A program made the translations under genes and the position numbers. A stretch of DNA of 64,000 nt from Tricholoma matsutake (taxonomy: Eukaryota > Basidiomycota > Agaricomycetes > Agaricales > Tricholomataceae). The stretch covers positions 7,192,001 through 7,256,000 of the forward strand of contig AP026541.1 of assembly GCA_026075535.2 (NCBI GenBank), given 5' to 3'. Below the pieces are notes generated by a model. That model was not told the origin of the DNA and did no database searches. It was given only the letters and a program-made list of their open reading frames with translations. This document shows positions 1 to 64,000 of the stretch, piece after piece. Every line of letters begins with the position of its first letter. Within the stretch, counting starts at the first letter, position 1.

Positions 1-2603
1 CTAATTCCAATGTCTTCCATCTTCCTGGGTGTCTGGCAATCAGCGTATTGTGATGTAACTGAACAATCTCCCTTCACAAATTCTGATCCTTCAGTACATA
101 CACTTTTCCTCGAAACAACACCAACCCTTGTTCCTCAGCCCATTCATCTCCTTTGATATTACCTTTCTTCTCTCCCTTCAGAGCTTTCATGGCTTCCACT
201 ACTTCATCGTCCATTTCCAAACATTGTCTAATTTTAGACAACATTTCTGTTTCCGAGCTATCTATTAATAGATGCCCTTGACGCATAGTGCAAATGCGAA
301 AGTATTCGGGTTTGAGTAAGGTAACATTTTTATTGTCCTCCTCCACCCCCCTTTTATGATCAATACGTCTGGATAATGCATCTGCTTTCCTCATTAAGCT
401 TCCCGCTTTATGGACCAAGTGAAAGTTGAAATGCGATAGGAATAGTGCCCAATGCGCTTGCCAGTGATTAAGCTTTTTAGCGGACATGAAGTATTGCAGA
501 TTTTGATGATCCGTCCAGATCTCAATCTGATGCGTACATCCCTCCAAATAATGCCTCCATGCCTCCAATGCTCGTATTATCCCCAACATCTCTTTGTCAT
601 GCACATCATAATTCCTCTCCACATCATTCAACCCTTTTGACAAGTATGCACAAGGATGCCATTTGTCATCTTCGCACAGCATTGATAATACTGCTCCAGT
701 AGCAAAATCAGATGCATCGGATTCCACTCGCAAAGGGCGTGTGAAATCTACTGGGGCTAATATTGGTCCCTCCACAAACTTCCTCTTCAACTCCTCAAAC
801 GCTGTCTGCTGCTGCTCTCCCCACCTCCATACTACTCCCTTTCATGTAAGGTTATGTAAGGGTGCGGCAATTTTAGAAAAATTGTGCACAAAGCGACGAT
901 AATAATTTGCGAGTCCCAAGAAGGCTTGAACCTCCTTGACACGGGTGGGCGCAGGCCAATCTGTGATCACCTGTACCTTGATCGGATCCATTTTGATCCC
1001 ATCAGGGCCAATCAATAATCCTAGGAACTCGATCTCGCTTGCCCCAAACACACACTTCTCTGGTTTCAAAAATAGATTGTTCTCTGCCAACCTCCATAAC
1101 ACCTCCTGCACTATTGCCTCATGATTCTCTTCATCCTCCGTGAATATCAGAATGTCGTCAATAAATATTATTACCATGCCTTTGTCTATTATGTCCTTGA
1201 AAATGTCGTTCATCATATTTTGAAAGGTCGGGGGACTATTAGTCATCCCAAAAAACATGACAAGTGGCTCGAAGGATCCTCGACGCATGGCAAATGCAGC
1301 CTTCCACTCATCTCCTTTCTTTATTTGTACATTGTTATATCCCCATTGTAAATCCAATTTTGTAAAGACCTTGGCTTTTCCCACCTTATCAGTTATTTCT
1401 GAGATCAATGGTAGGGGGTATGTGTTCTTCACTGTCCACTCATTCAGATACCTATAATCAGTACACATCCTCTTCCTTTGGTCTTTTTTGGGCACAAAGA
1501 ATATTGGTGACGTCTGCGGTGATTTTGAAGGTCATATGTATCCTTTGCGCAATTGCTCCTTCAGGAATGCATCCACTTCTTCTTGTTCCATCGGAGATAA
1601 TGGATATACCTTCGACTTCTTCGGCACAAACCCTGGCTTCATCTCAATCACATGATCCCATGGCTTCCGCACCGGCATTCGCTCAGACTCCTTCTTTTGG
1701 AACACTGACAAATGTTCATGATACACTTTTGGCACCCATTCCTCCACTGGCTTCTCCACCTTCATGATATTCTTGTCCCACAACTGTCCTCCACAAACTG
1801 CTCTAAAGGTTTGCTTCTGCTCTTCTTTCTCGATCATGATCGGAACTTCCCCATTTGGCATTTCCTCATCCTCCACTTCCTCCATCATAACAGAATACTT
1901 CCTTGGACATTCTTTCTCTTTCTTTTTCCTTTTTTCCTTCTTCATCTTCCTCCCATACACATTACATTCCTTAGGACAACAAGTCATTTGTACTTTCCCA
2001 GTTTTCCAATCAATTTCGGGATTATGCTTCCATAACCACAGACATCCTATTATTAGATTGGTTTTCCCAAGATCGCACACTTCGAATACGGCTCACTCCT
2101 GATGCTCCTGATACTTTAGTACCATAGTCACCTCCTCCTTGATAATTGACTGTTCCGTCAATATTGTACACCATTATAGGTTGCACCAGCTTGCATGTGT
2201 TAATACCATTTCTGGTAATTAAGGATCGATTAATAAATAATCCTGTAGCACCACTGTCAAGCAACGCTTCCACATCAATAGCTGCATGCATGTCCACTGT
2301 CTTCAGTCCCACAGTCAAGGTGATTTCGGGTTCTATTCGCGCAGAGCGAATAAAGAATTTAGGGGTTTTCGGAAATGACATGTGACAATTTTCTTTGTCG
2401 TGTGATTCGCAACAGTTGTACTCCTCCTCGATTTCCTTTTCTGATTTACTCTGGGTTTCCTCGGATACTAATACATTGTAACGATTCTGGGTCACCAATG
2501 GGGAAACCTTCACTGGGACTCTTCCACAAAATTCTTCTGCCTGCCTTCCTCCTGCTTCACTTCCTCGATTGTAGCTCCCCTGATCTTTCTCTTCTGCTTG
2601 CAA
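1..2603 (-). pseudogene. pol of element D: protease, reverse transcriptase, RNase H (integrase outside window)
   Basis: Several frames together encode a gypsy polyprotein. Retropepsin lies at about 2022-2400 with the active-site motif DSGATGLFIN. Reverse transcriptase at 842-1495 has the catalytic block as FIDD within IIFIDDILIF, followed by the EFLGLLI and FLGLANYYRRF regions. RNase H at 74-790 includes VESDASDFATGAVLS and the DHQNLQYF block. A frameshift near 2050-2080 and stops between the protease and RT (near 1530) and between RT and RNase H (near 840) break the frame. The stop near 1530 looks like CGA changed to TGA. No single translated product is possible as it stands. Confidence 0.75.
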
Positions 2604-2619
2604 TACTTAGAAATGTGTC

Positions 2620-3606
2620 CTAACTGCCCACAGTTAAAACATTTAAGTGGGCTCGTCTCCCCACTTGATCAACCTCCATTGCCTCTGCTGGTGCTGCTGA
2701 CTCTGTAACTATAGGTGTCACTGCCATGGCCGGTGGCTGTGCCCTCGGAGCTTGCACCTGAGGTGCCTTTCCTTTCTTGGACTTTCCTCCTGATGACTTT
2801 CCAAATTTACTACTTCCATACATCAACTTTGACTCTGCCTGTTCCTGCCGATATTGCCGGTCAAGGTGCATTGCCCAATTATACCACTCGTCCAACTTCT
2901 CTGGCATAGAAGGTAGTCGGTAGATAGACTTGAATAAAGAGGGATTTAATCCTGCTTTCGAAAACTCTACCAACGTGGCTTCTCCCATGTCCGTTTGCGA
3001 AGCTTCTGCTTTGAACTGCAAAATAAATTCATCCGCCATTAAGGAACCTTGGCGCATGGTCTTTAATTTAGCATTGGCTGTCGCCTTTGGATTAGGGTCT
3101 CCAAACTGTGCCTCCAATCTCTCCAGAAATTCCTTGAAGGTTGCAAATGGTTTATTTCCCGCAGCAATTTGATTAATTGCCTCATTTCTCCAGAACTGTG
3201 CTTTCCCCCCCTGAATGTATGAGAGAGCAAACATAATCCTAGACTCGGCTGTACAAAACTCTGGCTTCCTCCCATGGATGTACAATACTATAGAGCTGAT
3301 GAAGGATTTTGTATTCTCCATGGTACCGTCAAAGATTTGCGGGGGCATGTACTTAGGTAAGTGCACTTTTCCATTTCCAGATTTCTCCACCGTCTCATCC
3401 TCCTGCGATATCCACTCCACCATCTCCTCCATCTCATCATCTCTTTCTCCTGTTGTCTCTGGCTGTACTTCCGCTTGTCTGGGCTGTGATGCTGCCAATA
3501 CTGACACTAATTGCAACATTTGCGCTGTGAGCGCATCAATTTTTGCCTCTAGTGCTGGTATTGGAACAGGATTAGGACCGGGATTAGAAGTTGAAGGTTC
3601 AGACAT
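2620..3606 (-). pseudogene. gag of element D, frameshifted before the zinc knuckle
   Basis: Retrotransposon Gag, the capsid-like protein that would package element RNA. The frame opens at an ATG (3606) and runs 328 codons. A variable N-terminus with a short predicted helix is followed by the conserved Gag core (about residues 90-250, including the FDGTMEN and FWRNEA stretches) and a basic Gly/Ser/Lys-rich tail. The CCHC knuckle expected at the C-terminus (CFNCGQLGHISKYC) is present at about 2600-2645 but in another frame, so a one-base indel near 2660-2675 separates it from the core. The copy is therefore probably dead. The family assignment is firm; the exact site of the indel is inferred. 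Confidence 0.75.
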
Positions 3607-3743
3607 AATTGTAGAATCTGTGATGAATCACTTCTTTGACAAATTCAAAAAATTTTCTTCGAGACCTCTCCAAACATTTACAGGTCATGTGACAAGGTTC
3701 GTCGAGGTTCGTCAATGGTTCATCGTTCGTTGGGCGCCTATTT

Positions 3744-4428
3744 TGACACTTCGGATCAACAACCCTTCCAACAGTGCCTGATCTTGGAGATATCACTGAA
3801 TTCAGCTTGTAACTAAAATAGTTGTCCGAATAGAGTAATGTAAATCATAACTAAACCAGATCCAATCGGTTGTCTGGTTGCAGCTGTCCTAATGATGAGC
3901 GCTGCCTCTTGATCACTGGCAGTCGCAATGTAAGACGAGGCCTGGTGTTGGCTTATGAAAGAAAAGGTAGATTACATATATACAAGTACTTCCAGCTCGT
4001 GCTGAAAGGATGAGTAATCGGATGTGGCACGGTGAAACAATGATGTATGCACAAGTAAGAGAAGGCACACTGATATGGGTAGTTGTGTTCTTCTGTTAGG
4101 GCGACACCCACTATCTGCTAGCTAAGACCATGCGGGTTCTCTCTACAAGAAGGGGGCGGGATCCGTGCTCGTGATGGGGGAATTGATGGTTTTGATGTGA
4201 GGGGTTATTAATAGGTGAGTTTGTTGAGATAGGCCTTTCACACCGAAAACGTAGGTGGAATACCTAAGAGAACACAACTGGGGTCCCCTAGGCATATATT
4301 TAGGGTTTATATACTATGTTACATATATTGTACATTGTTGTTACCGACGCACTCGTACATGCGCATACATTTTGATGTGTGCGAAATAAAATTCTCACGC
4401 TATCAAAATGTAGCATCATTTGGCGTCA
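3744..4428 (-). repeat. Probable 5' LTR and leader of element D
   Basis: This non-coding stretch of about 700 bp lies upstream of D gag. On the minus strand it ends at TGTCA, followed a few bases later by GGCGCCCAACG, which resembles a Lys-type primer-binding site. A TATA-like run with an AT-rich leader lies near 4300-4320. The proposed ends TGACAC and GCGTCA are weak inverted matches. The second LTR is outside the window, so this is a guess from position and composition. Confidence 0.35.
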
Positions 4429-7400
4429 TGTAGCATAATTCAACATAATAAAATAAAATGAAAGTTTATTAGGTAATGGGGTGGTTTCCTAACAGCCCCA
4501 CACTGGAACACTGTAAGAAGGTGACTGCAGCCAGCGCTGCACAAGCCAAAGCCGCATACGAGAAGATCAACGTGGCAACCAATGCAACGATCCCTGCCGC
4601 CACCAGCACAATGGTCACAGCAATTTTTGAGGCAGATGCCATTTTCGAAGAGAGTGAGAGCAACGAAGACTCAGAGGAATTCATGGATGCCAATGAGGTA
4701 GACGAGTATGTTCCTTCCCCTTTTGTTCTCCCCCAACACCTACTCTGGACCTGTTGCACTGACGCTCCAGCGACATGCACTGCCACCCCCGTTCAAGCTC
4801 TAATTGACCACGGCTCCCCCCCAGTCTTGATTTCTAGCGGCCATTGCAGATATCCTCTGTCTAACTGCTCGACCGCTTTTCAAACCACTTTCCGTCTCAG
4901 GCATGTTCACAAAGAAGAAGAAAGCAACACCTCTCATTTTAACTCAGTATTGTAGATTATACATCCAGGCCCCTGATTCCCTTTGGCATTCTCGAGCTAT
5001 CAATGCAGTCATTTGTCCAGACCTTCACACCAATTTAATACTTGGCCTCAACTTCCTAGTGAAAAATAAAATTGTTGTCGATGCACACTTGCGAACAGCT
5101 GTAGCAAAAGAATTGGGGTATGATCTTCTGAACCCACCAGACCCTAAAGCACATCAAAGACATGAAGTGAAATCTCCTGCTGAATGATGGAAGCTTGAGG
5201 CTCGTGCGATTAAAACGGGACAACCAGAAACCAAGTAGGCATGCATACTTGTACATATGGAGTTGATGGCCCTATTTGAGGAAAACACGGAACAGTTTGA
5301 TATGACCGAAGTTACAACTGGTCCACCGGATCTCATCGCAACCATCAAGACATGAATTGAGCAGCTGGCAGGAGAAGCGACACTATGGAAACTGGACAAG
5401 ATGGCAAAAGAGACCTTCTGTGATTGTTTCCCCTTGGATATCCCCCATGTCAAAGACCTCCCTCACGACGTATACCACCACATACAACTGCTACCAGGAG
5501 CTCCCGTCTCTGTGTCCCATGTGTATGGCTGCCCACAGAAGTACCGCACAGGGTGGAAAACATTGATTGACCAACATGTTGCAGCTGGAAGAATACAACC
5601 ATCTTCTTCACCTTATGCCTCACCATCTTTCATAATACCGAAAGCGGACCCCACCGTCCTTCCCTGTGGGGTTAATGATTACCGTCATTTGAATTGGCTG
5701 ACAGTCCTCGACAACTGCCCTCTCCCATGAATAGATGACATCCTGGCCGATTGTGCAAAAGGAAAAATTTGGGGGAAGATCAACATGACAAACTCTTTCT
5801 TCCAGACCCTTGTGCACCCGGATGACATCAAATACACCACCACGCTCACACCTTTTGGGCTGTGGGAGTGGGTCGTGATGCCAATGGGACTCCACAACTC
5901 ACCTGCCACACATCAGCGCAGAGTAACACTTGCTCTCAAAGACCTAATAGGAAAAATATGCCACATCTATCTAGACGACATATTCATTTGGTCAAACTCA
6001 CTAGTGGAACATAAGACCAATGTCAGCCTCGTACTCGACACGCTGAGAAAGGCAGAGCTCTACTGCTCATTGAAGAAATCCTCACTATTCACCACGGAAA
6101 TCGAGTTCTTGGGGCATCATATCTCTGCACGAGGCATCGAGGCAGATCACTCAAAAGTAATGTGCATCCTCAACTGGCCAGCGCCACAATCTGCAAAACA
6201 TGTGCACCAGTTCCTTGGTCTCGTGAGATACATCACATCTTTCCTCCCATCCCTAGCCAAACACACAGCAATCCTTACCCCATTAACACAAAAAGAGTAC
6301 AACAGCGCTTTCCCAACTTGGACATGCAAACACCAATGGGCATTCGACAGTATCAAACACCTCATCGTAGGCAGAGACTGTTTAACGACGTTAAACCACA
6401 AAAACCCAGGTGACAATAAAATTTTCATCACCTGTGATGCCAGCAAATGGAGAACTGGAGCGGTCCTATCATTTGGGGACTCATGGGAGACTTTGCAACC
6501 CATGGCATTTGAGAGCAGGCAACTAAACCCGGTGGAATGCAACTACCCCATACACGAGCAGGAAATGCTCTCCATTATGTGAGCATTAAAGAAATGGCGA
6601 GTAGATTTGCTAGGATCACACATACACATCTGCACAGATCACAAAACCTTACAGAATTTCGACTTCCAATGGGACCTTTTGCAGCGACAAACACATTGGA
6701 TGGAGTATTTATCACAATACAAATATGACATCACCTACATAAATGGTGAGCATAACACAGTGGCCAATGCTCTGTCCTGCCTCCCAGACTCTGTGGACAA
6801 TGAACTGCATGCCATAGTGGCGTCCGCCATCTTTGCAATTCATTCAGACCATAGACTAATCACAAGAATCAAAAACGGGTACCGGGCAGACCCTTGGTGT
6901 TTAGGCTTACTTGACGACCTCAAACGAGGTATGGTAGACTCTAAACTTAATATCTCCATGAAGCATGGCCTTCTATTCATCGGCAAATGATTGATCATCC
7001 CAAAGTACAAGAACCTACATGAATGCCTGTTCCAACTCGCACATGACAACCTAGGGTATTTTGGAACAGAAAAGTCTTATGCGAACCTCAGAAATGACTT
7101 CTACTGGCCGAACATGTGGAAAAACCTTGGATGTGGGTACATCCCGGGATGTGTAGATTGCCAACAGAACAAATCGACCACAGGCAAAACTCACGGACCA
7201 CTGCATCTGTTACCAATACCAGCAGAATGATTCAAATCGGTGGCTATCGATTTCATGGGACCTTTACCAAAAGATGATGGATTCGACGCCATCGTGACTA
7301 TGACGGACCACCTAGGTGCCGACATACAGATTGCCGCATGCACCACTGACATCACTGCAGAAGATTTTGCATACCTGTTTTTTGACAAATGGTATTGTGA

Positions 7401-7542
7401 GAATGGTTGCCCCCGAGAAATCATAAGTGACAGAGATAAGCTTTTTGTATTGAAATTCTGGAAGGCTCTGATGAAATTGACTGGCATTAACCACACACTA
7501 TCCACCACGTATCACCCCCAAACAGATGGATCCTCAGAACGT
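4429..7542 (+). mobile_element. Ty3/gypsy element C, left part (split by element A)
   Basis: Plus-strand gypsy pol runs from a post-Gag linker through protease, RT, RNase H and the first half of integrase. It stops in mid-domain at 7542, just after the YHPQTDG block. The frame resumes at 25538 with the next integrase residues, so element A inserted into this codon region. The duplicated target is ACGT at 7539-7542 and ATGT at 25534-25537. The difference is a CpG to TpG change, and a 5-bp reading AACGT/AATGT is equally possible. Gag and the 5' LTR are missing and probably lie left of element D. Confidence 0.85.
4476..7542 (+). pseudogene. pol of element C, 5' portion: linker, degenerate protease, RT, RNase H, integrase N-half
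   Basis: The acidic linker (about 4476-4740) leads into a degenerate retropepsin, where ALIDHGS replaces the expected D-S/T-G. RT spans about 5400-6250 with CHIYLDDIFI as catalytic motif and EFLGHHI downstream. RNase H starts at ITCDASKWRTGAVLS. The integrase HHCC-like region is at about 7010-7180, and the catalytic core begins near VAIDFMGPLP. In-frame TGA codons at about 5730, 6580, 6988 and 7228 sit where related proteins have arginine, which fits CGA to TGA. The protease region also has frameshifts or stops around 4955-5400. The copy is inactive. Confidence 0.85.
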
Positions 7543-8667
7543 TGATGATGCTCAACCTGGGAAAACCACCAGAACTGCCAATGAGGCAATCGATGATGTT
7601 TGCGACGAGTCAGAGGAGGGTTGCAAGACGTTCCGAAAGTTTGTGGTCAAACCTCTGAGAAGATTACTAGTTAACACTAGTCGTGAAGGTAGTGTTATGA
7701 GAGACGAAGGCATTTGTCATGGTCCGATCGAGTATCGATCGATATCGAGGGCAATCAACGAGATCAATGGCAAACGAGTTTTATTGTCGATGGTCGATAT
7801 GTGAATTATGGGGACCTTTCGATAGGTCGATGGTATACGAAGGGTGCGGCAAACTGCTATGAAGTGTTGGAAGGGCTGCTAGAACTAATGACAAGAGGAT
7901 CGAGGATGCGACGATTGCAGAGGTTTCTCGTTGATTGAGAAAACCCGCAGAGACTTAGATTGTTTTAGAAAGTTGATCGGATGCTTAGAACTGTATACGA
8001 GACAATATGTGAAGACGATTTCTTCTTATTTTCAAGTAGATACTACAGAGTTTTATATGTTTTAAAGAAACTTCCTAAAATGGAATGAGAAACATGTGTA
8101 GAACATGAGGCAAAAGATATGAGTTAAGGCACAAGGCCATAAAGGAGACTGGAATCCGAACAAGAAAGATATATATATCATATGATGAAAGAGTAACAAA
8201 AGGAAAGAACTAAAAGAGACTGTCCTTTGTGTATAAACTGCGCTAAGTCTCGCAATAATGCATCCAGCGGGTTCTGTGTGCGATAGGGACTTGGAACATG
8301 CATGGTCTTCCACCATTTAGATAATGAAGGCAGCACCCGATGTTGCTCATAGTTTCTCGATATCGATCGATGACACTCGACGATGGTCGACGATGGTCGA
8401 TCGCGGTTGCGGTTTGTTTGAAGTTGGTCGGGGATGTTCGATGGTCGTGTAGGGGAATCTTAGTGACTTTTGGGGTAGTCCTAAGGTTGTGTGATGTGGG
8501 CTTTTGATATGATCAATGTCGCTGGTGATGTTTCGACGTGGTCGATATGATATTGCGATCGATAGAGTGGGTCGCGCTGCATCTGGGATGTCGTAGGAGT
8601 TAGCCAACGTGATTAGAATGATGCTAAAGTGGTGAATCGGTCCTTGAGCTGAGGAGATGACCTATCA
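7543..8667 (-). repeat. 3' LTR of element A (1,125 bp)
   Basis: Near-identical to 24359-25533 over its whole length, except that it lacks about 50 bp present in the right copy (around 25115-25165). It begins TGATGATG and ends CCTATCA. It is unusually rich in TCGA and ATCGAT palindromes near both ends (for example 7730-7760 and 8355-8405). Confidence 0.93.
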
Positions 8668-8815
8668 TCCTCCCCCTTACTGAAATTCTGACCATCCCGG
8701 TCAGTCAAGCCAAAACAACCGGGTCATGTGACATTGTTGATCGCTGATTTAAGACATGTCGTGGTTTGAACTTTTCTCTTTTCATTCGATCTCTTCCATC
8801 CATCTCCTCGACAAC

Positions 8816-10200
8816 ATGTCTATCCTCGCCAAACTCACTCTTCCCATCCTCGAACACGCGAAATTGATGCCCGAGGCTGGCAAAGCCGAAGAGTTGGACT
8901 TCGAAGTGTGGGGTCGTGTTTTTTGTGAGAAAATGGTATGTCCTTCCCTTTTCTTGGGTTTATCTGCTTCCTAATCTTGTTTGATAGGCTGAATACGACG
9001 ACCTGATTGGGTTGTTTGACGAGGCATGTGATGAACGTGTGCAGGCGACGTTAGAGGAGGCAGTTGGCCTCTTTGTACCATTCACTCGCGAGGATTGGGT
9101 TTTGGGGGGTGGGAAGTATCTTTTTGTGGAGTATTCAAGGAAGGTCGAGGAAGAGAGGAAGAGAGAGGAGGAGAGGGAGGCTCAGCAGGTGGCCGTCGAG
9201 GCAAAAGTGAAGAGGATCGAGGAACAACGAGACGCACTGGTCGAGGCACGTCGAGCTTTCTTGGCCGAAGTCTGGGCCAAAACCATTTCAAAGGACAAAT
9301 TCCGTGATCATACAGCTGCGCTTGAGCTGATGCGCCTCTTGATCGATTGGGACAAGGCTGCGGATGAAGCAGCGCCCCTGGTCGACGACCTACCGGATGT
9401 CGAGCAGATCGTTGAGAAGAGGAAGGCAGATGAGATGGACGATGAGGAGGAAGGTGAGGATGAACTGGATGAGGAGCCCATGGTCACAAAGCGGGTGTGC
9501 ATAGAGGAAGGTGAGCTGATCACCTTCCATAGGCTGGTAAGTCATCATTTTCTTTTGATATCATTCAGGCTAATCACGCCTTCGATATTGCTTTAGTGTG
9601 ATCGATGCGCTGGACTAAGGATGACTCAGGAGTGTATCATCGAGGAGGGCACCCCAAAGTGCAAGCGATGCACTCAAGGGCTACAGGGGTGCTACCGGGA
9701 GGGAGTGTCGAGGTGAGGACTCCGACGAGGTGAGTCGAGGAAGAAGGCGAGCTCCAAGCGAGCTACAAAGGATAATGCGGAGTCGACACAGTTGTCGACT
9801 CCCAGATGTAGTAAGTGATTCTTCTGCATAACCAATACAATTGCTAATCTGTATGATTACTTAGCGATACGCATCCGGGCTATCCAGCCCATCCAAAATG
9901 CAGAGGCCGGGCCCTCAAAAGTTGACAAGCGCCCGAAACGCACGACGAAGGCGAAGGCGAAGTCAGCTGAGAATGACAAGGGGAAGGGGAAGGGGAAAGC
10001 GAGAGCGTGAGAAGTCGAACCTGAGGTCGTGGGTATGGTTGAGGGGGCGTCAATGGTGGTGGAGGATGAGATGACGCAGTTGGACGCAGCAAGACTCCGT
10101 CGTCAGTATTTGGTGGAAGTCCTGGTGTGAAAAAAGTTGGAAGTGGAAGTGCTGATGGAGGAGATCGAGGTGTTAGAGAGGAAATGGGAGTCCCAGTAGA
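8816..10200 (+). pseudogene. Antisense accessory gene of element A: coiled coil plus six-cysteine zinc cluster
   Basis: A spliced gene on the strand opposite gag-pol, between the pol end and the 3' LTR. Its start codon is about 150 bp from the LTR. Exons at 8816-8935 and 8988-9536 join in phase, with introns GTATG..TAG and GTAAG..TAG, to an exon starting at 9597. The product has a helical N-terminus, a charged coiled coil (EEERKREEEREAQQ), an acidic stretch and then CDRC-x8-C-x8-CKRC-x6-C. A TGA at 9714 follows the cluster, but the frame continues through a basic tail and a further intron to 10200, with other TGA codons near 10008 and 10128. This suggests decay of a longer protein. No known family is recognised. 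A DNA-binding or regulatory role is inference from the cysteine pattern. Element B carries a counterpart. Confidence 0.7.
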
Positions 10201-10526
10201 ATTTTGTTTTATTGTTTAAATTTTATTGTTTTTCTTGTGTCTGAGCAAGATAAGGTTAAAATGAGAAATATTGCGTGCGATCAAAGCCAGGAAATGTAAG
10301 ATATATGCAAAGAAACATAGGAAAGAGAGAAAAAAAGAAAGTAAGACAGACGATTCATCAAAATGAGACATAGGGGAAAGGCTCAGAACTCCTTCATAGC
10401 CGAAAAACCCCGTCGAGCTTGCGCAAACATGTTTCGAATGATATCGTGACTTGTAATAGTACACTGTTATAAAATTGAGAGTTTGTTTCAATATCGCAAG
10501 TAGAAAAAGAAAAGAAAAATGGTTTA
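10201..10526. other. Non-coding gap inside element A
   Basis: About 325 bp between the convergent ends of the antisense gene and pol. It is AT-rich with several purine runs. I see no gene or clear signal in it; it may serve as a shared 3' end for the two opposed transcripts. Confidence 0.5.
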
Positions 10527-13104
10527 TTCGTCTTCGTCGAGGTCAGGAATGCCCTCGTCGATGTCTCTGTTGACGTCTGATGTTGTTCAAAGTTGTTTGA
10601 GCCGATGATCGTCGATATCGAAGAAGTTTGGAGGAAGGGGAATCGATTTCCATGCTAGATAGGGTAGAATTCGGAAAGCTGCTACTGGTCGATGAAGAAC
10701 TGATCTGTCGAGCTCACAAAGAATATAAGCGCCACCATAGTTTCTTGCGATGACTATGAGTGGGCCAAGATATCGAGCTCGCATTTTTCGATTAAGAGCC
10801 TTTTCGATCTGTGTGTTTCGCATGAGTACGAGGTCACCTTTTTCGAAATGGTAGTCTTGAATCGTTCACTTGTGAACTTCTTCGAAGCGTTTTGCAGCTT
10901 CTCGTCGAGCGGTGTAGACTCTAGAGTAGAGTACCTCAAGATCGGTCAAGCATTTCTGGAGTGCAATAGCACGTCGGGCAATGAGATCGGTGGAGGAGAG
11001 TATCAAATTGGGTGGTGGTTGTAGATATGTCGCTTCTGAAATGTCGAGAGGGATGAGTGGATGAGAACCTGTGATTGCAAAATAGGGTGAACAGCCCATT
11101 CGTTTTCGAACTGTTACCCGTTCTGCCCAAAAGACTGAGTAGGTCCCAACTGACCATCGAGTTTGATCACCATTGATGGCCTTGTAGAGCAATTGTCGTA
11201 CATCGAAGTGGGCTCGTTCGACGAGGCCATTGGCATGAGAATTGTACCCACTTATCCAAATATGATTGATATGATATCACTTTGACAAATACTCGAGAGC
11301 AGAAAGGAATGCTGTGCCGTTGTCAGTAACAATCTCATAAAGCAAGCCCCAACGACAAATGATTTCTTCAAAGATCCAATCGCTGATGGTCTTCACTGTT
11401 TCGTTGCGAAGCATCCTGAACTCCAGCCAGTACGATATCAAACATCGACCTTGTACTATATAGCAATATCCACCGGAAGGCGGCATGTGCATTGTGTCGA
11501 TATAGACTTTTCCGAATAGAGGAGTGGGTGTGGCGACGATTGGTGGAATAAGAAGATTTCATGTTTGTTGCAACTGACAGTAGTGGCACGTTCGGATGTA
11601 CCATGCGATATCGGCTTTCAGGTTGGGCCACCAGAATCGTAGTGCGACGTGAGACTTTGTGGCGAAGATCATTTTGTGGCTGATATGGTTGTGCGACGAC
11701 CAGATAATATCGATGCGACGCTCTGGAATTGCGACGATCTTGTGTTCGCCATGATGATCTTTTCACCATAGTTTGCCGGAATCTATGAAGAACTCGGTGC
11801 AATATCGCATGAAGGTAGCGTACTCTGTGTCTGATAGATGTGGGGGTCGCACCATATCATCTAACCATTTATGAACGAGCAGTAATCGTTCGTCGTCTTT
11901 CTTTGCTTTGTCTGATCTAGGTATGTCTTCATACGAAACATCCTCCCCCTTACTGAAATCCGAAGCTTGGGCGAAAGTGGGATAAGTCGTGTGAGAGGGG
12001 AATGGTTGAATCGAGATTGGGTTGATTTGGTGAATGAAACCATGTAGTTTGTCGATCCAGTCGCTGAATTCTTCTTCTACTTTGACATCGTCGTCTTCGG
12101 TTTGTCGAGGACGTTGCGAAAGACCGTCCGGTCCATGGTGCGTACCTGCAACATGAACTAGGGTGAAGTGAAACATTAGAATGGAGACTATCCATCAGTT
12201 TATGCTAGCGCTAGGCGCGATATCGGGATTTGAGAGCATGCCTTTAATATACCTCGCATCAACCTTGACGATAAGGTTTTGTACCCCTATCAAGTATAAA
12301 CGAAGTGCCCCAAGGGCTCGATATAGACCATAAAGCTTGAGTTTTGGTTGCAAAAACTGCGATTCACGGTCGTTGAGTGTGATTGAGCCGAATCGACTGT
12401 AATATCGCTTTTGAGGGTTATCGCAGTCACATTGCATTAGGAAATAGCCGATGGCGATGCTCGATGTGTCGACTGCGAGGATTACAGGGGCATTCGAGGT
12501 ATAGTCAATGGCTCGAATCGCTGGTGAGTTTAGGAGTGCATGCTTGAGATCTTCTTGCGCTGCTACCTGAGATGGGCTGAATTTGAAGGGCACATCTTTT
12601 CGAGTAAGATTGATTAGCAGAGCTGCTCGATGTGCGAAACTCTGGATGAAAATTCAACAAACTCCAATTGTTCCTAAGAATGCCTTAACTTCTGTGAGCA
12701 TACGACACAGACCCCATTTCTGGATCTTATTGATACATGTCAGGTCAGCCATTCGGCCTTGAATATTGCATCGATGACCTAAAATGATTATCTCGGGGAC
12801 ACAAGCAAATAATTTCGGTCCAGAGAACGTCCCACCACAATACTTCATGCGCTGGACGATGCGATTTAGGTTCTCGAAATGCTCCCACACGAATTGTTGA
12901 ATGCCTGAGTTGTCGACAATCGTTTCATAAGACCCACCGATCATTCGATATTCCAATTTTGGACCCTTCACCAGTGTGTCGTCGATATAAGGGATCATGA
13001 TGTGAGGGACCTCGGGTTGTAGGATGAAAGTTATGTCATCGTGTAGGATCGGAACCAAGTTCGTCCAACCCATCGGTAGGGTGACGATTCGAAGTGTGCT
13101 GAAT
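10527..13104 (-). pseudogene. pol of element A, 3' portion: RT C-half, RNase H, integrase
   Basis: This is the downstream half of A pol, following the B insertion. RT resumes at about 13100 and contains the catalytic block MIPYIDDTLVKG. RNase H spans about 12195-12593 with AVDTSSIAIGYFL. The integrase follows: the zinc-binding region near 11600-11760 (HYCQLQQ), the core with VYIDTMHM and the VTDNGTAF block near 11300-11530, and the C-terminal module with RARYLGPLIVIARN at about 10700-10790. TGA or TAA codons and frameshifts occur near 12180, 11760, 11560, 11275 and 10865. Reading across the duplication GGTGT from 20833 to 13104 restores the RT frame. Confidence 0.85.
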
Positions 13105-13109
13105 GGTGT

Positions 13110-13806
13110 TGTTAAGAACTGATCCGAAAGGGCTCGTCGGAATCCGGTCGGACCCGGCGGGTGTTTGAGAGCGGAAGATTGTCGGGTCGTATCAGATTAT
13201 GTGGATGGGTAACAAAAAGGACTTGGCTTCAGCTTGTAAGAAGCTGTGCCCTTCACCTCATCTGGTGTCCTAATTTCGGGTAGAGGTTTTAGAGATAGGA
13301 GCGGGAGAGTGCAGGTAAATGCAGGAAGGAGTACGGAGGGACTTAGGTTAAGTTCAGATGAGACTAGAACTTCAGAGGGGAACTAGAGGTTGAGTCGAAT
13401 GGAGTTCAGACTCTTAGAGGTCAGGAGTTGGAGTAGAAGGAGGTTTTAGATTGACAGGGTAAAGTCAAGTCTATGTCGATATACGAACTGAGGAATACAA
13501 AGCAAAACTAACTAAGCTTAAATACTAGAGTCCGGAACAAGAGCGGAATGGAAACGGAAACTGCAGCAGTGTCTCAACTGCATAGATAAATTGCCTAGCA
13601 GAGGCCGCACAGGAATCTGTAGTCAAATTTGCAAAACTAGATGGCAGCCTTGGAAGGCAGCCGTGGTTGCTGTACACGGCAGCCTGGTGCACAGCAGTGT
13701 GGACAGTGCAAGGGGGCTGGAACAAAGGCAGTAGGAGTTGAGTTAGGAAAAGCAGAAAAGATCGGAAGGTTGCAGGTTCCGAGCGGGCGAGGAACGGATT
13801 GTGACA
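13110..13806 (-). repeat. 3' LTR of element B (697 bp)
   Basis: Aligned end to end with 20131-20827. It starts TGTTAAGAAC, ends TGTGACA, and is flanked on the left by the duplicated target GGTGT. Confidence 0.96.
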
Positions 13807-13938
13807 GTATTTCCCCCTTAGTGCCGAGCCTACGAGGCATGTGAAGGTTCGAGTCCAAATGAGGAAGTTGGTTGACTCCCGAATGCGGCAATTGGTTGAA
13901 AAATTTTGTTGTTTTCCTTCTTCCATCACCTATACAAA

Positions 13939-14953
13939 ATGTCCCCCCCAGCAGGCTCCGCTCAACTGAAATTGGCCGCAATGAAGGCTCAGTATGAACA
14001 GAGGGAGCGGGAGATGAAAGAACAGATGGAGTGGGAGGTGAGAGAATTGGAGGAGGTGGCAAGGGAGGAGGAATGTCGGGCGCAGGAGGCGCAGAAGGCA
14101 TCAGAGGAGGCTGCGAAGGCAGAGGAGGCGCGCCAGGCAGAGGTGCGGAAAAAAGAGGCTTCGGCTGCAAAACGCACGGAGAAGAAGTGGGCGGCTGTGG
14201 CTGCAGGTTTGGAGGACAAGGCCTAGGGGAGCAAGTCCCCAAAGAAGAAGAAGATTGCCACATCAAGGGCGCCGGTGGGGTCAGAAGAATTGGCGAGTCC
14301 GGTGTGGGTGCAGGCTGCCTTGCCCTGCAAAAGGTGCGTAGTTGGTTTTCTTTCAATGTTTTCGGACTGACAAGTGGCTTAGGTGCCAATATCAAAAAAT
14401 TTCATGCTTCAAGATGGGTGCGAAGGGACGCGTGTGCGATAACTGCACGCGCGTTAAGCACAAGTGCGAGGAGGTCGTGTGGGAGGGGCAGGAGGCCCCA
14501 ACAGTAAGAAAAGCAAGGTCCGGAGCGGGAACAGCGGGCCCGCCGGAAAACAGCAGAGAAGTGGCGGAGCTGCTACGGCAGCTGGTGAAGGTGGTGAGGA
14601 AAGGGTTTGGGGAGGTGGCGACAGTGGTGAGGGAGTCGATGGAGGAGATCCAGGATGCAATGGACCCGGAGTGGGAGGCGGATGAAAGTATCGAGGGGGA
14701 GAGTGATGAGGACGAGGAGGAAGTGGAGCGGGCAGTACGAGAGTCCCGATGGGAAAGGCGCGGGATCCACCAGTCTGGAGACGACTGGGCAGGATTCCAA
14801 AGATATTTGGAAAAAAGGTGGGCAGACAACGTGGAGGAGGGCGAGGGTGAGGAAGAGGAGGATGAAGGTGGGGAAGGTGGAGAAGCGGAGGAAGGTGGTG
14901 AAGTCGGAGGAGAGGATGACGAAGATGGAGAGGGAGAAGCGGAGGTAGTGTAG
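13939..14953 (+). pseudogene. Antisense accessory gene of element B: coiled coil plus Zn(II)2Cys6-like cluster
   Basis: The ATG at 13939 lies 132 bp from the LTR end, on the strand opposite gag-pol. The first exon encodes a dense coiled coil rich in Glu, Ala, Lys and Arg. It is broken by one TAG at 14224 but continues in frame to about 14333. An intron of about 49 bp (GTGCG..TTAG) splits the codons of CKR|C. The second exon (from about 14383) completes C-x2-C-x6-C-x9-C-x2-C-x6-C, which is exactly the spacing of fungal GAL4-type binuclear zinc clusters. A helical region and a long Glu/Asp-rich tail end at the TAG at 14951. The product is not a recognised retroelement protein. Sequence-specific DNA binding is inferred only from the cysteine pattern. 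Element A carries a counterpart in the same place and orientation. Confidence 0.75.
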
Positions 14954-15039
14954 GGATCCGGTCGGATCAAAAAATTCTTTTTTCAATAAAGTTTGTTCTG
15001 AGTTCGGACTGAGTGAATAAGTAACGTGAATCATCTTTA

Positions 15040-18000
15040 AGCGGGTAACGGTCCGATTTTCTGTGGGTAGCGGGTGTGAAAATCCACAAGGAGTTCTTGG
15101 GCATGGTCAAGTTCCATAACAGGTAGCCAGGAAGTCTCTTCGTCGGTTCCCTGGTAACCTTCCCATCGGACGAGGTAGAGGATCTTGCAGCGACGTCGGT
15201 TGTCAACTTTGGAGTCGAGGACTTCAGCGATCTCATATTCGAGCTCGTCATTGATGGTGATCGGAGGAGGTGGAGGTTGTACTCAATTTGGAATTGTGTT
15301 TGGGGAGTGTATCTCTAGTTGAGAGACATGGAAAACAGGGTGAATAGCCCGCATGTGATCCGGGGTGACTGAGTGAGTTCCCAGGCGGGCGATGATTTCA
15401 AAAGGACCGTGGTTCTTTTCGGAGAGTTTCTTGGAGGGACGGGTGGTGCGGATATTTTCCGCAGTGACATAAGCGAAATCACCAATGTCGAAGTCAGGTG
15501 TGGGTGCCCGATGTTTATCTGCAGGACCTTGATAACATTCTTGAGCGGCTGCAAGTTGTTTCCAAAGTTCCTGGTGAAGGTCATCTAAATCGACGATGAA
15601 TTCGCGGGCACGCTGTGAAGCTAAGTCGCGCTCTGGAAAGACGGAAATGTTCGGGTGGTAACCTTTATTGGCAAAGAAAGGTGATATTGCCTGTAGAGGC
15701 GGAAGGAGCATTGTTGTAGGCAAATTTGCCCAAGGGCAAGAGGTGAGACCAGTTGTCCTGCTGATAGTTGCAGAAGATCCAGAGGTACTGTTCCAAGGTC
15801 TGGTTAAGTTGTTCTGTCTGACCATCACCTTGCGGATGATAACCGGAAGTGAAGTGGATCCGCATGTTGAGTGCTTTTCCAAGAGAGCGGAAAAAATGAG
15901 AGACGAACTCAGAACCCCGGTCGCAAGTGACGTGCGACAGAACACCATGCTTGGAGAAGATGTGGAGGATGAACAGGTTGGCTAGTTCTTGGGCTGTGAT
16001 TTCGTTGACAGTTGGAATGAAGATGCCCTGTTTGGTGAGGCGGTCAACGATGACTAGGATAGCAGTGTGACCAGTGGAGTCGGGTAGTTGTTCAATGAAA
16101 TCCATGGAGATGGAATTCCAAGGTTGTTCTGGAACCGGAAGTTGCTTTAGGAACCCATAGGGCCTGTGTCGAGGCGATTTGGATTGTTTGCAAGTCATAC
16201 AGGATTTGCAGAATTCCTGGACGAAGGTGTGGAGGTTTGGCCAGACGTATTCCCGGCGGACAAGCTGCTGGGTTTTGTTTTGTCCAAAGTGGCCGGAGAG
16301 GATATGATCATGTTTGTATTGGAGGACTTTGAGGCGGAGATCCGCAACATCCGGAACATAAATCCAGTCAAAGTGGCGGAGAAGTCCTGCCTCATCTATG
16401 GTCCAGTTGGGGTCAACAGGTGTCGGGAGATGAATGGAAGATATAGGGTCAAGGGGAAGAGAGGTGCAGATGTCGTTGTGGAGTTTCTCAACATCCATGA
16501 TTACTGCTTGTCAAAGGATGGGTGTGGCGAGATAAGTGGCACAGAGGGAAGAGGAGAGTTGTTCCTGTGTGAATACAGGTCGGAAGTTGGTCGGGTTTAC
16601 AGAGGCGAAGTTGCTATTTCCCCCTTTGCGGTAGACGTCCCAACATCTAGTGAGTGCGTCTGGCTTGGCCCCTAGTTTCCCGGGGCAGAAGCGGATGACA
16701 AGATTGAACTGGGAAAGGTACTCAGACCAATGGGCCTGGCGGCGGGTGAGCAACTTGGTAGTGCTGAAGTACTCAAGATTTTTGTGGTCCATGACCACAT
16801 CAACCTGGTTTGTGGAACCCTCGAAGTACTGCCTCCAGTGTTTGAAGGCTTCGAAAATGGCCAAGAGTTCCTTGTCATGTGTGTTGTAATTTAGTTCAGC
16901 AGGATTGAAGGAGCGGGAATGAAAAGTGACCAGATGGATTTCTCCATCCGCAGCGTAAACCAAAAGGATAGCAGCTAGGGCATAGTCGGAAGCATCCGTT
17001 TCGAGTACCATTTGTGAGTTGGGTACTCATTGGGTTAAGATGGGTGCGTGAGTGAATTCTTGTTTGAGCCTTTCAAAGGCATCGCGGCACTTCTTGTTGA
17101 AGTCCCAGGGTGCAGATTTCCGTGTCAAGCGGGTAAGTGGGATGACAATGTCTGAATAACCGTTAATGAAACGGCGGTAAAAATTGCAGAAGCCTAAGAA
17201 GGATTGGATGTCCTTAACTTTCCTAGGCTCGGGCCAGTCAAGCACGGTTTTGACTTTATCCTTGGACATCCAAAGTCCATCCAGTGAAAGGATGAAACCT
17301 GAATATTCAACGGTGTCTTTGTGGAACTCACATTTCTGTGGGGAGGCGTAAAGTCCATTTTTCTGGAGATGGCAGAGGACTTCTTTAATGTGAGTCCCAT
17401 GCTGGGACTTGTCGTCTGAATAGATCAGGATGTCGTCAAGGTACACAATGACACAAACATCCAGCATGTCGCTGAAGATGTCATTCATAAAACGCTGGAA
17501 TGCTGTGGGTGCATTAGTGAGTCCAAAGGGAACCACCAACCACTCGAAGGATCCATAGCGGGTGCGGAAAGTAGTTTTCCATTCATCACCATCCGCAATG
17601 CAGACTAGGTGATAAGCATGCCACAAGTCTATCTTGGTGAACAAGCGGGCTTTTTGGGGAGAGTCAAGGAGGTTGGAAATGAGAGGAAGGGGATAGCGGT
17701 CTTTCTTCGTAAGACGATTGAGTCCTCGGTAGTCGACACAAAGTCGGAGGCTACCGTCCTTCTTCTTGACAAAAAGTATAGGAGCTCCATGCAGAGACTT
17801 AGAAGGACAGATGAAGCCTGAGTGGACGTTTTCGTCAATGAAGACTTGTAGGGCTTCTAATTTGGAGGGAGAGAGGGAGTACATGCGACCCAGAGGAGGG
17901 GAGCATTATCCTCCGTCTCTATCTTGAGGTCATAAGGACGATGTGGAGGAAGGGTGTCTGCCTTATTCTTATTAAAGACATCGGTGAATTCATGATACTC

Positions 18001-18690
18001 GGCGGGAATGTTGGATAAATCCAGCGGGGTTGAGGAATGGGTCGAGCGGGCAGATAACCCTTCTGGAGTGAAGGTCATCTGGAAGGCTACTGCCCCAGGG
18101 AGTTTGCTAGCACGTGCATAAGCGGCAGCGTTGATGAAAGAGATGTCGGGAGGTGTAAACTTAGGAGGAATGGGGAGTTCGGAAAATGTGGAGGATTCAA
18201 GGATTTCTACCGGAAGGTTCGGGGACAAAGGAGACATCTGGGGTGCTGAACCTCTATGATCAGCAGAGCGGAAAGTGATTTGGCTTGAAGACCAGTCAAT
18301 CAACGGATTGTATTGCTTCAGCCAGTTATGACCAAGTACTGCGGAACAGGAAGAGTCTAGCGAGGTTACATAAAATGACAGATTGAACATTTCACCGGTA
18401 GGAAAGGTGACCGAAAGTTGGGTGACTTGAGTTATGGTGGAGTTGCAAGATCCATCAAAGAGTCGTAAACCAATCAGGTTAATGGATTCCGTGCTGAGTT
18501 GGTTATTCAACACGAAAGAGGAGTCAAGAAAGCAGTGGGATGAACCGGAATCAATGAGGGTTTGGACAGGGGCGGAAAGGTCAGGAATAGTTAAGAGGAT
18601 GATTAGGGAGTCAGGGTCGGAAAGAGCAGACACATTGAGACAGACATAGGCAGCCAAGTGGGTAAGGTCAATGCAACCCCCAGCCCCAAT
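15040..18690 (-). pseudogene. pol of element B: protease, RT, RNase H, integrase, chromodomain
   Basis: Domains in order on the minus strand: retropepsin at about 18300-18660 with TLIDSGSSHCFLDS; RT at 17027-17884 with [17 protein letters not shown] and the catalytic [14 protein letters not shown]; RNase H at 16511-17011 with LETDASDYALAAIL; integrase at about 15650-16498 with a zinc-binding region (SCMTCKQSK), core SMDFIEQLP and the YHPQGDGQTEQ block; then a GPY/F module and a chromodomain (LYLVRWEGYQGTDEETSWLP, about 15060-15260). Frame breaks occur near 17880, 17024-17026, 16500, 15655 and 15280. The chromodomain frame itself is clean. Confidence 0.88.
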
Positions 18691-18713
18691 GGCTGTATCC
18701 TGAGGGTTGCGGA

Positions 18714-19901
18714 CTATTTTTCCGAGTCTGCAGAATCGGGAGTTACAGTGGATGCGTGGGCTTTTGCGGCTTTAGACTTCAGGCAGTTTCCTGCTACGTG
18801 CCCTTCTTCACCACAGTAGAGGCAAAGTCTTTCCCGCATGCGACGTTCTCGTTCATCCGCAGTAAGTTTGCCATTCTTCCCCAACTTGTTGGAGATGGAC
18901 GACTTGGAAGTGTTCTTTGTCATGGAGGGCTGCTGGTTGGAGGAGTTTCCCCAAGGGGAGCTCGATGAGGATTGGTTGGTGGACTGGGAGGAACCTTTGG
19001 GGTTGTCCTTCTTGACAGGGTTAGAAGAGTTCCTGGAATTCTTAGTTTCGAACCGGGTTTCATCTTCCTGCATCCAGTAGATATTGTCACAGTCCTGCGC
19101 TTTCAAGCGCAGTCCTGCAAGGGTGTCGGGTTTACCACCCTGAAGGACTTCTATATGAAGTCGGAGCGGAAGACCGCGGAAATAGCAGTCACAGAGGGCT
19201 GCCTCATTCCAGTTGACCCTAGAAGCTAATTCCCAAAAGTCAATGTTATACTTTGTGATGCGACCACTTTTCTTCATTGCTAAATCAGAAAGAGCTTTTT
19301 CTGCATCCCCAAGTGGGTCGTGTGGGCCAAAGTTACTCTCTAGTTCGGCGAGAAAAGCCTCATAATCCCACATCCAGTGTGTGGAATTGGTCAGGTCGTT
19401 AAGACCGGGCTCAAACCAGCTGAGAGCTGATCCCTTGAGATAAGAAAGGATAAATATGATCTTTTTCTTATCAGAAGAAAATACGTGCGGACGGTCACGG
19501 AAATGAAGGTTACACGAGACTAGGAAGTCTCTAAGTTTCTTTGGGTTGGAGCCATCGAAGGTGTCAGGGTCGCGAACTTTGATTTTCTCAGTCTTGGGTG
19601 CATTATTTTGTCGGAGGGTGCGGATACTCTCTGAGAGGTTGTAAAGAACATCTATGAACCTATCCCCTGGATCAGGGTTTCCCCCCGCGGGAGGTTGATC
19701 GTCAGGATCATTGGGATCGGGGTCACCCCCAGGGCCATCTGGACCACTAGGGTTGTCGGGTCCACCAGGAGGTCCATCCTCTAGACCACGATCTTCCAAC
19801 CCATAGGGTTCAGGCTGGTTGATGCCCCCTACGTACTCAAGGGGAGTCGTGGGTCAGGGTTCTTCCAGATTTGTGGGAGATTGTTGAGCTTGAGTAGACA
19901 T
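18714..19901 (-). pseudogene. gag of element B with one in-frame stop
   Basis: The ATG at 19901 begins a Gag whose 16th codon is TGA (19854-19856); the rest is open to 18714. A Gly/Pro/Asp-rich N-terminal part (PPGGPDNPSGPDGPGG) precedes the Gag core (FDGSNPKKLRDFLVSC, GSALSWFEPGL). Near the end is the CCHC zinc knuckle CLYCGEEGHVAGNC. The TGA follows a CCC codon and fits CGA to TGA. The rest of the frame is well preserved. Confidence 0.82.
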
Positions 19902-20130
19902 GAGGTTTGCACTGATTGATGGGGCTCCAAAACTGATTTGTCGGAAAATGTTGGAAGGTCTGGAAGTTACTCCGAATGTTGAGGCGGGTCATGGGCTAGG
20001 AAGTGTGGATCGCTGAATTGCAGAGATCCCTGGAATGGTACCAGTGTGCTGAGAGTTTCTGGTTGTGCGCTGGCAAGTTTCAGTTGGGGTCATAGGAGAA
20101 GAGACAAGTGAAGTGTGAGTTCATATATAC

Positions 20131-20827
20131 TGTTAAGAACTGATCCGAAAGGGCTCGTCGGAATCCAGTCAGACCCGGCAGGTGTTTGAGAGCGGAAGAT
20201 TGTCAGGTCGTATCAGATTATGCGGATGGGTAACAAAAAGGACTTGGCTTCAGCTTGTAAGAAGCTGCGCCCTTCACCTCGTCTGGTGTCCTAATTTCGG
20301 GTAGAGGTTTTAGAGATAGGAGCGGGAGAGTGCAGGTAAATGCAGGAAGGAGTACGGAGGGACTTAGGTTAAGTTCAGATGAGACTAGAACTTCAGAGGG
20401 GAACTAGAGGTTGAGTCGAATGGAGTTCAGACTCTTAGAGGTCAGGAGTTGGAGTAGAAGGAGGTTTTAGATTGACAGGGTAAAGTCAAGTCTATGTCGA
20501 TATACAAACTGAGGAATACAAAGCAAAACTAACTAAGCTTAAATACTAGAGTCCGGAACAAGAGCGGAATGGAAACGGAAACTGCAGCAGTGTCTCAACT
20601 GCATAGATAAATTGCCTAGCGGAGGCCGCACAGGAATCCGTAGTCAAATTTGCAAAACTAGATGGCAGCCTTGGAAGGCAGCCATGGTTGCTGTACACGG
20701 CGGCCTGGTGCACAGCAGTGTGGGCAGTGCAAGAAGGCCAGAACAAAGGCGGTAGGAGTTGAGTTAGGAAAAGTGGAAAAGATTGGAAGGTTGCAGGTTC
20801 CGAGCGGGCAAGGAACGGATCATGACA
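20131..20827 (-). repeat. 5' LTR of element B (697 bp)
   Basis: Same length as its partner, about 97% identical by eye. It starts TGTTAAGAAC, ends ATGACA, and is followed by the duplicated target GGTGT. Confidence 0.96.
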
Positions 20828-22245
20828 GGTGTCTGGAAAGTCGTTAGATCTCGAGAGGATTCAGATACAAGCCTTTCATCAAATCCAACATATAAATCCA
20901 ACATTCCACCACAAACGCATCCTCCAAACTGTTCGGCTAAATGCTTGGGGATCGGGATGATGCCTGAGTGCTGAATCGTAACTTGGTTTAACGGCTCGAG
21001 GCTGTGGACTATTCGGAGTGATTTTGCATCTTTCTTCGCAACGCAAAACCATTGCGATCGGTATGACGAGTTCGACGACTTGTAGACTCCTGCTTCGATC
21101 TTCTTTTTCAGCATCTCGCAAATTTGTTCATACAAACCAGGTGGTATGGGGATATTGCATTCGACCCAAGGGGTATGCGGGATGACTGGGAACTCGATAG
21201 GGGGGAAGAAATTGGGTCGAAACCTTCCTCGTTCGTTTTCGGTCCATGCGAACCCTGTTTGCTGGTTTTGAATGAAGTCATGCATGAGGTCTCGTTCTTG
21301 AGGCCATAAGAAATCTCCTGGATGATTTCGATTGATGATATTTTTGCATTCGAGGTTATATCGAGGAGTTGGTTTGAATATCGGAGGATGGGGATTTAGT
21401 GGAGGCATGTCTTGGAGGGGATCACCCTCGATGCGTCGAATAATTCTAAAATGATTGGGTAGTCTGGCCACAATTGGACGGACCTTCTGTGCGACTGGTT
21501 TATACTTTTTCTTTGTCGATAAATAACTAGACTGTGGATTGTCGGAAATAACTGAGGAAGGGGAAACTGACGATGAAGAAGGTCGCATAGGTATAAACAC
21601 CATCAAGGCGTTTTGAGGAACATGGAACTCATCGCACGCAGATAAATATAAGTCAGAAAGTGTTGCGGATAATTCTTCGGAGTCGATTTTGGGGATATTT
21701 GCAGTGCGCTTGATAAATATAGAGGAGTTAGAAGAGTCAAACGAGATGATGAAAGCGCACTGTTCCGAAATTTCATTCTCTAACGCTGAAAATCCTCTTG
21801 AACTACTTTTTGACGACGGTGCAATCGAGGTATCGAGGGAATTGTAGCGGTCTGAGTTGAGTTAGGATTGCATATTGTGATGGTTTGCGCTTCATTCTGA
21901 TAGTTCCTAATGATGCTTTCCATCAAGACATTGAAAGGTTGTCTGAGTAGAATATCGTATGCTGGGTCCCAAATAATATGTATCTGCATGTATAGGGTGA
22001 TTCCACCGAGATTGCAGGGTACGTTGCGTGCTAAACCGAGTGTTTCATCCACAGTCCCATTAGCAGACTGCATCGGAAGCCTAATTGAGGAGTTGTATGC
22101 TAGACTGAGTTCATGGCAAACATCTTTGGCCATCGATATGATCGAGGAACTGGGATCAACGACGCTTTCTACCTGGTTGTTACCATGGACGTCCATAATA
22201 ACTGATCTAATCGATGAAGTTTCTTTAGCGATGATGAAAGGCTGA
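20828..22245 (-). pseudogene. pol of element A, 5' portion: protease and RT N-half
   Basis: The protease-like region at 21780-22196 has VVDPSSSIISM where an Asp-containing active site is expected, plus the ILLRQPFNVLM stretch. RT N-half is at about 20830-21606, with FKPTPRYNLE, YRSQWFCVAKKD and LVSESSRDLTTFQTP just before the B insertion. The breaks between the pieces are frameshifts or stops. This half joins the C-half at 13104. Confidence 0.8.
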
Positions 22246-22259
22246 GGGATTTCACTGGG

Positions 22260-24026
22260 TCAGAGACTGCTAATATAAGTCTCGTACGGGTCAGGCATGA
22301 TGATCACGTCAGGACTAAACATGTTCATTGCATTGTTTCTGGATTGTGGGACTCGTTTTGGTGTGACCTGTTCTCTCCATTTTGTTCGAACCTCTGGTGA
22401 AAGTGAGAGTAGTTCTTTGGATGTCAGCGTGACGAACGGCATCTTCATCGAGCACACAAATATATCATGAGCGATTTTCTCGTTCTGTACTGGTGCCTGT
22501 GTCGCATATGATGGTCCATCTTTTTCCTTACCCTTTGATGTGCCAGCAAAGTTCCTTTCGTGTGGTGGCAAATAGGTGTTCTCCCTGACTGACGCATATG
22601 GGTGTACTGAGGTTTGCGTTGGGGGTATGGTGGTCGATGGCAAAGTGGTCGATGTCAATGTTGGAGCGGTAGTTGAAGTCGAAGGGTTGACCGTTGTTGA
22701 TGAAGATGTTGAGGGTGGTGGGACTGTACCAGTAGACGTTGACGATGCAGGGACGGGAGTTGTTGTGGCTGGAACCGAATTTCGAACCTCTTTATTCAGA
22801 CGCAAAAATGGTCGACCACTTCGAAGCATGAATATTTTGCACTCGAGAGCCGCTATTCTATCTTTGGAGTCAGCTGTCAACATTGAGTTATGATAAATGC
22901 CTTTCGTCTCCAATCCCGATATAGAAACGGCATCGGACTCTGTTATCAAAGTGATCGCAGCCAAGGTTGAACTAGTCGAAGTCGAAGGTGCCGATGGTGC
23001 GATGCTGAATAAAAGTGTTGCTGCTGGGGTTGCATCTGGGTTGCATTTCCACCATTCATCGATGTGTTCCTTGATAAACCTGCCAGGGATACTTCGAGGG
23101 GTGAATTGTCCGTTAGGAAGTACAATCTTTCCTTCCATGTTTCGCTTACACTTCCCTTCATTCAGGTACGACTGACAAACCATACAGTCAGGGATAAAAT
23201 GTCTGGATAAACCGCAAAATATGCAAAGGAGTGCGTCGATATGTGCCTGTCTGTCTGCCAAATTAGTGTGAGGATTTTTAGTACCTGCGATATGTGTAGC
23301 GATGGTGCTAGCGAATTGTTTGAACATCGCGTTTAGATCTTCGGTTTTGATCGTAATAGTTCCTGGTGACGAGGTGCCCGTATTTCCGATGTTCGATGTC
23401 GAGTGCGATGAAGAGGTCGATTGGTGGATTACTGAGTTCGATGTGTTGGAGCCTGCTAGAACGAATTTTGCCATGTCGTGAATGTTGTTGAGTGGATATG
23501 GATCGTCGGGATAATGGTTGGGGAATTTGAGTTCGAGTCGTCAAGCAATTCAAGTCCATAAGCCGGGTTGGAATCCTCAAACATAAGCTCTGCTTTGCTC
23601 AGCTTCCGAGATCCTATTCTTTGCTTGCAAAAAGTGAGTAATGTTGTAGAACGTGCGATAATACATTCCTAGATTGCTCACGTCGAATATCCCAATGCGT
23701 AGCTGTTCTCCCACTAATTTGTCCATGTCCAATATGCTCCACTTGCGATTGTCTTCCAAGCCAGGATAGAGTTTGTGTACTGCTGTTCTAAATTCATTGA
23801 ATGATGTGCCGGGCTGATACTCTGGAAGCGATTCCCAGAGTTCTGACAAGTCAATGTCAAGGTAGTGACAAGCGTGTTTCTTCATGAGATTCAATTCAGT
23901 AACACTGCAGGTCAGGAATAATAGTTCAAGCTCTTCGAAGTATCGTCGAAGCTCTCGAGGCTGAGTCGGGTCGAATTTCGGAGCGGTTGAGTGCCCACGA
24001 GCTGGCATCACAGTTTGGGTAGTCAT
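22260..24026 (-). pseudogene. gag of element A
   Basis: The ATG at 24026 starts a Gag-like protein whose N-terminal half (FDPTQPRELRRYFEELE) ends at a stop near 23577. The frame is then open again at 22260-23474. That part has a long Ser/Thr/Pro linker and the zinc knuckle CIFCGLSRHFIPDC (C-x2-C-x4-H-x4-C), expected to bind element RNA. The two parts together match one Gag interrupted by stops between about 23475 and 23577. Confidence 0.75.
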
Positions 24027-24358
24027 GAATGCGATGACTCTAGGGGTAGGGGTTAAGACTTGTGTAATAGATGGTAGAGGTGTCGAAGTTGTTGGAAGGA
24101 TAAATGAAGATGTCGATGATGATGACGAAGAAGTAGATGATGATGTGGAAGGCGATGATATAGGTGAAGGAAATAGTCTACGATGAGTAGATTCTGCTTC
24201 GGAAACTGGAATTAGAATATCTCCTGATTGTTCGAGAGATTCGAAGGCATGGTGAGTATCGATGCGAAGGGTTCTCGCTTGTGTTGGCCTAATCTGAGGA
24301 AGTCGAGGTTGGTCCGACGATGAAATGATTCAGACACCCTCATGGTGGGCTCCAAAAA
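24027..24358 (-). other. 5' leader of element A with probable primer-binding site
   Basis: Non-coding sequence between the 5' LTR and gag. On the minus strand the LTR is followed at once by a short T run and GGAGCCCACCATGAGGG, a plausible primer-binding site; the priming tRNA is not identified. The Ser-codon-like repeats around 24100-24160 (GATGATGA) are low complexity. Confidence 0.5.
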
Positions 24359-25533
24359 TGATGATGCTCAACCTGGGAAAACCACCAGAACTGCCGATGA
24401 GGCAATCGATGATGTTTGCGACGAGTCAGAGGAGGGTTGCAAGACGTTCCGAAGGTTCATGGTCAAACCTCTGAGAAGATTACTAGTTAACACTAGTCGT
24501 GAAGGTAGTGTTATGAGAGACGAAGGCATTTGTCGTGGTCCAATCGAGTATCGATCGATATCAAGGGCGATCAACGAGATCAACGGCGAACGAGTTTTAT
24601 TGTCGATGGTCGATATGTGAATTATGGGGACCTTTCGATAGGTCGATGGTATACGAAGGGTGTGGCAAACTGCTATGAAGTGTTGGAAGGGCTGCTAGAA
24701 CTAATGACGAGAGGATCAAGGATGCGACGATTGCAGAGGTTTCTCGTTGATCGAGAAAACCCGCAGAGACTTAGATTGTTTTAGAAAGTTGATCAGATGC
24801 TTAGAACTGTATACGAGACGATATGTGAAGATGATTTCTTCTTATTTTCAAGTAGATACTACAGAGTTTTATATGTTTTAAAGAAACTTCCTAAAATGGA
24901 ATGAGAAACATGTGTAGAACATGAGGCAAAAGATATGAGTTAAGGCACAAGGCCATAAAGGAGACTGGAATCCGAACAAGAAAGATATATATATCATATG
25001 ATGAAAGAGTAACAAAAGGAAAGAACTAAAAGAGACTGTCCTTTGTGTATAAACTGCGCTAAGTCTCGCAATAATGCGTCCAGCGGGTTCTGTGCGCGAT
25101 AGGGACTTGGAACGAGGCTGACCTATGATCAGCAGGTTTGAGCATGAGTTGGAATACGTCCTAGTGCATGGTCCTCCACCATTTAGATAACAAAGGCGGC
25201 GCCCAATGTCGCTCGTAGTTTCTCGATATCAATCGATGACACTCGACGATGGTCGACAATGCTCAATCGCAGTTGCGGCTTGTTCGAAGTTGGTCGGGGA
25301 TGTTCGATGGTCGTGTAGGGGAATCTTAGTGACTTTCGGGGTAGTCCTAAGGTTGTGCGATGTGGGCTTTTGATATGATCGATGTCGCTGGTGATGTTTC
25401 GATGCAGTCGATATGATATTGCGATCGATAGAGTGGGTCGCGCTGCGTTTGGGACATCGTAGGAGTTAGCCAACGTGATTAGAATGATGCTAAAGTGGTG
25501 AATTGGTCCTTGAGCCGAGGAGACGACCTATCA
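24359..25533 (-). repeat. 5' LTR of element A (1,175 bp)
   Basis: Partner of 7543-8667, with the same ends (TGATGATG and CCTATCA). It carries about 50 bp around 25115-25165 that the left LTR lacks. That piece includes GACCTATGATCAG, close to the LTR's own end sequence, so it may be a small duplication or a deletion in the other copy. Confidence 0.93.
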
Positions 25534-26343
25534 ATGTTCCAACAAGACGGTTGTGCAATACCTTTGTTTCCATGTCGAATGAAATCAGAAAGGCTGGGCC
25601 AAAGCCTTACCAAAAGTCCAGTTTGACATGATGAACTCGATCAATGCATCCACCGGTGTGTCTCCTTTTGTCCTGAAAACGGGAAGGTCACCTTGACTCT
25701 TCCCACCACTCATCTCAAGGACCACAGATGACCCTGTGGACCAGGAAATTATTGATGCAACACACGCCTGGAATTCATGGAGAATATGGAAGAGGAGACG
25801 AACGTGGCAAAGGACAATCTCCTCATGGCGAAGCTTCAACAGGCACACTTTGTGAACAAGGACTGGCATCCAGAACCAAGATATAAAGTGGGCGACAAAG
25901 TTTACCTTGCAACAGCTCGCTGACAACGAGATTACATGAGAGCAAAGGATGGGCGAGTCGCAAAATTTATGCCTAGGTACAATGGACCCTACAAAATCAC
26001 ACAAGCACATCCAGAATCATCTTTGTACACCCTCCTCCTGCCACCAATGTTGAAAACACACCCCACCTTCCATGTCGCCCAATTGCGGACACACATCCCC
26101 AATGACGATGACCTCTTCCCTGGCCACAAAAATATTCCGCCGAAACCTCTGGTAACTTCAGACGGTACATGAGAATACTTCATTGAGAAGATCTTAGACC
26201 GACGGCCACGTGGAAGGGGATATCAATTCCTGGTTAGATGGACTGGCTATGGCCCAGAACATGACCTGTGGTTGCCACGATCAGAACTCCTCGAAACAGA
26301 GGCCTTAGCTCGTTACAAAGAAAAAGAAGCACAACAGTTATGA
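25534..26343 (+). pseudogene. pol of element C, 3' portion: integrase C-half and chromodomain
   Basis: Several frames encode the end of the integrase core (FDMMNSINASTGVSPF), a GPY/F-like module (KFMPRYNGPYKI at about 25970) and a C-terminal chromodomain ([11 protein letters not shown] to [15 protein letters not shown], about 26170-26290). Chromodomains on such integrases direct insertion toward particular chromatin. A TGA near 26170 and frame breaks around 25640-25800 show decay. The TGA sits where arginine is expected. Confidence 0.8.
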
Positions 26344-26396
26344 GTGCTTAGCGTTACCAACCTACTGTCCCTTTCTTTCAGGAGGGCATATGCGAG

Positions 26397-26603
26397 TGTA
26401 AGATAATTCCCCCATTATCTTACCATTTCCCTTGACACCTTCCATTTCCATACCATTACTAATACACACGATCACGTGCATCCTTTGTTGACCTCGTGAT
26501 ACATGTCTTATATAGTCCCTTAGTCTCGTAGAATCATAACAAGTTCCTGTTTAGCTTGTCCCCCTCCTCCCAGTGACGGAAACATTGGGGTGTTTCCGTT
26601 ACA
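26397..26603 (+). repeat. 3' LTR of element C (207 bp)
   Basis: It begins TGTAAG and ends TTACA, forming a terminal inverted repeat typical of LTRs. It lies just after the C chromodomain and a purine-rich tract. The 5' partner is not in the window, so the ends rest on the terminal motifs. The first bases after it (CAAAC) would be the target duplication. Confidence 0.6.
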
Positions 26604-28077
26604 CAAACCTGGACACCATGACTCTGCAGCTTGCCCCAGTCACTCCAACAAATCACCAAAGCTGCAAGAAAATACAACCTAAACCTTGAAGCCCTATCCT
26701 ATGCAAGTGATACACTAGACACATTCCCTGTTTGGTTTCACATCGGAGCTGATGAGATAATAAGTAAACAAAACAATACCCATGCTGCTAATTGCCTTCG
26801 CACACATCATAAAGTTACAACAGTGGAACAGCTATGAAAAATTGCCAACCGTGATATGTCTGGTCATGCAGACTCACAATTCTGCAACTGTCCAAAATGC
26901 ATAGAAGATGGGATACACCTTGGATGTGCTCACCCCAACAATTGCTGGAAACATGCCATACAAATTCTAAATCACCTCCACCCAAAATGGAACCCAGACC
27001 ACCCTCTGTATAGAGATGCCTTGGCTCCACCAGAAAACCCCTCTCCCGACCTGCTAACAGAAGCAATCAAGAAAAAATCTGAGCTTACATTCTTTGCATA
27101 CTCAACCTCATGTGGCCCCTATGAAGACAGCTTCCATATCTTCTCTTTACCACCCTCAATGCACCCAATGCCAGCATATCCAATAGCCCCCCCCCCAGGT
27201 TATTGCTTCTGACCCCCAACAACCTGCCTCTCCCCTTATCTCAGCAGGTTGCAGCCATATAAACCAAGATGGCGACTATGAAAATGGTGGAGGTTTCCTC
27301 TAATATGTGCTCTCTGATCAACCCCTCCACATCTCCCACTAAAAATATACATACAGCAAAAAACAATCCTATCAGAGATTACCATTAACCTCACAAGAAA
27401 TGAGGACTCTGATTGCACACACCAACAACAAGAACCTTTACAGATGGGAAAGCAACTGCCCAACACCTTGCAAAAGCTGCACTTGAGAAGCCACAATGCA
27501 ATGAAATTGACATTAGTACTGACTGTAAATGGACCTTGGCAGGGATGAAACTAAAGAATGGCACCCAACGCTCCCTATACCAAGGTATCACCAAATAGAA
27601 ACTAGCAAACAAGCCTAGACAACAAACAGAGATACAACTGGCAACTATGACTTACGCTGTCCAAGATCTAACAGGTGAAACACCAACACCTGATAAGATA
27701 TGGTCAGCAATCCGTAAATGTGACCTCTCAAAACAGATCAGAAACTACCTCTGGAAAAGTGTACATAATGCCTATAAAATAGGCAGTTTTTGGAGTAGAA
27801 TCCCTAATATGGAACACCGTGACAGATGCATAGTATGTGGAGAGTCTGAATCAATGGAACACATCACCATTGAATGTCCCAATTCAAATGCCATTAGTAT
27901 CATCTGGAATTTAGCAAAAAACCTGTGGTTAAGATGTGAAGAATCCTGGCCAGAAATACGGTTTGGAACCATCCTAGGTTGTGTACTAGCAGACTTCAAA
28001 AGTGAAAAGGGCAAGAAGCTCCATGGCAAGAACTGCCTTTTTGAGATCCTCATAACTGAGTCAGCACACCTGATATG
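26604..28077 (+). pseudogene. Non-LTR retrotransposon (Tad1/RNase H-type) ORF2 remnant, left part
   Basis: Fragments in several frames match the C-terminal half of the large ORF of fungal LINE-like elements. They include a conserved FPVWFHIGADE..NN..ANCLRTHH region, a Cys-rich NCPKCIEDG..LGCAHPNNC segment, an RNase H-like stretch at about 27390-27600 (RTFTDGKATAQHLAKAAL, ISTDCKWTLAG), and a zf-RVT-like region with RDRCIVCGESESMEHITIECP. A TGA at 26835 and further frame breaks show decay. The ORF is interrupted at 28077 by element H and resumes at 37056. The 5' half would be left of element C, outside the window. Confidence 0.8.
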
Positions 28078-28261
28078 TGGAAGGAAGCTGGAGCTTCCAA
28101 CACTCAGGGACATGAAAACTATAAGGAACTTAATATAATTCGAAGGGGGATTCTAGAATACAGTACAAGTACTCAAAGTATAGACTATATACTATCAGAA
28201 TAACATGTGATAACTGAGTGGCATGTGATAATGTAATGATGATGTAAGAGGCACTCTTACA
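28078..28261. repeat. Left LTR of element H (184 bp)
   Basis: Near-identical to 36872-37055. It starts TGGAAGG and ends with the palindrome TGTAAGAG-GCA-CTCTTACA. Preceded by the target duplication ATATG. Confidence 0.88.
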
Positions 28262-28949
28262 CTCTCTCATACTCCAAAAAAATGACCGGGGGGTGGGGTA
28301 AGCAAGGTACACAAGGTCACGGTAACAAAAATAACTTTATGTGTTTGCAAAAACACTGAGTCATAAGTGTGTTGACAATGCTGGTGTCGATGAGGGCAGG
28401 TAAGAATGAGGACAGGCAAAGGATGAGACAGGGCAAGGACAGGCAAGGACAAGGATGGGCATGGACGAGGCGGTGGACATGGCTGGTGACATGAACAGGG
28501 CTGGTGGTGTGAACGGGGCTGGTGCTGGTGGCATGGACAGTGCTGGTAACATGGACAGGGGGCAAGGAGGCATTGTCATAAGATGGGGTGGGGCAGGAAA
28601 TTCAGTCGTTGTCAAGAAGGGCGTCAACAATATGCTGTAGTGACATGTTGTGAATCTGGGCATACGACGGGGAGCTGGGGGATGAGCTGGGGATGACAGG
28701 GGTGTGTAGGATATATGGCCATCATTGATGAACACGTCAACGAGGATGTGGCATATCTGGTGGATGTGTGCGGCGTCGTGGCAGGCTTGTGGTGCATAAC
28801 AGGGGTCCAGCAGGGGGAACAGGGTGTTGTGGGAGGTGGTATGGGTCGTCATTGAAGATGGTGGGGCTGGCTGGGTGGATCTGTTGAGTCTGCGACACAT
28901 TCAGGTGAATGTGTACACATGACCTCGCATAACGGTGTTTTCTGGGCTG
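28262..28949. other. Internal region of element H, left segment
   Basis: About 690 bp without a recognisable gene. A G-rich, imperfectly repeated tract at 28430-28570 (variants of GCTGGTGNCATGGACAG) reads on the minus strand as Pro/Thr/His/Val-rich protein with an open frame at 28361-28900. That frame matches no family I recognise and may be a by-product of the repeat. The last five bases, GGCTG, are the duplicated target of element E. Confidence 0.5.
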
Positions 28950-29375
28950 TGTAAGGGGACTAGGGGGGTTCCCTGTGTGTTTTTCCTATTTTTTATGTTC
29001 GTCCCATATTTTTCCCCACCTCATTTCCTTCTATTCTTCATTTTCTATGATTTTTCCGGATTTTATTACTAATTTTCCCTTGCTATCATGTTTGTATATG
29101 TTGACACTTTTATATTTAGAGGCAGAGTACCCCTTCCGACACATACCCCTTGGTATGATGTCATTCGGCGGCCTTGATCCGCCTATCTCCGCCTTTTTCT
29201 ATTTTTAGGTTATATTTGATTTTTGTCGTCTTCACATATACTGGGCATCAGCAAGGGGATCCTTAGAGTTTTCTCTTCGGATTTCCCTTTGCTAGGTGCG
29301 CCCCCAATCCCTGTATTATGTAGCATAATTTTAACTTCGGATTTCCCTTTGCTAGAGGCTCAGGTTGCCCTTATA
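28950..29375 (+). repeat. 5' LTR of element E (426 bp)
   Basis: Same length and nearly the same sequence as 34571-34996 and the two LTRs of F. It ends in TA rather than CA in every copy. A 21-bp direct repeat (29275-29295 and 29335-29355, offset exactly 60 bp) lies near its 3' end and may be a regulatory or termination motif. Confidence 0.96.
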
Positions 29376-29541
29376 GTAGAAAACTCTCCCCTAAGGCCCG
29401 AAAATCGCGAACGCGCTGCCCAAAATAGGCAGGTACGGACTGGACGACGCTTCCCAAAGCTCCACAGAGTCCCTACACACCGTTCCAGATACTCTCGCCT
29501 TTATCACGCCGCTATTTTCGCCAAATGCGCTCCCTAGCGAC

Positions 29542-30660
29542 ATGGACGCATCAGAACACTTCGACGCGCTTGAAAGCAACGTTTCCGGAATGCGCGCGCA
29601 AATCGACTCACTTAAATCTACGATTGAAAACTTTGTTAGGACCCTCCAGGCTAACCCTATGACTAATAGTTCCCCCTTCACGACTCCAAGCACACCCAAC
29701 AACGACGTTTTGCCAAACGCGTCCACTAAGGAATGTGCCCAGATCAAACTGTCCCCCCCCGCCGAATTTAATGGTGCATGTGCGCAGGGACGTGCATTCC
29801 TTAATTCCTGTGAGTTATACATTAGTCTCCAGTTGCATCAATTCGTCGATGAGGCTGCAAAAATTTATTGGGCCTTCACATACATGAAATCTGAACGCGC
29901 CTATCTCTATGTGGACCGTATCCTACGTCAAACTAAAGAACTCGGTTCTCTACCTTTCTCCACTTGGGGTGACTTTCGAGCTGAGTTCATACGCCACTTC
30001 TGCCCCCTCAATGAATGCCACCGAGCAGTGACACGACTTGAGTCATCCACTTACCACCAGGGACGTCGATCCGTGGACGACTATATCGATGAGTTCAAGG
30101 ATTTGGTGGACATGGCAGGGTATGGGAGTGGGTTACCAGTGGTGGTGAAGTTCCGACGGGGGCTCAACCGAGAAATTCAGGACCAGATTGCACAGATGTT
30201 GGAAGGGCGCCCAGCGGACGATGATATCCTTGCTTGGTATGAAGCTGCTTCACTCTGTGATGAGAACCGACTCACAAATGCGGCGTTTAATGCTGCATTC
30301 CGTGCTCCAACTACCACTCATACACCCTACACCTTCAATCGAAGCCTCCCCCGCCCTAACCCCATTCCTGCTCGTCAAACTCCCACACCAGCCGTCAATG
30401 TCCCAGTACCAATGGATGTTGATGCAGCCCGCAGCCGTGCACGTAAGTTGGATCTCTGCTACCGTTGTGGGGAACCTGGACACAGGGCTGGAGCGTGTCC
30501 CCATCGTCAGGATATCTGCATGCTCACCCCTGAGGGATGAGACGAACTCCTGCAAGATTTGTTGGCACTTGTAGATGTTGAGGAAGCGAAGGATCAAGTT
30601 GCAGAGGAGGTTAAGCTGGAAGTTGTAGAGGAGCAGGATTTTCCTATTCGCAGCGAGTAA
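29542..30660 (+). pseudogene. gag of element E
   Basis: Gag with ATG at 29542. It has a coiled-coil-like N-terminus (FDALESNVSGMRAQIDSL), the Gag core (FNGACAQGRAFLNSCELYI, FSTWGDFRAEFIRHF), and the zinc knuckle CYRCGEPGHRAGAC. A TGA at 30538 truncates it; F has CGA there. Beyond it the frame stays open to the TAA at 30658. Otherwise it is nearly identical to F gag. Confidence 0.92.
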
Positions 30661-33600
30661 ATCGTACGCCCTCACTGCCTGTCCATAACCGCTTTGAAGT
30701 CTTGTCAGTTGAATCCCTGGAGAATGAATCCATTTCTGTGACTGCTCCCCTCTCTGACCCTTCGAAGTTGGCTAAAGACGTACCTGCTCTCCCCATCTCT
30801 CCTTCTACTCCACGTCCCAAAATTAAATCATGGGAGCATAAACTACCACGCAAGTATATTGTGGCATCCACTCCCTCTGCACATTCCTTAAACCTAGCCA
30901 TCGAACTGCAGACGACCGACACTGGACAGATACTCGGTGTCTCTGCGCTCCTGGACTCTGGTGCGACTGGTCTCTTCATCGATTCCCATCTGGTACAACA
31001 ACATCATCTAAATACTCGCTCACTCTCACGTCCGATACCTGTATATAACGTGGATGGATCCCCAAATGAAGCTGGTGCCATCCGAGAGGTTGCAGACCTG
31101 GTTCTCCATTACAAAGATCATAGTGAGCGTGCCCTTCTTGCTGTCACTCAATTAGGAAAGCAAAAGGCGATTTTGGGATATCCATGGCTTCGAGACCATA
31201 ACCCAGAGGTCGACTGGCGCACCGGGGAGGTTACCATGAGCCGATGTCCATCCCGCTGTCGGACGTGTTTCACAGAAGCCAGGCAAGAACGTCGTGGACA
31301 GAAGGCGGCAATACGACGAACTCAGAAGTGTCATGCTGGACCCCTGCCTATACCTGAAGTGGAATTGGAAGGGGTTCCTGATCTAATGCCAGACTCGGAT
31401 GATGATGATGAGGACCCAGAGGAAGTGGAGGAGGGTGATCGGATCTTCTACACTGCGATTCGCTCATCGCATGAGGTGTGTGCCACATCAAACATATCCC
31501 AATGCCTTGCCGAGGCCTTCCACAAAAACAACGCTGCTAAATCCTCTACTAACTCCTTACTCCCTCATCTCCATGAGTTTGAAGATGTGTTCTCCAAGGA
31601 GTCATTCGACTCTCTTCCTGCGCGTAAGCCATGGGATCACGCGATCGAACTCACCCCCGGCGCAACCCCTTCATCCTGCAAGGTCTATCCTCTCTCTCCA
31701 GAGGAACAACGGCAGCTTGACCAGTTCATCGACGAGCACCTGGCCTCTGGATGTATTTGACCATCGAAGTCACCCATGGCCTCTTCCTTTTTCTTTGTCA
31801 AGAAGAAGGATGGCTCACTTCGACCGGTTCAAGACTACAGAAGACTCAACAACATCACGGTCAAAAATCGCTACCCACTACCCCTCATCTCTGAACTCGT
31901 AAACCAGCTCCGTGGAGCCCGATACTTCACCAAGCTCGATGTCTGTTGGGGCTATAATAATGTGAGGATAAAGGAGGGAGATGAGTGGAAGGCAGCCTTT
32001 CGTACCAACCATGGTCTTTTTGAACCGCTTGTCATGTTCTTTGGCCTTACTAATAGCCCTGCCACCTTTCAGACCATGATGAACGACATCTTCCATGACC
32101 TCATCCTTGAAGGCGTTGTCTGCATCTATCTCGACGACATCCTCATCTTCACTCGCATGGTTGAAGAGCACCATCGCATCACACGCCTCGTCCTAGAGCG
32201 ACTTCGACGGTACAAACTCTACCTTCGTCAGGACAAATGCGAGTTCGAAAGGACCAAGATCGAGTACCTCGGCCTGATTATCTCGGAGGGTCAAGTGGAG
32301 ATGGATCCTATCAAGGTAAACGGGGTCACAGCTTGGCCGACACCCACAAACAAGAAGGAGGTGCAGTCTTTCCTGGGCTTCATCAATTTTTATCGGCATT
32401 TTATCAAGGATTTCTCACATCATGCATGACCGCTGTTCGACTTGACAGGAAAGGAGGCATGGAGGTGGGATAATGCACAACAGGAGGCATTCGAAAAGCT
32501 TAAGGAGATGGTCACTTCCGCTCCGATCCTTACCTTTGCTGACGATTCGCGTCCTTTTCGTGTAGAAGCCGACAGTTCTGACTTTGCGATGGGCGCTGTG
32601 TTGTCTCAGCACTCTCCGGAGGACCAGAAGTGGCATCCTGTTGCGTTCTACTCCAAAAGCCTTAGTGCTGTAGAGAGAAACTACGAGATCCATGACAAGG
32701 AGATGTTGGCAATAATGCATGCGCTTGAGGAGTGGCGACACTTCCTCGAGGGTGCCCAACACAAGGTGGAAATTTGGACGGATCACAAGAACCTCGAGTA
32801 CTTCATGACGGCCAAGAAATTGAACCGTCGTCAAGCTCGTTGGTCCCTGTATCTATCTAGATTTGACTTCTCCTTGCACCACCGTCCGGGTCGCAGCATG
32901 GGGAAGACCAATGCCCTATCCCGACGTGCAGACCATGGGGATGGCAGCGGTGACAACCAAAACATTGTGCTGTTGCAGCCAGACCTGTTCACCATTTGGG
33001 CACTGGAAGGCATCGCACCCCAGGGCGAGGAGTGGGACATTCTACGTGACATTCGTTGCGCAAACCGTAGTGGTTTACATGAGGATGTTGTCGCCCGAGC
33101 TGTTAAAGAACTGAGGAAGGGATCGACCCTTTCCTTACGTGCGGCAGAGTGGGCTGAAAAGGAGGACTTGTTGTATTTCAGGGATCGCATCTATGTTCCC
33201 AATGACCCAGACCTTCGCCAGTGCATCATATCCCAACACCATGACTCACAGATTGCTGGCCACCCCGGACGCTGGAAGACCTTGGAGCTCACCTCACGGA
33301 ACTATTGGTGGCCACAAATGTCACGGCTCATTGGTCAGTATTGTCGCACTTGTGACCTTTGCTTACGCACCAAGGTCCCTCGTCGCAAGCCTATTGGTGA
33401 GCTACACCCTCTTCCTGTTCCAGAGAGTTGTTGGGATGTCGTCAGCGTTGACTTTGTGGTGGAATTGCCAGAGTCAAACGGGTTTGATGCGGTGATGTGC
33501 ACAGTTGACTCAGTGGGAAAACGCGCTCACTTCATTCCCACTCACACCACTGTCAGTGCCCTAGGTGCCGCTCGACTCTACCTCCACCACGTGTGGAAAT

Positions 33601-34559
33601 TACATGGACTTCCTGGTGCCTTCCTCTCGGATCGTGGCCCTCAGTTCATGGCAGAGTTCACTCGTGAGCTGTACTGACTCCTGGGGATCAAACTCCTCGC
33701 TTCAACTGCTTATCACCCACAAACTGATGGCCAGACGGAGCGAGTCAACCAGGAACTGGAGCAGTACATCCGCCTCTTTGTCAATGAACGCCAGGACGAT
33801 TGGGATGATCTCCTTCCTTTGGCTGAGTTTGGGTACAACAACCATGTCCATGCTTCCACTCAACAGACCCCTTTCCTCTTAGACACTGGACGACATCCAC
33901 GCATGGGATTTGAACCTCGCCAAACTCCCTCACACATCGAGACAGTGAATGAGTTCACAGAATGCATGAGGGATAGCTTGGAGGAGGCAAGGGCAGCCTT
34001 AGCAAAGGCGAAGGATGACATGGCGCGATTTTACAACCAGCGCCACTCCCCAACCCCTCAGTACAAGGTTGGTGATCGAGTTTATCTCGACTCCAGTGAC
34101 ATCTCCACTACACGTCCATCCAAGAAACTCGCTCATCGCTTCTTGGGACCTTTCCCCATTGTCAAGTGCGTTGGAACACATGCCTATCGTCTACGCCTCC
34201 CAGCCTCCATGTCCAGACTCCATCCCATCTTCCATGTCGTCAAATTGCTTCCAGCTCCCCCAGATCCGTTCCTGGGATGCCATTCACACCCACCACCACC
34301 ACCTACAGTGATTGAGGGAGAACCCCAATATGAAGTCGAGTCAATCTTGGACAGCCGTTTGCGTTGAGGAAAACTCCAGTATTTGGTACATTGGAAGGGT
34401 TATGGGTATGAGGAGAACTCATGGGTCGAAGAGTCTGACGTAAATGCCCCTCGGTTAATCAAGGAATTCCACCGACGGCACACTGCTGCACCGCGTCGCA
34501 TTCAAGTCACAGACTTTGGTCGTATACGATTTCGAATGCATCGGGGCGATGCATCTTAG
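30615..34559 (+). pseudogene. pol of element E: protease, RT, RNase H, integrase, chromodomain
   Basis: The pol frame overlaps the gag end by about 45 nt in the -1 frame. Retropepsin (ALLDSGATGLFID) is at about 30950; RT ([30 protein letters not shown]) at about 31790-32250; RNase H (VEADSSDFAMGAVLS) at about 32560; integrase (RTCDLCLRTK, SVDFVVELP, AYHPQTDGQTERVNQ) at about 33340-33760; and a chromodomain (YLVHWKGYGYEENSWV) at about 34380-34430. TGA codons at 31758, 32427 and 33675 break it and are CGA in the sister copy. The TGA at 34365 before the chromodomain is shared with F. Non-functional. Confidence 0.95.
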
Positions 34560-34570
34560 AGAGGGGGTGA

Positions 34571-34996
34571 TGTAAGGGGACTAGGGGGGTGCCCTGTGTG
34601 TTTTTCCTATTTTTTATGTTCGTCCCATATTTTTCCCCACCTCATTTCCTTCTATTCTTCATTTTCTATGATTTTTCCGGATTTTATTACTAATTTTCCC
34701 TTGCTATCATGTTTGTATATGTTGACACTTTTATATTTAGAGGCAGAGTACCCCTTCCGACACATACCCCTTGGTATGATGTCATTCGGTGGCCTTGATC
34801 CGCCTATCTCCGCCTTTTTCTATTTTTAGGTTATATTTGATTTTTGTCGTCTTCACATATACTGGGCATCAGCAAGGGGATCCTTAGAGTTTTCTCTTCG
34901 GATTTCCCTTTGCTAGGTGTGCCCCCAATCCCTGTATTATGTAGCATAATTTTAACTTTGGATTTCCCTTTGCTAGAGGCTCAGGTTGCCCTTATA
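34571..34996 (+). repeat. 3' LTR of element E (426 bp)
   Basis: Partner of 28950-29375, differing at about four positions, three of them C to T at CpG. Followed by the target duplication GGCTG. Confidence 0.96.
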
Positions 34997-35001
34997 GGCT
35001 G

Positions 35002-35847
35002 TGGATGGTCTTGGTGTGTCATTTACGGCGTGGTGGTGAGTCTCCTGTATAGAGAATGCTTCCTGGGTGCGACATGTGGCCCTAGATGCCGTTTCCATGG
35101 TAGTTGTCATTGCTGGTGGTGACGTGGCTGTGGACTGGGGTCGTTCCAGATGCGGGGCTGGGGAGTGTGCTGGGGAGGTGGACATGGAGTGAGGGGTGTA
35201 GATGGCATCATCGGAGATGCCGGAGGCATGTACCAGGCAGGTTCTGGCGAAACGGCATGCATCTGGGGGGTTTGGGGCAAGCCAAGTGGATGGGGCAGGC
35301 CCTTGGGGTGCTCTCGTGGGTTTGTGCAGGTCGATGGCAAAAAATGGGGGTTGGGGGTGTGTAGAAAGGCCATGTTGGCAAAAAATGGGTCTCGGGTGTG
35401 AGGGGAAGGTCTCGAGGTGATGTCAAAGGAATTGAGGGGAGTTCAAGAGTAGGTTAGAGGCAGAGAGTGGGGGTGATGGTGGACATTGTACAAAGTGGGA
35501 TCTGGACAAGCATAGGGTGGTTCTGGGCCAGATTCACAGTTATAAAGGGAATTTGACGACGAGGCATGTCTGGTGGACATGTGGGGCATTGTGCCGGGCT
35601 CAGTCCGCACAATGTGGGTCTGTGGGGTGAGCTGGGGAGAGTACAGGGGTGTGGGAGGTCTCATGGTTCATCGTTGGGAGCAATGGTGCCAGTGGAGTTC
35701 ATCCATAGAGCAGCAGACGCGTTATGATGAGCATGTCCACGCGTACTCACCTCACATCATTTTCTGGACTGTAAACAGTGTTGGTTCATCATCAGTCCCC
35801 TGTATGAGGGGTGCTTCCCAGGTGTCAGACACAGTTACAGTCGTCGT
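35002..35847. other. Internal region of element H, middle segment
   Basis: Purine/GT-rich sequence between elements E and G. The minus strand reads as Pro/His/Thr-rich with stops and no family match. No gene is supported. It ends with GTCGT, the duplicated target of element G. Confidence 0.5.
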
Positions 35848-35857
35848 TGTTAAACAG

Positions 35858-35861
35858 AAAA
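35858..35861 (-). terminator. Pol III T-run terminator after the tRNA-like unit
   Basis: TTTT on the minus strand, 3 nt past the acceptor end and about 10 nt before the LTR end. The same run is present in the other LTR at 36152-36155. Four T's is a minimal fungal Pol III terminator. Confidence 0.55.
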
Positions 35862-35864
35862 GAT

Positions 35865-35937
35865 GACCAGACTGGGGATTGAACCCAGGCCCTCCTGGAC
35901 ATATACCAGATGCTCTGACCAACTGAGCTATCAGGTC
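35865..35937 (-). tRNA. tRNA-like Pol III gene in the 3' LTR of element G (probably not a functional tRNA)
   Basis: A 73-nt cloverleaf. The acceptor stem GACCTGA/TCTGGTC has one mismatch. The D arm is GCTC..GAGC with a perfect A box (TAGCTCAGTTGG). The anticodon stem is TCTGG/CCAGG, and the T arm CTGGG/CCCAG includes a good B box (GGTTCAATCC). The 7-nt anticodon loop would give anticodon TAT (Ile), but the near-universal T33 is A, which argues against decoding. A TTTT terminator follows at 35861-35858. Confidence 0.7.
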
Positions 35938-36071
35938 TTATAGGGTTCAACAGAACAAGGATACCATATAACCAGACACAGATTGCTACAACTATCACAC
36001 CACTTGTGTGTGTGTGCAAACTATGGTCTGTTAAGCACTGATTAAGCAGTGACAGATTATATAATCCAACA

Positions 36072-36141
36072 CACCCCCTTAATCTGGCACATCTAAATCT
36101 GCTTAGGTAATCTGGCTGACAAAGCGCCAGGGCCCATAACC
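36072..36141 (-). other. Internal domain of element G: primer-binding site and polypurine tract
   Basis: Only 70 bp. The primer-binding site (GGTTATGGGCCCTGGCGC, minus strand, 36141-36124) touches the 5' LTR. The purine tract AAGGGGGTG (36080-36072) touches the 3' LTR. There is no coding capacity, so mobility would depend on proteins from another element. The primer match to initiator tRNA is from memory of its conserved anticodon arm. Confidence 0.8.
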
Positions 36142-36365
36142 TGTTAAACAGAAAAGATGACCAGACTGGGGATTGAACCCAGGCCCTCCTGGACATATAC
36201 CAGATGCTCTGACCAACTGAGCTATCAGGTCTTATAGGGTTCAACAGAACAAGGATACCATATAACCAGACATGGATTGCTACAACTATCACATCACTTG
36301 TGTGTGTGTGCAAACTATGGTCTGTTAAGCACTGATTAAGCAGTGACAGATTATATAATCCAACA
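36142..36365 (-). repeat. 5' LTR of element G (224 bp)
   Basis: Same length as the partner LTR, about 98-99% identical by eye. On the minus strand it starts TGTTGGATTATATAATC and ends TTTAACA. Confidence 0.92.
36159..36231 (-). tRNA. tRNA-like Pol III gene in the 5' LTR of element G
   Basis: Second copy of the 73-nt cloverleaf at the same offset in the other LTR, with the same A box, B box and anticodon loop and a TTTT run just downstream. Because both copies lie in LTRs, they are copied together during each round of retrotransposition. Confidence 0.7.
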
Positions 36366-36871
36366 GTCGTTTCCAGGGTGGTTGCAGCAGTGTTTGTCAC
36401 CATTGTTGACTGCAAAATGGCAGCATAACAGCAGGGTTCAGGGCATGAGAGGAGGGACTGGGGAGGTAGCTGGGTGCTGTGGGTTGAGCTGGAAGTGAGT
36501 TCTGTCAGTTCTGAGCAGTTGGACGTGCTGGAAAACCAGTCGCATCATGGATATCGACAACATTGATGCCATTGACAACCGTGACATGGTGTGTGATGGT
36601 GGTGATGAAAGGGCCAGTAATGCATGGTTGTAGATTGTAGTAGGCTAGGTATCGTTCAAGTCATCAGGGGAAGCAGAGTGAGATGGGGGAAAGTGAGTGG
36701 GCAGTGAGCGAGCAGGTAGTCCGGCATTGTCAAAGTACAGTGTTGGCTAGTGTTGGTGTGAAAAAAAAAAAAAAAGACTGTTCTGGTAATTTCAGGGTCA
36801 GCGGGGTTTCGGGGAAAAGAGCATGTGAGAGAGAATAGAGTGTTGATAGTAAGCTCATTATTTAAAAAAAG
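36366..36871. other. Internal region of element H, right segment
   Basis: About 500 bp, GT-rich, with a run of A residues at about 36760-36775 and another just before the right LTR. I see no gene. Confidence 0.5.
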
Positions 36872-37055
36872 TGGAAGGAAGCCAGAGCTTCCAACACTCA
36901 GGGACATGAAAACTATAAGGAACTTAATATAATTCGAAGGGGGATTCTAGAATACAGTACAAGTACTCAAAGTATAGACTATATACTATCAGAATAACAT
37001 GTGATAACTGAGTGGCATGTGATAATGTAATGATGATGTAAGAGGCACTCTTACA
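36872..37055. repeat. Right LTR of element H (184 bp)
   Basis: Partner of 28078-28261, with a CA/TG difference at about position 14. Followed by ATATG and the resumed LINE frame. Confidence 0.88.
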
Positions 37056-37060
37056 ATATG

Positions 37061-37395
37061 GAAGCTATGATGTGAAAAAGTCATTAAATTTGAAGGGGTT
37101 CCAGACAAGTTCCACTCACCAGACGAGATCCACAATACATGGGTAGCACAAGTAAACCAACGACTACACTTAGACATCCTGTCCACAAACAGGAAGCTGC
37201 AAGACAGAAGTGCTCTGACACAGGGAATTGTACTCCAAACCTGGAGTGGAGTCCTAAAGGATAAAGACAGTCTGCCGAATAACTGGATCTGGCAGCAAGG
37301 GGTTTTAGTTGGTATTTCATCTCGCCACCCTCCAGGGTGGAATAGATAATAGTTTAGGGCCACGGCCCTATCCTATAATCTTTGAGATGGTGAGT
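37061..37395 (+). pseudogene. Non-LTR retrotransposon ORF2 remnant, right part and 3' end
   Basis: This continues the LINE ORF after element H. Joining 28077 to 37061 restores a frame reading LIWKL, then a TGA where related elements have arginine (LRCE), then VIKFEGV. The C-terminal end contains NTWVAQVNQRLHLDIL and GVLVGIS before a stop at 37347-37349. About 45 bp of 3' sequence follow before element F begins. Confidence 0.8.
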
Positions 37396-37400
37396 CCAAC

Positions 37401-37826
37401 TATAAGGGCAACCTAAGCCTCTAGCAAAGGGAAATCCGAAGTTAAAATTATACTACATAATACAGGCATTGGGGGCGCACCTAGCAAAGGGAAATCCGAA
37501 GAGAAAACTCTAAGGATCCCCTTGCCGATGCCCAGTATATGTGAAGACGACAAAAATCAAATATAACCTAAAAATAGAAAAAGGCGGAGATAGGCGGATC
37601 AAGGCCGCCGAATGACATCATACCAAGGGGTATGTGTCGGAAGGGGTACTCCGCCTCTAAATATAAAAGTGTCAACATATACAAACATGATAGCAAGGGG
37701 AAATTAGTAATAAAATCCGGAAAAATCATAGAAAATGAAGAATAGAAGGAAATGAGGTGGGGAAAAATATGGGACGAACATAAAAAATAGGAAAAACACA
37801 CAGGGCACCCCCCTAGTCCCCTTACA
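37401..37826 (-). repeat. 3' LTR of element F (426 bp)
   Basis: On the plus strand it starts TATAAGGGC and ends CCCCTTACA. Preceded by the target duplication CCAAC. Contains the same 21-bp direct repeat spaced by 60 bp as element E. Confidence 0.96.
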
Positions 37827-37839
37827 TCACCCCCTCTCT

Positions 37840-38029
37840 AAGATGCATCGCCCCGATGCATTCAAAATCGTATACGACCAAAGTCCGTGACTTGAATGCG
37901 ACGCGGTGCAGCAGTGTGCCGTCGGTGGAATTCCTTGATTAACCGAGGGGCATTTACGTCAGACTCTTCGACCCATGAGTTCTCCTCATACCCATAACCC
38001 TTCCAATGTACCAAATACTGGAGTTTTCC
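37840..38029 (-). pseudogene. Chromodomain tail of element F pol, separated by TGA
   Basis: Directly after the TGA the frame continues with a chromodomain (YLVHWKGYGYEENSWVEES), then a basic tail. It contains another TGA near 37857-37865 that is CGA in E. The first TGA is present in both E and F, so it predates at least one of the insertions. Whether it is read through is unknown. Confidence 0.8.
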
Positions 38030-41000
38030 TCAACGCAAACGGCTGTCCAAGATTGACTCGACTTCATATTGGGGTTCTCCCTCAATCACTGTAGGTGGTG
38101 GTGGTGGGTGTGAATGGCATCCCAGGAACGGATCTGGGGGAGCTGGAAGCAATTTGACGACATGGAAGATGGGATGGAGTCTGGACATGGAGGCTGGGAG
38201 GCGTAGACGATAGGCATGTGTTCCAACGCACTTGACAATGGGGAAAGGTCCCAAGAAGCGATGAGTGAGTTTCTTGGATGGACGTGTAGTGGAGATGTCA
38301 CTGGAGTCAAGATAAACTCGATCACCAACCTTGTACTGAGGGGTTGGGGAGTGGCGCTGGTTGTAAAATCGCGCCATGTCGTCCTTCGCCTTTGCTAAGG
38401 CTGCCCTTGCCTCCTCCAAGCTATCCCTCATGCATTCTGTGAACTCATTCACTGTCTCGATGTGTGAGGGAGTTTGGCGAGGTTCAAATCCCATGCGTGG
38501 ATGTCGTCCAGTGTCTAAGAGGAAAGGGGTCTGTTGAGTGGAAGCATGGACATGGTTGTTGTACCCAAACTCGGCCAAAGGAAGGAGATCATCCCAATCG
38601 TCCTGGCGTTCATTGACAAAGAGGCGGATGTACTGCTCCAGTTCCTGGTTGACTCGCTCTGTCTGGCCATCAGTTTGTGGGTGATAAGCAGTTGAAGCGA
38701 GGAGTTTGATCCCCAGGAGTCGGTACAGCTCACGAGTGAACTCTGCCATGAACTGAGGGCCACGATCCGAGAGGAAGGCACCAGGAAGTCCATGTAACTT
38801 CCACACGTGGTGGAGGTAGAGTCGAGCGGCACCTAGGGCACTGACAGTGGTGTGAGTGGGAATGAAGTGAGCGCGTTTTCCCACTGAGTCAACTGTGCAC
38901 ATCACCGCATCAAACCCGTTTGACTCTGGCAATTCCACCACAAAGTCGACGCTGACGACATCCCAACAACTCTCTGGAACAGGAAGAGGGTGTAGCTCAC
39001 CAATAGGCTTGCGACGAGGGACCTTGGTGCGTAAGCAAAGGTCACAAGTGCGACAATACTGACCAATGAGCCGTGACATTTGTGGCCACCAATAGTTCCG
39101 TGAGGTGAGCTCCAAGGTCTTCCAGCGTCCGGGGTGGCCAGCAATCTGTGAGTCATGGTGTTGGGATATGATGCGCCGGCGAAGGTCTGGGTCATTGGGA
39201 ACATAGATGCGATCCCTGAAATACAACAAGTCCTCCTTTTCAGCCCACTCTGCCGCACGTAAGGAAAGGGTCGATCCCTTCCTCAGTTCCTTAACAGCTC
39301 GGGCGACAACATCCTCATGTAAACCGCTACGGTTTGCGCAACGAATGTCACGTAGAATGTCCCGCTCCTCGCCCTGGGGTACGATGCCTTCCAGTGCCCG
39401 AATGGTGAACAGGTCTGGCTGCAACAGCACAATGTTTTGGTTGTCGCCGCTGCCATCCCCATGGTCTGCACGTCGGGATAGGGCATCGGTCTTCCCCATG
39501 CTGCGACCCGGACGGTGGTGCAAGGAGAAGTCGAATCTAGATAGATACAGGGACCAACGAGCTTGACGACGGTTCAATTTCTTGGCCGTCATGAAGTACT
39601 CGAGGTTCTTGTGATCTGTCCAAATTTCCACCTTGTGTTGGGCACCCTCGAGGAAGTGTCGCCACTCCTCAAGCGCACGCATTATCGCCAACATCTCCTT
39701 GTCATGGATCTCGTAGTTTCTCTCTACAGCACTAAGGCTTTTGGAGTAGAACGCAACAGGATGCCACTTCTGGTCCTCCGGAGACTGCTGAGACAACACA
39801 GCGCCCGTCGCAAAGTCAGAACTGTCGGCTTCTACACGAAAAGGACGCGAATCGTCAGCAAAGGTAAGGATCGGAGCGGAAGTGACCATCTCCTTAAGCT
39901 TTTCGAACGCCTCCTGTTGTGCATTATCCCACCTCCATGCCTCCTTTCCTGTCAAGTCGAACAGCGGTCGTGCATGATGTGAGAAATCCTTGATAAAACG
40001 CCGATAAAAATTGATGAAGCCCAGGAAAGACTGCACCTCCTTCTTGTTCGTGGGCGTAGGCCAAGCTGTGACCCCATTTACCTTGATAGGATCCATCTCC
40101 ACTTGACCCTCCGAGATAATCAGGCTGAGGTACTCGATCTTGGTCCTTTCGAACTCGCATTTGTCCTGACGAAGGTAGAGTTTGTACCGTCGAAGTCGCT
40201 CTAGGACGAGGCGCGTGATGCGACGGTGCTCTTCAACCGTGCGAGTGAAGATGAGGATGTCGTCGAGATAGATGCAGACAACGCCTTCGAGGATGAGGTC
40301 ATGGAAGATGTCGTTCATCATGGTCTGAAAGGTGGCAGGGCTATTAGTAAGGCCAAAGAACATGACAAGCGGTTCAAAAAGACCATGGTTGGTACGAAAG
40401 GCTGCCTTCCACTCATCTCCCTCCTTTATCCTCACGTTATTATAGCCCCAACGGACATCGAGCTTGGTGAAGTATCGGGCTCCACGGAGCTGGTTTACGA
40501 GTTCGGAGATGAGGGGTAGCGGGTAGCGATTTTTGACCGTGATGTTGTTGAGTCTTCTGTAGTCTTGAACTGGTCGAAGTGAGCCATCCTTCTTCTTGAC
40601 AAAGAAAAAGGGAGAGGCCATGGGTGACTTCGATGGTCGAATACGTCCAGAGGCCAGGTGCTCGTCGATGAACTGGTCAAGCTGCCGTTGTTCCTCCAGA
40701 GAGAGAGGATAGACCTTGCAGGATGAAGGGGTTGCGCCGGGGGTGAGTTCAATCACGTGATCCCATGGCTTACGCGCAGGAAGAGAGTCGAATGACTCCT
40801 TGGAGAACACGTCTTCAAACTCATGGAGATGAGGGAGTAAGGAGTTAGTAGGGGATTTAGCAGCATTGTTTTTGTGGAAGGCCTCGGCGAGGCGTTGGGA
40901 TATGTTCGATGTGGCACACACCTCATGCGATGAGCGAATTGCAGTGTAGAAGATCCGATCACCCTCCTCCACTTCCTCTGGGTCCTCATCATCATCATCC

Positions 41001-41783
41001 GAGTCCGGCATTAGATCAGGAACCCCTTCCAATTCTACTTCAGGTATAGGCAGGGGTCCAGCACGACACTTCTGAGTTCGTCGTATTGCCGCCTTCTGTC
41101 CACGACGTTCTTGCCTGGCTTCTGTGAAACACGTCCGACAGCGGGATGGACATCGGCTCATGGTAACCTCCCCGGTGCACCAGTCGACCTCTGGGTTATG
41201 GTCTCGAAGCCATGGATATCCCAAAATCGCCTTTTGCTTTCCTAATTGAGTGACAGCAAAAAGGGCACGCTCACTATGATCTTTGTAACGGAGAACCAGG
41301 TCTGCAACCTCTCGGATGGCACCAGCTTCATTTGGGGATCCATCCACGTTATATACAGGTATCGGACGTGAGAGTGAGCGAGTATTTAGACGATGTTGTT
41401 GTACCAGATGGGAATCGATGAAGAGACCAGTCGCACCAGAGTCCAGGAGCGCAGAGATACCGAGTATCTGTCCAGTGTCGGTCGTCTGCAGTTCGATGGC
41501 TAGGTTTAAGGAATGTGCAGAGGGAGTGGATGCCACAATATACTTGCATGGTAGTTTACGCTCCCATGATTTAATTTTGGGACGTGGAGTAGAAGGAGAG
41601 ATGGGGAGAGCAGGTACGTCTTTAGCCAACTTCGAAGGGTCAGAGAGGGGAGCAGTCACAGAAATGGATTCATTCTCCAGGGATTCAACTGACAAGACTT
41701 CAAAGCGGTTATGGACAGGCAGTGAGGGCGTACAATTCACTCGCTGCGAATAGGAAAATCCTGCTCCTCTACAACTTCCAGCT
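38030..41783 (-). CDS. Pol polyprotein of element F: protease, RT, RNase H, integrase
   Basis: An uninterrupted frame overlapping gag by about 45 nt in the -1 frame, with no ATG near its start, so it is probably made as a Gag-Pol fusion by frameshifting or a similar event. Retropepsin has ALLDSGATGLFID. RT has [18 protein letters not shown] and the catalytic VCIYLDDILIFT. RNase H starts at VEADSSDFATGAVLS, with ERNYEIHDKEMLAI and WTDHKNLEYF. Integrase has the zinc-binding end RTCDLCLRTK, core SVDFVVELP, and AYHPQTDGQTERVNQELEQY, followed by a GPY/F module (HRFLGPFPIVK). A TGA at 38030 ends it just before the chromodomain. Confidence 0.94.
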
Positions 41784-42855
41784 TAACCTCCTCTGCAACT
41801 TGATCCTTCGCTTCCTCAACATCTACAAGTGCCAACAGATCTTGCAGGAGTTCGTCTCGTCCCTCGGGGGTGAGCATGCGGATATCCTGACGATGGGGAC
41901 ACACTCCAGCCCTGTGTCCAGGTTCCCCACAACGGTAGCAGAGATCCAACTTACGTGCATGGCTGCGGGCTGCATCAACATCCATTGGTACTGGGACATT
42001 GACGGCTGGTGTGGGAGTTTGACGAGCAGGAATGGGGTTAGGGCGGGGGAGGCTTCGATTGAAGGTGTAGGGTGTATGAGTGGTAGTTGGAGCACGGAAT
42101 GCAGCATTAAACGCCGCATTTGTGAGTCGGTTCTCGTCACAGAGTGAAGCAGCTTCATACCAAGCAAGGATATCATCGTCTGCTGGGCGCCCTTCCAACA
42201 TCTGTGCAATCTGGTCCTGAATTTCTCGGTTGAGTCCCCGTCGGAACTTCACCACCACTGGTAACCCACTCCCATACCCTGCCATGTCCACCAAATCCTT
42301 GAACTCATCGATATAGTCGTCCACGGATCGACGTCCCTGGTGGTAAGTGGATGACTCAAGTCGTGTCACTGCTCGGTGGCGTTCATTGAGGGGGCAGAAG
42401 TGGCGTACGAACTCAGCTCGAAAGTCACCCCAAGTGGAGAAAGGTAGAGAACCGAGTTCTTTAGTTTGACGTAGGATACGGTCCACATAGAGATAGGCGC
42501 GTTCAGATTTCATGTATGTGAAGGCCCAATAAATTTTTGCAGCCTCATCGACGAATTGATGCAACTGGAGACTAATGTATAACTCACAGGAATTAAGGAA
42601 TGCACGTCCCTGCACACGTGCACCATTAAATTCGGCGGGGGGGGACGGTTTGATCTGGGCACGTTCCTTAGTGGACGCGTTTGGCAAAACATCGTTGTTG
42701 GGTGCGCTTGGAGTCGTGAAGGGGGAACTATTAGTTGTAGGGTTAGCCTGGAGGGTCCTAACGAAGTTTTCAATCGTAGATTTAAGCGAGTCGATTTGCG
42801 CGCGCATTCCGGAAACGTCGCTTTCAAGCGCGTCGAAGCGTTCTGATGCGTCCAT
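41737..42855 (-). CDS. Gag polyprotein of element F
   Basis: Structural protein of the element, expected to form the cytoplasmic virus-like particle. The first ATG is at 42855 and gives 372 residues; the frame is open further upstream without an ATG. A helical N-terminus (FDALESDVSGMRAQIDSLK) is followed by the Gag core (FNGARVQGRAFLNSCELYI, WGDFRAEFVRHFCPLNERHR). The zinc knuckle CYRCGEPGHRAGVC lies near residues 305-318. It ends at a TGA at 41737-41739, which lies inside the overlap with pol. No frame breaks are seen, in contrast to E. Confidence 0.93.
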   Translation of the reverse strand: MDASERFDALESDVSGMRAQIDSLKSTIENFVRTLQANPTTNSSPFTTPSAPNNDVLPNASTKERAQIKPSPPAEFNGARVQGRAFLNSCELYISLQLHQFVDEAAKIYWAFTYMKSERAYLYVDRILRQTKELGSLPFSTWGDFRAEFVRHFCPLNERHRAVTRLESSTYHQGRRSVDDYIDEFKDLVDMAGYGSGLPVVVKFRRGLNREIQDQIAQMLEGRPADDDILAWYEAASLCDENRLTNAAFNAAFRAPTTTHTPYTFNRSLPRPNPIPARQTPTPAVNVPVPMDVDAARSHARKLDLCYRCGEPGHRAGVCPHRQDIRMLTPEGRDELLQDLLALVDVEEAKDQVAEEVKLEVVEEQDFPIRSE

Positions 42856-43021
42856 GTCGCTAGGGAGCGCGTTTGGCGAAAATGGCGGCGCAATAAAGGC
42901 GAGAGTATCTGGAATGGTGTGTAGGGACTCTGTGGAGCTTTGGGAAGCGTCGTCCAGTCCGTACCTGCCTATTTTGGGCAGCACGTTCGCGATTTTCGGG
43001 CCTTAGGGGAGAGTTTTCTAC

Positions 43022-43447
43022 TATAAGGGCAACCTAAGCCTCTAGCAAAGGGAAATCCGAAGTTAAAATTATACTACATAATACAGGCATTGGGGGCGCA
43101 CCTAGCAAAGGGAAATCCGAAGAGAAAACTCTAAGGATCCCCTTGCCGATGCCCAGTATATGTGAAGACGACAAAAATCAAATATAACCTAAAAATAGAA
43201 AAAGGCGGAGATAGGCGGATCAAGGCCGCCGAATGACATCATACCAAGGGGTATGTGTCGGAAGGGGTACTCTGCCTCTAAATATAAAAGTGTCAACATA
43301 TACAAACATGATAGCAAGGGAAAATTAGTAATAAAATCCGGAAAAATCATAGAAAATGAAGAATAGAAGGAAATGAGGTGGGGAAAAATATGGGACGAAC
43401 ATAAAAAATAGGAAAAACACACAGGGCACCCCCTTAGTCCCTTTACA
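43022..43447 (-). repeat. 5' LTR of element F (426 bp)
   Basis: Partner of 37401-37826, ending CCTTTACA and followed by CCAAC. It is the promoter end of the element and faces away from SRC1. Confidence 0.96.
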
Positions 43448-43808
43448 CCAACACTGCTGGCACATGGTAGCATATGTAAAGGTATTTCCCCTAGGTGATA
43501 TTCTCGCGTCTTCAGCAATGATTTCCCTAACTCAACACGTCCTCCCATGCTGACCTTGTCAGTTGTCGGAGTTGACCGGAGCTTCGGGCTCAAGCGTTCC
43601 ACCAAAAAAAAATATATATATATATTATTTTAGTCGCATGCACGTGAATCACGTGATAATCTGAGTCGTGTTGAACATGCGAAACTCCGAGTCTTGACTG
43701 ATTCAACAAAGCTTTACAACAACTCAAGCTGTCAGAAATCTTCCTCCAGCTATTCCTCGCTTGCACCCTCGATCTATATCTTCATCTATAGCGCGTTAGC
43801 CTTTGTAA
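43448..43808. promoter_or_regulatory. Upstream region of SRC1 (host sequence)
   Basis: About 360 bp between element F and the SRC1 start codon. It contains an A run followed by a TA dinucleotide tract (about 43603-43628) and a CACGTGA motif near 43642. No gene is seen. The SRC1 promoter must lie here or extend into the F LTR. Confidence 0.5.
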
Positions 43809-46581
43809 TGTCCCGGATGACCACTGCCCAGGTCATTAGTCTGGGCGATTATCTTGAGCCCAACTTTGATCCTGTCTTACTCACTAATTCTCAACTTCTC
43901 GGTGTCCTCGGCTATCACAATGTACCCTATCCCTCTTCTTACACCAAACCAAAGCTGGTACAGATTTTTAACGATGAAATCAAAGCCAAGGCAGGTAAGC
44001 TCAAGAAGGAGCGTGTCAAGAAGGAGAACAGCCTTGCCAGCGATGAGGGCATCATCGATGGCCATTCCGGCCGACCTTTGAACGGTGGTACAAAGGTGAA
44101 ACATGCTCATTTGGCATCTGGTATTGGCTAATCATCAGGATCGAAGGCTCCGATCACAAGAAGGTCTTCCCGTCGCCTCTCGCGCGCACCAGTACAGGAG
44201 GAAGATACTTCTCCTGTTCGTTCTGAGGCCGTATGCATATGCACTCATTCTCGTTTCGTTCATCTTTTACTAATATACATTTCAGCCGAAACGACGGCGT
44301 TCATCTGCACAACCAACGTTGGGTGGACCGTCACGTAAAGTGCGCGCCACTCAACCAGCCCTTGCTGAAGAAAGTGAACCGGAGGAGGATGAATTACCCA
44401 TCAGGAAGGTTGGTAGAAGCAAGAAGACGGTAATGTTTCCCCTTGATACCCATACAGACCATTGATGCTGACCTGATCACGTCACTCTTAGACGGAGGCT
44501 GCTGGTGCCCAAGGTCGTCGTGTGTCACAAACGGTAAGCACCTATGTATTATTTGGGGGTACTGCTTAAACTTTGTACAAGGCAAATGACGACAGTGGCT
44601 GGGAGGATAATAACATTTTTCAATCGGGCGCCGAGTCATCGTCTCCAGCTCGCCCCTCTCCCTTACGCTCGAAAGTAGGCCGAAAAAGTGCGGCCACGCG
44701 AAACTCGCGGAAGTCATCGTCAGCTCCCCCTCAGATGCTTCCTTCACCTTCCCGACAACCCCACGCCTTCCGAGAATCGCATCTCTCCCCGCCACAGTCT
44801 ACCTTCGACCCTCAATTGCCCGCTCTTGAGAGGTTACCTGCACCGAAGTTTATCCGTGCCATTCCTGTGGAACGGTCATCCCCACTGAGAGCAGTCGAGT
44901 CTAAGAACGAAGACACTGAAGATGAGCTGAACTTAGTTGATGGTCCCATCGATGTAACAGACGTAGAAGGATCGTCCTTTGTCAAAGAAGAGGAAGACGA
45001 TCTCAATCCTGATATCTCAGCGGAGTGGTCCATCGCTATCTCACGAAGGATCGGCGAAGCCGATAAAATGGTTTCAAGGTCTTCTGCACCCCGTCGCAGT
45101 CATCATACAGTTGCATCAAGAATTCTCCAGCTGCTCTACACAGCTGTCGCGCTAGTGATTTGTGGTGTTGTCCTCAACTATAAAACGGAGTCCGCGGACA
45201 TAGGCTATTGTGATAGAGGAAGCAGGACAAACAATCACTTGGAGGAGCTGAGAGGGAGACAAAGCGCTGTAGAGTCATGTAACAGAGAGAACAGAACTCT
45301 CTTGTACCTTCCACCCTTATCTGCCCAGTCAGAAAGTGAAGGAGGTGACCTAACACCCTGTCCACTTCCACCACTGATCCCCTTCCCCCATCCGGATTCA
45401 TGTGCACCCTGTCCTGACCATGCAACATGCTCACAATACAGTGTTATCTGCGATGTTGGATATCTTCTGCGTGCACACCCTCTTCTTCCTTTCCTGCCTG
45501 CTTCAGCATCTGCACACAATGTCAGTCTATCATTATCGTCCCCCCCGATTGATTTACTATGGAAAGTTCTGTCTGCGGGTCTTGATGGGCTTCCCGGGTT
45601 TGGCAGCATTGCCTTGCCTCCCAGGTGCGTGGAAGATCCCAAAAGGAAGAGGAATATCGGGGCACTTGGTAAGGCCATTGAATCGTTGCTTGGACAAGAG
45701 AGGGGTCGTCGTTTATGTGCTGGGGGGAAAACGATGGATGATGCCGTCATGGATATTGATGGAGGGGATGCAAAGAAATGGGGTGTAGAGTTGGAAAAAT
45801 TACGGGATGTGATGAAGAAAAAGACGCCGGTAAGTCTTTTGAATTGATGATATTGCTTCTTCTGAAGATCCTCCCAACGTCTGTCATAGCCTCATCTTCT
45901 CACAACGTTTGATGATACGTTCAACGAAGCTATTCAACAACTGATCCAGTGGGGTGGTGTCGTCATCGGAGAGGACCTTGAGTGAGCATTGGTTTGCTGC
46001 ATTTCGTGAAGTTCTTATACTGTTATTTACCTGCAGAAACCATCGTTATGTTGCTCACAAAACACCCCATCTGACATGGGACTGCACCCTTACAGTCCAG
46101 TCGAGGGAAATATGGGCCAAATGGCGTAAGACAGTTTTAGGTGAGTCTTTTTGTTATGTGATAGTTCGGAGTCTAATCGTTTCGCTTAGGTTTGGTGGTT
46201 ATTTTTGTTAGTGTGTTATACGCCCGGGCGCGTGCGGCACAAAAGCAAATAGAGAACAAACGCGTTGCTGAGTTAGTTCAGATTGCGCTTGACACCCTAC
46301 GCAATCAGGAACTCGCATATCACACGGACCCAGTCACATCACCCCAGCCTTATCTATCTTCGCTACAGCTCCGTGATCTCATTCTACAAGACGAACACTC
46401 TGTTTCAGCTCGAAGTAGGCTATGGAAACAAGTTGAACATATAGTCGAGGGGAATGCAAATGTCAGAGCCAATCTTGAGGAGATTCAGGGAGGCGATGAG
46501 ATGAGGGTGTGGCGGTGGGTGGGAAGAGGTGCTGGTGTCAAGCAACAGGTGGAAGAACAGGTACAGGACCCCAAAGCTTAG
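43809..46581 (+). CDS. SRC1: Inner nuclear membrane protein, Man1/Src1 family (HeH plus MSC domains)
   Basis: Anchors chromatin at the inner nuclear envelope and takes part in nuclear pore and envelope quality control; the family is SRC1/HEH1 in yeast and Man1 in animals. Eight exons, with introns of about 50-60 nt, give about 797 residues. The HeH fold near residues 15-60 (FDPVLLTNSQLLGVLGYHN) is followed by a basic, Ser-rich nucleoplasmic linker with KRRR. A first membrane helix (YTAVALVICGVVL, about 375-390) leads into the lumenal Cys-rich MSC domain (DSCAPCPDHATCSQYSVICDVGYLL). A second helix (LVVIFVSVLYARA) begins exon 8, followed by a winged-helix-like C-terminal end. Splice sites restore one frame throughout. 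The start is the ATG at 43809; a second in-frame ATG lies 12 nt on. Confidence in the family is high. Confidence 0.9.
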
Positions 46582-47195
46582 ATGTCATCGGCATACCTTT
46601 TGTTTTGTGGTATGAGTCATTGTACATGTATTACTAGTAGTTTGTGAAACATGTGTATGTCGCTCATCGGGCTTTGTGAGAGATGGAAAAGGGTCAAGCG
46701 TATACTTAAGCAACCCCATGATTTGCTATTAAATTGCACCCCAAATTCACATTCACCTTGCGGGTCGGATTTGGGGGATGTGCGCTGCTGCTTCTCACCT
46801 TACCTCCCGCCCTCTTTATCTCACATTACCTCATCTCCTTCACGTCTTTCTATTACGCATTCTCCCGTCCAACCTCATGTCTTTGTGTTAATTTCCCTTT
46901 CCGCCGTTTGCCCTACTTACTACTTACCAGGAGTCAGGCGAGCTCATCCCTTGCTCTGAGTTACGTGACGTAGTCCCATGCAAGGGTCGCATGAATACGG
47001 ACCAGCAGATTTACTCTATGTATTTCTATTCTCACGTAACTTCTGGAGAGTTCACAAGTTGTGTCACCTAAATTATTATAAATCATCGGACTTAAACTCG
47101 GAGCCATCGACGTATAAGGAAGAAAATGAGCCGAGGGCCCAAGGACATATGTGCATTTGGAAAACGGCTCGATCTACCTGATTCCTTGTTCCTGA
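46582..47195. other. Intergenic region between convergent SRC1 and VPS23
   Basis: About 610 bp, AT-rich and pyrimidine-rich around 46790-46930. It contains the 3' ends of two convergent genes. I see no gene, repeat or RNA. Confidence 0.6.
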
Positions 47196-49121
47196 TCAAG
47201 ACCAATCATCAGATCCCATCGACCAGCCCATAGGTATCCCCGCCTGAATCTTCTCAATCAGGGCTCGTTTCATGAACTGTTCCTCTGCTAAAAGCCGCGT
47301 GCTCTAGAAGACAAAAAGTTCACCCTTTGCTTGGACATTAGCAATGGGGTGAAAAAAAAACACACCCTCAAAAACCGTTCGAGATCTATTCTCCCGGCGC
47401 TCAGCGCCCGGTGCAAATGGTAAATGGTGTCTTCGATTGCGTTGTCTTCAGCAACGAGGGTGACAAGTCTATTAATGGTCTTTGAGGGTGAGGAACAAAC
47501 AAAAGAAAGACCCCTTACTGGTTGTGGACGATGGTTGTGGAACAAACGAGCTCGTCAACTTCTGGATCCCCTTTACGACGAAGTTCTGCTATATTTGTCT
47601 CTGCCTGGTCAACCAGGCCTTTCATTCTGCCAGCTACAGTGCTGCACACCATACGTACTGCCTCCAACCGTGACATCTCGTCGCGGATAGCAGGTTCTCC
47701 ATTAAGGAGATCCGTCTGGTGAGCACGTAACCGTTCAGCATCTGTTGCTAGGGTTTCTGAAAGAGAGCTAAACTCTGACATCAATTTATGATAGACTTCA
47801 GCATGGAGGTGGAGTGTCTCTGGATTCGGAGGGCGTGGAGGTGGCGCTGTGGACGGGTTCTGCGGAGGAACAGAGGGCGTTTCCGGAGAATCCTCGTCAA
47901 GAAGGTTGGGATAAACGGAAGGTCGCTCAGAAGCAATTGCCTCTTGTTGCCGACTTCGCATCGAGAGTTCTGAACGATATAACGGCGAGCTCGACAAACC
48001 CACTTGCGAGGAGGGAAAGAATGCAGCACCAGCTGGAGAGCTAGTTGAGATCGATGCTTGCAAACGAGCAGCGCCATCGACATCTGCTGGAGAAAAACGT
48101 GGTACAGAGACATGACCGGCGAACGTATCGTTGTTATCGGAATGTGATAGGGCGACAGGAGGCTTGACATACGAGCTTCTGTATTGCGGGGGTCCAACAC
48201 CCGATGTAGTGCGAGGTGGAGGTGGTCTTGGGGGAGGGGGTGGCGGAGGGGAGGATCCAAGAGCTGTAACCTGTTTAGCAAGAATGTCATGTTAATATCA
48301 AGATGATATGGTTTAATACCTACATCAGAAGACTGTGGAGTCGGAGACCGAATGTCGACTGACGGAAGATAATCGGGCAACATCGGTTTTGGAGGGATTG
48401 CGGGGCGATCTGAAATTGATACGGATGAAGAAGCTACAGGTTGTGAGGACATGGGTGGTAAAGGCGCAGGTGGCGAGGGTGCCCCAGTGGGCACAGAGGA
48501 ACCTGGTAGAGGGGGAGGAGGTTTTCCTCGATAATCTCGAGAGAGAGGTGGTTGAATCGCTGTGCCACTTGGGGGCTTGGCATACACAGGAGGTTCCCGC
48601 GAGAATTGCTCTTGCATGGCCTCCAGCAACGCTGACAAGTTACATGCCTACAGAAGGAATAAGTCACATCCCAGAAGCAGACGAAATAGATAGATGCCTC
48701 ATTCTTGCGCGCCCAATGTTGTATGTATTGAATATTGCATCTGCCACTGACATCGATATATTTACCGGCCTTTATGAGCATACCACTGGTAGGGATGACA
48801 AAAGGAATGGGAGGATCTCGAGGATACTCTCTTGTCAACCAGATAGCAATTGGGATGTTATACGAAGCATTACGAAAAGAGATTGGAAGTAAGCCGTGAA
48901 TGCAAAGGAGTAGCTGAGAGCGGCCGTCATCATATACTGTATAAGAGATATCAGATAAGTTTAAGATTAAGTATAAATATGACGACTGAACTGTAAACGT
49001 CTGACTTTGGGCGCAAGGTAGAGAAGCGAGCGAGAGCAGCTTCGACATCGATATAAACGCGTTCTTTCTGCGAATACAATTGTATGTTTTGTCGCAGCCA
49101 TCTCTGTGTCAATGAACTCAT
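47196..49121 (-). CDS. VPS23: ESCRT-I subunit Vps23/TSG101 (UEV domain, steadiness box)
   Basis: Recognises ubiquitinated cargo and sorts it into multivesicular endosomes as part of ESCRT-I. Six exons give 551 residues. The N-terminal UEV domain (ubiquitin E2 variant without the catalytic cysteine) includes VYDDGRSQLLLCIHG, YNIPIAIWLTREYP and IPFVIPTSGMLI. A long Pro/Ser-rich linker (PPPPPPPRPPPP) follows, then a coiled coil (LHAEVYHKLMSEFSSLSETL). The C-terminal steadiness box (LVAEDNAIEDTIYHLHRALSAGRIDLERFLR..LLAEEQFMKRALIEKI) anchors it to ESCRT-I partners. One intron (48648-48697) uses GC-AG ends. The start ATG at 49121 is the only one in frame with the UEV start. It is divergent from the TEA gene. 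Confidence 0.92.
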
Positions 49122-49639
49122 GAAGGATTGCAGTTACGTAAGCGACCTAATGAGTTATGTCATGTTTTTCTCACGATCTTCTGGGTCTCCTTCCTGCTAT
49201 TTTCATCTAGTGCGATATCGAGATCTGCCTTGAAATTTGCTTCCGTTCCCGACGGAACTCTCTCTACAATTAGCAAAGGGAAAGAGTTAACCGCTAGCCG
49301 ATTCCTTGCCATTGCGGCCGATGCACCGCTATACCAATAAGGCAACCTCAAAGGAACAATTGAGGACAGGCACCCCGATTTGTTTAGCAGAAAAAGTAGA
49401 ATGTGACCCAAGGCTGCGCTCACATGGGAGTCTCCCAAACTCCGGTTCATACCTTCCTAGTCAGTTCCGGATCTCGGATCTCAGAGTCATCTTTTAGAGC
49501 TTTCACCTTGTCCCCGTTCCCTTTTTTTGACTGACAAAATGGTCCCGGAACCAAACCCAGTATCCCAGATGCTACAGGTATATAAGCGGTTCCTAATTCT
49601 TTTCTTTCCCCCCTTTCCGTCATAGGTTTCTCTCAGATC
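49122..49639. promoter_or_regulatory. Shared upstream region of VPS23 and the TEA factor gene
   Basis: About 520 bp between divergent start codons. The stretch 49160-49450 is open on the minus strand but resembles no protein domain. It contains an A-box-like motif (TGGTATAGCGG, minus strand, near 49330) with a poor B box, so a decayed tRNA-derived SINE is possible. A putative 5' UTR intron (GT at about 49579, AG at about 49624) lies just before the TEA start. Confidence 0.45.
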
Positions 49640-51215
49640 ATGTCTGCACCATCTGATGTCAAGCCAAAACAGTCAGACTTGGGTCCAAAGAAAACTCTGA
49701 CTCCTCAACGAAAGCACCGTAAGCTTTTGAAAGATGGCAGTGGTGAAGAGGTCTGGCCTGAATCCGTCGAGAAAATTTTCGTCCAGGGTGCGATCCGATG
49801 TCATAAAGCTCAGTCTTAGCATTAAACTTACGTCTACTTACGGTCTAGGTCTGCGGGAATATTGGCAATCACCGTGGGCAACATTTACGCAGTCTCGTGG
49901 CCGTAGTCGATGGCGGAATCAGTTCTTGGTCGATTATCTGCAGAAATATTGTATCAGTCGAACGAAAAAGCAGGTCGCGAGTCATATTCAGGTTCTGCGG
50001 AATATGTGGAAGGGAGAGCCTGGTTAGTGGGGATCGTTGTATTCGATCCGATTCATACTAAGTATACTAAGTTTAGAGTTCTACCTCGTAGCTGGTGGGG
50101 AAGAGCTTTTCCTTGACACAGGAGTGTTGGGTCTGGTGAAAGTGGAGGACGGCTATGATATGCCACTAGATTGCGACGAACACGACACGCCATCATCCAA
50201 CTCCGCATCTCCCGACGTCTCTCCGCGTGACCATCCGAGTGCAGACTTTTCTTCTCCCACCGCTACCCTCGCAAGTGACTCGGACAACACTTCCACGTTA
50301 TTACAACAAGATGACTGGTCAACCCATAAAGACGCGACCCCGCGTGCCGTTCTCTCCGTGTTTTCCTTCAATGCAACTACACGGCCGGTAGATTCGCAAG
50401 AGCGTCAGTCATCGTTTCCAAGTGCCGAGTCTCCATTGGATAGCTCATCGCCTCTGGCATTCTCCGGTCCGGCTGTTCCGCCTCCGCGAGGGCCGTATAA
50501 GCCTGTGATACAACAGCCAGTGGTTTCAAACCAATCCCGGAGCGCTGACGCCTCCTTCCCGCCTACATCGGGTATCAACGGAGTCAAGACAGTCTGCTTG
50601 TTGGCTGATGGAATGACTCCATTTTCTATTCATGTGGATGCGCTTCTAGCGTCTCAATCGAGAGGCGCATGGCTGGCTCTGAAATTGAAGCTGTATATCA
50701 CATCGGTGGATGATATCCGCAGCCCAGCAACCCTGCACGGGTTTGCCGGCAGTATATGTCTTTCCGGCGCGTGGGCCAACCCTGGAAAATGTATTACCAA
50801 GGTATACGTTGGCAATTCTTGCATTTCAGAAGAGGTCGGAGCGCTCGTTCTTTCTAATATTGAAGTTGGGCGTGTGACTGTCATCCTTCCCGATTCTTCT
50901 CTCGCCAGATGTCGATGGCTTGATGCTTGTGGGTACCGTCTATCGGTTTCTGAACTTGATACGCTAACTTCCCTCTTAGCCATTCCAACGAGGTTGACCC
51001 AGGAGATTAAGGTGGATGAACAAACCTTGGTCTACCTCATTTACGACCTGGATCGAAGAAATGGTATGCCCTCTGCAGAGTTGATGGGTTATCAGACTTG
51101 TAAATCAGCAGAGACGACCCCTGCTTCTCCACAACCCAATTTCTCAACAATATACTCGTGCTTGCCCTCACCCCAATCTTTGCCTTTTTATCGACAGTCG
51201 CTTCCTTTCCACTGA
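49640..51215 (+). CDS. TEA/ATTS-domain transcription factor
   Basis: DNA-binding regulator of the TEAD/TEC1/AbaA family, acting in the nucleus on CATTCC/CATTCT-type sites. Three exons (49640-49787, 49849-50022, 50077-51215) give 486 residues. The TEA domain, residues about 30-107, is recognisable from EEVWPESVEKIFVQGL, WRNQFLVDYLQKYC and ISRTKKQVASHIQVLRN (the third recognition helix). The C-terminal part is Ser/Thr/Pro-rich at first. From about residue 290 it has a conserved-looking block (PATLHGFAGSICLSGAWANPGKCITKVYVGN), perhaps the cofactor- or activation-related region of fungal TEA proteins. Fungal members control development and filamentation; the targets here are unknown. The start is the ATG at 49640, in frame with the domain. 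Confidence 0.88.
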
Positions 51216-51442
51216 TATCAGTGGATAGTATGTGACATGTGCAACGACCTTCAGATCTCTCATTCTGGAATTCCTGGAATATATTTATTCGTACATGGTC
51301 TTGAAGTCAATTCTTCATATCATAATTTTGGGACACATGTATACGTGTACTTAGCGAACATTCGTTCTTTTACCATGTATCATATTTTGAATGCTGTCTA
51401 GGATAATAATGTAACTGGTACCTCTGATCGATAACACCCAGA

Positions 51443-54198
51443 TTATGTGCGGGAGAATAACAGCTTTCCTGCCTCCTCTCTGACCTTAGCATGCCAGTGC
51501 GCTTTATGCAAAGCATGGAGTTCCCAGAACGAGGTCCCAAATGGGTGAGAGAGCTGTGGATCATCTACATCAGGTCGATAGATACCATCAAATACACGGT
51601 CTTCTGTATGTAAGAGTGCTTCCAGCTTCAGATCTTTGGCGATCAGCCTGCGAACGAAGTCGATCGCGCGAAGTGCTGTTGCTGGTGGCCAATGCAAGGA
51701 TGCGTTCAGCAATCGCTTGGCAAAAGCAGCGGAGCGCCATGACGGCCCGACATTCCCAGCAGTGCGAGGGGAGAAAACGATGTCCAGTGCACGGAACAAC
51801 ATGTCCGCCACGGAATGAACATGTCCTGACTGTATTTCAGCGATGTCGTCCATGAAGCTCAGTGGCAGGATGATAGCGTGTAAGCTGGATATGAAATCGG
51901 TTAGATCGATATTCAAGGCTTCTCCTATAGTCATCAGTTGAGCAATTATAATCAACAACAGCGGGACCAATGCACCTTGGCCCGATAATAATTCAAACGC
52001 GGTGACAATGCACGACAGACGATGACGTATGGCTTTAATGTCATTTGATAGTTCATCCGTTGGATGGCTCGTATGATGCGCTTGCGAAATGAGATCCTTT
52101 AGAACCTGCATGAGGTCTTCGAAGAAATCGATGTTAACAAGATGTGCAAATTTTGAAATGCCGTTCAACACTGCTGGAAGTAACGGAGTGGGGCGTGAAT
52201 TCTTCAATATACGGAAATACAGGGCAAACAGGAGTTTCAGTGTCTCGGTGTGCTGAGGGGAAAATATATTAAGTACCGAGAGACGGAAAGAAACTTGGCT
52301 TACTGTAACTGCTCGTTCTTCTTTGTCAATTTCGGCCTCTGTTTCACGAAATTCCTTCGCTATCTCCTTTTTCTCTTTCAGAGTTTTTTTCATCTTTTTG
52401 GTGAGGTGAGGCTCATCAGTCGTCTTTCCTTTCGCCCGTTTAGAAGCTGCTCTGCCACTTGACATCATTTTTGCCGAAGTATTCCGGTCACTCTTCGAGT
52501 GGGAAGCCCGCACTCCAAGTTCTGTCTTTAGTCGCAGATGGAGAAGGCACGAAAGGACCTGTGGGTGAACATTGAATCGTCGCTCCTTTATCATACGATT
52601 TAGTAATCGGACAATATCCAAGGAGACTGTTCCAGTAAGATCTTCGTCGAAAGCTTTGATGAGAGTTTTGAGGCAGAGATCCGAGGTCTAGCAAGAAATC
52701 ACTTGTATTTATTGATACAAGCAGGTGAACTATGTCATACCTGATTCCACGACCTTTGACTCAATCGAGCAACGATACAAGTCATGAGGTTGACTCTAAA
52801 ATTGAAGTGAGGAACTTCACTTAGCAACGTACACATGCATTGGAGCGCCACGACGGCCAAGTCGGTGTGATCTTTGCTTTCTCATTTCAGATTTTATGAA
52901 ACGCAGAAATTTTGGAAACTAATCACCTTTGATTTCTGCCTCCAATAATCGCAAATAGGTCTGATATATACCTACCAAACCTTGTTCCCAATCTCTGGTG
53001 CGCGCCACCATCTGACTAACTTTTTCTGCCTTCTCCTTGTCGGTGAGGGGACGAATCTTATATCCTGGAATGATATCCTTAAACACTGCAAGTTGGGAGA
53101 TAATAGCCAGCCTTCTGATATGTGGATCGATTATTACAGGATCAGGATGAGTTGGAGTTTGAATTTCCTTCATGGAGAAGGAGTAGAGACGTTTTAGGAG
53201 GCCAAGCTAAAGCTGCTGCGTAAACAGACCACTTTGATGCATTACATCCAACTTACATTATTCTCAGGGTCTGATATTATTTCTTGACAAATTCCAGCAA
53301 TTTGTTCCTTCGCACTCTGGATTCGTTCCTTTTTAGACTGTGTTCCGACAATATCCACAACAGCCGCTCGTCCGAACCTGGCCCCAGTAGAGACATCCTC
53401 GACGAGTGTCGTTTCTGGAGGACCATCTGCTTCTGACTGCTGCTCCTCTTCTTCATCAGAATATTCATCTGTTAGGGTTGAGAAGTGTACACCAGTTTGG
53501 CGAATACGTCCATCAGCAAGCTTTATCGGCAGCTTCTTAATAGCAGGTTTGTCTTCAGAATCCCACGAATGATGGCGTATTCGTGGGGTCATCTCATAAG
53601 GCATCTCATCGTCTGTGTCTGGGTGATAGAGAAAAGATTGGGAATCTTGGTCGGAAAAGACATCTTCTGCGTCTGAAGTGCCAAATGAATCCTTTTCCAT
53701 GTCTGAGTTCCATGAATCTTTATCCTCGTCATGAGAGTCAACAGAAGGCAGGTCATCATGGGCAAATACCCGATTTTTCGGCTGATTGAGACGATGTAAT
53801 CGTTCTGTTTCCATCTTACTCCTATGGTTGCGTTGTGTTTAGAATAAAGAGTGGATCGTGTCAGAGCTCATACCTGGCTATTCCCTTGTAGTCTAAGGTG
53901 TCCAAAAAGGATGCAGACCCAAGGATTTCCAAGTCTTGTTCCGACAAATCGATGTCCTCATCCTCGTCTTTATCAATTAGGGGGATTGGAATTGTATCTC
54001 TGTTAGTAGGCTGCTTCTTTGTTTTTCCTCTGTGGTTTGCTTTCGATTTGACCGAAGTCTGTGACGTAGGCTGATTCGCAGCAAGTTTGCGTTTTTTCGA
54101 GGGACCCTGACCAACAACTAAGCAAAAAAAGACAAGAAAGAGACAAACTTTAATACCGCAAAGGGAGGGGCTGGCCTTTTACTGTTCTGTTTCGCCAT
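51443..54198 (-). CDS. NOC3: Nucleolar complex-associated protein 3 (Noc3)
   Basis: Works with Noc2 in the nucleus to mature and export pre-60S ribosomes; in yeast it is also linked to replication licensing. Seven exons give about 817 residues. The N-terminus is basic (GPSKKRKLAANQ), followed by an acidic stretch (IDKDEDEDIDLSEQDLEILG) and the Noc3 N-terminal domain around LGLLKRLYSFS to LAVFKDIIPGYKIRPLTDKEKAEKVS. A Lys/Glu-rich coiled coil (KKMKKTLKEKKEIAKEFRETEAEID) follows. The C-terminal CBF/Mak21-like helical repeat includes LPLSFMDDIAEIQ and the closing DDPQLSHPFGTSFWELHALHKAHWH motif typical of the family. One intron (52253-52303) is a multiple of three and could be read through in frame, but its ends and the break in homology support splicing. 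Confidence 0.9.
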
Positions 54199-54278
54199 CG
54201 GTAAGTAGTTGGTTCTATATATGTATGTATGTATTTATAAATTTTATATCTCGATCACAAAATTTGACTTCTCAGCAT
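54199..54278. promoter_or_regulatory. Compact bidirectional promoter of NOC3 and APC5
   Basis: Only 80 bp separate the two divergent start codons. The sequence is AT-rich with a TATGTATGTATGTAT run and ATTTATAAATTTTATA, which could serve as TATA-like signals for both directions. Confidence 0.5.
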
Positions 54279-57175
54279 ATGCCACTTGTATCTCCCATGG
54301 ACGACGCCATGCCTCCACCTACCGAACATATTCTTAGACCTCACCATGTTGGACTTCTTACAATCCTCATCCTCACATTCAAGGAACTCGATCTGAAGAC
54401 TATTCCGTCTCCTTTCACTCTCCATCTTTACCGGGAACTTCTTAACGAAATCTCCGAGGCTTGTCTAATTAGCAACGACCAACTCTCAGCTGTTAATTGT
54501 CTACAAGGTTTCCCCCCCAAAATCGCATCGCGAATTGTTAGACGCGTTGAGCCAAGGTTCACAGGCAGACTCTGATGGAGCACGACAGTTGTTAGCATCG
54601 TTCCAAAGAGTGGTGAGTCTCAACAACTGTATTTCCTTCCGATGGTCTACGCTTATTATGTAGCACGCAGATTTAAGAACCCCAGATCAAATGATCAATT
54701 TTTTTGGGAGTCTGTATCGCAATTTGTTCCACACAACAACAGGTCAACTGATTCACGCTCTCGATAAGGCTTGCCTTCATTATTTGTAGAAAAAAACGAA
54801 GATGTGAGTTGTCTCTGCGATTGTCAAAGTAATTGTCGTCTGAAGTCCTCACAGGAACCACCAGTCCTTGTGATTTCCCCATCGACACATCTCCAAATGC
54901 CGTAGGTTAATTATTTGACAGATGCGTCGCTCAATCTTTGGCTTCTTCTGTCGCCGTTGTTTCGTCAGTTTCATCAAATTCTCCTTCTCTGGTGTCGTAA
55001 AATTGCAGGGAGATTATCAACTTTGGTGTGCCGGAAATTCTCGAGCCGGTTATGAGCCTATCCGAAGAGATCAACTGAATATTGGTAGAATTTGTCTTTA
55101 TGATTTCCCGTTCCATTTATAACGATCACGAACCAGCCGATCAGTTAATCTTTAAGACCCAAGCAGACAAGAAGTCGTGGGCCAAGCCTGACGCCTATGA
55201 AATGTACGCGGGTTTTCTCCATTCTTTTTTGTAAATATTTCGACAGTATTCAGGTGGGAAAAGGGACTAGCCACCGGGGACGAAAAAATCGCCACCGAAA
55301 ACCTACGACGCTTTTTTGAACAACACTTTCATGAGAGCAATGATTCGTTAGTGCATCCTAATCGAAATAGATCTTGGACTGATTATACATCGGATTTCAG
55401 TGGTGTTCGACAACATGCATTGCTCAATCTGGTTCGAATGCACTACCTCCGTGATGAGATCACAGCCGCACACGATGTCCGTTCAACAATATGCACACCC
55501 TTCTTTGACTTAAGTCTTGAGGTAGCTGTTATCTGAAGCGATCACCGTTGCTCGCACAAGTGGGGACAAAGTAACCCTACAACATTGCATCAGGTCAAAT
55601 CCTCCCCAAACCTGGTCAAGCCTTTTCCTTACTTGGTCTTAGCATGTTGCATCGACTACCTCCGACAATCTCTGCGCGAAGGCCTGTCCTTAACGAGATC
55701 CAACCAGATCTTCATCCTCTTGAAGTCTTGTTTGATGTCAAAAAGCTTCTGGATGAGCAAAATGTTGTTTGCTTTTTCTTCCTCTTTTTATAGGGATATT
55801 AAAAGTATCTAATCACAGGGGCAACCATTAAGTGCAGCTTTTGTAAAAATCCATGAAGCAATTGGCTTATACGACTACTGGCTTGATATGCAACTTGCCT
55901 TACCAATGGTGGAGGAACAATGGGCGCAGCATGCAGTGCAGTCTCTTGTATGGGCTGCCGCCGGTATGTTTTGTCGTTGCATCACTGCGTTTGGCTGACG
56001 CCGCGTAGGATGTGACGCCCTTGCGACCATCGAAGAAAATGTGGTAATAGCATTTACAGAGCAAGGGGGAGATGACAACAATAGGATCACCGTGCTAGTC
56101 AATAGAGCATATAAGGTATGTAATTTCGATGTTTCGTCAAGCCTGGATGATTGATACAGTGTAGCTAGCGCGACAAGGTATGTATGGTAAAGCATTGACC
56201 ATGCTTTTGGAACCAGACGTTTGGCGAGGCCTCTCACTCCATGACTATGTATCGTGGGCACAGGAAATATGGCATATCCTTGCGCTTCGTGCCACTCGTC
56301 GGTATGGAGTCGTGTGTGCGACGGATCTTTGTCCGCTAATCTAAGTATCAGTGGCCAACATCGTCTCTTCAATGAATTTCTTATTCCACGTCGACCTCCT
56401 GGACAATACAATCCTAGAGAATACCTTCATGATGCAAAGTCGTTAGGATCCGGAAAGATACGGGATCCTCTATATGAAGTCATCCAGATGCGCGTACGTG
56501 TCTACCCGAGCCAGGGGAATAGTATTAACGAAGCATATATGTAGCGATGTGATCAAGCTACCACAGCCATTGAGCAATTACTGAAAGCGCTGTGGCACTC
56601 CGAATTTTTGTCTAGATTAAGTGATTACAGGACCGGTATCATTCTATTGGCTGATATCAGCCTGGAGTTTGGCCTGTCAACAAGGTCTCAGCGGATTCTT
56701 GAGGAAATCATGCCACAGGCACGTTTGAGAGCTTTTTTGAGATGGATTTCGATTGATCTACAGAACAGATCATAAGTGGGAATGACATTGAACAGCGTGC
56801 TTATGGTTGTTTCACGTTGGCACGATGCATAATTGCTGCCGGGAGCTCCAGCGGTATGTTTTAACTCGATTACGTCCTTGAACCGTTTTTAAGGCTTCGA
56901 TAGTCAACGCGCTACAGGATGCACTGCCCCATCTCCAGAAATCCGAATCAGACTTCAAGACTCTGGAACTCACTCAACCGTTATCAGACGTTCAGTACCT
57001 CATTTCCGTGTTGTACCACAACCTGGGATTGGAGAAAGAACGCGACGGAGCTGCTAAACGTCACTGTGAAACGGAAACCAATCTACGAAGACTCGAGGCG
57101 ATCGTCGTCGACAACGAGATCCTACAGATCCTCGATGTCGTAGGTATGGTGGGTGCCGTTCTCGCAGGGCGGTGA
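54279..57175 (+). CDS. APC5: Anaphase-promoting complex subunit 5 (Apc5)
   Basis: Scaffold TPR subunit of the APC/C ubiquitin ligase, which triggers anaphase and mitotic exit. The gene has many short exons with introns of about 34-60 nt and codes for about 700 residues. The N-terminus (HHVGLLTILILTFKEL, FTLHLYRELLNEI) matches the Apc5 N-terminal domain. The middle has RRSIFGFFCRRCFVSFIKFSFSG, WEKGLATGDE and LRRFFEQHFHE. The Apc5 TPR signature GVRQHALLNLVRMHYLRDE leads to EAITVARTSGDKVTLQHC. TPR-like helices continue (GLYDYWLDMQLALPMVEEQ, QGMYGKALTMLLE) to the TGA at 57173. The junctions between about 54490 and 54930 are uncertain: two inferred introns there are very short and the reading is hard to fix. 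The start could also be the in-frame ATG at 54297. Confidence 0.82.
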
Positions 57176-57281
57176 AGTCTTTAGTAGTAGGCTATGGAAC
57201 CAAGTCGTGTAATTAATATGCAGCAGTCACGTGCCAAGTCAACTCTGTTCATCATCTTCTCCAGGTTGACTTCGCAAGGGT

Positions 57282-60200
57282 ATGGACGGCCCACCTCCTC
57301 AGGAGGAAGATTTCTCTGCATTATCCGTTGCCGACCGACTTGCACACAAGAACTGGAAAGCTCGCGTCAGCGCTTATGAGACTCTCGTTAAAACTTTTCA
57401 GACCACAGCTTCCGACACTGATCCCGCCTTCAAACCCTACATAAACAACCCTGATCTTTTAAAGAGAATAATTGCCGACTCGAACGCGGTAGCGCAGGAA
57501 AAAGGTGTGGAATGTCTTGTGGCATTTGTCAAATACGCGGGCGAGACTGCCGCAAAGACTAGGGAGGCAGTCTTGCCCGTTCTAGTTGAGAAATGTTTCG
57601 GTTCATCTAGAGCAGGCACAAGATCCCAGGCAGTAGATCTGACTTTGCAGTACGTCGAGGTTGAAAACAGTGGTGCAGGAGTTGTGGTACGCGGAATATC
57701 ATGATAATGCGCTATTGATCTAATTTTCTACAGGGCGACATATTGATAGGACTGGGGGCAAAGCAGCCCAAAACAGTCGCAGGGTGCATTGTTACTTTGA
57801 AAGAAATATTTCGGTGAGTCGCTTGTCTTATTCCTTCCATGCTCCAAACCAAACCTAGGTGGACATATTGTTCATAACGTGGGTGCCGGTTGAAATCCAT
57901 GTTGCATCGTTCGAAGCCGTGGTCTTCGTTTTCACTCTGAACGACATGTCTTATCTCACATCCGTTCTGTTTATTAGCGCGTTTGGTACTCAAACAACAC
58001 CTGCGCCTCCAGCACTCAAAGCTCTTCCGAAGATTTTTGCACATAATGATAAGGCCGTTCGTGCAGAAGGAACAACACTCGTTCATACGTTGTATCAATT
58101 TATTGGTTCAGGTATTGAGCCATGGTTAGCAGACCTAAAACCTGTTCAAGTGAAAGAGTTAAAGGAGGCGTTTGAGGGGATGGAGAAGGATGGGAAAGGT
58201 AAAGGTAGCCTTAAACCTGAGAGACATACTCGACAACAAGCGCGAGAAGTAGTAGAAGTCAGTGACAATGCTGATGTTGAGGGTGGACAAGGAGGGCAAG
58301 AAGGCAATTTATTCCTCCCTTTCTGCTTGGTCTGACCCTGCTGATATATTTCCAACAGATGCCACTGATATTGATCCACGGGCTTTTGCGGAGCCTGTGG
58401 ATATCATCCCTAAACTCTCACCGTCTCTCCAGACTGCCCTGAAGTCAGCAAAATGGAAGGAACGTAAAGAGGCTCTTGACGACCTTTTAACACTCCTTTC
58501 CTCGACTCCTCGCATCAAAGATGCTCCAGAGCTTGGCGAACTGGCCAAATCTTTGGCCTCTAGAATTGCGGGGGATGCAAATATCAGCTGTGTCATGGTT
58601 GCTACCGCCTGCATAGAAGACCTTGCCAAGGGAATGATGATGGCTTTCGCGAAGTATCGAGAAGTCGTAGTGCCTCTCATGCTTGAACGAATGAAGGAAA
58701 GGAAGGCCAGTGTTACGGACTCAATCGGCTCAGCGCTTGATGCCGTGTTCACAACTGTGAGCGCTTGTCTCTTATACACTATCTTCGACATTATTTTGTT
58801 ACCTATTACTTTAGACTAAACTTTCGGATATCATTCCGGACCTTGAACCCGCGATCAAATCAAAAAATCCTCAAGTGAAGGAAGGAACCCTCAAGTTCCT
58901 CGGTCGCTGTCTTGCCTCTAGTACTTCTCCCATTCAGGCGGCCCAGGTGAAGTCCCTCGCAGAGATTTTGGCCGCACTCCTGGAAGATGGATTCGAAGGT
59001 GCCCGGAATGAAGCCGCTACTTGCTTAGGCACACTGATGAAGATGGTCGGAGAACGCCCGCTAAATGCCATCATGGATGGTTTGGCTGACATGAGGAAAG
59101 CAAAAGTCAAAGAGTCGTATGAAAAGGCTGTTGTCAAGTGCAAGTCTCCAGGAACTGGCCCTCCCAACGTCGCTCCAGCACCCAAGCCTACAGTTAAAAA
59201 ACCGCCTATTGTGACCAAATCAATGGTTGTGGACGAAGGTGAAATTCCCCCGAAGAATCCAGTTAATCAACCTCCTGCCAAAGCTCCTGTATGTGTTACC
59301 ACCCTCATGTTGTTTCAATATGTACTGATCAATCACAAAAAGCCCAAAAAGCCTCCAGTGGCAGGAAACACTGCTCCTGCGGCAAAGAAACCGTCACAGC
59401 CTGCTCCTTCAAAAACACCTAAAGCTTCTCCATCTCAGGCAGCTGGTGCCCTTGATACCTTCAAATACAAACATACCCCCGAAGATGCGGAGGCCTTGGC
59501 GGCCGAATTGTTACCGTCCTCCATCATGACCGATCTCGCTGATGCAAATTGGAAAACGAGATTAGCTGCATTGGAAGAATTGGCCCTTTGGGTAGAGGAT
59601 AAGATTGACACGCTCGATGCAGAGGTGGTGGTCCGAGCTTTGGCAAAGAAGGGATGGGGAGAGAAGAATTTTCAGGTGTGTTTTGATATTTTGCTTGGGG
59701 TAGAGTATTGATTTCTACACCAGGTTTCAGCGAAATTGTATGGCATTCTCGGTCTTCTAGCTGAAAAATGTCCTTCATTTGGCAGATCTTGTCCTGCCCT
59801 CTGTGTCTCCCATCTTACTGAAAAATTGGGAGACATGAAATTGAAAAAACCGGCCGGAGATATACTTTTACTCTTTGCTGAGAAGACTTCTTTGCAGTTC
59901 GTCTTTAGTCAAGGTGGGCATGAGTTTCTAATCCCAGCAAAGGTAAAATGATGTATTTCGCAGCCTACGAACCACTACTAAAGCAAAAGGCTCCGAAAGT
60001 CCTTGCTGATGCGGTTAATTGGTTCAACACAGCGTTGATGGAGTTTGGCATTGCGGGCTTAGCGATGCGAAATCTCATCGAGTTTCTCAAAGCAGCTTTG
60101 CAAAATTCAAATGCAGCTGTACGTACAAGTGCTACGAAAACGTTGGTGACAGTAAAGCTGTTCGCTGGATCGGGTACGCCATCCTACTTTCTGAGGCAGG

Positions 60201-63200
60201 AGCTTCTCTGAGGACCGCATTAAAGGTATCAAGGATTTTGTAGAAGACTTGAACCCCCAACTGCTCAACACCATCACTGCTGAGTTTGATAAGGTCGATG
60301 GCCATGCGGTGCCAGAACCATCCCGGACGTCTGCTGACCTTGTCAGTATGATCTCCTCAGCTTCATCTTCCAAAGCTAATATCCCCGCAATGGGTGATCC
60401 TTTGGACGATCTCTTCCCACGGGTCGAAATCGACAACCTACTCAAAGGAACGACTATCCTCTCCGACGCGAAGAGTGATTCGTGGAAGACTAAAAAAGAG
60501 GCGCTTGAAAATTTGCAAGTAATTTTGGATCAGGGTAGCAATAAGCGACTAAAAGGAACTATGGGTGCGCATTTTTGCCTAATCTACACAACTTGCTCAT
60601 TTGCTTCCAGGGGAAATCGGCCAAGTATTGAAGGCCAGGGTCACTGATACTAATAAATCCGTACAAACTTTGGCCTTGGACATTGTCTGCCGAATATCTA
60701 TGGGCATGGAGAAGCCTTTTGAGAAGCATGCCCGACTTTTTATTTTGCCTATTTCTACTGTGCTGGCAGATCAGAAGGCTCCAATCCGATCAGCTGCTTT
60801 GCAAGCTTTGACTGCAATCGCAACAGCATGCAATGGCCTAGAGTCCATGGTTCCTGGCTTCGCGACAGCCTTAGAAACATCCAACCCTTTGCAAAAGAGC
60901 ACCCTCCTACACTGGCTAGCCGATTGGTTGAAAGATAAAAAACCCACCTCTACTCTGGAGCTGAACACTTGGGTCTCGCCTATTATTTCTTGCCTCGATG
61001 ATCGCAACAGCGACGTGCGGAAGGGTGCTCAAGCTCTGTTACCTACCTTAATTGCTTCTGCAGGCTTCGATTATGTTTTGCAACAGACAAACTCTCTCAA
61101 GCCCGCTTCCCGCGCCAGTGCCGTTCCGTTGGTCCAAGCCGCTCGGCCGATTCTCCCATCAGTGCCCATTCCCAAACCAGCGCCCCTGATTACTCCGCCC
61201 TCTGTTGACCCCATTGACCCTCCACTGGAGTCGCCACCTTTGCCTTCAGTGCCACTACTTAAAGCGAAAGCTATAGGTGTCCGCCGGAAGCTGCCTCAAG
61301 GAAGTAGTCGTCCTGATTCTCGTGCACAAACTCCTGTTGAGATGGTTTCAAATAAGACGTCCGCTAAATCTGTCCTGGAGAATCAACAGCGAGCCGGAGG
61401 TAGCATCCTATCCACTCAACCTACTCCTTCTCTTTCACTGCCTTTTCACGGCGCCAACATGGACATTAGGAAGGCAAGGACAGGGAAAGATAGCAACAGA
61501 TGGATTAACGAAGCTGGTCCGACACGGAAAGACCTCGCCGACCTTTTACAGAGCCAAATGGAGGCTCACGTATCAAAGGAGCTTATCGTTCGTTTGTTTA
61601 GCCATGACCATAATGCTGTCAACGACCACATACAAGGCCTAAATACCATCTGTGAAGTCTTCTCCAATGCCGAGGATGAAAGCCTCTGTCTTGCCAACTT
61701 TGACCTGCCGCTGAAATATGTTTCTATTAAAGCTCATGAGTCTCAACCAAATTTGATATCCAAATGCCTGGAAGTTGTTGAAACAGTGTTGGCTTTCCTA
61801 CGAAATGCCAATCACCAGCTGACGGATGGCGAGGCGACATGTTTTATACCCACCATAATCTACAAGGCAATTATCAAACAGATCATCTTGATTCCATAAG
61901 CTGACTTTCCATTGCAGCTCGGGGATGCTAGAGAGCCAGTCCGATTTCGCGTGCAACAGATCATTCGAAGCATTCCAAAAGTGTATGCGTATAGTAGGCT
62001 ATTTCAGATGTTGCTAGAGCATGGGCTCCGGTCAAAGGTAGCAAAGACTCGCCAAGGAGCTCTGGATGAAATGGCAAATATCCTAAAAAAGTCAGGAATT
62101 GGCGCATGCGAGCCGTCAAAGGCGTTTCCCCTCACAGCTTCTATGCTTTCCGACAAAGATTCTCAAGTGCGAAAATCAGCACTTGGCATGCTAAGGTGAG
62201 CTTGGTCATGATCATCACGGGACAACCATTCTCATACAATTGAGCAGTGAAGCGTATATACTTGTAGGCGAGAAAGTGTGGTCGTTCGTTGGTCCTTTAC
62301 CTCCGAAAGAGAAAACCCAGCTAGAAGAACGCTTACGACGGGTTTCTGGTCCTAGTGTCTATGAGAACCCTGCAACTGGTGCTACGCCACCTGCTGTGTC
62401 TCGTCTAGCTGGGAATATTCCCCCACCAGGGACCGTATCCCGGATGAGTGGACCCCCAAGAGCTGCGAGCCCGTCAGTTGCTGCTATTTCACGACTTGCT
62501 CGGCCCGCCTCTCCTACTCGCACAGTAAGGTCAACTTCGCCTTCCTCCCCTACCGTTTCTCGATCAGACTCACCTGTACGCTTCTCTCGTGTTCCTGGCA
62601 ATCCTCAACCTACAATACCCTCATCACCACAAGGGATCAGTCGGCCAAGGAGTATGCTGCCTTCACGACTAGGGCGACCTCGTCCAAACTTACATGCGCC
62701 ATCTTCTCCTGCTTCGACTCGTGAAGATCCAATCATAAACGCTCCAATTCTTCCTACTCATGGAGACGATGCGGAGACGGCAGAATCCATCCGTCCAAAT
62801 GGCTCTGAAAACGTAGACAATGACACCATGCGGCCCGAGATACCCGAAGATATAACGATCACTATATCAAGTATCCTCAGCAGTGACCCTAGTCGTAGTG
62901 TGGATGCGCTCAAAAAAGTTCAGAAAGTTTTGGCTGTCAGACAATCCTCACCACAGTACAACGAACTCGCAGAACACACAGAAGGCTTAATCGAGACCAT
63001 CACACTTCAGATGGCCCACATTTTTGAACGGCCTGACGACCTTGTACCCGAGGAAAACTTTCGACTGGCAAAGCATCTGATACAGACACTGAATAACTTC
63101 TGTGACCACGCTTTTTTGGCAGAATCACTGACAGTCGATATCCTCACATCCTTGCTGGAAGAACTTACATTGCGACTTCTTGAAACGGATGACAGTCCTG

Positions 63201-64000
63201 TAAAGAAGGTCAAAGATCTCTCGCGATTCATCAACATGATTATCTTGCGTTTGTTTGCAACTGGTCGGAGGATGTCAATATTTCGGTGAGCACCTTCAAC
63301 CATTTTACTCCCCCCATGTCTGAGATATATGTTCGTCATTTCAAGTGCTCTTTTTGCTCTCCTATTGCAGATTGTCAAGCCATTCCCGAGTAATGGTACT
63401 TTGACAGACTCCAAGGAGTCCAAAGTGGCAGAACTTGTGCTGAAATGTGTTTGGAAGTTAGCTCGAAACATCCCACAGGATCTTAGCGAGCAGCATCTAG
63501 ATCCTGTCGAGCTCTTTCCCGCCATAGAACATTTTTTGCAGTCGGTGCCTCCCAATGAATGGCGCGCACGAGCAACAAACAAAGTTCCATGTGGTGATAT
63601 GCCTTTGCGGACCATTAAAGTCATAATCCAACATGTCGTTGGTAAGCTGTTGTTGTTTAGATTGTCGCAAGCTTCTTTATTCACCAACATCTCCCGTAGC
63701 TCATTACGGCGATGACGTTTATGATCTATTGTCTGCATCATTTGACGACCCTTCTGCCACCATTGTATATCCTTACGTATACCGGATACTCAATTCAAAT
63801 CCGCGCTCAGGTGCAGACCCACCTATGCGCCGTGACAAAGCTCTCATGCATCAAACCACCCAGCCTGTTTCACCGACATCTAGCCGGCCTATCTCACCTC
63901 AGGAGACAGGTTCTTCTGCGACATCCGCCAGTCACCGCCATTCGCCTAGTCCTAGCTCATCTTCCCTTACTGGTAACGGTGCATTCCCCATGGCTGAAGA
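57282..64000 (+). CDS. XMAP215/Dis1/Stu2-family microtubule polymerase (TOG-array protein), 3' end outside window
   Basis: Adds tubulin at microtubule plus ends and works at spindle poles and kinetochores. The ATG at 57282 follows the APC5 stop by 107 bp. About sixteen exons encode roughly 1,900 residues within the window. TOG arrays of HEAT repeats are seen in TOG1 (RLAHKNWKARVSAYETLVKTF), TOG2 (SAKWKERKEALDDLLTLL), TOG3 (DANWKTRLAALEELALWVED), TOG4 (KSDSWKTKKEALENLQVIL) and a later TOG5-like block (EPVRFRVQQII). Basic Pro/Lys linkers (KKPPIVTKS, PKKPPVAGN) probably bind the microtubule lattice. After a Ser/Pro/Arg-rich stretch (62380-62720) comes the conserved C-terminal domain with VKPFPSNGT and CVWKLARNIPQDL. 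One intron (61867-61917) is GC-AG. The five-TOG layout is the long animal-like form rather than the two-TOG yeast form. Confidence 0.9.

Follow-up and report, generated by a model that had tools for sequence, protein, structure and literature searches.

Which autonomous element moves the TRIMs that carry a small-RNA gene in their LTRs? This question, which fused insertions can address directly, is raised by a 518-bp element of the fungus Tricholoma matsutake. It lies in a stretch of 64,000 nucleotides of contig AP026541.1 (assembly GCA_026075535.2), called here the window, and had been singled out as a TRIM with a tRNA-like gene in each LTR. On the basis of the analysis presented below, this element is probably, at a chance of about three in four, a non-autonomous Helenus-type TRIM (TRIMp3) in which a decayed tRNA gene of the LTR would supply an internal Pol III promoter, and which would be mobilised by Copia retrotransposons through the cycle proposed in the last section.

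Structure and dispersal of the element

The element is composed of two direct repeats of 224 bp, identical at 221 positions and different at three, on either side of a 70-bp interior; it is devoid of coding sequence (Table 1). Both LTRs start with TG and end with CA, and an exact GTCGT duplication stands on either flank. The sense strand is the minus strand, on which the order is LTR (TGTTGG...TTTAACA), GGTTATGGGCCC, a short interior, ATTAAGGGGGTG and the second LTR, the primer site and the polypurine tract each touching an LTR. The repeats, the interior, the duplication and the two adjoining signals had all been described in this way by the original prediction. Its TRIM reading holds as far as the anatomy is concerned, with the sense strand corrected to minus.

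Table 1. Features of the TRIM, in window positions
Feature	Position	Strand	Basis
Target-site duplication GTCGT, left	35843..35847		5/5 match (locus L003)
Target-site duplication GTCGT, right	36366..36370		5/5 match
5' LTR, 224 bp, TGTTGG...TTTAACA	36142..36365	-	Direct-repeat comparison, 5-bp duplication
3' LTR, 224 bp	35848..36071	-	3 mismatches with the 5' LTR
Interior, 70 bp, non-coding	36072..36141	-	40 genome matches, 39/39 candidates scored
Primer-binding site GGTTATGGGCCC, half-tRNA initiator-Met anticodon-loop type, adjoins 5' LTR	36130..36141	-	Sequence
Polypurine tract ATTAAGGGGGTG, adjoins 3' LTR	36072..36083	-	Sequence
tRNA-Ile(TAT)-like part, 5' LTR (LTR 135-208); A33, T5/T68 unpaired	36158..36231	-	ARAGORN, Rfam
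tRNA-Ile(TAT)-like part, 3' LTR	35864..35937	-	ARAGORN, Rfam
A box TAGCTCAGTTGG	36213..36224 (5' LTR); identical at 35919-35930	-	Sequence
B box GGTTCAATCC	36170..36179 (5' LTR); identical at 35876-35885	-	Sequence
TTTT, candidate weak Pol III terminator	36152..36155 (5' LTR); identical at 35858-35861	-	No other run of at least 4 T in the LTR

The TRIM is itself flanked by an inverted pair of Gypsy elements (window positions 28949-34997 on the plus strand and 37400-43448 on the minus strand), 98.1% identical over 6049 bp, a size near the 6047 bp reported for marY1 in the available text of PMC10211490. An open frame of 1250 aa in one of these two copies encodes domains of RT, RNase H and integrase. 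Host genes in the vicinity encode a UEV domain (48434-49108, minus strand), a member of the CBF/Mak21 family (51443-52687, minus strand) and a CLASP_N-like protein (60583-61899, plus strand).

The T. matsutake genome (161,040,721 bases in 13 contigs) was searched with both parts of the element. The LTR gave at least 55 matches from the 40 candidates, out of 250, that were scored, and the interior gave 40 matches in 38 loci (all 39 candidates scored, loci counted by hand). Every one of the 72 TRIM loci sampled for this family, hereafter family 1, has a TRIM LTR or a piece of it. The sample contains 81 full-length LTRs, distributed between 12 complete elements, the one in the window included, and 57 single LTRs. 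Exact 5-bp duplications surround 11 of the 12 complete elements, the twelfth matching at 4 of 5 positions, and 38 of the 57 single LTRs, the single LTRs giving 0.76 on average, and never more than 5, when the right flanks were shuffled. According to a reading of the table of loci, 15 of the single LTRs are parts of incomplete or inverted elements, with a polypurine tract or a primer site adjoining; the solo LTRs left after their removal number 42, among which 38 have exact duplications. Two loci with common flanks (L039 and L047) were counted as one event. Dispersed copies with independent 5-bp duplications, by which the original prediction was to be judged, are present in the proportions just given. 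The element of the window is a well-formed, repeatedly mobile LTR element of T. matsutake.

Three main subfamilies can be distinguished by their LTRs: one of 224 bp with a TTTAACA end, one of about 230 bp, and one of 227-228 bp ending mostly in CATTCCTACA or CATTCCTAACA. Three complete elements (L007, L063 and L079), each surrounded by an exact duplication, combine LTRs of two subfamilies. Gene conversion or recombination is likely in these cases, since one round of reverse transcription should yield like LTRs, and the mixture suggests exchange between copies. Two further arrangements were observed. At L061 (718-1186), two TRIM LTRs stand head to head, separated by no more than 9 bp of the polypurine tract; the two outer ends are of the U5 type and the duplication GTGCT is exact. 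At L087 (1044-1783), one TRIM LTR has been inserted into that of a second TRIM and is flanked by a separate duplication, ATACC.

Primer site, Copia families and fused insertions

The primer site of the TRIM belongs to a type that is presumably comparable to the half-tRNA priming of Drosophila copia. The sequence AACAGGTTATGGGCCC, with at most one mismatch, occurs at 993 places in the genome as against 1 for the control. The first 30 of these loci were assigned to LTR family I (23 loci), to LTR family II (5 loci) or to neither (2 loci), and at none of the 30 was a tRNA called or a direct repeat found across the primer site, within reach. PF14223, a gag of the copia type, is matched by frames of both families, which also possess the primer site of the TRIM. 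Primer sites of the half-tRNA type abound in the T. matsutake genome, 28 of the 30 examined falling in these two families with a copia-type gag. A search for the initiator-Met tRNA gene of T. matsutake with an intron-free pattern gave 0 matches; nothing is deduced from this search because the pattern allows no intron, and an intron would defeat it.

Two additional families are of particular relevance here. Copia III is represented by 4 genomic copies with LTRs of 348 or 349 bp followed by GGTTATGGGCC, and its LTR matches are paired about 5.1 kb apart. In Copia X, GGTTATGGGCC stands directly after the 5' LTR in both copies examined, and RVT_2 is found upstream of the LTR in one locus (L138, E 1.5e-41). 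The Copia X LTR (236 bp, taken from L100) is matched to its end by five listed copies elsewhere; in most listed copies the match stops at position 212 and the last part is displaced, and pairs are about 5 kb apart. Between Copia III and X, 157 of 195 residues of the RT pieces are the same, compared with 37% and 33% over 86 for a piece of Copia IV. The 11-nt primer site is all that the interior of the TRIM has in common with those of Copia III and X, and the LTRs are unlike beyond the first bases. No Copia with more of the 70-bp interior was recognised in the interior search or in a search for the polypurine junction. The latter found 36 places (2 in the control), the majority of which have the TRIM family's own junction. 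A match to the interior start with three mismatches (L127, C11:8862500-8865000) revealed no Copia-like frame when its forward frames were inspected by eye.

Fusions between TRIM and Copia sequences were found in two of the 72 TRIM loci. The first, L052 (C2:6781011-6783648), is bounded on either side by CATTC. It reads as a TRIM LTR, the interior, LTR positions 1 to about 23, the antisense interior from position 62 to 13, a T-rich tract of 22 nt and about 1.9 kb of antisense Copia, followed by LTR positions 184-224, the interior and an LTR; LTR positions 24-183 are missing. The Copia part, of family III, contains RVT_2 (E 1.9e-44). It departs from the genomic LTR after CAGGATTATTAA and continues as an A-rich tail where the genomic copies read on, as expected for a polyadenylated Copia mRNA. 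The antisense interior ends exactly at the start of the 12-nt primer site.

The second fusion, L100 on contig C12, is delimited by an exact GAGTT duplication and combines the 236-bp Copia X LTR, the TRIM interior, LTR positions 1-81 and the same stretch inverted. The foreign LTR joins the TRIM interior at the very base where the primer site begins. The right outer end of this insertion (L100:819-1301) is an inverted U3 end, and short GATA repeats occupy the centre of the fold-back; two ends of the U3 type were apparently accepted by an integrase. The host site is an apparent Gypsy frame, as judged by eye against the Gypsy of the window, in which RVT_1 was detected at E 9.6e-05, below the cut-off.

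With confidence and doubt in equal measure, both insertions can be read as fossils of reverse transcription that took place in particles of a single Copia clade. Synthesis of the TRIM strand in L052 would have halted at the 12 nt covered by the primer and resumed on the poly(A) of a Copia III mRNA, of which 1.9 kb would then have been copied. At L100, the common primer site would be the point at which the TRIM interior was joined to an LTR of Copia X. A Pol III transcript lacking poly(A) and the mRNA of a Pol II retrotransposon would have been present in the same particles, and the mobiliser of a TRIMp3 element would thus be identified without LTR similarity.

A different history, in which the fusions do not come from common particles, would make L052 a tandem TRIM that later received a LINE-type insertion of a Copia mRNA copy, and L100 the product of a later rearrangement. 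Tandem TRIM arrays are known in plants, according to the available literature, and nested insertions are present in T. matsutake. Indeed, L094, a candidate for a third fusion, was ruled out as a Copia IV (RVT_2) nested in a TRIM interior; its own duplication, CTTCT, makes it a contrast to the two fusions. Such later events are nevertheless unlikely, if by no means negligible. In L052, the A-rich tail meets an antisense interior that ends exactly behind the 12-nt primer site, a large part of an LTR is lost, and no 6-nt word is common to the 50-nt stretches around the two Copia ends, the right-hand joint being placed only approximately. In L100, the joint coincides with the first base of the primer site and the outer GAGTT is exact. 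Taken together, the fusions and the common 11-nt primer site point to the clade of Copia III and X as the candidate mobiliser. Arguments against this reading are the unlike LTRs of the TRIM and of these two families, and the presence of the primer site in families I and II as well. A fused insertion is proof that two templates met and not of the family of the enzyme, and two cases only are available.

The tRNA-like part and a second family

ARAGORN calls one tRNA-Ile(TAT) in each LTR of the window's element, and each tRNA-like part scores 56.3 bits with the Rfam tRNA model RF00005, for which the cut-off is 29. The tRNA-like part covers 74 nt (LTR 135-208) and is followed by TCTTTTCTG. The A-box consensus TRGCY/YGG is represented by TAGCT and TGG, and the B-box GGTTC by GGTTC itself. 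These boxes had been anticipated, as had the TTTT end, which is located exactly at LTR 211-214 and is the only run of four or more T in the LTR. The expectation of a 73-nt cloverleaf was borne out in part: a tRNA is recognised by ARAGORN and by the covariance model of Rfam, but its length is 74 nt and the minimum-energy fold of this part alone is not a cloverleaf, with a stability no better than that of shuffles (z -0.20). The cloverleaf is therefore a fit of the tRNA covariance model. The anticodon loop, TATATGT, has A at position 33, in agreement with the predicted absence of T33; U is near-universal at this position of tRNAs. In addition, T5 stands opposite T68 and is unpaired.

A chance origin of the module is excluded, because a 32-nt piece of its core, with at most 3 mismatches, is found at exactly 2 places in the window and at none in 100 shuffles, and the 55-nt core, at the same tolerance, at 192 places genome-wide against 0 for the reversed control. 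The A box was found in 79 and the B box in 75 of the 80 other LTRs, and tRNA-Ile(TAT) was called by ARAGORN in 78 of the 81, in a set biased towards intact cores because many loci were picked from an intact-core list (the first 100, all with 0 mismatches). As for the terminator, the tails of ten tRNA genes taken as ordinary show a run of at least 5 T within 45 nt in 8 cases and TTTT only in 2, both Ile-AAT. The candidate terminator of the element sits, by its sequence, in the weak (TTTT) class, as do these two real tRNA genes. The idea that it is weak is little supported, because the two tRNA-Ile(AAT) genes likewise have TTTT only within 45 nt.

Six tRNA-Ile(TAT)-like places obtained by an Rfam search have flanks that differ from family 1. 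The core pattern of this second family occurs at 14 places in the genome and at 0 in the control. The two cores, with 192 and 14 matching places for families 1 and 2, constitute a warning for annotation in T. matsutake. In L128, a complete element of the second family, the LTRs measure 266 and 259 bp, start with TGTTGGATGAGG and end with TTTAATA; the interior has GGTTATGGGCCCTG at its start and GATTGGGGGAGTG at its end, and the duplication is AATGG. Its tRNA-like part has the same placement in the LTR as in family 1. When the 5' LTR of L128 is compared with the 5' LTR of the window, 68 of 73 positions are identical in the tRNA part and 66 of 133 in U3, with 40 gap columns; for the 3' LTR of L128, the corresponding values are 66/73 and 64/127, with 45 gap columns. 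A33 and the unpaired T5/T68 are common to both families. This second T. matsutake family, with a common tRNA module and little common U3, is new. The likeness of the module across families would reflect either constraint or exchange between them.

A fairer set for the study of conservation consists of 24 of the 38 interior-found loci, with 36 full-length LTRs and the subfamily positions included. In this set, substitutions within family 1 amount to 17/2574 (0.66%) in the tRNA part and 79/4684 (1.69%) in U3, with a Fisher p of 0.00015 obtained by treating sites as independent though many changes are shared by descent. The tRNA call of ARAGORN is kept in 34 of the 36 LTRs, and the retention of the tRNA-like part, on which the original prediction had also been made to depend, is thus observed. 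When the 80 other LTRs are compared with that of the window and 12 subfamily-diagnostic positions are omitted, the rates per 100 sites are 0.49 for the tRNA part, 0.68 for U3, 0.10 for the A box and 0.92 for the B box, which is no better kept than U3. An argument for selection within family 1 drawn from all 81 LTRs was dropped, on account of the intact-core bias and of a difference that nearly disappears without the subfamily positions. Constraint on the tRNA part within the young family 1 appears weakly supported.

Ordinary TRIMs use Pol II. The U3 of the window's TRIM contains the TATA-like motifs TATATAAT and GGTTATATGG, from which Pol II could transcribe the element, the tRNA-like part being a mere passenger left by an old insertion and devoid of promoter role. 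The modest conservation of the B box without the subfamily positions would suit such a passenger, and Cassandra is termed an exception among TRIMs in its use of Pol III in the literature available. This reading is improbable when set against the preservation of the tRNA part between families whose U3 aligns poorly, a pattern that recombination could also yield, and against its lower rate of substitution relative to U3 in the interior-found set of family 1. A role of the tRNA-like RNA in transcription appears likely, and we infer that the TRIM may be transcribed by Pol III from its internal A and B boxes. A spread by retrotransposon of functional tRNA-Ile(TAT) genes that widen the decoding repertoire is highly improbable, for although the ARAGORN calls in the set biased to intact cores, the Rfam score and, in the available text, the annotation of the same type at high copy in T. 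bakamatsutake would suit it, A33 and the unpaired T5/T68 recur in both families, the isolated RNA adopts no cloverleaf at minimum energy, and ARAGORN calls a distinct, intron-bearing tRNA-Ile(TAT) gene at L117. The sequence features common to both families agree with the absence of a decoding role.

Proposed cycle and comparison with known systems

In the cycle proposed for the Helenus-type TRIM, Pol III would bind at the two promoter boxes, A and B, in the 5' LTR, with a start near LTR position 130. Most transcripts would end at the weak TTTT directly behind the tRNA-like part, with a length of about 80 nt; the presence of this TTTT in the 5' LTR implies that the genomic RNA needs read-through. 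A minority would continue through the primer site, the interior and the 3' U3, and stop at the TTTT of the 3' LTR. The resulting RNA of about 380 nt would begin and end with the tRNA-like segment, which would serve as R. This RNA would be packaged in Copia particles, for which the two fused insertions point to the clade of Copia III and X as supplier, and the 5' half of initiator tRNA-Met would act as primer at GGTTATGGGCCC. The second strand would be completed from the polypurine tract, and the Copia integrase would insert the product with a 5-bp duplication. Read-through, the identity of the primer and packaging are steps that we infer from the signals of the element.

The original prediction had seen in this element a separate and new counterpart of Cassandra, tRNA-like and in a fungus. 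This claim is not supported, and the idea of a new kind of element was rejected: the Helenus TRIMs named by Kojima 2024 (PMC10886601), Agaricomycetes included, cover the window's TRIM as far as the available text of that paper goes. There, Helenus, Ajax and Cassandra constitute TRIMp3. Like the TRIM of the window, Helenus has a tRNA-like LTR with A and B boxes, no coding sequence, 5-bp duplications in fungi, a primer site of the anticodon-loop type, solo LTRs and an inflating effect on tRNA gene counts; it is as a rule shorter than 1000 bp, compared with 518 bp here. The features by which Helenus is recognised, namely the size, the A and B boxes, the 5-bp duplications and an interior bounded by a primer site and a polypurine tract, are all present in the window's TRIM. 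According to the same available text, the anticodon-loop half of initiator tRNA-Met is the dominant primer type of fungal Helenus, and the case for mobilisation by Copia was built on the likeness of primer sites, the length of the duplications and a single similarity in the interior, seen between elements from two species of rust. In that text, Pol III transcription is unproven for Helenus, and a mobilising family is not indicated for Cassandra. Tricholoma does not occur in its main text.

No report of this TRIM in Tricholoma was found in the open-licence literature, and neither a tRNA count nor a TRIM was found in the available text of the T. matsutake genome papers PMC10211490 and PMC6980582. 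In T. bakamatsutake, 275 of 277 tRNA-Ile genes have a TAT anticodon, more than expected and unexplained in the available text of PMC10627285; a TRIM LTR of this kind plausibly explains these 275 genes. The second family, the fused insertions and this explanation of the tRNA surplus of T. bakamatsutake are the new elements added here.

The Cassandra elements of plants resemble the window's TRIM in having a small-RNA gene with a Pol III promoter in the LTR and a methionine primer site (PMC10853983, available text). Cassandra carries 5S rRNA in its LTR, in plants, whereas the window's TRIM carries a tRNA-like part, in a fungus; no 5S rRNA was found in the LTRs of the window, where Rfam at the gathering score gave only two tRNA matches. 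The tRNA-derived SINEs (SINE2) also combine a tRNA-derived internal Pol III promoter with a short mobile element. SINE2 elements have a tail and target-primed insertion, in contrast to the two LTRs, the primer site, the polypurine tract and the 5-bp duplications of the TRIM.

The fusions find their closest parallel in the compound insertions of grasses described by Sabot and Schulman 2007 (PMC1950507), which have outer 5-bp duplications and were read, in the available text, as template switching between packaged RNAs. The grass complexes bring together similar elements (Angela-like, Squiq, Opie), whereas those of T. matsutake bring together a TRIM and a Copia without common LTRs. Insertions in which a TRIM is fused to a Copia do not figure in the available text of the Helenus paper (PMC10886601) and so add evidence of another kind, and the search within one genome for compound insertions with outer duplications provides an approach by which the mobiliser of a TRIM can be sought.
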